The position numbers and the translations under genes were made by a program. A stretch of DNA of 64,000 bases from NCBI RefSeq assembly GCF_022965805.1, contig NC_133104.1:28082069-28146068 (forward strand). Direction: 5' to 3'. This document shows, piece after piece, positions 1 to 64,000 of the stretch. The stretch is from Primulina eburnea (lineage: Eukaryota; Streptophyta; Magnoliopsida; Lamiales; Gesneriaceae). How positions within the stretch are numbered: the stretch's first letter is position 1; each line of letters opens with the position of its first letter. The notes under the pieces were generated by a model. That model saw nothing but the letters and a program-made list of their open reading frames with translations, had not been told where the DNA came from and did no database searches.

Positions 1-1063
1 ATTGCAAATCTTCAACTAACACATCAAGATAGACATCTATATCGTTTCTTGGCTGTTTAGGGCCTGAAATGAGCATAGTTAGCATGATGAATTTTCTCTT
101 CATACACATATTTGGAGGCAGATTATAGGTGACCAACATATTGATGATAATAAAACAACATTTGTAAGTAGACATTTTAATCAAGAAAATTAGTACATAA
201 AAATAGATATCTCTTCATAGCACGATTGGAAAAGCCTCAACACACAGATGCATATAAGTTAGAAAAACAAAAAAATTCGACGGAGACAATGACTAACAAA
301 CACCTTCATGTCCAGTCCTCAACACACAGTGCATGTAAGTTAGAAAAACCGAAAATTAGACAATGCCTAACAAGAAGGGGACAACAAATATTTTAGACAA
401 TGCCGAAAATTAGGAACCTAGAGACGGACAACCAAGGCGACAACAAGAAATTAATAAATTATCGTTCCAATCAATACCATACCTCGGGAAACTGGTGACG
501 GACTAACACAGGTAAAGCAATATCGTTCCAGTCCAAATGGAGAAGAAACAAAGGTGCAGGGGACGGCGGTTGTGTATCTCAGTCGCTTCTTCCATCTCAG
601 TGCGTAGAACGGTGGTGGTGGTGGTGGGTTTTGCTTCCCTCTCGGTGAGTGGAACGGCGGTGGTGTTGGTGGTTCGAAGCGAACGACGGTGAGTGGAACA
701 GCGGTGGAGTTAGGGTTAATTTTCAAGGAAAATGTGGATAGATCGAATGAGCTCGCGTACATCTCTGATCGAAGGAATATATGATATAAACGATATATAT
801 TAAATATTTAATTAAACTTATCGTTTCATCTTATTACTTCAGTATGCACTTATTTCCTTATTTTTTACTTCATCAACATTGATATGCCGAAGTAAAATAT
901 AATAAAAAAATATAGTGAAGCCCGTGTTTTTAAACATCCGAAGTAAAATATATTTTTTTACTTCGCTTGTTTTATTACTGAAGTTATTGGTAATGTATTA
1001 CTTCGTAATTTATTATTGCCTAAGTAATGCATGCCGAAGTAAAATCCGATTTTTCTACTAGTG
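1..1063 (-). mobile_element. CACTA-like DNA transposon, terminal part
   Basis: Read on the minus strand, the sequence starting at 1063 begins CACTAGTAGAAAAA, the typical end of a CACTA (En/Spm) transposon. Within the terminal 230 bases the motif TTACTTCG/CGAAGTAA and variants recur in both orientations (about 836-1040), as expected of subterminal transposase-binding repeats. The element extends left out of the window. The inner part (1-760) has a direct duplication around 239-270 and 320-350 and a proline-rich open frame at 451-762 on the minus strand that I do not regard as a gene. No transposase is visible, so this may be a non-autonomous copy. Confidence 0.7.
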
Positions 1064-1583
1064 TGTATTCATCCACCAAACATATATCATGTAATTCTAG
1101 ACTATACAGAGCTTGAATATATTTCTTCTTTTTCTCTATATCTTGACTGTTGAAATAGTCTACCCCTATAAAGTGTGCTTTAAATAGGGTAGTCATTTTT
1201 CCAGCGATCTCACTAAGAGATTCACCAGCTAGGACCGACTCTTTCATGTCTAAAGAAGTCATGTCCCATAAAATTTTCACTGATCACATAAGACTTATTT
1301 CTAACAGTTTAATGAATCCTTCTTTGTTGAGATCAAGTGTTCCTGCGGCAATTCTCATAGCATATGTCCAATCGTCTATGAGATCTTCTCTATTTTTGAA
1401 GTCTAATACATCAAGGTTAAGCATAACCCCGTAAGGATGTATAGGATCCAAAACAGTTTTCCGATAGGGTGTTTGGTGCAAAGGAATTTGATTTCTCCTT
1501 GCTCTTGTTCCCGCTAGGTGTGATCCTCCACCAGTATAGAAATCAGTTTGAGATTCTCTCATATTTATATTATGAGATCCCAT
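1064..1583 (-). pseudogene. Endogenous pararetrovirus (Caulimoviridae) coat-protein-like remnant
   Basis: Two open segments in the same frame (1583 to 1287 and 1283 to 1064) are separated only by a TGA at 1284-1286. The translation resembles the capsid region of plant pararetroviruses: a Trp-rich start, a conserved Gly-Ser-Val-Lys segment, and a basic patch of four lysines followed by a conserved Leu-Glu-Leu stretch. It stops abruptly at 1063/1064, where the CACTA terminus begins, so the rest of the coat domain is displaced outside the window. No movement protein or reverse transcriptase of this virus type is seen here. A Ty3/gypsy Gag is the alternative; the caulimovirid reading is from memory of the family and not from a search. 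Confidence 0.6.
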
Positions 1584-1828
1584 ACTTTCCCTTGGTGGTT
1601 CCTGAGAAGATGATCAAGTTATAGTAGGTGGTATTTCACCTACTGCTGTGTTCATCTTTAGATATACTACTCTGAGATTTGCGAAAGATTACGCAAGCTC
1701 TTGTAGATCCTCCAGACCAATCCTTTCTAAAGTTGTCATCAGATTAATTTCTTTTCTGAGACAAACTTAATTAGATTGATCATCTTTTCTTCTTTAGTCA
1801 AAGATTTTGACACCACTCTGGTCTTCCC

Positions 1829-2173
1829 TTATTGATGTAACAAAAGTTCGGTACCAAATGATGGTGGTAACCATCCTCCTGAAGTTCTTTTACTAGAACT
1901 TGGTTGTTGTTCTAGTTTTTGAATTCTTGTTTGAATATCCCTTAATATCTCAAGAATTTCTTCCTGGGTTTCAAGGATTTTCTCAACCCTTTGAGGTACA
2001 AAGTATAGCATATTGCCATAATTTTGTACTGTCTTTTGAATTTTCCTAAGATCTGAAGAGAGCTTAGAGGAATCTGGAACTATCTCCAGAAACTTATTTG
2101 TTTGAATCATAAGTTTACCTGAGATTTTACATGGGGTGCAGTAGCTTCCTTTTCTGTTTCTGATATCTAACAA
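1829..2173 (-). pseudogene. Pararetrovirus-like upstream segment (coiled coil)
   Basis: A 114-codon open frame lies directly upstream, in the same orientation, of the coat-like remnant. It is helical and charged: heptad-like Val/Ile/Leu spacing in its second half suggests a coiled coil, followed by a Ser/Lys-rich tail. The stretch between this ORF and the coat-like frame (1584-1828) reads as the same kind of protein only after several frameshifts and stops, so the whole is a decayed polyprotein fragment. Assignment rests mainly on its neighbour. Confidence 0.45.
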
Positions 2174-2384
2174 TAGTTAGATGCACTTGTTTATGTTCCA
2201 AAATATTGGAATATTCCTTGTAAATTATTTTTCTCGAACCGAAGTTCGGATTCATAATTTTTTCAAAATTCTCCAGAAACTTATTTGTTTGGGGATTTAT
2301 GAGCAATTTACCTTATATATATATAGTAGCAAATTCATTTTTAAAAGAATGATAAATAAAAAATAAAATATTAAGATCAAACTA
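2174..2384. other. AT-rich spacer with a 20-bp direct repeat
   Basis: No gene seen. A 20-base string beginning CTCCAGAAAC at about 2092 recurs at about 2272, which suggests a local duplication at the edge of the pararetroviral remnant. The rest is AT-rich. Confidence 0.4.
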
Positions 2385-3655
2385 AGAGATGTGTATTCAA
2401 TATTGGAAATTTAATTACTTTCATTGACTTCTGTAGGATTTAAAAGCCTAGATGTATTGAACATAGACTTTTATAAACTCTATAATAGTTTAGTGGTATT
2501 CAAATTAGATTTTTCTAGAGTATTAAAAAGTTTAGAAGTATTCAATCTTGACTTTTTAAACTCTATAAAAATCTATAGGTATTCAATATTTCCATAGATT
2601 TACAATGATTCTAATATAATTATTTATGTACAAACATTAAAACTCTAGGTACAACTTTAGAAACTCAAAAATTGTCTTCTACTTACCCTAGAAATTTTGG
2701 TAGACTTTTAATCAAACAAAATATCATTTTCACCCATATATCTCTCTTACTCATTCATAGACGACGCTTTTATCCTCTCTAAAGACAAGTCGATGGTTCC
2801 TCGAATTTCATAGGTATGATTCTTTTCTTGAATTATTATTGATTTGATTACAAAAACATACTATGATATCTATATATCTCTTTCTGTGTTCCGTTCGTTG
2901 TTTGTGTATGTCTGTTTATGTGCGTGCTCCAAATTTTTGCATATAATGTGATATGAGGAAGTCTGTACATCTGATTTTCAGTTTCTTAAAAAATAACATG
3001 TTTTGATTTTGTATTTTCTCAAACCAATGATTCAAAAATTAAAAAATTGATTACATAAATTTGGATGATAATTTTTACATAAATTATAATATTTATGTTT
3101 GAGTAATTTGTTTCTCTGTTTAATTTTTTATTGAACTTTTATTTTATTATGTTTTTGCCATAAGAATGCGAGTGGTGTAGTGGAGGGATATTCGGGGAAA
3201 AGTAATTGGTATGCTTAGAGATCAATTATTAAGTATAGATGCTAACACCTAATTAATTTTTTTGAAAAAAAAAAAACTCTTCAATCATCAACACGGACAT
3301 ATTTTATAAATATTAGTAATCTGCACACGTTATGTGCTTATTAATCAGTAGTAAATCTTGATTTTTTGTGTAAAAAGTTACAGATTATATTAAATTAAAA
3401 TTTTTTGGAATAGATTTTATTAACTATTTTAAATTTATATCAATTAGAAATCTGTAATGAAGATGATTTGTTGCACAACTGACTGGTTGGAGAGGGGAAA
3501 CATTGAAGATACATTACATAATTTTCCAAGAGCACATGAGAGGGATATGCCCATGATTCAAACATATTGACAGATGCTTTATCGAGAAATAATGGGCTTA
3601 AGGTGCCATAAAATAATTGTTTGTTCTATATTCTACTTATTTAAAAATTTTGTAA

Positions 3656-4110
3656 CACTACAACAATAAATGGCTATTGTGACACTTTTTTGTGGACACT
3701 TTTAATTAAATGTTGTCACAAATACTTAATATTGACACTTGTAAAAAATTAATAATGTGTAAAATAAAAAAAACATATTAGATTAGTTATCCTGACATTT
3801 TTAATTGATATCACTTTTTATATGGAGGTAAACAATTATTTTTCCCACATCGTAAAAAATCATTAAAAAACTAAAAATTGTCGCTATAAATAAATGTGGG
3901 AATATTTGGGTTGCATAAATATTGGTGAAGAGAAAATAATTGATTCCTCCATATAAAAAATGACATCAATTAAAAATGTCAAGATAACTAATCTAATATG
4001 TTTTTTTATTCCCACATTTAGTTTATCTATTTTTCCCTCCTCCAATATTTATCCAATCCAAATATTCTCACAGTTTATGAATGTCACCATAAGCATTTAT
4101 TCTTGTAATG
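3656..4110. mobile_element. CACTA-type MITE with TAA target duplication
   Basis: A 455-bp element without coding capacity. Its left end reads CACTACAACAATAAATGG; its right end, on the other strand, reads CATTACAAGAATAAATGC, and both continue into related sequence. It is flanked on both sides by TAA (3653-3655 and 4111-4113), the 3-bp duplication typical of CACTA elements. A long internal palindrome (about 3768-3830 against 3945-4010) would let most of it fold back. It sits inside the Harbinger element, so it is the younger of the two. Confidence 0.75.
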
Positions 4111-4186
4111 TAAGTTTCTAAGGTTATATATGTCATCCATTGGTTACTTGATTCTACAAATACGGTTTGATATGTAAATTTTTTTC

Positions 4187-4441
4187 GTGAATGCAAATCG
4201 ACGTCAATTCTTGGATCTTTTTAGAGGTGTTCGTTATCATCTCGAAGAATTCACTAGCCAAGGTCGTCTCCTTGAAGATGCAAAAGAGTTGTTCAATCTT
4301 TGTCATTCTTCTTGGAGAAACTTCATTGAGAGGATATTTGATATATTTAAATCGCGGTTCAAAATATTCAAAATTGCTCCTCCATTTCCATATACAACAC
4401 AGACGAAGCTTGTATTGGCTTGTGCCGGATTGCACAATTAA
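4187..4441 (+). pseudogene. PIF/Harbinger transposase, C-terminal remnant
   Basis: The 84-codon frame has the hallmark end of the PIF/Harbinger DDE transposase. An Asn-Arg-Arg segment is followed by FRGVRYHLEEF, then an ELFNL-x-HSS block, an IER-x-F-x-IFKSRF block, and a final LVLACAGLHN before a stop. In the family this covers the last catalytic acid region and the conserved C-terminus. The upstream two thirds of the gene cannot be read: the region before 4110 is occupied by the MITE, and sequence left of that is full of stops. Non-functional. The SANT/Myb partner ORF of this superfamily is not seen. Confidence 0.75.
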
Positions 4442-4857
4442 AATTTTATTGATTAATTATTTATGCATATTGAATAGGCAGATGATCGAAATTTTGATTT
4501 TGTTAAATTGAGTTGTGATTTTTTTCATATATTAAACATATTTACTTTTTAAATAATTAAATTTATTTATATTATAAAATTTATTTCAAAGTGAAGATGT
4601 TATTTATGTCAAATAATTAATAGCTCAAAGAAATAAAAAAAAATATTTATTTATAAAAATACAAAATTTGTACCATTAATAAAAAAATTTGCAAATGTCT
4701 ACAAAAATCTTATAAAAAGTCTACAAATGTGCATGGAATTCTGTTTATAAATCTGTTAGATTCTATAAAAGTCGATAAAAATCTACCAAATCAACAAAAA
4801 TCTATCATTTAAAAAGTCGTTGAAAGTCATTAAATATCATCGTTGAATACAACCCAC

Positions 4858-5811
4858 AAAATTCAAATTATTTGGTTATAAGCTACTATATAATCACACT
4901 TAGGACGGATTCAGTTTTATCATTTAAATTTGCAAACTTGGAAAACTGTAAATACATTACAAAAATACTGAAAAGGTTTAATTCCTACATTAAAAAGAAT
5001 TATATATGTATAACAGGGCAAATTGCATTAGTAAAAATTCAAAAAGAAAAATAAATATCTCAAGTGTAAAATGAATTGCACTTTAAATCCTTTAAAAATA
5101 AACAAAAACAGGTATAGAAATTCTTACAACTGTAGTAAATATGCTAGATTGTTTTGAACTCATGGGTTGAATATGCATTATTCTTTAAAAATGGAATACA
5201 TATTAAACGGAAACCCGTTAGGAACGAGCCCTGGTAAAAGCCCACAGGTCGGCCAAATTCATTGTGTCCAAATAACAGAGGATGGTCGAGCCCCTACTTT
5301 ACTTGAGCTCGCAGCAGCTTGCCTAGACCTAACTCCCATACCTTAGTTGAGCTCCAAGCTCCTTGCCTTGGTCGAGCATCCATGCCTTAGTTGGGCTCTC
5401 AACTACATGCTTCATGTCGTAAAATGGAATAGAATCATTCAAGATATTACTATTTGGACAAATATTAGGGCAACCACCCTTCATCTGTCTACATCCTACA
5501 TGTTAGAAGAGTGATTTTTGATAAAGACATATAATGTTCCCGAGGTCGACCAAATAGCCGAGCTAGGAGATAGGTGACCTGGTTATACAGGACAAGGTGG
5601 ATGTCCTTATCTCCCGTACAACAAGATCTCGTAGGTTGATTTACTTACCTCAATAGGGGAGGATGCGCTCAGTTCCCAAGCTAGGGCTTGATCCCCTAGA
5701 ATTTGATAAAACAAGTGCTCGTTTGACTTTTGCTAATTTTTTCCTCTGTATAAATACCATGTCTGATTTCATTTTCAGGATCTCGAATTCATTTGATTCT
5801 TAGCATATTTT
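4858..5811. other. Intergenic stretch, no gene recognised
   Basis: The first part (4858-5200) is AT-rich and featureless. From about 5200 the composition changes: a more GC-rich stretch with repeated GAGCTC/GAGC words could be an old Ty3/gypsy LTR fragment, but no matching copy, primer-binding site or terminal dinucleotides were found in this window. I cannot assign it. Confidence 0.3.
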
Positions 5812-5977
5812 CACTAGTAGAATTTTTGGTTTTTACTTCGCAACTAGTTACTTCGACGATTATTAATGCTCATGTTCGTGATCCAGATGTTTCCTAGGTG
5901 GTTGGTTAGTAGGTCACCTGTGTTCTACCACATGTAGGAACTCGAACATGAGCATTAATAATCGTCGAAATAACTAG
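5812..5977 (+). repeat. CACTA-like terminus with a 35-bp-arm hairpin
   Basis: The segment opens CACTAGTAGAA and continues with TTACTTCG words, closely resembling the CACTA end at 1063 but facing the opposite way. Just inside it, 5844-5878 and 5943-5977 are inverted repeats of 35 bases with a single mismatch, separated by 64 bases. Transcription either way would give a long stem. No matching second CACTA end was found downstream, so this is either a truncated element or a foldback derivative. Confidence 0.55.
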
Positions 5978-6101
5978 AGGTTACCGTCGATCTTCAGCTA
6001 CAAGAGAATGGAGACAAAGTGTACACAATTTTAACAACATTTCAGAGAAGTTTAAACGTCAATTACAAATGTATTTGTTATTGCTCTGAACAAAGACTTC
6101 A

Positions 6102-6300
6102 AGGAGGTAGTGAGCTTAGGATTGGTTAGATCTAGGATTCCTTGGGGTTATAGTGAGCTTAGGCTTGGTCAGAGCTAGGATTCCTTGGTAACCCCAAGAG
6201 CTCCAAGGTTTAATTTTATAAAAGGTAGTGGGAAGCTAAAACTTTGTACAAGCTAGGAGTCTTGGTAACCCCAAGGGCTCCAAGTTTAATTGTTGAAATG
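6102..6300. repeat. Roughly 78-bp tandem repeat, left block
   Basis: Two to three diverged copies of a unit containing CCTTGGTAACCCCAAG, then CTCCAAGGTTTAATT, then a GAGCT(C/T)AGGCTTGGT segment. The same unit recurs at 49843-50106. The block ends abruptly at 6300 against the Sirevirus LTR. Confidence 0.75.
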
Positions 6301-7318
6301 TGTTGAGGATCGAACTTGAGTTTAGAGGGGGGGGGGGGGAGGGTGAATAAACTCTACTCGTTTTTCGTTCTGATGAGGTACTAAAATCCTGTTAAGGATA
6401 GTAGTTGATCTTGTGCGAATACTTTCACCTGATTACAGTAGAACGTGCCGAAACAATCTGATGAAGTAGTTGAAACAACAATAAAACAGTAGACAACAGT
6501 TGTTTATGGAAGTTCGAAGATAAACTCTTCTACGTCTCCCTTTCTTCTGTTTCCAGAAGGTATAACTAAAAGATTTTGGATATTACAGTACAACACTTGT
6601 ACACACCCACTTCAGAAGGACTTACACCTCAGCCTACTGAAACTCTTAGTTTCTCAACTCACAAATATGCGAAACACAAAGTTCTGAAAAGACTCTTTTC
6701 AGATTACAGACTCTTCTGATAAAATATTAGTGCAGTAAAGATCGTGAAGAGTGTAAGAATTAGTAGCGCAAGATGATCTACAAAAGATCAGATATAAGCT
6801 ATGAAGCGTGTGCTACTTTTCTTTGTGTTGAACTTTTAAAATGCTCAAGGAAAACTGATATTCGTTTGATAAGAGAGTAGCTTTGTTCCTTGAAAATGAT
6901 ATTATGCGAAGTGTCACTTTAACAAGGATTTGATCCAAGTATATATAATCGACTGAGTTCAACGTTCACAATCAGAGAAGTCTTCAGATAACTGATACAA
7001 TCAGCTTTATTACCGAAATGGGTTCCTGCAGAAAAGCTATAAAACAATCAGTCTTGTTTTATACTTAATTGGGTAATATGCATTAAATGACTCCGTATAG
7101 TATTTAATGCTACAATTAATACTAGTACTAGGAACTCTTTAACGGTAACAATTAAGATAGCAACGTTAGAAGTCATTCTCTACTGGTTTGTATTGTTATC
7201 CTTTTTCTACTGGTTTAGTTTTACTAGAGCAGCAGCTACTGATAATCTATTCTGTTGTTCTGGTCTGCTGGTCTACTGGTTTTAGTTATCATCGCCACAA
7301 TAAAATTCATATCTAACA
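6301..7318 (-). repeat. Sirevirus 3' LTR, complete
   Basis: 1018 bp. On the minus strand it opens TGTTAGATATG and closes CCTCAACA, so it has the usual TG...CA ends. It directly follows the polypurine tract. A long G-run lies near 6328-6341. It matches 16733-17486 closely over its first 770 plus-strand bases. No target duplication could be read because the other outer end is lost. Confidence 0.88.
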
Positions 7319-7330
7319 ATTTCCCCCTTT
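7319..7330 (-). promoter_or_regulatory. Sirevirus polypurine tract
   Basis: On the minus strand the bases are AAAGGGGGAAAT, abutting the LTR start. This is the plus-strand priming site in reverse transcription. Confidence 0.85.
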
Positions 7331-7428
7331 GTGGTGATGCCAAAACCTAAACAGTAGAAAATCGTTAAGTAAAACAGATAATCATTTAATCAAACGGATA
7401 ATGTTAATAACGCATTAAAGTAAACAAA

Positions 7429-10249
7429 TCAATCGGTTCCAATGTCCCTGTAAAAGATTTCTTCATTTTGAGGTTCTTGATCTCTTCTGTTAGAAGGTTC
7501 AGCCTCATCTTTTGTTTGCCTAACTCCCGCTTGATCTCCTCTATCTCCTCTATCTTCCCCTTTTTTGGCATCAGCGGCCACTACATGAGTAAAGAGATCA
7601 TTCAGTCTGCCGGAAATATTTTGAATGCCATCGGTTAGCATCTCCAGATACGGGGTCTGAGAAGAGATGCGATTATCTAAGGACATTGATAGATTGATTT
7701 TGAGAGTCAATCTTGGAATCCAAAAGTTCCACAGAAGTAGACAGGGATCGAAAGATATCATCATGCTCAGTAACGAGTGAGTATATCATTTTGAGCAAGC
7801 ATGATGGCGTTGTGAGTTCTTGAGTTAGCTGTTCTGAAAACAGAGGCTTCAGCATACATCTTGTTCGAGGTCTCCTTAGTGAGATAGATGTATTTCCCCA
7901 TTCGCTCTCGGAAAGATTGAGCACCACTGAATTCCGCAAGGTTTTCACAAGACATGCGTTTTACTAAATCAGAAATGTTGTTGAGGTCGGTTTGTAGACA
8001 TTGAATCTGATGTTCGAGGTTGAATGCATCTGATTCCGGGGAAGAGGTTCGTTCAAGAATGCGTTGTTTGATCTCAGAAAGACGAGAAGTTGTCGCAGTC
8101 AAAATAGAGAGGGAGACAGTCAACGCAGTAGAAACATGAGGAGCATCTATTAAAGTAGTAGAAGGAACAGGGTCTGCTCTGCTGTCTGCTGGAAGTGTAG
8201 AAACAGTAGGCTCAACAGCAACCAGAGGAAGAGTAGTATCTTCAGTAGGAATAGCCAAGTCAGAGGCCAAAACTTCTTCCATAGGTACAGTAGCAGCCTG
8301 TGCAACTGAAGATGCTTCAATAGAAGGTGCAGAGGGCTGTTCCAGAAGAACGGTCATTTCTTCTTGATGTGCAGCAGAAAACAACTCTAAGTTCGGCAGT
8401 AAAGAAGTAGTATCTGGTTCTGCTGCTTGTTGTCCTGGGGTAGGAGATCCAGAAGCCTGCAATTCTAAAGTGGTAGAGACAGTAGGGACAATTGATTCAA
8501 TGACTTCCTCAACTGAAGCCAGTTCATGTACAGACAATGGTGATGAGGACTGAATAGGGCCTAGTCGGAGATGCAGGAGTACTAAGAGCAGCAGCCTTTG
8601 GGGAGGCGGTAGTCCTTTCCTCAACTGTCTGATTCTGCTGAAAGATCGGGACAAGGCCAACATGATAAGCAGTAGGCTCTCCAAAGCCTTGTTCTTGAGC
8701 AAGAAGTTGCTCATTCATCTGTTTTAATCTGTCAGATAGAATTAAAATAACATTTTGATCCTGAACAGCAGTAGGAACGGCATGATCAAAATTCGATTGA
8801 AGAACTTTCGAAACTGATTCTAATTTCTGACATTTTAGTTGATCGAGGATGAAGTTCCGTCTGCGCAAGGCCTCGATGACATTCTCTGTTTTTGCCAGCT
8901 GAAAAGTCTTTCTTTCTGCATTCATCAACTTGCTGTAATTCCCTCTTGTTTTGAAGTAGTCAAAAGAGTGGAACAGTAATGATAGTATGCCATTCATCAA
9001 AGAATTTTATGTCCTCGTTTACAGAAGTTTCAATCTCTGCTAGATGAAGGTCAACGCCGGTAATGACAGTGGTCTGGTGACCAAAAGTAGGTGGTTCTTC
9101 AATCATTTTCCCTTTCCCTTTGTCAGTAGATGAAATGGGCGCAATAGGTCGGAAAGCAGAAGACCCGCTTGCCTGTTCCCGAATAACGATTCCAAATGAT
9201 GGCTTAAAAGCAGTAGCAGAAGAAGGTGCTGAGATGGACGCAGTAGCGAGTGCAGTTGAGGAAACAGTCGATCGAACAGAAGGAACCGCTTCTGGAAATA
9301 CCTGTCGAATAGGTACTTTCTCAATCTCAGACAGTGCTGCTGTCTTTTTCATCTTGAGAATGGTGCGCGGTTTCTTCTTGGCTGGGGTCGGTACTGTTGG
9401 TCGAACAGCAGCAGCAGATTCTTCTGATGCTGTTTTATCGGAATCCGTCGAAATAATCAATCGTTTCTTCGAAATTTTCTTCTGAGGTTTAGGAGCCTCA
9501 GAAGCAGTTTCCCCAATTTCCTTTTTCATCGCAATAAACTCCGCCACTGTTGGCTTAGGCCTTAGAGCCAAAACATTGGCTGCATCAATCATGGTAACAG
9601 AGGTAGCATCGAGATCACTGGTAGATGCGAAACCAGCATCTTTGAGCAAAACACTGATCTGAACCGCGAAACCAGAACTCTTCCGAATAACCATATCCTT
9701 CATGATTCTGAAAATAAAATGACTCCAATCCACCTTAATCCCCTTGGTGATGGCAGTCATGACCTGAACTTTCTCCTTCGTCAATTTATCGAAGGTGCCA
9801 GCCTTGATCAAAATAGCTTTGGCCACAATATCGGCCAGAATCTGATACTCTATTTTGAGCAATTTCTTGTGGCAGGAAGGAGACACTTCTTCTCCAGATG
9901 CGGAGAAAGAGCTTAGAGCAACAGACATATCTGTATTGGAAATATCAGAGAGTTCAGAAATACCCGAAAGTGGAAGGAGGAAGGTTGCTCCTAGGTGTGC
10001 AGCATCAATGGAAATAGAAGCATCTCCTTGGGTATGAACAATTCTTCCTTCATGCACTGTTGCTTTGGCGTAAAATTCCAGGAGAGCATTTTTGTAGATA
10101 ATTGCTGGTGCTTCCATGAATTTCCGGAGTCCTGATCGGAGTCCTGATTTCTCAATATCCTGAAATATTTTCAAGAGATTCTCATCCTTGATGGTGAGAA
10201 TGGAAGCAAAGTTAACCTGATAAGCGTTGAGAGTATATGCGCCAGCCAT
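7429..10249 (-). pseudogene. Sirevirus third ORF (env-like position), frameshifted
   Basis: Four overlapping minus-strand frames follow one another: 10249-8960 (429 codons), 9000-8524, 8714-7767 and 7764-7429. Together they would span about 940 codons. The N-terminal 200 residues look globular. They are followed by a basic Lys-rich stretch, a long low-complexity region rich in Ser, Thr, Ala, Pro and Val, and a C-terminal helical part with a charged tail. I see no convincing signal peptide or membrane anchor. Sireviruses often carry an ORF here, sometimes called env-like; similar proteins are annotated in Lamiales genomes under misleading names. Function unknown. At least one break (near 7681) is private to this copy: the copy at 17523-18026 lacks the extra base. 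Confidence 0.7.
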
Positions 10250-11456
10250 TTCTGTATGCAGATGAGATCAGAAAAATTTGCAGTAGTTAGTTATGATATA
10301 GAGAAAGCAGTAGCTGAATAATGATAGTTATGAAACAGTGAAGGTGAAAATGTGAAATATGAAATAGATATACAGCCGCAAATAAACATAAAGACAGTTG
10401 TCAGTATGTTCTTGGTTGAGTGTTTGAAAAGCTTTGCAGAAACTGTCAGAAAGACGAATGATTTTGAAAATTTTGAAAAAGCGCGGGCTGTCCAGACGGT
10501 TACTAAAAGAAATCAGAAAAGGATTTGTCATTTTATGATAACGTCTGCTGGAAGTTTCAGAGTGCTGAAATATGCGAGCACTTTGTCAAAACCAGCAGAC
10601 TTGTAGATTTATCGAAAAGACAAATATCCTATCTGTTTTCTGAAAAGGTGTCAAATTCTTAGTCTCACTAAGATACTGTTCCCCCTCGGTAAATGCAATT
10701 AATAAGTAGTCATAATTGCGACAAGTGACTCTTGGCTATCTCTCAATCTGAGTCTTTGAAAATGAACAGTCGCAATCGTGTGATTCACAAGAGTCTTTGT
10801 TCCCTCTATAAATACCTGCAAAGCTTGAACGAAGGTAAGCAAGAACAATGACAACTCAAGTAAAAGGAGAGTTAGAGTTAGATTCAGGAGATGAAGCAAA
10901 ATTGTTCAGAGAGAAGTTTGAGGGTATCAAAAATGCCGTAATGATCCTTGAAATACACTCCTTGAGTTGTAGTTTCCACAGTTATGCAGATCTTTTGCTT
11001 CGATTGAGTTTAAAATATAGCATCGATTTCTTCCAGAAGCATGCTAATGCAATAAGAGAGTGCTGGTGGATTGATGATGCTGAAATCCTCTCTGATGCCC
11101 TGTAAGGCATCTAAAAATTACATTAGTGCTGGCAAGACCTAAGCTTGCTAGATTCTTTCTAGGCCTTTCTCTTTCGAAGAAGACCATCTTTTTCCTGTTG
11201 AAGTACTTTGCAAGCAAATGTCAGAAAGCTCCTATTTCAGAAGACAAGCACTACATGTAACGCTACTGATTAAATAGCAAAGAAGATCTACTGTTTTTCA
11301 TTATGCATTGTGTAAAGTACTGAAATGGTTTCTAATAAAATTCCAGTTTTGCTTATCTGACTTTTCTCTTCTGCTTTTCTGCAAAAAGCTTACTGTTAGT
11401 GCAATGCCATAACAAACACGTAATAATAGAAACTTAACTAAGATATCAGAAAACAG
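10250..11456 (-). other. Sirevirus spacer between pol and third ORF
   Basis: About 1.2 kb without a convincing frame on either strand. On the minus strand a purine tract, ACCGAGGGGGAAC (10678-10690), resembles an additional polypurine tract; Sireviruses are known to carry several. The remainder shows nothing I can name. Confidence 0.5.
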
Positions 11457-13730
11457 TCAAGTTAAATCTATTAAACCAAGAGAATTACGAAAGTAAGAAA
11501 ACTTATTTTCTGGTAAGGGTTTCGTGAAGATATCTGCTGTTTGTTGATCAGTAGAAACATATTCCAGACGAATGTTCTTCTTCTGCACATGATCTCTAAT
11601 AAAGTGATGTCTGATGTCTATGTGCTTCGTTCTGGAATGGAGTACTGGATTTTGTGTGATTGCAATTGCACTGGTATTGTCACAGAATATAGGTGATTCG
11701 GAGGCTTGAATCCCATAGTCTCTTAACTGTTGTTGAATCCACAGTATTTGAGAGCAGCAGCTTCCAGCAGCCAGATATTCTGCTTCTGCAGTAGATGTGG
11801 CTATGGAAGTCTGTTTCTTGCTAAACCAGGATATCAGCCTATCACCAAGAAATTGACAAAAACCACTTGTGCTTTTTCGGTCTAGTTTGCAACCTGCATA
11901 ATCAGCATCTGAATATCCAATAAGATTTAACGATGAATCATTGGGATACCATAAGCCGACGTTTTGAGTTCCTTTCAAGTACTTCAAAATACGCTTAGCA
12001 GCAATATAATGAGATTGTTTGGGGTTAGATTGAAATCGAGCACAAATGCAAACAACAAACATGATATCTGGTCTACTGGCAGTTAAATATAATAAAGAAC
12101 CAATAAGACCTCGATACTGAGTTACCTCTACTGAAATACCACTTTCATCTTTATCAAGCTTAATAGATGAGCTCATTGGAGTAGAAGCAGCAGAGCATGC
12201 TTCCATTCCAAACTTTTTCAGAAGCTCCTTGGTGTACTTGGCTTGATTTATAAAGATTCCAGTCTCTGATTGCTTAATCTGTAATCCTAGGAAGAATGTT
12301 AATTCTCCCATCATACTCATTTCAAATTTATCCTGCATCAATTTTCCAAACTTTGCACATAATTTGGGGTTAGTTGACCCAAAAATAATATCATCAACAT
12401 AGATCTGTACTAAAAGAATGTGCTTATTCTTGACTAAAGTAAATAAAGTTTTATCTACTGCTCCGATGGTGAAATCATGATCAATAAGAAATTGTGATAA
12501 AGTGTCATACCAAGCTCTAGGTGCCTGTTTTAGACCATATAATGCTTTGTGTAATTTAAATACATGATGCGGAGAGAAATGATCGATAAAACCTGGAGGT
12601 TGTTCGACGTATACTTCTTCTTGTAAAAGACCATTTAGAAAAGCACTTTTCACATCCATTTGATATACTTTGAAATTCTTGAAAGCAGCAAAGGCTAAGA
12701 ATATTCTGATTGCTTCGAGCCTTGCTACTGGTGCATAAGTCTCATCAATGTCTATGCCTTCTTCTTGTCTGAAGCCTTGAGCTACCAATCTAGCTTTATT
12801 TCTCACCACTGTGCCTTCTTTATTGAGTTTGTTTCTGAATACCCACCGAGTTCCAATGACAGCTTGATGAGATGGTCTAGGTACTAGAAACCACACTTCA
12901 TTACGTTTGAATTGATTCAGCTCCTCTTGCATGGCTTCAATCCAACTAGGATCCAGAAGAGCTTCTTCAATCTTCTTTGGTTCATCCTGAGCTATAAAAG
13001 CAGCATGCATGTATTCATTAAGCATTTGCCTTCTGGTTCTCAACGGCGCTGCTGGATTACCAATAACCAATGATGGAGGATGAGATTTTCTCCAGATAAA
13101 CGGATTTGAGTGGACATCTTCCTGATTTGATATGTTAAGATTGTCTTCTACAGAACCAGTAGTAGGCTCTTGAGCATCTTCTGCTGGTATTGGTAGATCC
13201 AGAGTCTGTGCTTCTGGTTCCACTATAGGAATGTCTGGTTCTGGATTTTGAAGATCCTTGGTATTTGCTTCTACATCATCTTCACTGTCGATTTCCAAGT
13301 GAATCATGTCTAACATGTTACTTAAATAAGATATGTTAGAAATTTCAGCACTGCTGTCTTCATCGAAGACAACATGAATTGATTCTTCAACATTAAGAGT
13401 TCTATTGTTGAAGATTCTAAAGGCTCTGCTTACAGCAGAGTAACCAAGAAATATTCCAGCATCTGATTTTGAGTCAAATGCCGTCAAATGATTTTTGCCA
13501 TTATTTAGTACAAAACATTTGCAACCAAACACATGAAAATAAGATACATTGGGCTTCTTCCCTTTCCATATTTCATACGGAGTCTGGTTGTGTCTTTTGT
13601 TGACCATAGATCTGTTTTGCGTGTAACAAGCAGTATTGATAGCTTCAGCCCAGAAGCGCTGAGAAATGTCTGCATCTGCTAGCATTGTTCTAGCTGCTTC
13701 TTTTAGAGTTTTATTTCTTCTCTCAGCCAC
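11457..13730 (-). CDS. Sirevirus Pol C-terminal part: integrase end, reverse transcriptase, RNase H
   Basis: A 757-codon open frame, intact to its natural end. Residues 1-90 finish the integrase core ([15 protein letters not shown], the catalytic Glu region) and are followed by the [14 protein letters not shown] segment. A low-complexity acidic linker precedes the reverse transcriptase, which starts near residue 265 and has the catalytic YVDD at about residue 444 ([10 protein letters not shown]). RNase H occupies roughly 600-740 with [10 protein letters not shown], a STAEAEY block and CDNTSAI. The frame is continuous with 13776-14042 apart from one TGA, so this is the downstream part of one Pol polyprotein and the 5' end given is not a real start. 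Its intactness argues for a recent insertion. Confidence 0.88.
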
Positions 13731-13775
13731 TCCGTTTTGTTGAGGAGTTCTGGCAGCTGAATATTCATGATGAAT

Positions 13776-14656
13776 TCACTGCTTATTCAAATATAACTCA
13801 AGATACTTGTTAGTGAATTCAGTACCCCGATCACTTCTGATTTTAATGATGGTAGAAGATTTTTCATTTTGAATCCTTTTCAGAAGCTTGATCAAGAGAC
13901 TACTGGTTTGATCTTTTCCTGTGAGAAAGATTACCCACGTGAATCTAGAAAAATCATCAATAACAACAAGAGTATATTTCATTCCCCCTAAGCTCATGAT
14001 GGGATTGGACCAAATAGATCCATATGCAGTAGTTCCAGACATCTTGAAGTTGTTTTGCTATCTTTGGTCTTGAAGCTGGATCTTATCTGTTTCCCAAGCT
14101 GACAAGCAGAACAAACGTGATTTTTAACGAAATTAATGTCAGGTAATCCATCGACTATATTCTGCTTCTTGAGATAATTGATTGACTTGAAATTCAGATG
14201 ATTCAGTTTCTTGTGCCATAGCCAATGTTTATTGCTAAGAGAAGCAACTAAGCATGTAGGAGTATAAACATGATTTGAGTTCCAAGAGACTCTGTAAGTA
14301 TTGCCTTCTCTTTTTCCTGTTAACACAGTAGTTCCAGCAGAATCTCTAACTATACATGAATGCTTTTGAAAAGCCACAGAATACCCATTATCACATAGTT
14401 GGCTAATGCTGATAAGATTGTAACAAAGATTGTCAACTAATAACACATCACTAATAGTTATATTACCATGGATAATCTTACCCTTACCCATGGTTTTACC
14501 TTTTGAGTTGTCTCTAAAAGTTATCTTTGGTCCAGTACAGCTCACTATCTCGGAAAGTAGGTTTCTTTGTCCAGTCATGTGTCTGGAACAACCACTGTCC
14601 AGATACCATGTAGAGTTACTGATTTCTGCTTCCTTCTGTTGTTCCTGCAAACACAA
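13776..14656 (-). pseudogene. Sirevirus Pol N-terminal part: protease and integrase, broken
   Basis: The first frame (14656-13994) has the protease motif WYLDSGCSRHMTG, then the GAG-pre-integrase zinc finger (His-x4-His ... Cys-x2-Cys around WHKKLNHLN and CSACQLGKQ), and the start of the integrase core (LELLHMDLFGP). A small indel near 13996 shifts into the second frame (14042-13776), which carries the rest of the first catalytic part (VIDDFSRFTWV) and SDRGTEF with the second Asp. A TGA near 13773-13778 then interrupts an otherwise continuous frame into the 757-codon ORF downstream. Two lesions therefore separate protease from RT. Confidence 0.85.
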
Positions 14657-14679
14657 ATTTTACTAACTGGTACCCAAAT

Positions 14680-16731
14680 CTATTTGGGTCCAAGCCTTAT
14701 CAGTCCTTTGGGAACCCACATTTGTACAATTCTTGGTGACCTTGTACTTCGGGTATCCAAAGATGTGTGTGCAACAGAAGGTCTGTTATTTCTAACAGTA
14801 TGCATACCAAAATGTTGTTCTTCCCTTCTGTTTCTGTTTTCCAGTCTGTATCTCTTCTGAACAGGTTTAGAGTTGTAGTACTGGTAGTTTTTAACCTTCA
14901 TAGGATGTTGTCTTCCATAGTTGAATTCTTTTCTGAATCTAGAACTCTGGTCAACTTTTTCCTTAGGTTTAACGTAACCCAGACCATAGTGCATTCTTCT
15001 GTTCGTCAGATTTACATTCCTTTCAACTGAAGCAGTAGGTACTTCTGGTTCCTGTACCACACTGGATTTCACAAAGTGAATGTATTTCCCTTTGCACATA
15101 TTCAGTGTTGGCTTAGTATATGTTTCAGAAGTGCCTTCATTATTACAAAAACCGAGACCACTCCTATCTCCTGACTGTTTTTGTAATTCTTGCATCTTTT
15201 CCAATGAAACAGAAGACTTGTTCCAAGCATTTACGAGTAGCGACAACTTCTGGTTTTCAGAAAGCACTTTCTGGTAATCTGCTTTGGCTCTTTCATTCTC
15301 AGTTATTAATTTACTCATCTTAACTTGTAAATCATTGCAGCTGTCTACTTGCAAGCAAGTTAACTTACTGTTCTGATTTTTTAAGTTCTGATTTTCAATC
15401 TTAACTTCTTCAAATGATTGAGAAAGTCTGGAATACTCTTTTACCATTTCATGCAGTGCATCAATCAAGTCATTTCGTGTAAATTCACTAGAGTCAAAAT
15501 CAAATACCTCTCCAGATGTCGAGGTTGAGTCATTGTCTGCCATTAGACATTTGACTTCTTCTGCATCACTGTCACTGGAATGACTTTCTGAGTCAGATGA
15601 CTCAGAACTAGAGTCCGCCCACTTAGATTTGCTTTCTTCGGCAATCATCGCTTTTCGATCTCTTCTGGATTTTTTGTCATTCCTCTTGTAATCATTTCTC
15701 TTTTGATCATCCTTCTTTGGTTTAGGACAATCAGCAATGTAGTGACATATCTTTCCACAGTTGAAGCATCCCATATCACCAGATGGTGAATCTTTCTTGA
15801 AGTTGCGATTGGGACCTTGATAGGTTCGATGGTTTTTCTTTATAAACCTGGAGAATTTCTTTACAAATAAGGACATAGCATCACTACTGATTTGTTCAGC
15901 AGTCTTCTCCATTGTATTGTCAATGATCACGGCAGGTGATGCCTGAGGTACAACTGCAGCAACAGTAGAGGAGGTCGAGGCAGTAGCAGTAGCAGCAAGA
16001 GCCTTGGTGGGTAAGCTTGAAGGCTCTTCTCCACTTCTCACTTCCAATTCGAACTCGTAGGCCTTTAGATCTGCAAATAAGTCGTGCAGTTCCAATTTGT
16101 TCAAATCTTTGGATACTCTCATAGCCATTGTTTTAACATCACATTCTCTGGGTAAGGCTCTCATCACCTTGAGGGCTATTTCTCTGTTGCTATGCTCTTT
16201 ACCCAGAGCAGCTAGCTCATTGACCAAGCTACTGAATCTTTCATCAAACTCATTTAGAGTTTCACCAGCTCTCATTTTCAGATTTTCAAACTTCTGCATT
16301 GCTACAGACAGTTTATTTTCTTTTGTTTGCTCATTTCCTTCACATATCTGGATGAGCTTTTCCCAAATATCTTTTGCAGTAGAGCACATTTTTATCTTGC
16401 TGAAAGTGTTCTTGTCAAGAGTTTTATACAGTATATCCTTCGCCACATTATCAAGATTGGCCTTCTTCTTATCTTCACTGGTCCATTCACTTCTTGCCTT
16501 TTCGACCATCTGTGGTGCACCGTCAGTAACAGCAACAGCTGTGTTAGGCTTTAAGATTTTCAGTGGACCATCTGTGATGACATACCACATGTCATCATCT
16601 TGTGCTGCAAGATGAGCTTGCATTCTTATCTTCCAGTCGTCAAAATATTCCTTAGAGAACATAGGGATCTTGCTGAAGTGTGCCATTTGTTGTAGTTTTT
16701 CACAAACAAGAATAACCTGCTCTGATACCAA
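14680..16731 (-). CDS. gag: Sirevirus Gag
   Basis: 683 codons. The first ATG overlaps the primer-binding site; the likelier start is the Met about 15 codons in, at MAHFSKIPMF. The N-terminal half is the copia Gag capsid-type domain (DUF4219/UBN2-like, with WKIRMQAHL near residue 35). A zinc knuckle C-x2-C-x4-H-x4-C (CFNCGKICHYIADC) lies at about 321-334, after basic residues. An acidic Ser-rich stretch (about 360-400) and a long coiled coil (about 420-510) follow, an extended C-terminus typical of Sirevirus. It ends at a TAG just after Gly-Pro-Lys, where relatives continue with IWVP-like sequence toward the protease. No internal stop is visible. Confidence 0.88.
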   Translation of the reverse strand: MVSEQVILVCEKLQQMAHFSKIPMFSKEYFDDWKIRMQAHLAAQDDDMWYVITDGPLKILKPNTAVAVTDGAPQMVEKARSEWTSEDKKKANLDNVAKDILYKTLDKNTFSKIKMCSTAKDIWEKLIQICEGNEQTKENKLSVAMQKFENLKMRAGETLNEFDERFSSLVNELAALGKEHSNREIALKVMRALPRECDVKTMAMRVSKDLNKLELHDLFADLKAYEFELEVRSGEEPSSLPTKALAATATASTSSTVAAVVPQASPAVIIDNTMEKTAEQISSDAMSLFVKKFSRFIKKNHRTYQGPNRNFKKDSPSGDMGCFNCGKICHYIADCPKPKKDDQKRNDYKRNDKKSRRDRKAMIAEESKSKWADSSSESSDSESHSSDSDAEEVKCLMADNDSTSTSGEVFDFDSSEFTRNDLIDALHEMVKEYSRLSQSFEEVKIENQNLKNQNSKLTCLQVDSCNDLQVKMSKLITENERAKADYQKVLSENQKLSLLVNAWNKSSVSLEKMQELQKQSGDRSGLGFCNNEGTSETYTKPTLNMCKGKYIHFVKSSVVQEPEVPTASVERNVNLTNRRMHYGLGYVKPKEKVDQSSRFRKEFNYGRQHPMKVKNYQYYNSKPVQKRYRLENRNRREEQHFGMHTVRNNRPSVAHTSLDTRSTRSPRIVQMWVPKGLIRLGPK
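16719..16730 (-). promoter_or_regulatory. Sirevirus primer-binding site (initiator Met tRNA)
   Basis: On the minus strand TGGTATCAGAGC, complementary to the 3' end of initiator tRNA-Met, two bases inside the LTR end. It overlaps the first ATG of the gag frame. Confidence 0.9.
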
Positions 16732-16732
16732 T

Positions 16733-17486
16733 TGTTGAGGATCGAACTTGAGTTTAGAGGGGGGGGGGGTGAATAAACTCTACTCGTTTTTCGTTCTGAT
16801 GAGGTACTAAAATCCTGTTAAGGATAGTAGTTGATCTTGTGCGAATACTTTCACCTGATTACAGTAGAACGTGCGGAAACAATCTGATGAAGTAGTTGAA
16901 ACAACAATAAAGCAGTAGACAGCAGTTGTTTATGGAAGTTCGAAGATAAACTCTTCTACGTCTCCCCTTCTTTTGTTTCCAGAAGGTATAACTAAAAGAC
17001 TTTGGATATTACAGTACAACACTTGTACACACCCACTTCAGAAGGACTTACACCTCAGCCTACTGAAACTCTTAGTTTCTCAACTCACAAATATGCGAAA
17101 CACAAAGTTCTGAAAAGACTCTTTTCAGATTACAGACTCTTCTGATAAAATATTAGTGCAGTAAAGATCGTGAAGAGTGTAAGAATTAGTAGCACAAGAT
17201 GATCTACAAAATATCAGATATAAGCTATGAAGCGTGTGCTACTTTTCTTTGTGTTGAACTTTTAAAATGCTCAAGGAAAACTGATATTCGTTTGATAAGA
17301 GAGTAGCTTTGTTCCTTGAAAATGATATTATGCGAAGTGTCACTTTAACAAGGATTTGATCCAAGTATATATAATCGACTGAGTTCAACGTTCACAATCA
17401 GAGAAGTCTTCAGATAACTGATAGAATCAGCTTTATTACCGAAATGGGTTCCTGCAGAAAAGCTATAAAACAATCAGTCTTGTTTT
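16733..17486 (-). repeat. Sirevirus 5' LTR, lacking its U3 end
   Basis: It matches 6301-7073 closely (a handful of substitutions). It then breaks: the last 245 bases of the LTR, the polypurine tract and about 80 bases of adjoining sequence are missing, and the match resumes at the equivalent of 7401. The missing part is the LTR start on the transcribed strand, so the U3 promoter is probably gone. Confidence 0.85.
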
Positions 17487-18026
17487 ATACTTAATTGTTA
17501 ATAACGCATTAAAGTAAACAAATCAATCGGTTCCAATGTCCCTGTAAAAGATTTCTTCATTTTGAGGTTCTTGATCTCTTCTGTTAGAAGGTTCAGCCTC
17601 ATCTTTTGTTTGCCTAACTCCCGCTTGATCTCCTCTATCTCCTCTATCTTCCCCCTTTTTGGCATCAGCGGCCACTACATGAGTAAAGAGATCATTCAGT
17701 CTGCCGGAAATATTTTGAATGCCATCGGTTAGCATCTCCAGATACGGGGTCTGAGAAGAGATGCGATTATCTAAGGCATTGATAGATTGATTTTGAGAGT
17801 CAATCTTGGAATCCAAAAGTTCCACAGAAGTAGACAGGGATCGAAAGATATCATCATGCTCAGTAACGAGTGAGTATATCATTTTGAGCAAGCATGATGG
17901 CGTTGTGAGTTCTTGAGTTAGCTGTTCTGAAAACAGAGGCTTCAGCATACATCTTGTTCGAGGTCTCCTTAGTGAGATAGATGTATTTCCCCATTCGCTC
18001 TCGGAAAGATTGAGCACCACTGAATT
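17487..18026 (-). pseudogene. Second copy of the Sirevirus third-ORF C-terminus
   Basis: Nearly identical to 7401-7937 and in the same orientation. It carries one longer frame where the left copy has an extra base near 7681. As in the left copy, the helical segment upstream ends in one frame (17860-18066 frame) and continues in another (the 17523 frame), so both copies share that older break. Its left limit is the LTR deletion point and its right limit the Athila LTR junction near 18026. It can only come from a second Sirevirus copy joined head to tail through the LTR. Confidence 0.8.
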
Positions 18027-19607
18027 GCGACTTTGATTGTTGCACTCCCAAGAGCAGGTTGTCCACAAGTAATATAATTCGGTGAGTCCGAATATCGTAT
18101 CCACAGGGAATCTAAGGTAATTACAAGTCCACTACAATGTCTTTTTGTTTTGTTTTTGTTTTTGTTTCTTTTTAATTTTAATTGTTTGAATATTTAATGG
18201 GTAAATTTTAATTGTTCAAATTTTAATTTAAGTAGTTGAGATTAAAGGATCCACTCTTGGTATTTTAATAAAGTTAACATTAACGAACAATATTGAAATC
18301 CACTTAATAAAATGGTTCCAATATATTAAATAATCATATTTATATTATGTTATAAATTATTATCTCATAAATATATAATATATACCAAAACTTATAAATA
18401 TGGTCAAGTATTTATTGTGCTATATATATATATATTTGTAAACACTAAATCAAGGTTCCCACTTTAAATGGTTGGTAAAACCAAACTAACATTTAAATGG
18501 TACCAAGAAAATATAATTATGATATATTTATATATAGTAAATCAAGGAATCCAAGTTAAATGGTTGGTAAAACCAAACTAACATTTAAATGGTTCCAAGA
18601 ATTTAATATTATATTATATTTATATATAATAAATCAAGGCATCCACTTTAAATGGTTGGTAATACCAAACTAACATTTAAATGGTTCCAAGAATTTAGTG
18701 TAACATATAGCAACAATAAATCAAAACTCCCACTTATAAGTAGGGTATAAAAATACTTAAAGAAATAAATATAACATAAACAATAAATAATGATTAAATA
18801 ATATAAAACATAGATTCTTACTTTTTAATAACCTTATTATCATGCCAAGAGTTTCACCTTATCATCTCAACTTTAGGAAGTTAGCTATTCATTATTCAAA
18901 GTGTAAAACTTTGAATATGAAATTAACATGCTAATTATATTTAAATGAAGAAATAAAGGAAAAATATAGAGAGAAATATTATGAACTCAAAGGTTTGTTC
19001 ATAGAATGAGGGATATCTCAATACATTACAATGCACCCCTATTTATAGCCAAATTTGGGGAGACAACCACAAATAAAATATTATTTTTTACACATAAGTC
19101 TTCATTGGTGTTCCAAGAAATTAATATTATATTACACATCACTTTTGAAAATCTTCTTCTCCGAATTTGCTTCTTCACATAAAAAGAAACATGTAGATAA
19201 TTGAGTTTCTAGTTGTGATATTTTTTTCAGAATATTTGACCAAGTAATTTGAGAGATATGGTCAAAATACTAGAGCATGGTAAAACTGCCACTCTTTTGG
19301 TAACTTTCTTTGTTGCTTAATTTGATCCCAATTGTGAGAGGATTTTTATCTCATGCTTGTCAACAATATTGTAGATATTATAATCGACTTTTTACAGGTC
19401 CAAGAATCATCTTAATCCCATTTGCAACGCCAAGGTTATTCTTGTTTTATCGAACCTGTAAAAAATAGTAAAAACTTATAATTACACACAACTTATATTT
19501 TATACAATTTATTATAAAACATGTAATATTTAAACATTTAATAAAACAAAAACTATATATTTATATTATAAAACATTTAATTAATGTACAATTTTTTATC
19601 TTTATCA
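18027..19607 (-). repeat. Athila 3' LTR, missing its outermost bases
   Basis: On the minus strand it opens TGATAAAG at 19607. The far end should read GTCGCCACA, as in the other LTR, but the final four bases are absent and the sequence runs straight into the Sirevirus fragment. It contains about three diverged tandem copies (18447-18720) of a 90- to 120-bp unit with TTTAAATGGTTGGTAA. Confidence 0.85.
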
Positions 19608-20855
19608 CACTCCCTAACCAGCTTATTGCTAGTCCCTAGCAATTTAAGCGTTAATAGCAACACAAAACATATTGATTAATTTAAATACAAATATAATCAA
19701 AACTATCCAAGTGTTTAAATTAAATTTGAAAACTGTCAAAGTTATATCAAGATCATTCTAATTATAATTGATGAAACAATCTGAACTGATCAATTCAAAG
19801 CTTGTTTCAGGTAGTTAAATGTACACGGCCTTCAGAAATTCTTAGTAAGAGTCTCAACTCCATATCCTCACAGGTTAATAAATGTTTCAATTTATGGCAA
19901 AGATTTCTCTCATGGAGTTGGAATACAGATAAATGCTCAGAAAAATGGTTTACAAAATGCAGACATACAGACGAGCCAAACTAATCAAAAGATAGAAAAT
20001 CCATTGATTCAAAATCTAGTCGTTCTTATTATATATTTTTTTCCTGATATATATATATTTTTTTTTTCATAACATCATGGAATCAGATTAAGTTTATGCT
20101 TCTTGACCACATATTTATTTAATTTGTACAATAAATTTCTCTCTTTTTTTTATTATTTTTTTTTATGAGAGATATATAGGTCGTAGCATATAACTTAAAA
20201 ATTACATAGATCTTCAATATCTTTCTTTTTGTATTTTTCTCCTCTTTTTTTTTCAGGAAATATCATTTTTTTTTCAAAATAAGAACTCAAGATCTAAACA
20301 ATAAATAGTCTCTCTCATGATCAATAAAGGCTCGAAAGCTGTTTTCTCAGTCCTCTCCACTCACTCACAAAATATGTGTGAGTTTAAAATTTTAGGCACT
20401 CTTATAAGGTATATCTTGGGCCATATACTTTAATACCTGATTTTATCACAATGGTTAATCACTCAAAAAGATTTCATAAATCATATTTTTATATTGATCA
20501 GAATATTAAAATTGATTTTTTTTTTTCAAATAAAAATTAAACATCTTTAGATAGATTAATACATTTTCTAATTTAAACCTTTCAAATATGTAATGTATGA
20601 TATTTTTGCAAAAATTACAAAGATACAAGCAATAAACATGATTTTATTATAAAATAATATATATATTTTTATATTTTTTTAAAAAAATTTTTTTAATTTT
20701 TTTTATAAGTTTGTTCTCCCCCCAATCAGAATATGACATTGTCCCTAATGTCAAAATAACTATTAATAGAGAGTACACAATGAAAGAGATATCACCTGGA
20801 ATTTTATTGAAGATAACAAACTGAAACAAACGCAAACCAATCCACGACTTTTGAA
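19608..20855 (-). other. Athila 3' non-coding region
   Basis: Strongly AT-rich, with long T-runs on the plus strand (about 20040-20270, 20516-20525, 20670-20710). No credible frame. Next to the LTR the minus strand reads GGTTAGGGAGTG (19608-19619), a plausible polypurine tract. Confidence 0.6.
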
Positions 20856-21494
20856 TCAATGATCCAACTTTCTTTTCTTACTGCTTGATTGCGACCAATT
20901 GATCTTTGTTATCATCGGATCAGGCTTATGAACAAAATATTCCAAATCATTAATTAATTGAACGGCAGTCGAAGCACAGATGAGCATCCGTCGTTAATTT
21001 TCTGAAATGGAATTCTGTTCCACAGCTTTATCAAGAAATGTCAACAAACTGTCATAATAATTATTGATATTCAACAAGCCCACAGGTTTATTATGGATAT
21101 TAAGTTGTGCCCAAGAAACAGTGTGAAAAATTTCTTCTAATGTACTAAAACCACCTGGTAGTGCGATAAAAGCATCAGAATTTTCAATCATTTTGGTGAT
21201 TCTTTCATACATAGAAGAAACTTTTAATTCTTCCCCAATCGTAACACATGTAATATTTCCTTTAGCTAAAGCTGTAGGAATAATACCCAAAACCTGACTA
21301 CCTCCAAGATGAGCAGATGTTGAAACAGATCACATTAACCCAATATTACCTCCCCCATATACCAAGTGAATTTTTCTCTCAGCCAATGTCTTTCCAAGAT
21401 TATTCGCTGCTTCTACAAACACTTCATTTTTTCCAGGACTCGACCCACAAAAAACACAAATATTTTTCAATGTTTGGGCAGAGGATCCAACCAT
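20856..21494 (-). pseudogene. LOG-type cytokinin riboside 5'-monophosphate phosphoribohydrolase, retro-captured
   Basis: One continuous minus-strand frame of 213 codons from an ATG at 21494 (good context, AAACATGG) to a stop at 20856-20858. It is interrupted by a TGA at 21330-21332 and a TAA at 20994-20996. The domain runs the full length of the LOG family: N-terminal [31 protein letters not shown], and the signature PGGFSTLEE at residues 113-121, followed by WAQLNIHNKPVGLLN and a C-terminal helix. Plant LOG genes activate cytokinins by releasing the base from the nucleotide and normally have several introns. None is present here, so a spliced copy was captured. Apart from the two stops it is remarkably well kept. 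It lies between the Athila integrase and 3' LTR in the same orientation, so it would be carried on the element's RNA. Confidence 0.85.
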
Positions 21495-21704
21495 GTTTTT
21501 ACTTTCTTTTTTTTTTCTGCGAAAATAGAGAGAAAGATGAGAGATTTTATAGGGGTAATATGTTATCATGACAAAACTATGGGTCACAGCTATAAACAGA
21601 ATAAATAGTAAAAACAATAATGACACACATGCATATAAACAGTAGTGTGATTGTGGCTCACAATTTTCCTCTGGTTTTACGTCCAGAAACGGCTTCAACG
21701 CCTT

Positions 21705-22250
21705 CTATGAGTCGAGGATATGATTCCCATCCAATTTTCTTATAAATTGGCAAACAGGGTATTTTTTAGTCGGATTCCCAAGACTATGACGCTCATCTTG
21801 GAATTGTTTCCATAAACGGAGAAGTTCAATATGCACATGTCCACTAGAATGCGTCTCAAGAGTCAATAAGATGTTATCTAAAGACTCCTTACTCAGCCCA
21901 TTCTTAATGAAACCAATTTTATCTTCTCTGTTATTGGAAACACATCCCAAAGATCTGCATCGTTTGTCACAAGTCCATCTCGCACACTTATGACAAACCC
22001 CTAAACTTTTGGCCCTTTGTTTTTTCGCATAAGTGCTTTTTCCTAATCCAGGCAAATACCGAATGAGCAATGATTGTGGAACTTTTCCTCCTAATCGGAC
22101 CTTAGCTTCTATTACAAGACGAATATCTTCTGGAATTCCTTTTTGCATTAGCAATCTCAATCTTTCACACCTTCCTGCATAAATTTTTCTTAGAACATTT
22201 TCAGAAACAGAGGGAAAATATTTACAAATTTTTGAGAGAATTTCATCCAT
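21705..22250 (-). CDS. Cysteine-rich nucleic-acid-binding-like protein (betaflexivirid NABP type) inside Athila
   Basis: An intact 181-codon frame with an ATG in good context (AAAATGGAT), 174 bases after the integrase stop and 210 bases before the LOG-like ATG. Residues 1-65 are helical. A basic arm (STYAKKQRAKSLG) leads into a cysteine cluster of the form C-x2-C-x4-C-x3-C-x4-C at about 86-103, then a conserved-looking IGFIKNG. Basic arm plus zinc-ribbon plus this follow-on is the layout of the small nucleic-acid-binding proteins of vitiviruses and carlaviruses, some of which suppress RNA silencing. That similarity is by eye, not by search. It is not an Athila Gag knuckle and does not resemble the usual Athila env-like ORF. 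A host zinc-finger protein is the main alternative. The absence of stops contrasts with the broken gag and pol. Confidence 0.6.
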   Translation of the reverse strand: MDEILSKICKYFPSVSENVLRKIYAGRCERLRLLMQKGIPEDIRLVIEAKVRLGGKVPQSLLIRYLPGLGKSTYAKKQRAKSLGVCHKCARWTCDKRCRSLGCVSNNREDKIGFIKNGLSKESLDNILLTLETHSSGHVHIELLRLWKQFQDERHSLGNPTKKYPVCQFIRKLDGNHILDS

Positions 22251-22423
22251 TTTGAAAAGAAAAGAAATGATTTTTTTTTTATTTTTGTATCAGCAATTGT
22301 GGGAAACTGATTTAACCGACTATGAGAGTCACGGAGTACCGTTATCCGCCATTTAACCGGAAAAATAAAAAGATTAAGGAAACCTGAAATAAAAACAAAC
22401 AAAATTAAATGCAACATAAAAAT

Positions 22424-23734
22424 TTAAGGATCAGAAAGGGAAATAAACTCTTCTTGAAAGATTTCATTTTCCAAAAATGGTTTAAGCCTTTGTCCATTCA
22501 CTTTAAAAACATCACCATTTTTAGGATTTTCAATATCCACAGCTCCATAAAGATACACATGCTTTACAACATATGGGCCTGTCCATCTTGATCGTAATTT
22601 TCCTGGGAATATGTGAAGTCGAGAATTATAAAGCAAAACTTTTTTACCAATCTCAAAAGATTTTCTAAGAATTGTTTTATCATGAAATGATTTGATTTTT
22701 GCTTTATAAATACTTGAATTCTCATACGCGTCATTTCTGAGTTCATCAAGTTCATTAAGTTGCAATTTACGCAATTTGTTGACATCATCCATGCTTGAAT
22801 TTAAAGTTTTGATCGCCCAATAAGCTTTATGTTCCAATTCCATAGGCAAATGACAATGTTTTCCATAAATCAACCTATAGGGAGACATATTCAATGATGT
22901 TTTAAAAGCTGTTCGATATGCCCAAAGTGCATCATTAAGTCGCAGAGACCAATCTTTTCTATTTGAGTTAATAGTTTTTTCCAAAATTTGCTTTATCTCC
23001 CTATTAGCTAATTCAACTTGTCCATTTGTTTGGGGATGATAAGGAGTAGTTACTTTATGAGTAATACCATATATTTTTCATTAATGAAGCAAACGGTTTA
23101 TTAACAAAGTGAGTTCCCCCATCACTTATCATGGCTCAAGGAATTCCAAATCTACTAAAAATATTTTCTTTTAAAAATTTGATGACGATTTTATGATCAA
23201 TTGTTCGACATGGAATTGCCTCTATCCATTTGGAAACATAATCAACTGCAACTAAAATATACAAATATCCAAACGATGGTGAAAAAGGTCCCATAAAATC
23301 AATTCCCCAACAGTCAAAAATTTCAATTTCAATGATAGGATTCAAATGCATCATGTTTCGTTTTGAAATCGCACCCAATTTTTGACAATTTTCACAATCT
23401 TGCAGATTTCGTGGGTGTCTTTAAACAAAGTGGGCCAATAAAATCCACACTGCAAGATTTTTGCAGCCGTTTTCTTTGAAGAAAAATGTCCTCCGCATGC
23501 TTCTGAATGACAAAATTTAATGACACTACTTACCTCATTTTCGGGTATGCAACGTCGAAAAATTTGATCCGGACAATACTTGAACAGATACGGATCATCC
23601 CAATAAAAGTTTTTTACCTCATTAAAAAATTTTCTTTTATCTTGAGAACTCCATTGCGGTGGCATTTTTCCTGTCACAAGAAAATTTACTATGTTAGCAA
23701 ACCAAGGTGTAGTAGTAACTAAATAGATGTTCAT
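22424..23734 (-). pseudogene. Athila integrase, broken
   Basis: Three frames: 23734-23351, 23378-23136 and 22984-22424. The first holds the zinc-binding His/Cys segment (FCHSEACGGHFS, then CGFYWPTLF) and ends in a frameshift at its last cysteines. The second holds the first catalytic Asp (CWGIDFMGPF) and stops at a TGA-type lesion near 23136. Between 23136 and 22984 the second Asp (SDGGTHF) and the catalytic Glu region read through with further breaks. The third carries the C-terminal part ([26 protein letters not shown]) and ends naturally at 22424. Non-functional. Confidence 0.85.
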
Positions 23735-25955
23735 CAGGAAAATTATCGTTAATTGGTGTCATTTCACAAGATGATCCTGTTACTAGTCTCGATAAATGAT
23801 CGGCTACGACATTCTCAGTTCCTTTTTTATCTTTGATCACAATGTCAAATTCTTGGAGCAACAAAATCCATCGTATCAGTCGTGGCTTTGCATCCTGTTT
23901 GGTCAACAAATATCTAATAGCAGAATGATCAGTAAACATAATAGTCGTTGATCCAATCAAATAAGAACGAAATTTATCTAATGCAAATATTACATCAAGT
24001 AGTTCTTTTTCAGTTGTGGAGTAATTCATTTGAGCATTGTTTAAAGTTCTACTTGCATAATATATCACATAAGGCTTACCGTTTCTTCTGTGACCCAATA
24101 CTGCACCGACTGCATAATCGCTCGCATCACACATGATTTCAAATGGTAAAGACCAATCAGGAGGTTGCATGATAGGAGCTGATGTTAAATGTCGAATGAT
24201 TTTATCGAAAGCATTTTGACATTCTTGAGTCCACTCAAATGCAGTGTCTTTTGTTAAGAGGTTACAAATGTGTTTAGAGATTAAACTAAAGTCCTTTATA
24301 AACCTCCTATAAAATCCAGCATGTCCCAAAAATGAGCGAATTTCTTTAATGGTTTTTGGAGGGGGTAAATTAGCAATGACATCAACTTTTGCTGTATCAA
24401 CTTCAATTCCATGAGATGACACGACATGTCCCAAAACAATTCCAGAAGTAATCATGTAATGACATTTTTCCCAATTTAAAATAAGACCTTTTTCCTCACA
24501 TCTTTTTAAAACTTTTTCCAAATTTTCAAGACAATTATCAAATGTATTCCCAAAGACAGTTAAATCATCCATGAAAATTTCCAAACAATTTTCAACCATG
24601 TCTCAAAAAATGCTTAGCATACATCTTTGAAATGTTGCTGGGGCATTGCATAATCCAAATGGCATCCTTCTAAATGCAAATGTTCCAAAAGGACATGTGA
24701 ATGTAGTTTTATCTTGATCTTCGAGTGCAATGGGAATTTGATAATAACCTGAATATCCATCAAGAAAACAGTAGTATGGATGACCTGCTACTCTTTCTAA
24801 AATTTGATCAAAAAATGGTAATGGAAAATGATCTTTTCTAGTGGTGTCATTTAATTTTCTATAATCAATACACATCCGCCAACTAGATGGGACTCGACTT
24901 GTTAACAATTCACCTTTTTCATTTTTTATCACTGTGATGCCAGATTTTTTCGGAACTACTTGTGTTGGGCTTACCCACTTACTATCAGAAATAGGGTAGA
25001 TAATCCCAACATCAAGTAGTTTGAGAACTTCAGTTTTCACAACATCTTTCATGTGTGGATTTAATCTCCTTTGTGGTTGTTGAGATGTTTTAGCATTTTC
25101 TTCTAAATGAATTTTGTGTGTGCAAATTAGTGGATTAATGCCCTTGAGATCTTTTAGTGTCCAACCAATTGCATTTTTATGTCTTTTAAGCATATCAACT
25201 AATTTACCTTCTTGATCACTTTCTAGTTTGGAAGAAATTACCACCGGATATGTTTCATCTTCTCCAAGAAATGCATATTTCAATTCTTCTGGCAAGGTTT
25301 TTAACTCCAATATGGGTGGTTCGTCTTTGTTCTCATATTTTGCATCAAATTCTTTCTCTGATCCTGGTAACGAGTGATACCTGATAAAATCATCAAGATC
25401 AATTTCAATATTTTCTTTAACAGTTTCAATTGAACAAATATCTAATTGATCACGAGTACTCCCTTCTTGAATGTTTTCTTCCACAAGAGTTTGAATAAGA
25501 TTTTCATCTTCACTTTCATCTCCTTTGTCATGTGGTTGCTTACAAAGATTAAAAACATTGAGCTCCAAGGTCATGTTACCAAATGACAACTTCATTATTC
25601 CATTCCTGCAATTTATAAGAGCATTAGAAGTTGCTAAAAATGGACGACCCAGAATTACAGGAATTGCATTACAAGCTTCGATAGGTTGTGTATCTAAAAC
25701 TATGAAATCGACAGGATATACAAAGTTATCAACTTGGACCAACACGTCTTCTACCATACCTCTTGGCACTTTAACAGATCTATCAGCAAGTAAAAGTGTT
25801 ACCGAAGTAGATTTTAACTCGCCTAGATTGAGTTCTTGATAAACTGAATATGGAAGTAAATTAACACTAGCTCCAAGATCAAGCAAGGCTTTTTTAATCT
25901 TTCGTTCTCCAATAATACATGAAATAGTAGGACAACCAGGGTCTTTGTATTTCAA
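23694..25955 (-). pseudogene. Athila protease, reverse transcriptase and RNase H, one nonsense codon
   Basis: A single frame interrupted only by a TGA at 24603-24605. The protease has ALLDLGASVNLLP, the Athila form of the active site, with ILGRPFL downstream. RT blocks are present in order: VVPKKSGITV, RMCIDYRKLN, FLDGYSGYYQI, FGLCNAPATFQRCM, then after the stop the catalytic FMDDLTVFG. RNase H follows with [21 protein letters not shown] and TDHSAIRYL. It overlaps the start of the integrase frame by about 40 bases in another frame. Catalytic residues are all still present, so the loss is recent. Confidence 0.88.
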
Positions 25956-26016
25956 AGTATTATTATTTTGAATGATTGCACTTACTTGTTCGGCTAAAAA
26001 TGCTTTTTTTTCACAT

Positions 26017-27667
26017 TCAATTTTCTTTCACAGTGCACAAGTCTTTCAAAAATTTAGCATATGATGGTACCTGTTTTATTGCATCTAATAAAGGAATATT
26101 AACTTTTACTTGTTTAAAAATATCATATATATCAGAATTCAAATTTGTTTTTTTTTTATTTTTCAGTGCATGAGGGAATGGTGGTGACACTATCTGTTGA
26201 ACCTCCTCTTCGGAAGTTATGGGTTCCACTTCCTTACCCTTTAAAGTTGATTTATCATCATCTTCACAAGGTTCATGAATGGATTTTTCCACAACCTTAC
26301 CACTTCGAAGGGTAATAACAGATTTTACCTGATCCATCGGTTGAGTTCCAGAAGTTCCAGTTTGTGAATGATGATCCTTGGGATTAGGCATAGGTTGTGA
26401 AGGAAATTTACCTTTCTTATGAACATTAACTGCAGATGCAAATTTAGCAAGAGTATCTTTCAAATCTGTCATGGTTTGAGCAGTTTGAGTATTGATAAAC
26501 TCTTGCTTTGCAATGAAAGAATTCAATGTATCTTCCAAATTTCTTTTAGGTGGAGGAACATAAGGTGCATAATTTTGAAAATTTTGTTGATTTTGGAAAT
26601 GTGGTTGTGAAAATTGTGCAGCATTATCATTCCTCCAACTAAAATTTGGATGATTTCGCCAACCTGGATTGTAATTTTGAGAAAATGGTTCAAAATTTGG
26701 CCTTTTGAAATTGTTCAAAACATTGGCTTGTTCATGGAGACATTCTTTAAAAGAGGGCAAAGTGAGACAATCTTTTGTAAATTGATCACTTGTATCACAG
26801 ATGTGACACACAATTTCTTGAACATATTTTAATTGACCATTCTTTTTCAATTCAAGTGCCTCAACTTTTCTTGCCAAAGAGGTAAATCTAGCTTGAAGAT
26901 CATGTTCATCTTTCAGAGTGTACATACCTCCACCAGATGTAGGAGATTGAATCTTGATTGATGGTTCGATTGTACCTATAGTATCCCAATTTTGAGCATT
27001 TTCAGCTAATGAATCGAGATACTCAATTGCCTCGTTTGGATCTTTATCTTCAAATGTTCCATTACACATAAATTCAACCATTTGCCTATCTTTAGGTGTT
27101 AAGCCTTCATAAAATTGAGAAACAACCCTCCAAATTTCAAAACCATGATGTGGACAAAGATTAAGCAATTATTTGTATCTATCCCAACACTGATAAAAAG
27201 TTTCTCCTTGTTTTTGAGTGAAAGTGATGATTTGCCTTTTGAAAGAATTTGTTCTATGCGATGGAAAAAAACTTTTTCAAAAATTGTTGTTGCAATTCAT
27301 CCCAAGTTCGAATGGATCCCGATCTAAGATTTTGTAGCCAAGTTTTAGCTTTATCTTTTAAAGAAAAAGGAAAAAGCTTAAGTCGAATGGTGTTCATGCT
27401 ACAATTTAGATCATTATATGTGTTGCACACTTCTTCAAACTCTCGTAAATGGATGTATGGATTTTCAGAATCTAAGCCTTGAAAATTGGGTAAAAGTTGT
27501 ATAATACCAGGTTTAAAATTAAAATGAGATGCATCAGGGGGAAAAACTAGACATGAAGGTGTACTAGTACGTGTAGGATTCATGTGATCTCTAAGTGTTT
27601 TTCGTCTATCATGATCATGTTGAGATTGAATTTCATCTTCATTTTCTTGGATGGGTTCTTCCGCCAT
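26017..27667 (-). pseudogene. gag: Athila Gag, frameshifted
   Basis: The likely start is the ATG at 27667 (MAEEPIQENED); the open frame upstream of it is leader. The N-terminal part (to 27254) has the plant Gag block around HLREFEEVCNTYN, LFPFSLKDKAKTWL and WDELQQQFLKKFF. An extra T in a T-run near 27270 shifts the frame, and a TAA follows near 27172. The second frame (27168-26017) continues with VSQFYEGL and a damaged zinc knuckle near 26800 in which the expected His is replaced (CHICDTSDQFTKDC). A frameshift near 26020 separates it from the protease frame. Confidence 0.85.
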
Positions 27668-27840
27668 GTTTTGTAAAAATAAAGGGTTGTTTCGAATGAG
27701 TCGACCACTAAGTGTACGTGGCCAAATGCTCATGCAAATGCAAAAGAAAAAGAAAAAAAAACACACAAAAGCAATAAAAATTCAAATAAAGAAAAATAAA
27801 CTATAAACAATATTAAATAAACTTGAAATTAAATTATACT

Positions 27841-27858
27841 TCCCCGGCAACGGCGCCA
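27841..27858 (-). promoter_or_regulatory. Athila primer-binding site (tRNA-Asp type)
   Basis: On the minus strand TGGCGCCGTTGCCGGGGA, six bases inside the LTR end. It matches the Asp-tRNA type 3' end known as the Athila primer. Confidence 0.88.
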
Positions 27859-27864
27859 AAAACT

Positions 27865-28252
27865 TGTGGCGACTTTGATTGTTGCACTTCCAAGAGCAGG
27901 TTGTCCACAAGTAATATAATTCGGTGAGTCCGAATATCGTATCCACAAGGAGGCTAAGGTAATTACAAGTCCACTACAATGTCTTTTTGTTTTGTTTTTG
28001 TTTTTGTTTCTTTTTAATTTTAATTGTTTGAATATTTAATGGGTAAATTTTAATTGTTCAAATTTTAATTTAAGTAGTTGAGATTAAAGGATCCACTCTT
28101 GGTATTTTAATAAAGTTAACATTAACGAATAATATTGAAATCCACTTAATAAAATGGTTCCAATATATTAAATAATCATATTTATATTATGTTATAAATT
28201 ATTATCTCATAAATATATAATATATACCAAAACTTATAAATGTTTTATTGAG

Positions 28253-28326
<74 letters not shown>

Positions 28327-29495
28327 AAAAACTAAATCAAGGTTCCCACTTTAAATGGTTGGTAAAACTAAACTAACATTTAAATGGTACCAAGAAAATA
28401 TTATTATGATATATTTATATATAGTAAATCAAGGAATCCAAGTTAAATGGTTGGTAAAACCAAACTAACATTTAAATGGTTCCAAGAATTTAATATTATA
28501 ATATATTTATATATAATAAATCAAGGCATCCACTTTAAATGGTTGGTAATACCAAACTAACATTTAAATGGTTCCAAGAATTTAGTGTAACATATAGCAA
28601 CAATAAATCAAAACTCCCACTTATATGTAGGGTATAAAAATGCTTAAAGAAATAAATATAACATAAATAATAAATAATGATTAAATAATATAAAACATAG
28701 ATTCTTACCTTTTAATAACCTTATTATCATGCCAAGAGTTTCACCTTATCATCTCAACTTTAGGAAGTTAGCTATTCATTATTCAAAGTGTAAAACTTTG
28801 AATATGAAATTAACATGCTAATTATATTTAAATGAAGAAATAAAGGAAAAATATAGAGAGAAATATTATGAACTCAAAGGTTTGTTCATAGAATAAGGGA
28901 TATCTCAATACATTACAATGCACCCCTATTTATAGCCAAATTTGGGGAGACAACCACAAATAAAATATTATTTTTTACACATAAGTCTTCATTGGTGTTC
29001 CAAGAAATTAATATTATATTACACATCACTTTTGAAAATCTTCTTCTCCGAATTTGCTTCTTCACATAAAAAGAAACATGTGGATAATTGAGTTGTCTAG
29101 TTGTGGTATTTTTTTCAGAATATTTGACCAAGTAATTTGAGAGATATGGTCAAAATACTAGAGCATGGTAAAACTGCCACTCCTTTGGTAACTTTCTTTG
29201 TTGCTTAATTTGATCCCAATTGTGAGAGGATTTTTATTTCATGCTTGTCAACAATATTGTAGATATTATAATCAACTTTTTATAGGTCCAAGAATCATCT
29301 TAATCCCATTTGCAACGCCAATGTTATTCTTGTTTTATCGAACCTGTAAAAAATAGTAAAAACTTATAATTACACACAACTTATATTTTATACAATTTAT
29401 TATAAAACATGTAATATTTAAACATTTAATAAAACAAAAACTATATATTTATATTATAAAACATTTAATTAATGTACAATTTTTTATCTTTATCA
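27865..29495 (-). repeat. Athila 5' LTR, complete
   Basis: 1631 bp. On the minus strand TGATAAAG...GTCGCCACA. It contains the same diverged tandem units as the other LTR (28334-28610). The difference in length from the 3' LTR is mainly the AT microsatellite. It is followed at 29496 by GTTCACTAATTAA, which is internal sequence of a Tekay LTR (compare 47177 onward). Confidence 0.88.
28253..28321. repeat. (AT)n microsatellite in Athila LTR
   Basis: About 34 AT dinucleotides. The other LTR has only about seven at 18421-18436, so the tract expanded or contracted after insertion. Confidence 0.95.
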
Positions 29496-31773
29496 GTTCA
29501 CTAATTAATTTATTTATTCACTAAAATATTTAATGGGTAGATAAAACTCTAAAGATTTAAAATGCATTATTTAAGCAATTTCCTGCCCATATTTTAAATG
29601 ATAAAATCGGCCACCTCCATTAGGAAATTTAAAAATATTGTCAACTCTCCATCTTTTAATTTCTTTCCTTATTCTTTACATGGTAGATGATTTCCTTCAC
29701 TTTTATTCACCACTAATTAACAATTAAACAATATCATCCCTTATTTTGTGAGCAAGAAATCGGGCCCCTCATCCCACAATTTATCTCTCAAATCAAATCA
29801 TATCACATATCATTCCATTTCTCACAAACTAGAAAGATAACAAGATTTTTCTCTTCCTTTTATCTTGCAACCTCCCATTTATTTCCCTAGCCTCCCCTCC
29901 CTCTCCTTGGTCTCAAAATTCAGTAGGTTTTCGGAGAGAAAAATCGTTAGGATACTAGAAGAAAACAAGAGAGAAAAGCAAGAAGCAAAGCAACTCCGTC
30001 TCTTCCGCGCCGCGTCGTCGTAATTGTTTGTTTTTCTTTCCAAAAAATTCCAAGGCATGTATATGTTATTCCTTGCTCTTCAATCAAGTCCTATATTTTA
30101 GTAACATTTCATGTGCATGATTAAGAAGGCAAAAACCGAAATTTTCAGCAACAAGAACAAGAAAAATTCTGCACAGATTTTTGTTTCTCCTATGCCTTCA
30201 CGGTTTGGTATGTTTTAGTTGTTTCAGGGTTGGTTCAATTTCCAGGGGCTCAAGGCTCCTTATGGTCATGTTATAGGGTGTTTTAGGAAGGGTTTAATTC
30301 ATTAGTTGCATGCCATTCACCCCAGAAAAACCGAATTGGGACATCAACTCGTCCATGGTGCATTTTTGAGTCGCGATTTCTGATCTTTGGGTTGTCCAGG
30401 TTGTGGTTCGGATCTCGGTTGGCCTTTGGACCTATAACCGTTGTCATAGTACTTCCTTGAAATGTCTAGGACATGTCCAAGTCGGCCTTTCATGGCTTGG
30501 TTCGTGGTTCCTAACAGTTTTTAAAACAAACAAGAACAACGCCCCATCGGTTTTCAATTTCTGAAATTTTTTGCACAAGTTGGTTTTCGGTTTTGAGGAT
30601 GGAATGGATCTTCGTTGACTTTTTTCCCTTAGCCATAGTTCATACAATAACTCATGATGTCTAGATCATGCCATGGTCAATCAAATGGCCACTGGAAGGA
30701 TGCATGACAGCAAGAAAATTGCAATACCCCACGCGTGCCATATGCGCTCTCGGGTGAAGCGTGTGTTGTCAAACATGTTGGATTGGATTGTGGCTGGCCT
30801 AAGGCCCTTAGCCATGGTTCATGCCATACCTTAGGATGTTGGGAAGAGGCTGTGGTCGGTGGTTCAAGCCCCAATGGCCAATAGCCTCGAAAACGAAGCA
30901 AGGAAACGCAAGCGCTGCTGCTGTAATTTTGGACAGCAACTTGGTGCTTAGGGTCAGAGGCTCGTTTGAGTTTTCAGTTGGCTTTTAGCCTATGGCCTTG
31001 GACTGGACAGTACCTCATCGAGTTAGGAAGGTCATGTCTTTGGCCGTTCGGGATTCGGTTAAGTTTAGAGGTCGGACGAGAATTTACGGTGTAATGTGCC
31101 AAAATGACTCTCGAAAGAGCGTTTCTTGTTTTTGACCTCCATTCACCAAATTTCGATTTGCACAGATTTTGGAGCTTTATTTAATCATTTTAGGTGTATT
31201 TTAATAATGACTAAATGATGGTTCGGGTTGGTAAGGAGTCATGGTTAGAATTTTAGTTGTTGGTCTAGTTGGCCCGTTTTTGGGTTCAATGACTAAGTTA
31301 TTTTCAAGGTAAAATCATTTGCATATTTTTCATATAACAATTAGGTCGCAGCGAGCCTCGGAACGATCCAACCCATTCGGTAAAATAATACAAGATTTAA
31401 TTATATTACGTGCATAAAAATATAAAATGTTCATTTTTTAGATATATGCGATATTGCTTGTGGCCACTTCACATTAATGGGATTGCAGCTTATCATGGGA
31501 TTATTACTTCATCCGGTGGTCACTGACCGGTTCATGTTCATGTATTGGTAGATCTCTACCGCCCGGTATACTGTGGTTTAGTCTGATCAGACGATTCATT
31601 TCACGTTATGAGCCACTTGCGTAGAACATATTCTCAACAGAAAACTATTATATGGTATTTCATGACAGGGCTCTATCGAGCAAATATTTTGTAACGTACC
31701 AGATTCGACGACTATCCTCATTGTACCAAGACGAGTCTTTCCAGCGTGCTTATGTCCTCACTCACACGCACGC

Positions 31774-31843
31774 TGGGAAACTTCCAAGGAGGTCACCCAT
31801 CCCAAAATTACCCCAAGTCAAGCACGCTTAACTTTAGAGTTCT
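31774..31843 (-). other. 5S-rRNA-derived domain in Cassandra LTR 1
   Basis: On the minus strand it contains AGTTAAGCGTGCTTG and GGATGGGTGACCTCC, the A-box and C-box region of plant 5S rRNA, in the right order. A non-5S insertion of a few bases lies between them. This is the defining trait of Cassandra and a possible Pol III internal promoter. It is not a functional 5S gene. Confidence 0.9.
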
Positions 31844-32238
31844 TATGTGACGAGCTACCGAAAAGAAGATGCACCTTCGTGATATGAGTAGTACCAATCA
31901 AATCTTTTAAGCCCTCTTCAACTGTTCAGTCCATTACATTGCACAGTCTCGGAATCCCTCTCATTCCCGTGTGGGTCGGTTCATTCATGTTCCCTCCACC
32001 TAGAAGCCTGCCAGGAGCCGCTCATTGTCCGTGCAACTGATGGCACCGGCGATCACCCCCCGCCCTCTTCGGCCCCGGGCCTCACATGCCCACCAGCTTC
32101 CGCTTGGTTCGTCCCCGAACCACACCGTACTAAGAGGTCGGCTCTGATACCAACTGTAACGTACCAGATTCGACGACTATCCTCACTGTACCAAGACGAG
32201 TCTTTCCAGCGTGCTTATGTCCTCACTCACACGCACCT

Positions 32239-32307
32239 TGGGAAACTTCCCAGGAGGTCACCCATCCCAAATTACCCCAAGTCAAGCACGCTTAACTTTG
32301 GAGTTCT
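32239..32307 (-). other. 5S-rRNA-derived domain in Cassandra LTR 2
   Basis: Same A-box/C-box arrangement as in LTR 1. The CTCCTGGGAAG part is closer to genuine 5S than in LTR 1. Confidence 0.9.
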
Positions 32308-32703
32308 TTTGTGACGAGCTACCGAAAAGAAGATGCACCTTCGTGATATGAGTAGTACCAATCAAATCTTTTAAGCCCTCTTCAACTGTTCAGTCCATTA
32401 CATTGCACAGTCTCGGAATCTCTCTCATTCCCGTGTGGGTCGGTTCATTCATGTTCCCTCCACCTAGAAGCCTGCCAGGAGCCGCTCATTGTCCGTGCAA
32501 TTGATGGCACCGGCAATCACCCCCCGCCCTCTTCGGCCCCGGGCCTCACATGCCCACCAGCTTCTGCTTGGTTCGTCCCCGAACCACACCGTACTAAGAG
32601 AGGTCGGCTCTGATACCAACTGTAACGTACCAGATTCGACGACTATCTTCACTGTACCAAGACGAGTCTTTCCAGCGTGCTTATGTCCTAACTCACACGC
32701 ACC

Positions 32704-32774
32704 CTGGGAAACTTCCCAGGAGGTCACCCATCCCAAAATTACCCCAAGTCAAGCACGCTTAACTTTGAAGTTCT
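32704..32774 (-). other. 5S-rRNA-derived domain in Cassandra LTR 3
   Basis: Third copy of the 5S-like domain, just left of the solo-LTR insertion at 32812. Confidence 0.9.
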
Positions 32775-32811
32775 TATGTGACGAGCTACCGAAAAGAAGA
32801 TGCACCTTCGT

Positions 32812-34083
32812 TGTAGTGACCCGTTCCAGAATCACCTACTAATCAGAACTTAAGCATGCAAAATTAACATTTAAAACTGAATCAGGTAAACAGCGGAAAA
32901 ACAATAATACAACCCAATCGAATCTGTAAGTACAAAATACTTAAACAACCAGATCGAACTAAATTCCAAGAACAAATACCAACAACTACAGGTCAACCTC
33001 TGCCAGCTCCCTGTCCACTCCCTCCTGGACCGTCTAACCTGAGACCTGCCCCATCGAATAGGGTGTCCAAAACAGAGATAAACCGAGGACGTGAGCATAA
33101 AACGCTCAGTACCGAAAGCATGAGTATACAAGACTATGACATGCATGTATGCAAAATGTACTGGATACCAGGATCTGGGTATAACGAAATACTGCTCAGA
33201 CAAATGACGTCAAGGTATGTAGCACTCTGCGCCGTCGCACCAGGAGGTGGCTCCCATACCAAATGAGGGCTGAGCACCCTCTCAACAGGCTATCTCAAAG
33301 ATAATCAGGCTCAACATGATTATGCAAATGCCGCATAATAAACCATGCATCATATGACAGATAATAATGCAACACATAAACATGCAACACATAGTAAAGC
33401 ATACTCAATCCTGCTATCTCGGATAGTACTTTCGTACCTCAAACCAGTAGATCCTAGCAATCAGCCCTAGAATCAAGCCTACAATCCAAGTGATACCATA
33501 TCACTAAACCACATCTAAAAGCCTTAACTAGACTAATAGATACTCCCAAATCTCAAAGGGAACCCAGAACTATACCTGCGTCCGTAGTCAGCCCACTGAT
33601 GCCGCTAGCCCCCAACTAGAGCACAGCTCCGCTACAAAACCAGTAGCTCCCCGCTAGTGCCCGAACCTCGGGAAAAGACTAGAAACCCATCAGAAACGAC
33701 TAAAACGCTCTGGAACTCTCGGAATTGGCGAGTGAAAAGTGAAGCCTCGCGCTTCTATTTATAGACAACGTTCGGACGATCCGATCCACTTCGGACGCTC
33801 CGATCCGGTACACTTCGGACGATCCGATCCACTTCGGACGATCCGAACATTGCATGTCTTCCACGTGTCCAGCCACCTGTCTTCGGACGATCCGAACCCT
33901 GATCGGACGATCCGAACTCTGACATGACATGACTCGTCTGACTCCGAACAGAACGGTCCATCCGAACCCACTTCGGACGATCCGAACCAACTTCGGACGA
34001 TCCGAACCCGGTTCGGTCCTTCCGATCCCACCGAAATACAATTAATCCAATAATTAACTCAAATTAGGCATCGGGATACTACA
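32812..34083 (-). mobile_element. Solo LTR (gypsy type) in the Cassandra LTR, TSD TTCGT
   Basis: 1272 bp, TGTAGTGACCC...GGGATACTACA on the plus strand, flanked by TTCGT on both sides (32807-32811, 34084-34088). It has no primer site or coding sequence, so it is a solo LTR left by recombination. The minus orientation is inferred from the TGTAGTATCCC start. It contains an array of TTCGGACGATCCGAACC-like units (33768-34030). Confidence 0.88.
33768..34030. repeat. Array of palindromic TCGGACGATCCGA units
   Basis: About ten units whose core TCGGACGATCCGA is a near-palindrome, irregularly spaced, within 320 bases of the solo-LTR U3 end. Confidence 0.85.
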
Positions 34084-34760
34084 TTCGTGATATGAGTAGT
34101 ACCAATCAAATCTTTTAAGCCCTCTTCAACTGTTCAGTCTATTACATTGCACAGTCTCGGAATCCCTCTCATTCCCGTGTGGGTCGGTTCATTCATGTTC
34201 CCTCCACCTAGAAGCCTGCCAGGAGCCGCTCATTGTCCGTGCAACTGATGGCACCGGCGATCACCCCCCGCCCTCTTCGGCCCCGGGCCTCACATATTTC
34301 ACTTACGATTTTCAGTTCAGTTATGCACGTATTTATAATTATACATGACAAGATATTTTCACGTTACGCCATACACATGATATTTTTACTTTGCATGCGA
34401 TTTTATTATAATTACTTGTTATTTACGATATATACACGTCGAGTCTTTAGACTCACTAGACTTGACTGTTGTAGGTACTGATGAGGTCGGGACTGAGGGC
34501 GGGGACCAGTGAGCCATCTTGGGTCGACAGTAGTAGGAACCCGATGACCTCATGCTTCAGGTCATTTACCATTTTTATGATCAAACATTTTTATCGCGAT
34601 TGCTTATTTTAAATTTGTTGTATCAAAACAGACATTTACTTCCACTGCTATGTTGAACCTTTGACCAGTTTAATTTATGAATGATGCATATTACTTATTT
34701 TAAAAGAAAATTTTAAATTTTTCCGCAATTTTTCAAATACGAATTTCGGGCCTCTACAGC

Positions 34761-34772
34761 TGGTATCAGAGC
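34761..34772 (+). promoter_or_regulatory. Tekay copy A primer-binding site
   Basis: TGGTATCAGAGC (initiator tRNA-Met), two bases after the LTR end CTACA. Confidence 0.9.
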
Positions 34773-34999
34773 CAGGTTCTTGTAAAGGGTTGTACTATTA
34801 CTGACCTCGAGAAGCTCACGAAGTCACGCCTTCGGTTTGTAAGTTTTACATTTACGCATTTTGTTTACAGCATGAAATATTTTAACAACATGTTTTCATG
34901 AAATATTTTACGTTCAGATTTCGATTACGCATTATTTAAATTTAAAGAAATCATAGAGATTATGCATGTTAGTTATGTATGGGTTATATATGGAACAAT

Positions 35000-35872
35000 A
35001 TGCCTCCTAGATGCATGCTTGAGCGCACGAGAGAGGATGAACCTCGCCAGGAGGACGGTCAGAATCAGAGGTAGGAGAGAGATTTACCACCTCCACCTCC
35101 ATCGGACATGAATGCCCAGATGTTAGCTGGGATGACTCAGTTCTTCGCACAGTTTGCGGAGAACAACGCTGATACAGCCAGGCCTACAGGGCCTGAGGCT
35201 ACCTATCAGTGCTTCATGAAGATGAGGCTGAAGGATTATCCGGGACTAGCGATCCTATGATTGCCGAGGGCTGGAACAAGTTCCTCGAGGTTATCTTTGA
35301 GTTTATGGAGCTTGGGGATGCAGACAGAGTTCGTTGTGCCATCTATCTATTCGGAGGAGATGTCCGTTTATGGTGGGAAGGAGAATCAGTAGCCCTGAAC
35401 TTGGCTACTCTTAGTTGGACGCGCTTCACAGAGGTATTTTACTCCAAATATTTTACTGACGAAGTGCGTTCTAGATTGACCAGGGAGTTCATGACCCTGA
35501 GGCAGAGAAACTTGACTGTTACGGAGTTCATCCATAAATTTGAGAGGGGTTGCCATTTTGTGCCCCTGATTGCGAACGATGCCGGTGCCAAGGTGAGGCA
35601 CTTTAGGCAGCCCGCCAAGAAACAGAGGACAGTAGCAGCAGGGACACGCAGTCCCGAGGAACTTTGAGCACCCAGTCTGTCCTAAGTGCACACGCCGCCA
35701 TGCCGGAGCATGTATGTATGGCTCAGGGAAGTGTTACAAGTGTGGTAGTCCAGACCACTTGCTGCAGCAGTGCCGTCGAGCGAGTCTGCCTACTCAAGGC
35801 AGAGTCTTTGCTCTCCATGCAGCGGAGACGAACCCAGACACCATGCTCATGACAGGTATCTTAAAGCTTTGA
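35000..35872 (+). pseudogene. gag: Tekay copy A Gag, broken and internally deleted
   Basis: The start ATG at 35000 (MPPR...) is shared with the copies at 43095 and 59307. A TAG at 35072-35074 stops the frame where the other two copies have CAG. A frameshift near 35235 leads to the main Gag frame (FLEVIFEFMELGDADRV, WWEGESVAL, EVFYSKYF, LTVTEFIHKFERGC). After AKVRHF a stretch is missing relative to the family. The frame resumes in front of a cysteine-rich segment with zinc knuckle CYKCGSPDHLLQQC (about 35733-35774). It ends TNPDTMLMT followed by a few codons and TGA at 35870-35872, inside the intron-like segment. Confidence 0.82.
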
Positions 35873-36066
35873 GTTAATATTCGAAATTCAATGTTTTGGG
35901 AATTTATGTTTCGGGTCGAGGTTTTGAAAATAGAATTGATGATATGATTGCATGCTCTAATCAGTGTTATTTTTGGGAATTAAATTTAGGAGAACTCTGG
36001 CTTTTGCATGTCTATAAGTTTAGCTCTTGTAACTATTGGGTTCAGCTTAGCGTTCCAATCTTTCAG
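35856..36066 (+). other. Intron-like segment between Gag and protease
   Basis: 211 bp beginning GTATCTTAAAG and ending in CAATCTTTCAG, AT-rich compared with its flanks. Upstream the Gag frame reads ...ATG ACA G; downstream GG AGA ATT TTT ATA GCG GGT continues the protease frame (IFIAGSATKALI). Removing exactly the GT...AG segment keeps the frame through a split Gly codon. Unspliced RNA meets TGA at 35870-35872. The boundary is inferred from family knowledge and frame; no transcript evidence. Confidence 0.6.
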
Positions 36067-38180
36067 GGAGAATTTTTATAGCGGGTTCAGCTACGAAAGC
36101 CTTGATACATTCAGGGGCTATCCACTCGTTTATTTCGTAGACCTTTGCTAACTTTCTCAAGGTCAAGACCATTGGGCTAGATATAGCCTATTCAGTAGTA
36201 TTGCCTTCTGCTGAGGAGATGACAACTACTAATGTGATCCGAGACATAGACCTCGAGCTTCATGGAAATCTTGTTTATGCGGATCTTATCGTTCTGCCGA
36301 TGCCAGAGTTTGACATCATTCTGGGGATGGACTGGCTATTAAGGAACAGAGTTTTGATCGACTTCCAGCGGAGATCTGTTCTAGTCCGACCGCCTGGGAT
36401 GGAGCAATTCTTATTCGAGCCAGACATGTACTTTCATTTACCGCGTTTGATATCTTGTGTCCAGGCTAGGAAGCTCATGCATAGAGGGTGTCGGGCGTTT
36501 TTAACGACTTTTATATCTGCCCCCGAGGCACCCAGTCAATCAGCCTCAGATGTTCCGATTGTTAGGGATTTCCTAGATGTTTTTCCTGAGAACGTGTCTG
36601 GTATGCCACCCGAGGGAGAGGTGGAGTTTTCGATTGAGCTTATGCCAGGTACGGCTCCGATCTCCAAAGCACCGTACCAATTGGCACCGACAGAGATGGT
36701 AGAACTTAAGAAGCAGATTCAAGAACTTCTTGACAATGAGTTCATTCACCGGAGTTTTTCACCATGGGGCGCGCCAGTCTTGTTTGTGAAGAAGAAGGAT
36801 GGTACAATGAGACTTTGCATTGACTACCGGGGGTTGAACAGGGTTACAGTAAGAACAAATACCCACTTCCGAGGATTGAAGATTTATTTGATCAGTTGCA
36901 GGGAGCTTCGGTATTCTCAAAGATTGATCTGCGTTCCGGTTATCACCAGTTGAGGGTGAAAGATGCCGATGTTTCCAAGACTGCTTTTAGGATTCGTTAT
37001 GGCCACTTCGAGTTCCTTGTGATGCCGTTCGGTCTGGCGAATGCGCCAGCGATCTTCATGGATCTCATGAATCGCGTATTTCAGCCGTATCTTGATCAAT
37101 TTGTAATAGTATTCATAGACGACATTCTCGTCTACTCGAAGAATCAAGAGGATGAAAGCAGACATCTGACCACAGTTTTGCAGACCTTGCAAAAGCACAA
37201 GTTATTCGCAAAGTTCAGTAAGTGCGAGTTTTGGTTAGAGAAGGTGGCGTTCTTAGGCCACATTGTTTCTAGCAGTGGTATTGAGGTAGACCCAGCGAAA
37301 GTTGCAGCAGTCAGAGATTGGGGTGTGCCGCAGAATGCATCAGAGATCCGTAGTTTCCTTGGGCTAGCAGGGTAATATCGGAAATTTATTCAGGGATTCT
37401 CCTCCATCGCAGTTCCACTCACATCATTGACAAAGAAAATGTTAAATTCGTGTGGAGCGTCGAGTGTTAGAAGTGCTTCGATACTTTGAAGCAAGCTCTT
37501 ATCTCAGCACCAGTATTGGCCATGCCGTCAGGGTCCAGAGATTTGTTTTGTAAAACGATGCTTCGAAACTCGGTTTAGGCGCATTATTGATGCAACATGG
37601 GAAGGTGATAGCGTATGCTTCTCGTCAGCTGAAAATCCATGAGAAAAATTACCCTACCCATGATCTATAGTTGGCAGCCGTAGTATTTGCCTTGAAGATT
37701 TGGAGGCATTATTTGTATGGGGAGAAGTGCCAGATCTTACCGACCATAAGAGCCTCAAGTACTTCTTTACGAAGAAAGAGCTGAATATGCGTCAGAGGTG
37801 TTGGTTGGAGCTAGTGAAGGACTATGACTATGACATTAGCTACCACCCGGGTAAGGCTAATGTAGTTGCGGATGCACTGAGCAAGAAAGTCGCAGTGATG
37901 GCTCATCTAGCGATTTCGAGGCCTCTTCAGTCTGAGATGCAGAGGTTTGATCTAGAGACTTATCCTCGAGGTAGAGTTCCCCGTCTATTTACTTTGATGA
38001 TTCAGTCTTCCCTTCTAGACCGTATTCGCAGTGGTCAGTCAGCAGATGAGCAGTTGGCAAAGTGGAAGCAGAGGGATGAGGCCAAGGGTAGTATCTTGTA
38101 TACAGTAAGCGACATGATTGTGAGATACCGAGACATGATGTGGGTTCCTAGAAGTTATATCCCAGCAGATATTCTATCCG
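36067..38180 (+). pseudogene. Tekay copy A Pol: protease, RT and RNase H, truncated
   Basis: Protease opens IAGSATKALIHSGAIHSFIS: the catalytic Asp of D-S-G is replaced by His, and a TAG follows. The ORF from 36201 carries IILGMDWL, then the RT start ([19 protein letters not shown]). A one-base deletion near 36850 moves RT into the next frame (36896-37375), which holds [23 protein letters not shown] and the catalytic [14 protein letters not shown] at 37373-37375 interrupts FLGLAG. RNase H is fragmentary ([36 protein letters not shown]). The sequence stops matching the family at about 38180, before the integrase. Confidence 0.85.
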
Positions 38181-39682
38181 ATTAGACTACACCACAGTAT
38201 TGGGCTGATAGGGAAGATCCACTGCCACATACATGAGATCCCCGTTCATGCTTTAACGAGTGGATTGGTCCTCGTTCATGCTTTAACGCTTTCCAATCCT
38301 GATCTAAACCCGTTCATGCTTTAACGGGGTGGATTGGTCCCTGGTCATGCTTTACCGCTTTCCAATCACATACATAATTGGTTACAAGACATTTAGCATA
38401 CCTCAAAAACTTAAAAGTATTATCTTTGCACGTCAAACATACTTACTTGGCGTTGAGGGATTGATTGGAACTCGCTTGGGCCGCTGCTGTACATAATAAC
38501 AAGAGTTCAAGCACTTAATTTCCATACTTAGACATAATAATCGTGCTCACCACCTAAAATGACAATTTTCTTATGACGTTCTAAATCGCTCGGGACTTGA
38601 CCTCCTTTAATCATTGTACTAAACCATGACGTCAACTCCCGAAACAGATCCTAAAATGATGTGTGAACATTTCCCAAAACATAGAACACATGAGCCTAAA
38701 ATAGTGCTTTTAAAAAGTCATGGACGAGCGCCTAGGCGCTGGACAGTGCTGCGCTGCGACACTTCCTAGCGCCACGGCGCTAGCAATGCCGCACTGCCTA
38801 GCGCCGCGGCGCCTGGATTGCGCAGAACGGGTGCTGGCGAGCGCTGCGGCGCTAATCCTGTGCACAACCAACCCAAAATAACACATTTTGATGCAATTTT
38901 AAAAGTCATGCTCAAACGAATTGAACCGATGCAACGAGACTCATCTTAGGATGCTATGACAAGGATTCAACTCAAACGAATGTCCCCAAAACAACGACGT
39001 ACAACAACTACGCAACAATATCCATAAACATGAATTTTGACAACAAAATACTTTCTACGACTTCTAATGTAACCAAGTGCCTATCGATCCGAGACGAAGC
39101 ACCAAACATCAACCCAACATCATACTCACCATGATTAAACGCAGCAGCAGTCACCCAACGTCCCCAACGAAGCCTGAAACAAATAAACCTCAAGAATACA
39201 TCAATAACATGATTTTCAGAAAACGCAGTTGGAGCAGTCTCATGAAAACGGTCATAACTCACTCAATTTTTATCCAAATATTTCTAATTTTATATCAAAT
39301 CGAAGATATCAAAAAGTTCTACGTTTCATATGTTCAAAGTTTTCCCAAATTATCGACCGAAAAATCACAGTTTTCAAAATACACTGAAAAACTAAATTCT
39401 AGATCTAAGATTTATTTCAAAACTGTTCCCACCAATTTTCTGCTCAAACTATGAACCTCATACATGAATTTTACACATAATAAACATCAACATAAATACT
39501 ATGACAAGATCGACGCAGGGAAAACAGAATATACGTGCCTTATAATGTTAAAGTTTACCGAACTGACGATACCGAAGCGGGAACAGAGCGAGGGTTGATC
39601 CGGGACGAACATGGCACTGTTTTTTTGCAATAAAATCACCGAAAACTTAATGGAAAAAGAAGGGGAGAGGCGGCTGCTCTTT
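38181..39682. repeat. Unidentified LTR-like fragment
   Basis: No gene. It begins abruptly after the Pol remnant with three to four tandem CGTTCATGCTTTAACG units (38232-38365), then an AT-rich part, a GC-rich block with GCGCCTAGGCGCT-like palindromes (38727-38860), and a purine-rich end against the Tekay LTR at 39683. The texture matches the gypsy LTRs elsewhere in the window (minus orientation), but neither a complete end nor a partner was found. Confidence 0.45.
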
Positions 39683-42600
39683 TGTAGAACCGGTAAATCA
39701 GACTATGTATAAGCCATGCATAATTATTATTATTTAAATTAAAATGATTTTTTTATGCATGAGGATTTAAATTCTTTTCTTTAAATTTAATTATTTTATG
39801 CAGTAGTTTAATTGTTATCTTTTCAGTTAAATAAGTGAGGCCGGACTGGAGTTGGAATATTGAGATAAAATCTAATATTAAGAAAACATTCCTAGAATTT
39901 ATTTAAGATAAATAATAAATTAATAATATAAAAGAATGTTTAAGAAATTATTTAAGTAATTTGAGGTAAGTAATAAATAAGTTCATTTAGGTTCAATAAT
40001 TAATTTATTAATTCACTAAAATATTTAGTGGGTAGATAAAAAATTAAAGATTTAAAATTCAATAATTACGAAATATTTTCACCTCCATTTTTATTGTAAT
40101 TTTCGGCCATCACCTTTTAAGGATTTAATTAATTTGTCAACTCATTTCCTTTGATATCTTTCCTTATCTTTTTCTTGATAGATAATTCCCTAAATTTTAT
40201 TCACCACTAATTAATATTTAAGCAATATTTCTACCATGTTTATCTAGCAATATTTCATCCCCATTTATCATAAAAAATTCGGTCACCTTGATGAGATTTG
40301 ATTTGGATTTACAACTCACCACTATTTGATACCATTCCTTAATCTTTTCTTGGAGATAATTCCTCACCTTTTTAATGACCAATAATTAAACAAATAAGCA
40401 ATTTTTTACCATATTTTGGATGAATAAAATCGGCCACCCCTTCAATCAAATCACTCCTCATTCTTTATCTACCAAACTCTAGGATAGGAAGTTGTATCTT
40501 GCCATTATTCTCTCCCTTTTATCTTGCAACTTCCCATTTATTTTCATAGACTTCCCTTCCCACCATTTCCACCGAAATTCAGTAGGTTTCAGAGAGAAAA
40601 AAAATCGAGAGATTGCTAGAGGGAAAAGCAAGAGAGAAAAGTAGAAACAAAAGAAGAACTCTCCGTCTCCTCCGTACCGCGTCGTCGTAATCGTTTGTTT
40701 TCTTTCAAAAAAAATCCAAGGCATGTCTAGATATTTTGTTGCTCTTCAATCAAGTTATATTAACATTTTTAATCATTACATGTTCATGATTTTATGGCAA
40801 AAACCGAAATCAAGACAATATTACTTTCGAAAACATGTACAGATTTTTGGCTCTGCACTTGTGCACCTCACGGTTTTGGCTTGTTTTTTTGTTTCAGGGT
40901 TGGTTCGATTTCCAGGGGCTCAAGGCTGCTTTTAGACATGATATAGGGTGTGTTAGTAAGGGATATGTCCACTGGTTTCAGCTCTTTCCCCCCCTTGCAT
41001 CACATTCGACAGCAACTCAACAAGCATGTCATTTTGTGTCTCGAAATTTCTTGTTTCGGTTTGTACAAGGAGGTTCGAATCGTGGTTGGCTCTTGGGCAT
41101 GTGACCATGGTTGGAACCCTTCCTTGACATGACTAGGACGTGACCAAGGTGCCCTTTCATGGCTTGGTTCACGTTCCCATCGGTCTTAAAAAAATAAACA
41201 AGAAGAGCCCCCATCAGTTTCATCTTTCTGGTTTTTGGGTGTGTGAGTTGGTGTTCGGTTTTGTGGTGTTGCTTGGATCTTGGTTGGATTCTAGCCCTTA
41301 GCCATGGTTCACTCAATACCCCATGGTGTCTAGATCATGCCACGGTCGATCATATGGCCGTTGGAATGACACATGCAGCGAGAACAAGCAAGGTGTCCCA
41401 CGCGTGCAGCTTGGCTTTTGGGGGGAACGTGTGAGTTGTTTCTGGTGTTGCTTTGATTGTGTCTGGCCTAGGACCCTTAGCCATGGTTCAATCCACACCT
41501 TAGGATATTGGTAAGATGCTCTGGTCAGCGGTTCAAGCCCCAATGGCCAATAGTCTCGAAAACGAAGCATGCAAGCGCAAGTGTTGCTGCTGTAATTTTT
41601 GACAGCAACTTGGTGCTTTGGTTCAGAGGCTCGTTTGAGTTCTTGGTTGGCTTTTAGCCTATGGACTTGAACTGGACAATACCTCATCGAGTTAGGAAGG
41701 TCATGTTTTTGGCTGTTTGTGATTCGGTTAAGTTTAGAGGTCGTACCAGAATTTACGGTGCAATGTGCCAAAGTGACTCTCGAAAGAGCGTTTCATGTTT
41801 TGGCCTCCATTTACCAAATTTCGACTTGAACAATTTTTAGGAGCATTATTTCATCATTTTAGGTGTATTTTAATCATGACTAAATGATGGTTCGGGTTGG
41901 TACGCAGTCATTGTTAGAATTTAAGTTGTTGGTCTAGTTGGCCCCGTTTTTGAGTTCAATTAAGAAGTCATTCCCAATTTAAGATTATTTGCATTTTTCT
42001 CATGTTAGAATTAGGTCAGCGAGCCTGAGAATGATCCAACCCATTCGGTAAAATAATACAGGACATTTAATTATATTATGTGCATAAAAATATAAAATGT
42101 TCATTTTTGAGATATATGCGATATTGCTTGTGGCCACCTCACGTTCATGGGATTGCAACTTATCATGAGATTATTACTTCATCTGGTGGTCACTGACCGG
42201 TTCATGTTCATGTTTTGGTACGGATATCCAGTCCAAGGGCTGTGATGATCTCTACCGCGGGGTATACTATGGTTTAGCCTGATCAGACGATTCATTTCAC
42301 GTTATGGGCCACTTGCGTAGAACATATTCTCAACAGAAAATTATTATATGCTATTTCATGACAGGGCTCTATCGAGCAAACATTTCACTTATGATTTTCA
42401 GTTCAGTTATGCACGTATTTATAATTACTCATGACAAGATATTTTCACGTTACGTTTTACGATATGATATCTTTACATGGCATGAAATTTTATGATATAT
42501 TTACTTGTTATCTACGATATATGCTTGTTGAGTCTTTAGACTTACTAGACTTGATTGTTGTAGGTACTGATGAGGTCGGGACCGAGGGCGGGGACCAGTG

Positions 42601-42854
42601 AGCTTGCTTGGGTCGGCAGTAGTAGGAACCCGAGGACCTCATTTTCAGCACACTTATTATTTTTATTCCAAACTCAGTTTTATTTTGTTGAATTATTTTA
42701 TGTTGTTATTTTGAAAACATCATTTACTTCCGCTGCCATTTTAAACATTGAATATTTTTATCAGTATATTTTATGAAAGAGGCGTTTTATTTATTTAAAG
42801 AGAAAATTTTAAATTATTCCGCAAATTTTCAAGTACAAATTTCGGGCCTCTACA
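39683..42854 (+). repeat. Tekay-like LTR (copy B, 5' side)
   Basis: 3172 bp, TGTAGAACCGG...GGGCCTCTACA, followed by a primer-binding site. It has the same organisation as the other Tekay LTRs: CT-rich stretch, GTCGTCG motif, conserved ATG at 40723 and internal CCCTTAGCCATGG repeats. It is clearly more diverged from the LTR at 46872 than that LTR is from copy A. Confidence 0.88.
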
Positions 42855-42856
42855 AT

Positions 42857-42868
42857 TGGTATCAGAGC
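42857..42868 (+). promoter_or_regulatory. Tekay copy B primer-binding site
   Basis: TGGTATCAGAGC, two bases after the LTR end. Confidence 0.9.
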
Positions 42869-43094
42869 CTATGTTCTTGTAAAGGGTTGTACTACTACTG
42901 ACTTCGAGAAGCTCATGAAGTCACATCTTCGGTCTGTACATTTACGCATTTTTGTTTAAAGCATGAAATATTTTAACAGCATGTTTTCATGAAATATTTT
43001 ATGTCAAGATTATGATTATTCAATATTTATTTAAATTTAAAGAAATAATAGAGATTATGCATGTTAGTTACGTATGGGTTATGTATGGAACAGT

Positions 43095-43165
43095 ATGCCC
43101 CCTAGACGCATTCTTGAGCGCACGAGAGAGGATGAGCCTCGCTAGGAGGACGGTGAGAATCAGAG
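43095..43165 (+). pseudogene. gag: Tekay copy B Gag start, deleted after 24 codons
   Basis: The ATG and first 16 codons match copies A and C; codon 17 is TAG (43143-43145), as in copy C. At about 43165 the sequence jumps to the end of RNase H, with GCAG present at both original sites. Nearly all of gag, protease and RT is missing. Confidence 0.82.
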
Positions 43166-43619
43166 GCAGTGATGGCTCATCTAGCGATTTCGAGGCCTCT
43201 TCTGTATGAGATGCAGATGTTTGACCTAGAGACTTATCCTCGAGGTAGAGTTCCCCGTCTATCTACTTTGACGATTCAGTCTTCCCTTCTAGACCGTATT
43301 CGCAGTGGTCAGTCAGCAGATGAGAAATTGGCAAAGTGGAAGAAAAAAGATGAGGTCAAGGGCAGTATCTTGTATTCAGTTAGCGACGGTATTGTGAGAT
43401 ATCGAGACAGGATGTGGGTTCTTAGCAGTGATTCTATTCGAGCAGATATTCTATCTGAGGCCCACATGTCGCTGTACTCTATTCATCCTGAGACTACAAA
43501 GATGTACAAAGATCTATAGTTGTTATATTGGTGGCCCGGAATGAAGAAGGATATCAGGTCTTTCGTATCCGAGTGTCTCACGTGCAAGCTAGTGAAAGCA
43601 GAGCATCAGAGACCAGCAG

Positions 43620-45734
43620 TGTGGGGACCCGGACGCTAATCATCTTCTTAATCATCGCTGGGATTTAATTATCAGTTCTGATTAACAGGGTCTAAAAATT
43701 TTTCTTTTTAAAATGTAAATGCGGAAGGTAATGGAATCTAAATAACATACATCTCAGTATAAAATACATTCCAGTATAAAAGTACAATATTGTACAAACT
43801 AGGTCTAAGGTTTAGTTACTAAATTCAAGTAATAAAACCAAGTCTACAATAAGTTCGGAATCACCACGCTAACTCTTCTTCTCTCCTCATCCTCTTTACC
43901 CCGATCCAGTCCCACCTGTTGTCATGCACACATACAAAACAAGACAACAGCCGAATAACTCCGGTGAGAATAAATCCCAATATAAAACATGGTAACCATG
44001 TATATACATCAAGTAAATCATGAAATATTCTATCATGAATAACCTAAAACAATAGATTTCATAATCTATGAAATTAACTCCAAATAAGCATGCAACACAA
44101 ATAAGTTAAACATGCTACTCAAATCAAATCATAAAAACATGCTATCATAACTGAAAGCAATAAACATGGGTTTCATAGTCTATGAAACCACATCTATAAA
44201 CACATGTTATTCTAGTCAAATCATGTCTAGACTCGACTCAACTTTAACTCTAGGGATCCCGGGGTGAATAAGACGTCACTGTCTGTCACCTACCCTCCCA
44301 ATCGGGGTGACGTACGTCTTATTCCTAGACTTCGGTCATATCTGTATCGAATAATCTACAATAGGACGATGTCTGCTCCTATGTAATGATACACCGAACG
44401 TCTAGAAGTCTGACTGTTTCTGTCAAACTTTCCTATCTCAAATGCAATGCATAACCATCTGTAAACAATGCATAATTATCTCTAAAGATTCGAATAAAAT
44501 TCTATAAACAAATCATAATCATATCAAAAGATAAACAATAAGTCTAGTATGTGATTTAGTTGGGAAACTCAAATAAGATCTGATTTGAGTTATATCTTCC
44601 CAAATATCACATGAATTATACCTTTGTCGTCCCTGTCTGACGAAGACGATGTCTTAAAGTCGAATCTGTCCATATCAATCTGATAATGACAAATCACATA
44701 AATACAATATCAGTATATATCTCAGTTCAGAATCTGCTCTGATCAATACTCAAATCAATATATAATTTGATCAATATCTGAACAAGATACAATCTGATTC
44801 ATATCATCGACATCACAATATAATCGAAATCATATCTGAATCTGACCAATCTAAATCAACTGATGTTTCGACGGCATAACAATACAATCTGAATAACCCC
44901 GTCAATCTGAACATCGCGTATATAATACTGGAACTCATAATCTGTGTCAATACAATTCATATTCTGAATACTAACATAATCTGATATAGAATCTCAGTCA
45001 ATATCTTTCAAAAATCATAACAATTACAGAAACAATCTGTTCTTTAATCTGTCTTCAATTCTATAATGTCTACGGTAGTAGAAACACCATATCTGAATCA
45101 TATGCAATTCTAGCAACATCATAAATTCAAATATTGTCTAAACGTAACAAAACTTACGTCCAGTTGTAGCCTGCGTTGATAGAAACACGATACCGAAGTC
45201 GGATTCAAAATCAGACGAACGGATTCTTCGCAAATTAATTTCGAACCTCAGAACTTCAAAGCGTTTCCCTCGATTTCCTTTTCTTCTGAAGGATTTGCAT
45301 GCTGATATATATATATATATGTATATTTACACGTTCCATGATACAAGGGCAAGTGGCATTGTGCATGTTCTGCACGTTTCGCGCATATGCGCGAACAATG
45401 TCGCGCATATGCGCCAGTTATGCAAACTAGCACTTTGTCTTCTCGCGCATATGCGCCACTCTTCTCGCGCATATGCGCCAACCTACTGGACCTCCCGCGC
45501 ATGTGCGTCATTTCCGTCGCGCATATGCGCCAATGTTTCTGTAATTCTCGCGCATGTGCGCCGATACATGTCGCGCATGTGCGCCAATCCTATTCTTCCC
45601 ACATAATGTGATTCTTCTTTCGGCTCTCGAGATCTGATCCGTTCCGTTTATAATCATCTTAATTATCAACAATAGATTATAATAATCATCGCCAAAGCTC
45701 TTCAGATTAATCGGATAATTTCTCGGGCCTTACA
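43620..45734 (-). mobile_element. Solo LTR in the Tekay integrase, TSD AGCAG
   Basis: 2115 bp. On the minus strand it reads TGTAAGGCCCGAGAA...GGTCCCCACA. Flanks are AGCAG on both sides (43615-43619, 45735-45739), and joining the flanks restores the integrase reading. No internal retroviral sequence. An array of CGCGCATATGCGCC motifs lies 145-360 bases from its U3 end. Confidence 0.9.
45378..45590. repeat. Array of palindromic CGCGCATATGCGCC motifs
   Basis: Eight to nine copies of a 12- to 14-bp near-perfect palindrome, with CATATG or CATGTG centres, separated by unrelated 10- to 25-base spacers. Confidence 0.9.
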
Positions 45735-46857
45735 AGCAGGCTTGCTCAAGCGTCTTCCTATTCCCAAGTGGAAGTGGGAGAATGTCACCATGGACTTCGT
45801 GACCGGTTTGCCGAAGTCAGTCACAGGATCAAATGCTATCTAGGTGATTGTTGATCGTCTCACCAAATCAGCGCACTTCTTGCCTATCAAGACAACTTTC
45901 ACCATGATTCAGTATGCAGAGTTGTATATTCGAGAGATAGTCAGACTTCATGGTATTCCTGTTTCTATCATGTCTGACCGAGATCCTAGATTCACTTCCG
46001 CATTTTGGAAGAGTTTGCATTCAGCAGTGGGTACGAAGTTGTTGTTTAGCACAACTTTCCACCCTCAGATAGATGGGCAGTCAGAGAGAGTCATCTAGAT
46101 TTTGGAAGATCTTCTCCTTGCTTGTGTCATAGATTTCTCAGGGAATTGGGAGTCGAACTTGCCATTGATAGAGTTCACCTATAACAACAGTTTCCAGTCG
46201 TCTATAGGCATGGCTCCGTTTGAAGCACTGTATGGTCGTAAGTGCAGATCGCGTGTTCATTGGGATGAAGTATGGGAGAGAACAGAGTTGGGTCCAGAGA
46301 TTATTCAGCAAGCTGCCGATGTAGTAGTCAAGATCCGTGATAGGATGAGGACTGCTCAAAGTCGACAGAAGAATTATGCGGATAAGAGGAGGAGAGATTT
46401 AGAGTTTGCCGTGGGCGACCATGTTTTTGTGAAGATAGCACCTATGAAGGGTGTCATGCGATTTGGGAATAAAGGGAAGCTTAGTCCGAGATTCATCAGA
46501 CCATTTGAGATCCTCGACAGGGTTGGGACGTTAGCTTATCGTGTTGCTCTTCCGTCGAATCTGGTCGGAGTACACAATGTGTTCTGCGTCTCTATGCCGA
46601 GGAAGTATATGGCAAATCCTTCGCATGTCTTGAACTTTAAGCCATTGCAGCTTACCCCGAACCTGTCTTATGAAGAGAGACCAGTGTAGATCTTAGACAG
46701 ACAGGAGAAAAAGCTTCGGAACAAGCTGGTTAAGCGAGTGAAAGTCAAACGGCTTAATCATTCAGAGGAGGAAGTTACGTGGGAGTCTGAGCCAGAGATA
46801 AGGAGTCGGTACCCCGAGCTATTCGGTAAGTTTTAATTTCGATGACGAAATTTCTTT

Positions 46858-46871
46858 CAAGGGGGTAGAGT
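46858..46871 (+). promoter_or_regulatory. Tekay polypurine tract
   Basis: CAAGGGGGTAGAGT immediately before the LTR start TGTAGAACCCG. Confidence 0.85.
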
Positions 46872-49842
46872 TGTAGAACCCGTAAATCAGACTACGTATA
46901 AGACATGCATAATTTCTAGTATTTAAATTAAAATGATTTTTATGCATGAGGATTTAAATTCTTTTCTTTAAATTTGGTTATTTTACGTAGTATTTTAGTT
47001 ACTATCTATTCAGTTAAATAAGTGAGGCCGGACTGGAGTTGACTATGAAGATAAAATTTAATATTAAGAAAAAATTCCTAGAATTTATTTAAGATAAATA
47101 ATAAGTTAATTCAAAGTAAAAGAATGTTTAAGGAATTATTTAAGTAATTTGAGGTAAGTAGTAATTAAGTTCATTTAGGTTCACTAATTAATTAATTTAT
47201 TCACTAAAATATTTAATAGGTAGATACAACTCTAAAGATTTAAAATGCATTATTTAAGAAATTTCCTACCCATATTTTAAATGATAAAATCGGCCACCTC
47301 CATTAGGAAATTTAAAAATATTATCAACTCTCCGTCTTTTAATTTCTTTCCTTATTCTTTACATGGTAGATGATTCCATTCACTTTTATTCACCACTAAT
47401 TAAAAATTAAGCAATATCCTCCCGTATATTGTGAGCAAGAAATTGGGCCCCTCATCCCACAATTTATCCCTCAAATCAAATCATATCACATATAATTCCA
47501 TATCTCACAAACTAGAAAGATAGCAAGATTTTTCTCTTCCTTTTATCTTGCAACCTCCCATTTATTTTCCTAGCCTTCCCTCCCTCTCCTTGGTCTCGAA
47601 ATTCAGTAGGTTTTCAGAGAGAAAAATCGTGAGGATCCTAGAAGAAAACAAGAGAGAAAAGCAAGAAGCAAAGCAACTCTGTTTCTTCCACGCCGCGTCG
47701 TCGTAATCGTTTGTTTTTCTTTCAAAAAATATCCAAGGCATGTATATGTTATTCCTTGCTCTTCAATCAAGTCCTATATTTATTTTGAAACATTTCATGT
47801 GCATGATTAAGAAGGCAAAAACCGAAATTTTCAGCAACAAGAACAAGAAAAATTCTGCACAAATTTTTGTTTCTCCTATGCCTTCACGGTTTGGTATGTT
47901 TTTGTTGTTTCAGTGTTGGTTCGATTTCCAGGGGCTCAAGGCTACTTATGGTCATGTTATGGGGTGTGTTAGGAAGGTTTTAATTCATTGGTTGCATGCC
48001 ATTCACCCTAGCAAAACCGAATTGGGACAGCAACTCGTCCATGGTGCATTTTTGAGTCGCGATTTCTGGTATTTGGGTTTTCCAGGTTGTGGTTCGGATC
48101 TTGGTTGGCCTTTGGGCTTGTAACGTGGTCTCAGCACTTCCTTGACATATCTAAGACATGTTCAAGTCAGCCTTTCATGGCTTGGTTGTGGTTCCTATCA
48201 GTTTTTAAAACAAACAAGAACAGCGCCACATCGATTTTCAATTTCTGAAATTTTCTGCACAAGTTGGTTTTCGGTTTTGAGGATGGAATGAATCTTGTTT
48301 GGCTTTTTAGCCATTAGCCATGGTTCTACAATACCTCATGATGTCTAGATCATGCTATGGTCATTCAAATGGCCACTGGAAGGATGCATGACAGCAAGAA
48401 AATTGCAATACCCCACGCGTGCCATATGCGCTCTCGAGTGAAGTGTGTGTTGTCAAAGGGGTTGGATTGAATTGTGGCTGGCCTATGGCCCTTAGCCATG
48501 GTTCAAGCCATACCTTAGGATGTTGGGAAGAGGCTTTGGTTGGTGGTTGAAGCCTCAATGGCCAATAGCATCGAAAACGAAGCAAGGAAACGCAAGCAAT
48601 GCTGCTGTAATTTTGGACAGCAACTTGGTGCTTCGGTTCAGAGGCTCGTTTGAGTTTTCGGTTGGCTTTTAGCCTATGGCCTTGGACTGGACAGTACCTC
48701 ATCAAGTTAGGAAGGTCATGTCTTTGGCTGTTCGGGATTCAGTTAAGTTTAGAGGTCGGACGAGAATTTACGGTGCAATGTGCCAAAATGACTTTCGAAA
48801 TAGCGTTTCTTGTTTTCGGCCTCCATTCACCAAATTTCGACTTGCACAAATTTCGGAGCTTTATTTAATCATTTTAGGTGTATTTTAATCATGACTAAAT
48901 GATGGTTCGGGTTGGTACGAAGTCATGATTAGAAATTTAGTTGTTGGTCTAGTTGGCCCGTTTTTGGGTTCAATGACTAAGTTATTTTCAAGGAAAAATC
49001 ATTTGCATATTTTTCATATAAAAATTAGGTCGCAGCGAGCCTGAGAACAATCCAACCCATTCGGTAAAATAATACAAGATTTTTAATTATATTACGTGCA
49101 TAAAAATATAAAATGGTCTTTTTTGAGATATATGCGATATTGCTTGTGGCCACTTCACGTTCATCGGATTGCAGCTTATCATGGGATTATTACTTCATCC
49201 AGTGTTCACTGACCGGTTCATGTTCATGTATTGGTAGATCTCTACCGCCCAGTATACTGTGGTTTAGTCTGATCAGACGATTCATTTCACGTTATGGGCC
49301 ACTTGCGTAGAACATATTCTCAACAAAAAACTATTATATGCTATTTCATGACAGGGCTCTATCGAGCAAACATTTCACTTACGATTTTCAGTTTAGTTAT
49401 GTACTTATTTATAATTAAACATGACAAGATATTTTCACGTTACGCCAGACTCATGATATTTCTACTTTGTATGCGATTTTATTATAATTACTTGTTATTT
49501 AAGATATATACATGTTGAGTCTTTATACTCGATAGACTTAATTGTTGTAGGTACTGATGAGGTCGGGACTGCGGGCGGGGACCAGTGAGCCATCTTGGGT
49601 CGGCAGTGTATACGAACCCGAGGACCTCATGCTTCAGTTCATTTACTATTTTTATGATCAAACATTTTTATCGCGATTGCTTATTTTAAATTTGTTGTTT
49701 CAAAACAGACATTTACTTCCGCTGCTATGTTGAACATTAAATCTTTTATCTGTTTAATTTATGAATGAGGCATATTACTTATTTTAAAAGAAAATTTTAA
49801 ATTTTTCCGTAATTTTTCAAATACGAATTTCGGGCCTCTACA
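46872..49842 (+). repeat. Tekay-like 3' LTR
   Basis: 2971 bp, TGTAGAACCCG...GGGCCTCTACA. It holds an open frame from the conserved ATG at 47740 to 48123 (127 codons, Phe-rich, no recognisable domain). In the other LTR copies the ATG is kept but the frame is broken, so I do not call it a gene. The flank after 49842 is the 78-bp tandem repeat, with no target duplication matching the left side of copy B. Confidence 0.88.
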
Positions 49843-50106
49843 AAATCATTGGTAAACCCAAGGAATCCAAGGTTTAATTATTGAAAAGGTGGTGTGGAGC
49901 TCAGGCTTGGTTCGAGCAAGGATTTATTGGTAACCCCAAGATCTCCAAAGTTTAATTGTAGAAAAGGTTGTGTGGAGCTCAAACTTTGTACAAGCTAGGT
50001 ATCCTTGGTAACCCCAAGGGCTCCAAGGTTTAATTGCTGAAGAGGTGGTGGAGAGTCTAGGCTTGGTCTGAACTATGAGTCCTTGGTAATGCCAAGATCT
50101 CCAAAA
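49843..50106. repeat. Roughly 78-bp tandem repeat, right block
   Basis: Three and a half diverged copies of the unit seen at 6102-6300 (TTGGTAACCCCAAG, CTCCAAGGTTTAATT, GTGTGGAGCTCAGGCTTGG). The block starts abruptly at the Tekay LTR end. Confidence 0.78.
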
Positions 50107-50795
50107 TTTAGGGAAATCTCTTTGTTTGATTGCACTTTTCCTAGTGCATTCAGTTTGTTCACGACGTTACTCTTTCATCAAATTCACTCTTTGATTCTCC
50201 GGCTTTCATCTTCATGTTTTCAAACTTCTGAACAACAACTGAAAGTTTCTTTTCCTTGGCCTGCTCATTTCTTTCACAAAACTGAATCAGTTTTCCCCAA
50301 ATTTCCTTAGTTGATTTACACATTTAAATTTTGCTGAATATGTTTTTATCCAGTGTTTTGTACAAGATATCCTTGGCCTGCTCATTTCTTTCACACAATT
50401 AATCAGTTCTTCCCAAATTTCCTTAGCTGATTTACACATTTAAATTTTGCTGAATGTGTTTTTATCTAGTTTCTTGTACAAGATATCCTTGGAAATATTG
50501 TCCAAGTTAACCTTTATTTTTCTTCTGAAATCCACTCACCTCATGTCATTTCTATACGATGTGGTGCTCCGTCAGTAAAATCAACAACTATGTTGGCTTT
50601 CATAATATTCATGGGTCCGCCAGTTATGACGTACTACATGTCATCGTCCTAAGCAGCTAAATGAGCTTGCATTCTGAACTTCCAATAGTCAAACTCTTAT
50701 CTGGAGAACATGAGAATTTTGTTTGAATGACGACATTATTATCAATTTGAGCACGTGAGAGTATTCAAGACAAGATTAACCTCTCTGATACCACT
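50107..50795 (-). pseudogene. Second Sirevirus Gag fragment
   Basis: The minus strand is recognisably the N-terminal half of a Sirevirus Gag like that at 14680-16731: compare the run from the TTTCAAACTTCTG region (about 50217) with 16283, through to the primer site. It is full of stops and contains a local tandem duplication of 117 bp (50254-50370 and 50371-50488). A primer-binding site on the minus strand (TGGTATCAGAGA, 50782-50793) precedes an LTR end. Much older than the other Sirevirus copy. Confidence 0.78.
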
Positions 50796-50972
50796 TGAGA
50801 AGATTGGTTAATACAGTTAGGATGTTTAGAAGGGGGTGTTAAATAAAAACTCGGGCTTTTTGAAATCTTTTGTATATGAATCAGTCTTTTATTTGACAGA
50901 TCCTGAAATCATGTTTGTCAATATAAATCAGTCAACTGATGATAGTTAGGAGTTAGACTGAAATACGGATTG
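50796..50972 (-). repeat. Sirevirus-like LTR end fragment
   Basis: Starts TGAGAAGATTGG beside the primer site, with the GGGGG run and AATAAAAACTC context typical of this LTR type. It is cut off at about 50972 by the next fragment. Only about 177 bp remain. Confidence 0.6.
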
Positions 50973-51073
50973 TGTAAGGTCCAAAATTAAGACGACGTAA
51001 TCCAACTGCATGGAAATCTAGGAGATATGTAAAATAGTTAATTAATTTATTTTAATTTCTAAATTGATTATGT
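50973..51073 (+). repeat. Short gypsy-type LTR start fragment
   Basis: TGTAAGGTCC followed by AT-rich sequence, resembling the start of a chromovirus LTR, interrupted after 100 bases by the copia LTR at 51074. Weak call. Confidence 0.4.
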
Positions 51074-53271
51074 TGAAAGGGGTCGTTTAAGGTGCCCGAA
51101 AGCGCAACGGAAGTTTCAAAATTTTTATTTAGCAAAAACCGAGCACCTCAACAACTATAGTGTGTAGCAAATACATAAAAACACATATGACATTCATAGG
51201 GTGTTCTAGAAAACTACCTATCAATCTCATGAGATTGATGATGGCTCCAACCAAGTTGTAAAAACTTGGCTCTTGATAGGTAAACTAGTCTACAAGCCTC
51301 CAAGAGCACACCTTGCTCAAAATAAGGTCCACCACCAACAAGCTAGTTCCTTTCTAATTTTGCGCTAGAAATATTAGAGGATTTTTCTTTGAGAAGTATT
51401 TTCTTTCCTCAACAATTGAAGAAGAAATTTTGGAGAATTTTGGTGTGTAAATTTCGGCCAAGGGGTTGTGGGAGAGAAGGGATGAAGACTTTTCTTTGTT
51501 GTGGAAAAAGTTGAAGCAAAAAGTTGCATGTGCATGTCATGCCATTAACTCAAAAGTTACCTCTAACCCTTCACCTCCCAAGCATGCAATTCTATTTGGG
51601 CCTGTAACAATTACAAGGCCCATTGAATTTTATTTAAATGTCTCAAAAACATTTGAGTCCATTTAAACTTTACTTGATTTTACTCAAGCCCACTAGTTTA
51701 ATAATTATTTCTAATTGGACTCTACAAGACCCAATGTTATTTAATTAATTCAACAATTGGATTAATTTAATTATTTGGACTCTACTAGGTCCACTAGTGT
51801 TTAATTAATTCAACACTTGAATTAATTTAATTTAGTCAATAATAATGTTTATGAAAATCACAATTTTTCAAATACATTATTTGTTTGGCCAACTTTTAAT
51901 TTAGGAACACTTCTTCAAATTAAAAGTTACATTCTCCTTATCGAAGTCAATCTTCTATTTTTCATTTATGTTTATAAATTCCTTTATAAGTCGTTCATCA
52001 CATTGAACTATTTTACTTCTCAACGGGTCTAGAAAGTTAGCACTTGTGTGGCCCTCAATGGTTCATTGATACAACTAGCCGTGGGTTCACATCTCCATGT
52101 GATTCGGGACTAAACATGTCCTTATATGAGCATACCCCAATTGCTCCATTCTTACTTATCAACTCTTTGATAATAAGAACATCAGAACTCAAGTCTGACA
52201 ATACCCAACCAATCATGTTAAACGCCTAGCAGCATCGCTTACATGATTCCATAGGTATCAAATGATAGTGCCTGCAAAAAAAACCATTCAATTATGGTTA
52301 GCGTACAGTACGGTCCCTTCAACTCATATTCCCGACCGATTCGACAACTATTGTTATATCGAGAGCTGTCAAAGAATCGACACTATGTGTCATGTCATAG
52401 TTGCATCGATGGTGTAATCTATGAAACTCCTTTCATATTTACCACCATACTTTGATAAGAGATTTCATACTACATATACATGAGATCACATAGGATATCC
52501 GTACCCGAAGGTAAGCGGTGAATCCCTGACTACAATGCATCGAATCCTATATGTTTCGACAAAACACCCAACCTTGCCACCTGATGACCCCATGAGAGTC
52601 GATAAAGAAGTCAAAGTGCAATGTTAGTATATAGAGTCTCACTGTTGTCCTGGGTCATAAGGACTAATGGTGTACAACCATAAACTAGGACGTTTCCACT
52701 CGATAAGTGAGAACCAATTGGAAAGTCTTTTATAGAGGGTTGTTCAGTGCACTCTACAAGGAGCACCTATCTGCATGATCGGACATCACAATGTCCCCTA
52801 TCAATGAAACATGGTACTCACATCGCAGATACTAGTCTCGAACTGGAGCGGCCTATATCCTTCTGAGAGGCGGCTGAATCGACTAGGAACTGTTTAGAAT
52901 ATACAGTATTGCAAATATGAGTTTCATGATACTCATCATATGAGCATCTCATATTCTTTCTACTATTTTTATATTCAAGGACTTTGTCTATTCAACTAGT
53001 TTGGGTATACAGATAAAGATGTACCAAAACAATAATTTGAAAATTATTAAAATAAAGATTGTTTGTGTTGGGTGCAATAATTGTCCTTACTTGGTAGAGC
53101 GATCGAACCGTGGTGCTTGAGCTACTGTGCGGTTTAAAAGATTTGAGTTGCACCATTACTACTAGCTATATCTTTTGGTAAAACGGCAAGCGCTCGGTCC
53201 TATTGTTTATACATAGAGTTTAAACATGAACCCTTGGCCAACACTTGGCTCGACGGGCACCTACTCTAACA
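51074..53271 (-). repeat. Copia LTR (Angela/Tork-like), element i
   Basis: 2198 bp. On the minus strand it opens TGTTAGAGTAGGTGCCCG and closes CCCCTTTCA. It matches 59544-61564 along its length, except for about 180 extra bases at 53050-53230. A purine-rich tract (minus-strand GTAGGAGAT) precedes it at 53272-53282. Plus-strand open frames inside it are not genes. Confidence 0.82.
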
Positions 53272-53669
53272 ATCTCCTACTTTCCCTAGAGCCAACCTAC
53301 CATAGATTCGCGATGCTTCTCAAATAATGGTCCAGGTAAAGGCTTAGTTAGCGGATCAGCAACATTATCTGCGGAGCCGACTTTGTCAATCGAAACTTCT
53401 CCTCTTTCCACAATCTCTCGGAGGATGTGGTACTTTCTCAATACATGTTTGGACTTCTGATCAAACCTTGGCTCCTTTGCTTGAGCAATGGCTCCCGTGT
53501 TGTCAAAAAACACCGGGACAGGAGCAACTCCATTAGGAATGACGCCAATTCTTGGACGAAATACCTTATCCAAATAGCCTCCTTTGCCGCAGCTGATGCA
53601 GCAATGTATTCTGCCTCAGTAGTGGAATCCGCTGTACTGTCTTGCTTGGAACTCTTCCAGGAGACAGCA
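53272..53669 (-). pseudogene. Copia element i RNase H C-terminus, cut by Tekay insertion
   Basis: The 95-codon frame (53573-53286) carries FDNTGAIAQAKEP, SKHVLRKYHILREIVERG and DNVADPLTKPLPGP, the end of a copia RNase H. Further upstream sequence (to 53669) encodes the STTEAEY region in another frame. At 53670 it is cut by the TGTAGAACCC start of a Tekay LTR; the remaining pol is not in the window. CAGCA (53665-53669) is the presumptive left target duplication. Confidence 0.85.
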
Positions 53670-56600
53670 TGTAGAACCCGTTAAATCAGACTACGTATAA
53701 GCCATGCATAATTACTAATATTTAAATTAAAAATGATTTTTTTATTATTTAAGGCATTTTAAAGTTGTTTTTATTTATTTTACACAGTAGTTTAGTTTTA
53801 TTTTTCCAGATAAATAAGCGAGACCGGACAGGAGTTGGAGTATTGAGATAAAAATTTAATGATAAGAAAATATTCCTAGGATTTATTTAAGATAAAAAAT
53901 AATTTATTTTAATGAAAAAATATGTTTAGGGATTTAATTAATTAATTGGAGTTAAGTAGTAAATAAGTTCTTTTAGGTTCAATAATTAATTAAAAACCTA
54001 AATTAAAATATGTGATTAATTGAGATAAGTTAATCTAGGCTTATTTTTTAAGAAATTGTAACTTAACATGTCAGTAAATTTAATTTAAGAATTAGCCATG
54101 CATGCAAGATAATTACTATCCTAAACTAGTTAATTATTTAATTTACTAAAATACTTAATGGGTAGATAAACTTTAAAGATTTAAAATTCAATATTTAACC
54201 AATATTTTCCTCCATTTTATATCAAGAATTCGGCCATCAAATTAAAAGATTTAAAAAGTTTGACAACTCTCCATTTTTATTTTTTTCCTTGTCCATTCTT
54301 GGTAGATAACCCCTTCATTTTTTTCATCACCAATAATTATTGAATTAAGCAATATTCCACCCCATTTTAAAAGTAGATTTCGGCCACCTCCTTGATAGGA
54401 TTTAAAATATTTGGCAACTCTCCATCTTTAATTCATTTCCTTATCTTTTCTTGGGAGATAATTCCATCACATTTTGTGGGGCCCCGAGTCCGATATCTAA
54501 TACTAATAATTTTAAATGTATCAAACCAAACGATTTAGTAAATGCATAATTTCTGGTTCACAATCCACATAAACAACGTCAAAATAATTTAAAGGTTTTC
54601 AACATGTCAAACCGAAGTAGTGAACCAGAATAATCCAAACATCAACAAATAGCTCCTAAGACCCGAGAATCCCACTCTAACTCGTATCTCCTCGCCTGGA
54701 ACTGGACTCTGGCATCCCAAGCCTCGCCTCGCCTCACCTACCGTCAAGCACATGAAAACAAGAGGTAGCCGACAAGCCGGTGAGTACAAACCCATTATGA
54801 TACAATCAATAACATATGAGAATTAAAATTTCACATAGTTCATATAAATTCATAAAGATGCAATATAATGCAATGCATGATCAGAAGCTGTGGGCTATCA
54901 ATAAATCTCAAGATCAAGTGAATCATCTGGTCATAGGGTACCCAAGGGAATTGAATCACCCAGCAACATCCACCGACTCAACCGCTCGGGGTAGAGTGCT
55001 GTGTTCTACAATCCCAGGACTATGGTGCGCCTACAGAGAGTGTTCAGGCCATAGCAGCGACCTCCGCATACACTATGCCAACTCAACTATAGCCCCATAC
55101 GTCCAACAAATCAGTATATCAAGGCGACCTCCGCCATATCAAATCTGAATCAAAAAGTGGCTCAATATGCAATGCAATGATGCATTTCAATCTCATCAAG
55201 TCAATATCATGATAAGCTCATCTCAAAAGATCAATCATCAACAAATGAAAAATAATTCATCAAGCCATCGAATTTTCAATTTAAAATAAAAATGATACTT
55301 TTACCTCGTATGTTACCGACCGTAACATACCTTTCAAATATTACCAAAGGAAGATCGAAATGTGTAGGTGAGAAGTCTTGAACCTTTGAATTCTACTATA
55401 ACTCAAGAACTCGGATCATTTATCAAAACATAGCAATTTCTTTACAAAATTCATAATCAATTCAATATGGCTTCAAATCAATATCCGCAAATTAGATATT
55501 CAAGAAAACTCAAATTCCAACAATTGTGTAAAGAAGTAATCCGTATCATTTCTTAACCGTAATATGCCATAAAACATTCATTGAATCATTTTGTCAAACA
55601 TGTGGCGTGCGTGCTAAAGAGTTAGCTCCTTTACTTCTCCCTTGGCTTCAATTCCATTTTAAATTCAAACCAACACAATTTCAACATCTCAAATATCAAC
55701 ACAAACATCAATTCTAAACTTCATCCCATTTCCAAACTTGAATAAAAATATAACATACTTACACCATCTTGAAGATCTTGGAGAGAGGATCACAAATCTA
55801 ACTTCATTTCATAATTTCCTTGAACAAATCTCCCATAGATTGAAGAAGAAATTAGAAGATGAAAGGAAAAATGAAGAACCCTAGCTCTAAACCGATGGAG
55901 TAGGAAAAAGGGAAGAGAAAATGATACAAAAATCATTCCCCAATCAAATATATAGCATCCAAACCCCAAAACACGTTTTTGAGTACGCTTCTGGGCGCCA
56001 TAGCGCGAGATTTGGTGCAGGGGCGCGCACCATACTGCCCATTACACAAAATTTCAGCAACCCGCGCGCTAGGGCGCCAGATCCTGCGCGTTGGCGCGCG
56101 GTATTCTGCCCAAAACTCATTTTTAACTTCAGAATTTGCGAAAGTGGTAAACTACAAAGTTGTAGCTCTATGTCTTTTCTTGCAGCTCCCCAAATTTCAG
56201 GTCATTTGGAGGTCTGAGTAAAACGTTATGCCCATTCTCCCAACATGTGTCATTGTAGGAACGACGATACGCACGACACACTTCAGGGCGCTTTTGGCTC
56301 GTCTTCCCTAATGATTTGACCGAAACTCAAAATAACAAAGTTATAGCCTTATGTCTTATCTTTCTAATGAAAAAGGCCTCACATCAATTGGATCAATATA
56401 CAAAACATTATGCTAAAAGCCACAACTATTGTCACATTTTTCATACCGTTTCTGCACGTCAATTACCTATTTAGCTCAACTTCAACCTTTGATTCCACCC
56501 ATCCATGATCTATTCAATTCTATAACATTCATTACCATTCATACCATATCGTAAAGCCAAGAACCATCACAACTACTGCCATATTTTATCAAAATTCGGG

Positions 56601-59059
56601 CATTACACATTTACTCTTCAATAATTATTAATTAAGCAATTTTTCTACCTTATTTTGAATGATAAAATCAGCCACAACCTCCACGAAATCAAATCAAATC
56701 ACTCTTCATTCCTTATCTATCAAACACTAGGATAGAAAGTTGGGTTGGCCATTTCAAATCTCCATTTATCTTGCAATTATTCCCTTAATTTCCTATCCTT
56801 CTCTCCCTCTCCACTTCCACCCAAATTCAGTAGCAAAACCTCTCAAAAAAACGTGAGAAACAAGGAAGAAAACAAGAAAGAAAAAGACTCTATCTCCGCC
56901 GCGCCGTGTCGTCGTATCAATTTGTTTCTTTTCAAACAAATTCAAGGCATGTATATATCCTTCATTTCTCTTCAATCAAGCCATATAGGTATTTTAAAAC
57001 ATCACATATACATGATTTTTAATAGCACAAACCGAAATCATCACATCATCTTTTCGAAAATTTGTATGCAGAATTTTTCGGCTTCCTCCTATGCCTTCAC
57101 GGTTTGGCATGGTTTTTATGGTTTCAGGGTTGGCTCAGTTCCAGGCGTTCAAGGCTGCATCTAGGAATGTTATAGGGTGTGTTAGGAAGGGATTGGTCCA
57201 ATAGTTAAAGTCTTCCCCCCCCAACAACACGAAAGGACATCAACTCGTCCATGGTGCACTTTGTGTCTCGATTTGCATGATTTATCTAAGGTGAGAGTTC
57301 GGATCTTGGCTGCCCTAGGGGCTGTAGCCATGGTTAGAACCTCTCCTTGAAATGTGTAGGATGTGACTAGATGCCCTTTCATGGCTTGGTTCATGGTCCC
57401 ATCGGTTTTTAAAATAAACAAGTCAAGTGCCCCTTCGGTTTCAATTTTCTGGTTTTGTTGTGTGAGTTGGTTTTTTGAATTTATGGTGTTAGGTGGGTTG
57501 TGGTTGGCTTCTAACCCAGAGTCATGACTCATACAACACCTTAGCATGTCTAGCATGGGCCATGGTTAACCTCATAACCATTGGATCCTTCATTTGACAG
57601 CAAAACAAGCAACACCCCCACGCGTGCTCAATGGTGTCTCGGGTGGAACTTCAGATTTGTCATAGGTGTTGGTTTGTATTGTGTTTGGCCTAGGGCCCTT
57701 AGCCATGGTTCAAACCACACCTTAGGATGTTGAGAAGAGGCTCTGATTGGCGGTTCAAGCCCCAATGGCCAATAGTCTGGTAAACGAAGAAAGAAAGCAC
57801 AACAGCTGCTGCTGTATTTTTGACCGCAACTTTGCCTTCGGTTCAAAGGCTTGTTTCGAGTTTTTGGTAGGCATTTAGCCTATGGCCTTGGACTGGATAG
57901 TACCTCATTGAGTTAGGGAGGTCATGTATTTGGCCGTTTGTGATTTGGTTAAGTTTAGAGGTCGTACGAGAATTTACGGTGCAATGTGCCAAAGCGACTC
58001 TCGAAAGAGCGTTTCATGTTTTTGGCCTCCATTCACCAAATTTCGAGTATCACAATTCTTAGGAGCATTATTTCATCATGTTAGGCGTATTTTGACCATG
58101 ACTAAACGATGGTTCGATGTTGGTTCGGGTTGGTACGGAGTCATGGTTAGAAGTTAAGTTGTTGGTCTAGTTGGCCCCGTTTTTGAATTCCATTACGAAT
58201 TTATTCTCAAGTTAAGTTATTTGCATGTTTTTCATGTTAGAATTAGGTTGCATCGAGCCTGGAAACGATCCAACTCAATTGGTGAAATAACACAAGAATT
58301 TAATTATATTACGTGCATAAAATAAAAAAAGTTTTTTTTAAATATATGCGATATGTCTTGTGGCCACCTCACACTTATGGGATTATTACTTCACCCGGCG
58401 ACTTACGACCGGTTCATGTTCATGTATGGGTACGGATATCTAGTCCAAGGGCTGTGATGATCTCTACCGCCCAGTATACTGTGGTTTAGTCTGATCAGAC
58501 GATTCATGTTATGTTATGGGCCACTTGCGTAGAACATTATTTCAACAGAAAAATTATGATATGCTACTTTATGACAGGCTCTAACGGGCAAACATTTTAC
58601 GTACGATTTTCAGTTATGCACGTATTTATAATTACTCATGACATGATTTTCACGTTACGCTTTACGATATGATATCTTTACATGGCATGAAACTTTATGA
58701 TATATTTTACTTGTTATTCACGATATATGCATGCTGAGTCTTTAGACTCACTAGACTTGATTGTTGTAGGTACTGATGAGGTCAGGACTGAGGGCGGGGA
58801 CCGGTGAGCCATCTAGGGTCGGCAGTAGTAGGAACCCGAGGACCTCATTTTCAGCACTTACAATTTTTATTCGACCTCAGTTTCATGTTGATGAATTATT
58901 TTAAGTTGTCGTTTTGAAAACCAGTATTTACTTCCGCTGTTACTTTGAACATTTAAACTTTTTATCAGTTTATTTTATGAATGAGGCAAGTTATTTACTT
59001 CTAAAGAAAAAATTTAAATTATTCTGCAAATTTTCAAATACGAAATACGGGCCTCTATA
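53670..59059 (+). repeat. Tekay-like LTR (copy C), interrupted
   Basis: TGTAGAACCCG...GGGCCTCTATA, with the terminal CA mutated to TA. It is followed by a primer site TGGTATCAGAGC at 59062-59073. Without the solo LTR at 54475-56607 it is about 3.25 kb. It shares the CGTGTCGTCGT motif and conserved ATG (56949) with the other copies. It was inserted in copia element i. Confidence 0.85.
54475..56607 (-). mobile_element. Solo LTR in Tekay copy C LTR, TSD CATTT
   Basis: 2133 bp. On the minus strand TGTAATGCCCGAATTTTG...GGCCCCACA. Flanked by CATTT on both sides (54470-54474, 56608-56612). No coding content. A GC-rich block with GGCGCC and GCGCGC palindromes lies at 55985-56105. Confidence 0.88.
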
Positions 59060-59306
59060 TTTGGTATCAGAGCTTATGTTCTTGTAAAAGGTTGTACTTC
59101 TACTGATCTCGAGAAGCTAACGAAGTCACGTCTTCGGTCTGTAGGTTTTACGTTTACGCATTTCGTTTAAAGCATGAAATATTTTAACAGCATGTTTTCA
59201 TGAAATATTTTACATTCAGATTATGATTATGCAGAATTTATTTAAATTTAAAGAAATAATAGAATTATGCATGTTTGTTAAGTGTGGGTTGTATGTATGG
59301 AACAGT

Positions 59307-59543
59307 ATGCCTCCTAGACGCATTCTTGAGCACACAAGAGATAATGAGCCTCGCTAGGAGGACGGCGAGAACCAGAGGCAGGAGAGGAATGTACCTCCAC
59401 CCCCTCCACCGGACATGAACGCCCAGATGTTAGGTGGGATGACTCAATTCTTCGCACAGTTTGTGGGGAATAACGCTGCGGCAGCCAGGCCGGCGGGGCC
59501 TGAGGCGACCTATGAGCGATTCATGAAGATGAGACCTAAAGAG
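59307..59543 (+). pseudogene. gag: Tekay copy C Gag start, cut by copia insertion
   Basis: The ATG at 59307 opens the same protein as copies A and B, with TAG at codon 17 (59355-59357). The frame then reads PPPPPPDMNAQMLGGMTQFFAQF and FMKMRPKE, and is interrupted at 59544 by the TGAAAGGGG end of a copia LTR. Confidence 0.82.
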
Positions 59544-61564
59544 TGAAAGGGGATCGATTTTAGGTGTTTTAATATGCAACGGAAGTTCAAAATTTTATTT
59601 TCATGAAGAGAAAACCGAACACCTCTACTAAGATGTGTAGCAAATACAAAAACACGAAATGTCATACATTGGGTGTTTAGAATTTTTACCTATCAATCAC
59701 AAGGATTGATTTTGGCTCCAACTAAGTTGTAAACAACTTAGCTCTTGAAGGTAGACAATCTACAAGCTTCACCTTTCTTTTGTACTCCTTTCTTCAAATT
59801 AGGTCCAACACTAACAAGGTAGAACCACCCTAATTTTGCACTAGAAAAATTAGGATATTTTTCATTGAGAAGTGTAGGATTTCCTCAACCAGAAATGAAG
59901 AAAAATTGGAGGAGAATCATGAAAATTTCGGCTATGCTATTGCAAGGAGATAAGGGAGAGTTTTTCAGGGTTTTTGAAAAAGTTATGTGTTGTCCCAAAA
60001 GCATGCCATGCCTTGGACATGGAAAATGTTGTTCCCCCAACTCTTCACCTCCTCATGCACATTCTATTTGTGCTTGTAACAATTACAAGGCCCATGGACT
60101 TTTATTTAAATGTCTCAAACACATTTGAGATCATTTAACTTTACTTGATTTTACTCAAGCCCACTAGTTGAATAATTATTTCTAATTGTGCTCTACAAGG
60201 CCCAATGTGATTTAATTAATTCAACACTTGAATTAATTTATTTATTTAGACTCTACTAGGCCCACTAGTGTTTAATTAATTCAACACTTGAATTAATTTA
60301 ATTTAGTCCATAATAATGTTTATGAAAATCACAATTTTCAAATACATTATTTGTTTGGCCAAATTTTAATTTAGAAACACTTCCTCAAATTGAAAAAATT
60401 ACATTCTCCTTATAGAAGTCATACTTCTATTTTATTTATGCTTATAAACTACTTTATAAGCCGTTCAACACATTCAACTATTTTACTTCTTAACGGGATT
60501 TAAAAAGTTAGCACTTGTGTGACCCTCAATGGTTCAACGATACAACTAGCCGGGGGTTCACATTTCCATGTGATTCGGGAGCATACCCCAATTGCACCAT
60601 TCTTACTTATCAACTCCTTGATAATAAGAACGTCAGAACTCAAGTCTGATAGTACCCAACCAATCATGTTAAACGCCTAGCAGCATCGCTTACATGATTC
60701 CCTAGGTATCAAATGATAGTGCCTACAAGAACCATTCAATTATGGTTAGCATACACTACGGTCCTTTCAACTCATATATCCCGACTGATTCGAAAACCAT
60801 TGGTATATCGAGAGTTGTCAAATAATCGATACTATGTGTCATGTCGTAATTGCATCGATGGTGTAATCTAAGAATCCCCTTTCTTAGTTACCACCTTACT
60901 TTGATCAGAGATTTCAAACTACATACACATAGGATATCATACCCGAAGATAAGCGGTGAATCCCCGACTACAATGCATCGACTCCTATATGTTTTGACAA
61001 AACACCCAACCTTGCCACTTGATGACCCTTGAGAGTCGGTAAACAAGTCAAAGTGCAAGGCTAGCACATAGAGTCTCAATGTTGTCCCGGGTCATAAGGA
61101 CTAATGGTGTACAAACATAAACTAGGACGTTTCCACTCGATAAGTGAGAACCACTTGGAAAGTCCTTTATGGAGGGTTGTTCAGTGCACTCTACCAGGAG
61201 CACCTATCTGCATGCTCGGACATCACAATGTACCCTACCAATAAAACATGGTACTCACATCGCATATACTAGTCTCGAACTCGAGCGGCCTATATCCTTC
61301 TTAGCGGCGGCTGAATCGACTAGGAACTGTTTAGAATATACAGTATTCCAAATATGAGTTTCATGATACTCATCGTATGAGCATCTCATATTCTTTCTAC
61401 TGTTCGTATATTCAAGGGCTTTATCTATGCAACTAGCATGGGTATACAGATAAAGATGTGCCAAAATAATAATTTCAAATATTATTTAAATAAAGATCTT
61501 TTATACATATTGTTTCATTGTGAACACTCGGCCAACACTTGGCTCGATGTGCACCTACTCTAAA
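59544..61564 (-). repeat. Copia 3' LTR (Angela/Tork-like), element ii
   Basis: About 2.02 kb, homologous to 51074-53271. On the minus strand the start is mutated (TTTTAGAGTAGGTGC instead of TGTTAGAG). The plus-strand frames inside are not conserved between the two LTRs. Confidence 0.82.
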
Positions 61565-62418
61565 AAATCTCCTACTTGCACTAGAGCCAACTACCCATAT
61601 GCTTCAAACCCATCGATTCGCGATGCTTCTCTAATAATGGTCCAGGTAAAGGCTTAGTTAGCGGATCAACAACATTATCTGCGGAGCCGACTTTGTCAAT
61701 CGAGACGTCTCCTCTTTCCACAATCTCTCGGAGGATGTGGTAATTTCTCAATACATGTTTGGACTTCTGGTGAGACCTTGGCTCCTTTGCTTATGCAATG
61801 GCTCCCGTGTTATCACAAAACACCGGGACAGGAGCAACTCCATTAGGAATGACGCCCAATTCTTGGACGAAATTCATTATCCAAACAGCCTCCTTTGCTG
61901 CCGCTGGCGCAGCAATATATTCTGCCTCAGTGGTGGAATTCGCTGTACTGTCTTGCTCGGAACTCTTCGAAGAGATAGCAGCACCATTGAGCATGAATAT
62001 GAACCAAAGGTTGACTTCGAATCATCGATATCGCTTTGGAAGCTAGATCGTTATAGCCTTCCAATTTCAGTTCTCTAGCCCCATAGACCAAGAACAATTT
62101 ATTGGTCCTTCTCAAATACTGGAGGATGTCTTTCACTGCTTTCCAGTGTGGAAGACCAGGGTTCGATTGGTATCTACTCACTACACTTAGTGCGAAAGCC
62201 ACGTCAGGACGTGTAGATATCATCTCATACATGATGCTACCAATCGCAGATGCATAAGGAATGCTTGTCATCGCCGCTATCTTTGCATCGGTCTTGGGAG
62301 ACATAGACTTGGATAGGGACACGCCATGACACATTGATAGATGTCCTCTATTAGACTCATCCATCGAGAACCTCTTCACGATGGTATCAATGTAAGTGGA
62401 CTGGGTGAGACCAAGCAA
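61565..62418 (-). pseudogene. Copia element ii RNase H, broken
   Basis: Frames 62418-61927 and 61994-61791 are in different registers. The first carries MLGLTQSTYIDTIVKRFSM, STRPDVAFALSVVSRYQSNP and HWKAVKDILQYLRRT, the RT-RNase H connection, then loses frame after ELKLEGYND. The second has STTEAEYIAAPAAAKEAVW and FCDNTGAIA. The C-terminal part visible in element i is further degraded between 61590 and 61791. A purine tract precedes the LTR. Confidence 0.83.
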
Positions 62419-62501
62419 TCTTTTGATCTATCTCTATAGATCTGTATTCCCAATACAAAAGATGCTTCACCCAAGTCCTGCACCGAGAACTTACTCACTA
62501 A

Positions 62502-63095
62502 TCATATTTTAGTTGATTGCAACATTCCTACATCATTCCCAATGAGTAGAATGTTATCAACATACAACACCAGGAATGTCACAGCACTCCCACTGACCTT
62601 CTTATACACACAAGGTTCCTCAGGATTCTTAGTAAAATCAAACTCTTTGATTTTACTATCGAATCTAAGGTTCCAACTCCTAGATGCCTGCTTTAGACCA
62701 TAAATAGATCTCTGAAGTTTGCATACCATATGCTCACTTCTGACAGATGTAAACCCTTCAGGTTGTGACATGTAAATCTCTTCCTTAATATCCCCATTAA
62801 GAAAGACTGTCTTGACATCCATCTGCCATATCTCATGGTCATACCATGCAGCTATGGCTAGCAATATCCTTATGGACTTGAACATTGCAACTGGAGAAAA
62901 GGTTTCCTCAAAGTCAACTCCTTGTCTTTGAGTATATCCTTTTGCTACCAATCGCGCCTTGAAGGTCAATACCTTCCCATCCGCCCCAGGTTTCCTCTTG
63001 TAAATCCATTTACACCCTATAGGAACAATTCCCTCAGGTGGATCCATGAGATTCCACACTTGGTTCGAATGCATGGAATTCATCTCAGATTCCAT
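62502..63095 (-). pseudogene. Copia element ii reverse transcriptase with altered catalytic site
   Basis: A 197-codon frame with the copia RT order: NQVWNLMDPPEG, GCKWIYKRKPGADG, FKARLVAKGYTQ, DFEETFSPVA, WQMDVKTVFLNGD and GLKQASRSWN. The catalytic motif reads YVDN (LVLYVDNILLIGND) instead of YVDD, so the second metal-binding Asp is lost. It ends at a stop near 62502, and a short gap with a frameshift separates it from the RNase H part. Confidence 0.87.
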
Positions 63096-63305
63096 CGCTT
63101 CAAGTCACTTGGATGAATCAGCATCAGATAATGTTTCTTTGAAGGTCCTTGGATCACATCCATAGTTAGGCTCATCATGGCCCTCTTCAAGAAGCAGACC
63201 ATACCTCAGAGGTGGTCTCGAGACTCTCTCGGTTCTTCTAGGAGCTTGTATCTCCTCTCTTGGTTCTTTGGGTGTGGGTTCTATAATTGTGAGTGTCTCT
63301 CGAAC

Positions 63306-64000
63306 CTATTCGAGTTCTATCATCTCCCATTTTCTATCCAATAGAAATTCTTTTTCCAAAAAGGTTGCATTCCTAGAAACAAATAACTTTGTTTCTTGGT
63401 GATGATAGAAGTAATATCCAACAGAATTCCTTGGATATCCGACAAAATAACATAAAATAGATCGACTATCCAATTTATCTCCCACTGTCTGCTTCACATA
63501 AGCAGGACATCCCCATATTCTAAGATATGAATATTTGGGAGGCTTACCCATCCATATCTCATATGGTGTCTTATCAACTGCCTTTGAATAGACATTGTTC
63601 AACAACAGTGCCGCTGTCTCAAGCGCATATCCCCAAAAAGATGGCGGCAACTCCGTGAACCCCATCATAGACCGAACCATGTCCATCAAAGTCCGGTTAC
63701 GACGCTCCGAAACACCATTCAACTGTGGTGTAGTGGGCGGAGTCCACTGCGAGAGAATCCCATTCTCCCTAAGATACTCTTGGAACTCGGCACTCAAGTA
63801 CTCATCACCTCGATCCGATCAAAGTGTCTTGATGCTTCGTCCCAAGTGTTTCTCTACTTCACTTCTGAATTCTTTGAACCTTTTAAAGGCTTCAGACTTG
63901 TATTTCATCAAATACACGTACCCATACCTCGAAAAGTCATCGGTAAAGGTGATGAAGTAGGCATGTCCATGCTTAGTGGTGATGCTAAGCGGACCGCACA
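63306..64000 (-). pseudogene. Copia element ii integrase, runs off the window
   Basis: Frame 63797-63306 carries the C-terminal half of the copia integrase core: FQEYLRENGILSQWTPPTTPQLNGVSERRNRTL (catalytic Glu in the final part), then PPSFWGYALETAA, TPYEIWMGKPP and LRIWGCPAYV. Upstream (63798-64000) the minus strand continues the core with one or more breaks before the window edge. The 63096-63305 gap is the acidic and Pro-rich linker to RT with stops. Confidence 0.83.

What the first reader, a model, noticed from the sequence alone, without database searches (positions are those of the whole stretch)
20856..22250. Athila retrotransposon carrying a virus-like nucleic-acid-binding ORF and a LOG-like cytokinin enzyme side by side
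Seen: two ORFs foreign to Athila lie in the same orientation between the integrase stop and the 3' LTR, where extra or env-like ORFs sit. The first is intact (181 codons); the second is complete but has two stops. Known: small cysteine-rich proteins of vitiviruses and carlaviruses bind nucleic acid and some suppress silencing; LOG enzymes activate cytokinins. Inference: the element gained an accessory module that could blunt host silencing and alter local hormone state or cell division. I know of no described retrotransposon with this pair.
Basis: partly seen in the sequence, partly recalled or inferred. Interest (0 to 1): 0.93.

Follow-up and report, generated by a model that had tools for sequence, protein, structure and literature searches.

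The report
Retrotransposon carrying virus-like and hormone genes
A very common plant jumping gene carries two extra genes side by side, one resembling a plant-virus RNA-binding protein and one resembling the enzyme that activates the growth hormone cytokinin, and both appear to be kept working by selection.

Summary
ORF A (181 codons) matches Pfam Carla_C4 above its cut-off (E 3.5e-6). ORF B is a LONELY GUY (LOG) phosphoribohydrolase (PF03641, E 3.5e-31), broken by two stops in this copy. There the pair belongs to a high-copy Ty3/gypsy family: 1425 and 1464 first-look candidates; of the 150 best scored for each gene, 148 lack inner stops. LOG lies about 210 bp behind NABP in 27 of 28 NABP-centred loci, 17 of the 27 in one open frame. 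Both genes are constrained roughly like integrase over deep splits (dN/dS 0.14-0.26). A second subfamily keeps the order but has an altered NABP end. NABP relatives occur in Populus, Rhamnella, Xanthoceras, Orobanche and Acer. NABP is bracketed by conserved DNA blocks, and splice-acceptor-like sites precede both genes. LOG domains in Citrus/Populus gypsy elements were already reported; ten literature searches found no report of the NABP gene or the pair. Silencing suppression and cytokinin activity remain inference.

The parts
27869..29495 (-). 5' LTR of the element
   Evidence: self-BLAST and LTR alignment
27840..27858 (-). primer-binding-site-like stretch beside the 5' LTR (tRNA-Asp type, label recalled)
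   Evidence: sequence read
26017..27781 (-). gag region, in two frames
   Evidence: Retrotrans_gag E 9.3e-9 on 27257-27781; no Pfam match on 26020-27168
22424..26027 (-). pol region (protease, RT, RNase H, integrase) broken into several frames
   Evidence: Pfam on separate natural frames, frames
22384..22385 (-). AG of the splice-acceptor-like site upstream of NABP
   Evidence: best-scoring acceptor of the locus in a crude scan (L002)
22297..22361 (-). conserved 5' block before the NABP start
   Evidence: 84-89% identical between lineages; 75 of 77 own loci keep its core with at most 1 mismatch
21705..22250 (-). ORF A, NABP: Carla_C4 / Viral_NABP-like, 181 aa, open
21643..21784 (-). conserved 3' block: last 26 codons of NABP plus about 62 nt beyond
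   Evidence: 87-96% identical between lineages, also at synonymous positions
21517..21518 (-). AG of the splice-acceptor-like site upstream of LOG
   Evidence: second-best acceptor of the locus in a crude scan (L002)
20856..21494 (-). ORF B, LOG: intronless phosphoribohydrolase-like gene, with two in-frame stops in this copy
20716..20723 (-). polypurine-tract-like run (label recalled)
   Evidence: sequence read; a similar run follows NABP in L001
18027..19607 (-). 3' LTR of the element

Best explanation
This is a broken copy of a high-copy Ty3/gypsy (Athila-type) family whose better-kept members carry two accessory genes between integrase and the 3' LTR. NABP is a small basic protein with a four-Cys motif, related to the nucleic-acid-binding / silencing-suppressor proteins of betaflexiviruses. 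LOG is an intronless relative of the plant enzyme that releases active cytokinin from its nucleotide. Shown here: the pair, its order, its copy number, purifying selection on both genes, and conserved DNA blocks around NABP. Inferred: each gene is made from its own spliced RNA using the acceptor just upstream; NABP binds RNA and shields the element from silencing; LOG raises active cytokinin in the cell and so favours dividing, meristem-like cells through which new insertions reach the germ line; LOG joined a lineage that already had NABP.
For: Profile hits. 148 of the best 150 NABP and 148 of the best 150 LOG places lack inner stops; in subfamily B, which the list covers beyond its weakest members, 57 of 80 LOG places lack them. 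LOG follows NABP in 27 of 28 loci, NABP sequence precedes LOG in 29 of 30, and in B in 20 of 20. dN/dS: NABP 0.26 and 0.14-0.16, LOG 0.19-0.21, integrase 0.16. L001, from another plant, has NABP in the same slot without LOG. A Rhamnella protein joins NABP and LOG sequence in that order (P0102). Splice-acceptor-like sites. Active-site motif GGFGTLEE in 45 of 47 stop-free A copies.
Against: No expression, binding or enzyme data. The Viral_NABP score of the window protein is just below its cut-off, and fold searches are weak. In subfamily B NABP ends at a different stop in all 20 loci examined and earlier in 3 of them; LOG within B shows a ratio of 0.87 on few changes. The site before LOG in B is not among the seven best acceptors, and in L001 the NABP site is only third. 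The Lys beside the motif Arg is replaced in most LOG hits. The Athila lineage was not tested with a tree.
Confidence: 0.72

Rival explanations
1. NABP works inside the element's own cycle, as an RNA chaperone or packaging factor that may recognise the conserved blocks flanking its gene, and is not a silencing suppressor.
For: The protein is basic (net charge +16) and its gene is bracketed by strongly conserved DNA blocks that persist in subfamily B although the frame ends before the 3' block.
Against: No direct evidence of binding to the blocks; the viral relatives carry names that include 'RNA silencing suppressor'. The two roles do not exclude each other.
Confidence: 0.35
2. The LOG gene is kept for another reaction, not for cytokinin activation.
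For: The Lys next to the motif Arg is replaced by Leu, Met or Ile in 105 of 120 listed hits. The NCBIfam equivalog cut-off of 300 bits is not met (125.6 and 121.2 bits).
Against: PGGxGTxE is kept in 105 of 120 hits; TIGR00730 scores 177.9 and 179.2 bits against a cut-off of 96.35. The equivalog model is one that NCBI uses for bacteria and archaea.
Confidence: 0.25
3. NABP is not related to the viral proteins; a basic patch and four Cys arose independently.
For: Low domain scores, poor structure models, Foldseek E-values of 0.033 and worse. Five of 32 members also give a weak match to an unrelated family, SHQ1.
Against: Carla_C4 above its cut-off and 28 of 32 members at E<=0.01, Viral_NABP in 26 of 32 with best E 1.1e-8; 18 of the first 20 fold hits are named proteins of betaflexivirus-type plant viruses (family label recalled).
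Confidence: 0.15
4. The pair is passenger DNA amplified with a successful element.
For: Many near-identical copies reflect recent amplification; LOG within B has ratio 0.87; 10 of 27 LOGs in the NABP-centred sample are broken.
Against: Deep-split dN/dS of 0.14-0.26 for NABP and 0.19-0.21 for LOG, within-A ratios 0.34 and 0.28 beside 0.28 for integrase, and NABP length kept at about 182 aa in 123 relatives.
Confidence: 0.06

Closest known systems
YgdH/LOG-domain extra ORFs in Ty3/gypsy elements of Citrus and Populus (Steinbauerova 2011, not read; PMC9289625, section 12 read)
   Same: LOG-family domain in plant Ty3/gypsy elements
   Different: No NABP gene is mentioned in the section read, nor selection, spliced expression or conserved flanking blocks
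Sense additional ORFs (aORF-3S / env-like) between pol and 3' LTR, e.g. Athila and Bagy2 (PMC7264820, passages read)
   Same: Same slot and orientation; splicing is reported there for Bagy2
   Different: Those are named for retroviral env similarity; here the two products are a virus-type NABP and an enzyme
Carlavirus / betaflexivirus nucleic-acid-binding proteins (Carla_C4, Viral_NABP)
   Same: Basic stretch followed by a Cys motif; profile match
   Different: Encoded by a retrotransposon; longer, with its own conserved N- and C-terminal parts; activity untested
Plant LOG enzymes (At2g37210, At5g11950)
   Same: Full-length homology and, in intact copies, the PGGxGTxxE motif
   Different: Intronless, carried by an element; separate clade from the two Arabidopsis proteins tested; Lys beside the motif Arg mostly replaced
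AlkB-type demethylase ORF in Phalaenopsis Ty3/gypsy elements (PMC9289625, abstract and passages)
   Same: A gypsy lineage that fixed an extra enzyme gene
   Different: Different enzyme; activity was shown in vitro there

Membership tests
Ty3/gypsy LTR retrotransposon | two LTRs and gag, protease, RT, RNase H, integrase in that order | tested here: met
   integrase core pieces match rve and rve_3 below the cut-offs
Athila lineage | placement with Athila in a pol tree | not tested
   no reference Athila set was at hand; the primer-binding-site type and ORF position fit, from recall
Plant aORF-3S | sense ORF between pol and 3' LTR present in most copies | tested here: met
   sampled copies: 27 of 28, 29 of 30, 20 of 20 with both genes; 3' LTR position shown for the window copy only
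Carla_C4 (PF01623) | score above the curated cut-off of 20.9 bits | tested here: met
   27.3 bits
Viral_NABP (PF05515) | score above the curated cut-off of 23 bits | tested here: not met
   21.3 bits for the window protein; 26 of 32 relatives match at E<=0.01, best 1.1e-8
Viral NABP type | basic stretch plus four Cys | tested here: met
   in the window protein; 120 of 123 keep the basic stretch and 99 of 123 all four Cys
Viral NABP type | nucleic-acid binding or silencing suppression | not testable with these tools
   needs bench work
LOG phosphoribohydrolase family | PF03641 / TIGR00730 match above cut-off | tested here: met
   window piece 108.5 bits to PF03641; P0121 and P0133 above the TIGR00730 cut-off, the window piece alone 94.6 of 96.35
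LOG phosphoribohydrolase family | PGGxGTxxE motif (recalled) | tested here: met
   changed in the window copy; GGFGTLEE in 45 of 47 stop-free A copies and 18 of 20 B copies, GGLGTLEE in one more
LOG equivalog NF058542 | score above 300 bits | tested here: not met
   125.6 and 121.2 bits for P0121 and P0133
LOG phosphoribohydrolase family | enzyme activity on cytokinin nucleotides | not testable with these tools
   needs bench work

The most novel reading that the evidence does not exclude
A plant LTR-retrotransposon lineage has assembled a retrovirus-like accessory kit, a virus-type silencing suppressor and a cytokinin-activating enzyme, each made from its own spliced RNA. It has kept the kit across eudicots, using it to shield its RNA and to steer host cells towards division so that insertions reach the germ line. 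The NABP kinship would mean gene exchange between betaflexiviruses and retrotransposons, in either direction.
Probability: 0.33. Interest if true: 0.92.

Novelty: new variant of a known kind. Interest (0 to 1): 0.77.

Why it matters
Extra ORFs of plant retrotransposons are common, but few have a plausible role. Here two have recognisable biochemistry, are under selection and occur in many copies of one genome, so their function can be tested directly. If NABP suppresses silencing and LOG activates cytokinin, plant retrotransposons would be using tactics known from plant viruses and from cytokinin-producing microbes. The link to betaflexivirus proteins also bears on where those viral proteins came from, and the conserved blocks around NABP offer a new cis-acting element to study.

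Tried and rejected
NABP in viral contigs (the 5' block as exact DNA) and in plasmids: no match. Rfam on 19608-23000: none. Structure models had mean pLDDT 62.6 and 71.4, so the fold searches count only as weak support. A long-range RNA helix bracketing NABP was considered; a core recurs in L001, L016 and subfamily B, but shuffles reached the duplex energy in 20, 15, 10, 56 and 49 of 300 tries for the five loci tested, so it is not claimed. A search for further NABP subfamilies with P0039 listed 150 of 1341 candidates; the listed rows overlap the A places, and L086, fetched from the end of that list, is an A-type copy with a broken LOG. The exact search for the B-type 5' block gave 69 places and 0 for the reversed control; six of these away from listed LOG places were fetched and all look like B-type copies, some degraded. 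No evident target-site duplication was seen in the flanks printed. Passenger DNA was rejected on the dN/dS results.

Full report
What is there. The window holds a Ty3/gypsy element on the minus strand with LTRs at 27869-29495 (5') and 18027-19607 (3'): 33 substitutions over 1581 aligned sites, K2P 2.1%, about 0.8 or 1.5 My at two recalled rates. Its frames give Retrotrans_gag, aspartyl protease, RVT_1, RT_RNaseH and Integrase_H2C2 above the Pfam cut-offs; the integrase core pieces (rve, rve_3) fall below theirs, and the second gag frame has no match. pol is broken into several frames, so this copy cannot make an intact polyprotein. Between the last integrase frame (22424-23077) and the 3' LTR lie ORF A, 21705-22250, and ORF B, 20856-21494, both in the sense of pol.

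ORF A. It scores 27.3 bits to Carla_C4 (cut-off 20.9) and 21.3 to Viral_NABP (cut-off 23). A search of public proteins gives 165 relatives at E<=1 among 267 candidates, and a profile search 548 at E<=0.01 among 7737 candidates; 120 are listed each time, at 51-95% identity. Named hosts in the lists are Xanthoceras sorbifolium, Rhamnella rubrinervis, Orobanche gracilis and minor, Populus x canadensis and alba, and Acer yangbiense; most rows have no host name. In a 32-member alignment 28 members match Carla_C4 and 26 Viral_NABP at E<=0.01 (best 5.8e-8 and 1.1e-8), and 5 also match SHQ1 weakly. Of 123 aligned members, 120 keep at least five basic residues at positions 73-83 and 99 keep all four Cys; the window protein has net charge +16. 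Two structure models were poor. With the first, 18 of the first 20 viral fold hits are named proteins of betaflexivirus-type plant viruses, several called RNA silencing suppressor, but with E from 0.033 to 1.4. With the second the first four are of that kind (E 0.099 to 0.70) and most later ones are not. The PDB gave nothing useful. I take viral kinship of the basic-plus-Cys region as likely, not proven.

ORF B. Its middle piece matches PF03641 at E 3.5e-31 and PDB chain 2a33 (At2g37210) at E 2.9e-34, and its N-terminal piece matches LOG structures too. In this copy there are two in-frame stops and a changed PGGxGTxxE motif. The frame has no intron; that plant LOG genes have several is recalled, so capture through an mRNA is inferred. 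The search for relatives scored 7999 candidates and lists 120; named hosts include Xanthoceras, Diplodiscus, Reevesia, Primulina, Populus and Paulownia. Not every one of these is shown to lie in a retrotransposon. In a tree, 27 of those hits plus L016 (28 rows) form one group apart from two Arabidopsis LOGs and two bacterial ones, with support 98/94. Only two plant host LOGs were in the tree, so nesting among other host LOGs is not excluded. Of the 120 hits, 105 keep PGGxGTxE. The Lys after the motif Arg is kept in 6, replaced by Leu, Met or Ile in 105 and by Ala in 1; 8 did not match the pattern.

The genome. The window lies at G000:C4:28082069-28146068 of an 812-Mb assembly. Its contig C1 has 65783404 bases, the length given for the contig of P0133, named Primulina eburnea. 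With ORF A as query there were 1425 first-look candidates; of the 150 scored, 149 match from residue 1 to the end and 148 have no inner stop. With P0121 (94% identical to the window LOG) there were 1464 candidates; all 150 scored are full length and 148 have no inner stop. These are the best-scoring 150, so the share of open frames overall will be lower. With P0133 as query, 80 of 150 rows belong to a second subfamily, B (82-100% identity), 57 of them without an inner stop, before subfamily A appears at 68%.

Linkage. Of 28 NABP-centred A loci (L002-L029, the window copy being L002), 27 have LOG about 210 bp behind the NABP stop. Of those 27 LOGs, 17 are full length in one frame without a stop and 10 are broken, the window's among them. 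Of 30 LOG-centred A loci (L030-L059), 29 have NABP sequence upstream, 23 of them full length in one frame without a stop. At least four elements were sampled in both sets. The two exceptions, L020 and L049, lie 9.3 kb apart on the same strand of C3 and are probably one element split by a nested insertion. Of 20 B loci all have NABP upstream of LOG. There NABP runs to a shared stop at codon 177 in 17 and stops earlier in 3, with an insertion and a different C-terminus. In another plant (L001, a contig filed in a bacterial MAG but carrying plant-type Ty3/gypsy integrase) NABP follows integrase in the same way, and no LOG is found in the remaining 989 bases. NABP can therefore occupy the slot without LOG. 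In Rhamnella one predicted protein joins NABP and LOG sequence in that order (P0102) and another joins integrase and NABP (P0060); such joined gene models are annotation artefacts, but they show adjacency.

Selection (Nei-Gojobori, own scripts; copies with stops or gaps left out of the within-family sets). Window NABP against L001: dN 0.214, dS 0.835, ratio 0.26; the integrase piece 0.16. NABP codons 1-150, A against B, three pairs: 0.14-0.16 at dS 1.5-1.8. LOG, A against B, three pairs: 0.19-0.21 at dS about 1.2. Within A: NABP 0.34 (27 distinct sequences), LOG 0.28 (24), integrase 0.28 (14). Within B: NABP 0.45 (12 distinct) and LOG 0.87 (10 distinct, few changes). Over the deep splits both accessory genes are constrained roughly like integrase; the young B copies alone do not show it for LOG.

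Cis signals. A block of 61 nt before the NABP start is 84-89% identical between lineages; the last 26 codons of NABP are 90-96% and the next 62 nt 87-90% identical. NABP codons 1-150 are 68-72% and the following 60 nt 37-56% identical. Of 77 own loci with an NABP match, 75 keep the 5' core with at most one mismatch and 77 the 3' core with at most two. Among codons for the same amino acid, those at the end of NABP are identical in 20 of 20, 20 of 21 and 22 of 23 cases, against 60 of 106, 56 of 96 and 56 of 98 elsewhere (Fisher p 4e-5, 6e-4, 2e-4). In subfamily B these bases persist although the frame ends before them. This points to a cis-acting element that overlaps the gene. Whether it works through RNA structure is open: the predicted long-range pairing does not stand out from shuffles. 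A crude acceptor scan with a recalled consensus ranks the sites just upstream of NABP and LOG first and second in L002 and L016, second and third in L030; in B (L061) the NABP site is first but the LOG site is not in the top seven; in L001 the NABP site is third. This fits, without proving, separate spliced RNAs, as reported for Bagy2 (PMC7264820, passages read).

What is known. PMC9289625 (outline, passages and section 12) reports the YgdH/LOG domain in Ty3/gypsy consensuses of Citrus sinensis, C. clementina and, with a looser filter, Populus trichocarpa, in line with Steinbauerova 2011, which I did not read. PMC11728184 (passages) describes other aORFs in sunflower Athila and Tekay elements. 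Ten searches of the held library listed no report of a carlavirus-type NABP in a retrotransposon or of the pair; most subscription papers are not in that library.

Verdict. The finding is real, repeated and selected; the window holds a damaged member. The slot and the LOG domain are known kinds; the NABP gene, the pairing and the conserved signals around NABP appear new. The proposed functions are the natural reading of the two families and await tests.

Noticed in passing
window 21643-21784 and 22297-22361 (-): DNA blocks on both sides of NABP, the 3' one overlapping its last 26 codons, are more conserved than the gene, also at synonymous positions and in a subfamily where the frame ends before the block.
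   Followed up: partly
window 8960-10249 (-): A neighbouring copia element (gag and RT frames 11457-16731) has a sense ORF of 429 aa after pol with a sub-cut-off match to Transposase_32 (35.1 of 45 bits): another extra ORF.
   Followed up: partly
window 18286-18769 and 28173-28656: The LTRs hold tandem repeats with a period of 92 bases.
   Followed up: no
window 29496-31689, 34296-35226, 40312-43169, 47179-49843, 56619-59533: Related repeats of 75-94% identity recur along the right part of the window; one pair begins exactly at the end of the element.
   Followed up: no
L001 1-3330: A contig filed under a Candidatus Nomurabacteria MAG carries Ty3/gypsy integrase and NABP and looks like plant contamination.
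   Followed up: partly
L060-L079 (subfamily B): NABP has an insertion and a shared stop at codon 177 in 17 of 20 copies while LOG stays open in nearly all 20: either an alternative C-terminus or early decay of NABP.
   Followed up: partly
proteins P0121-P0240: The Lys after the motif Arg of LOG enzymes is replaced by Leu, Met or Ile in 105 of 120 listed hits, possibly a changed active site.
   Followed up: no
proteins P0122 and P0124 (Xanthoceras): Each predicted protein holds two LOG-like stretches; in P0122 a gag-like stretch resembling the window's gag lies between them, seen by eye.
   Followed up: no
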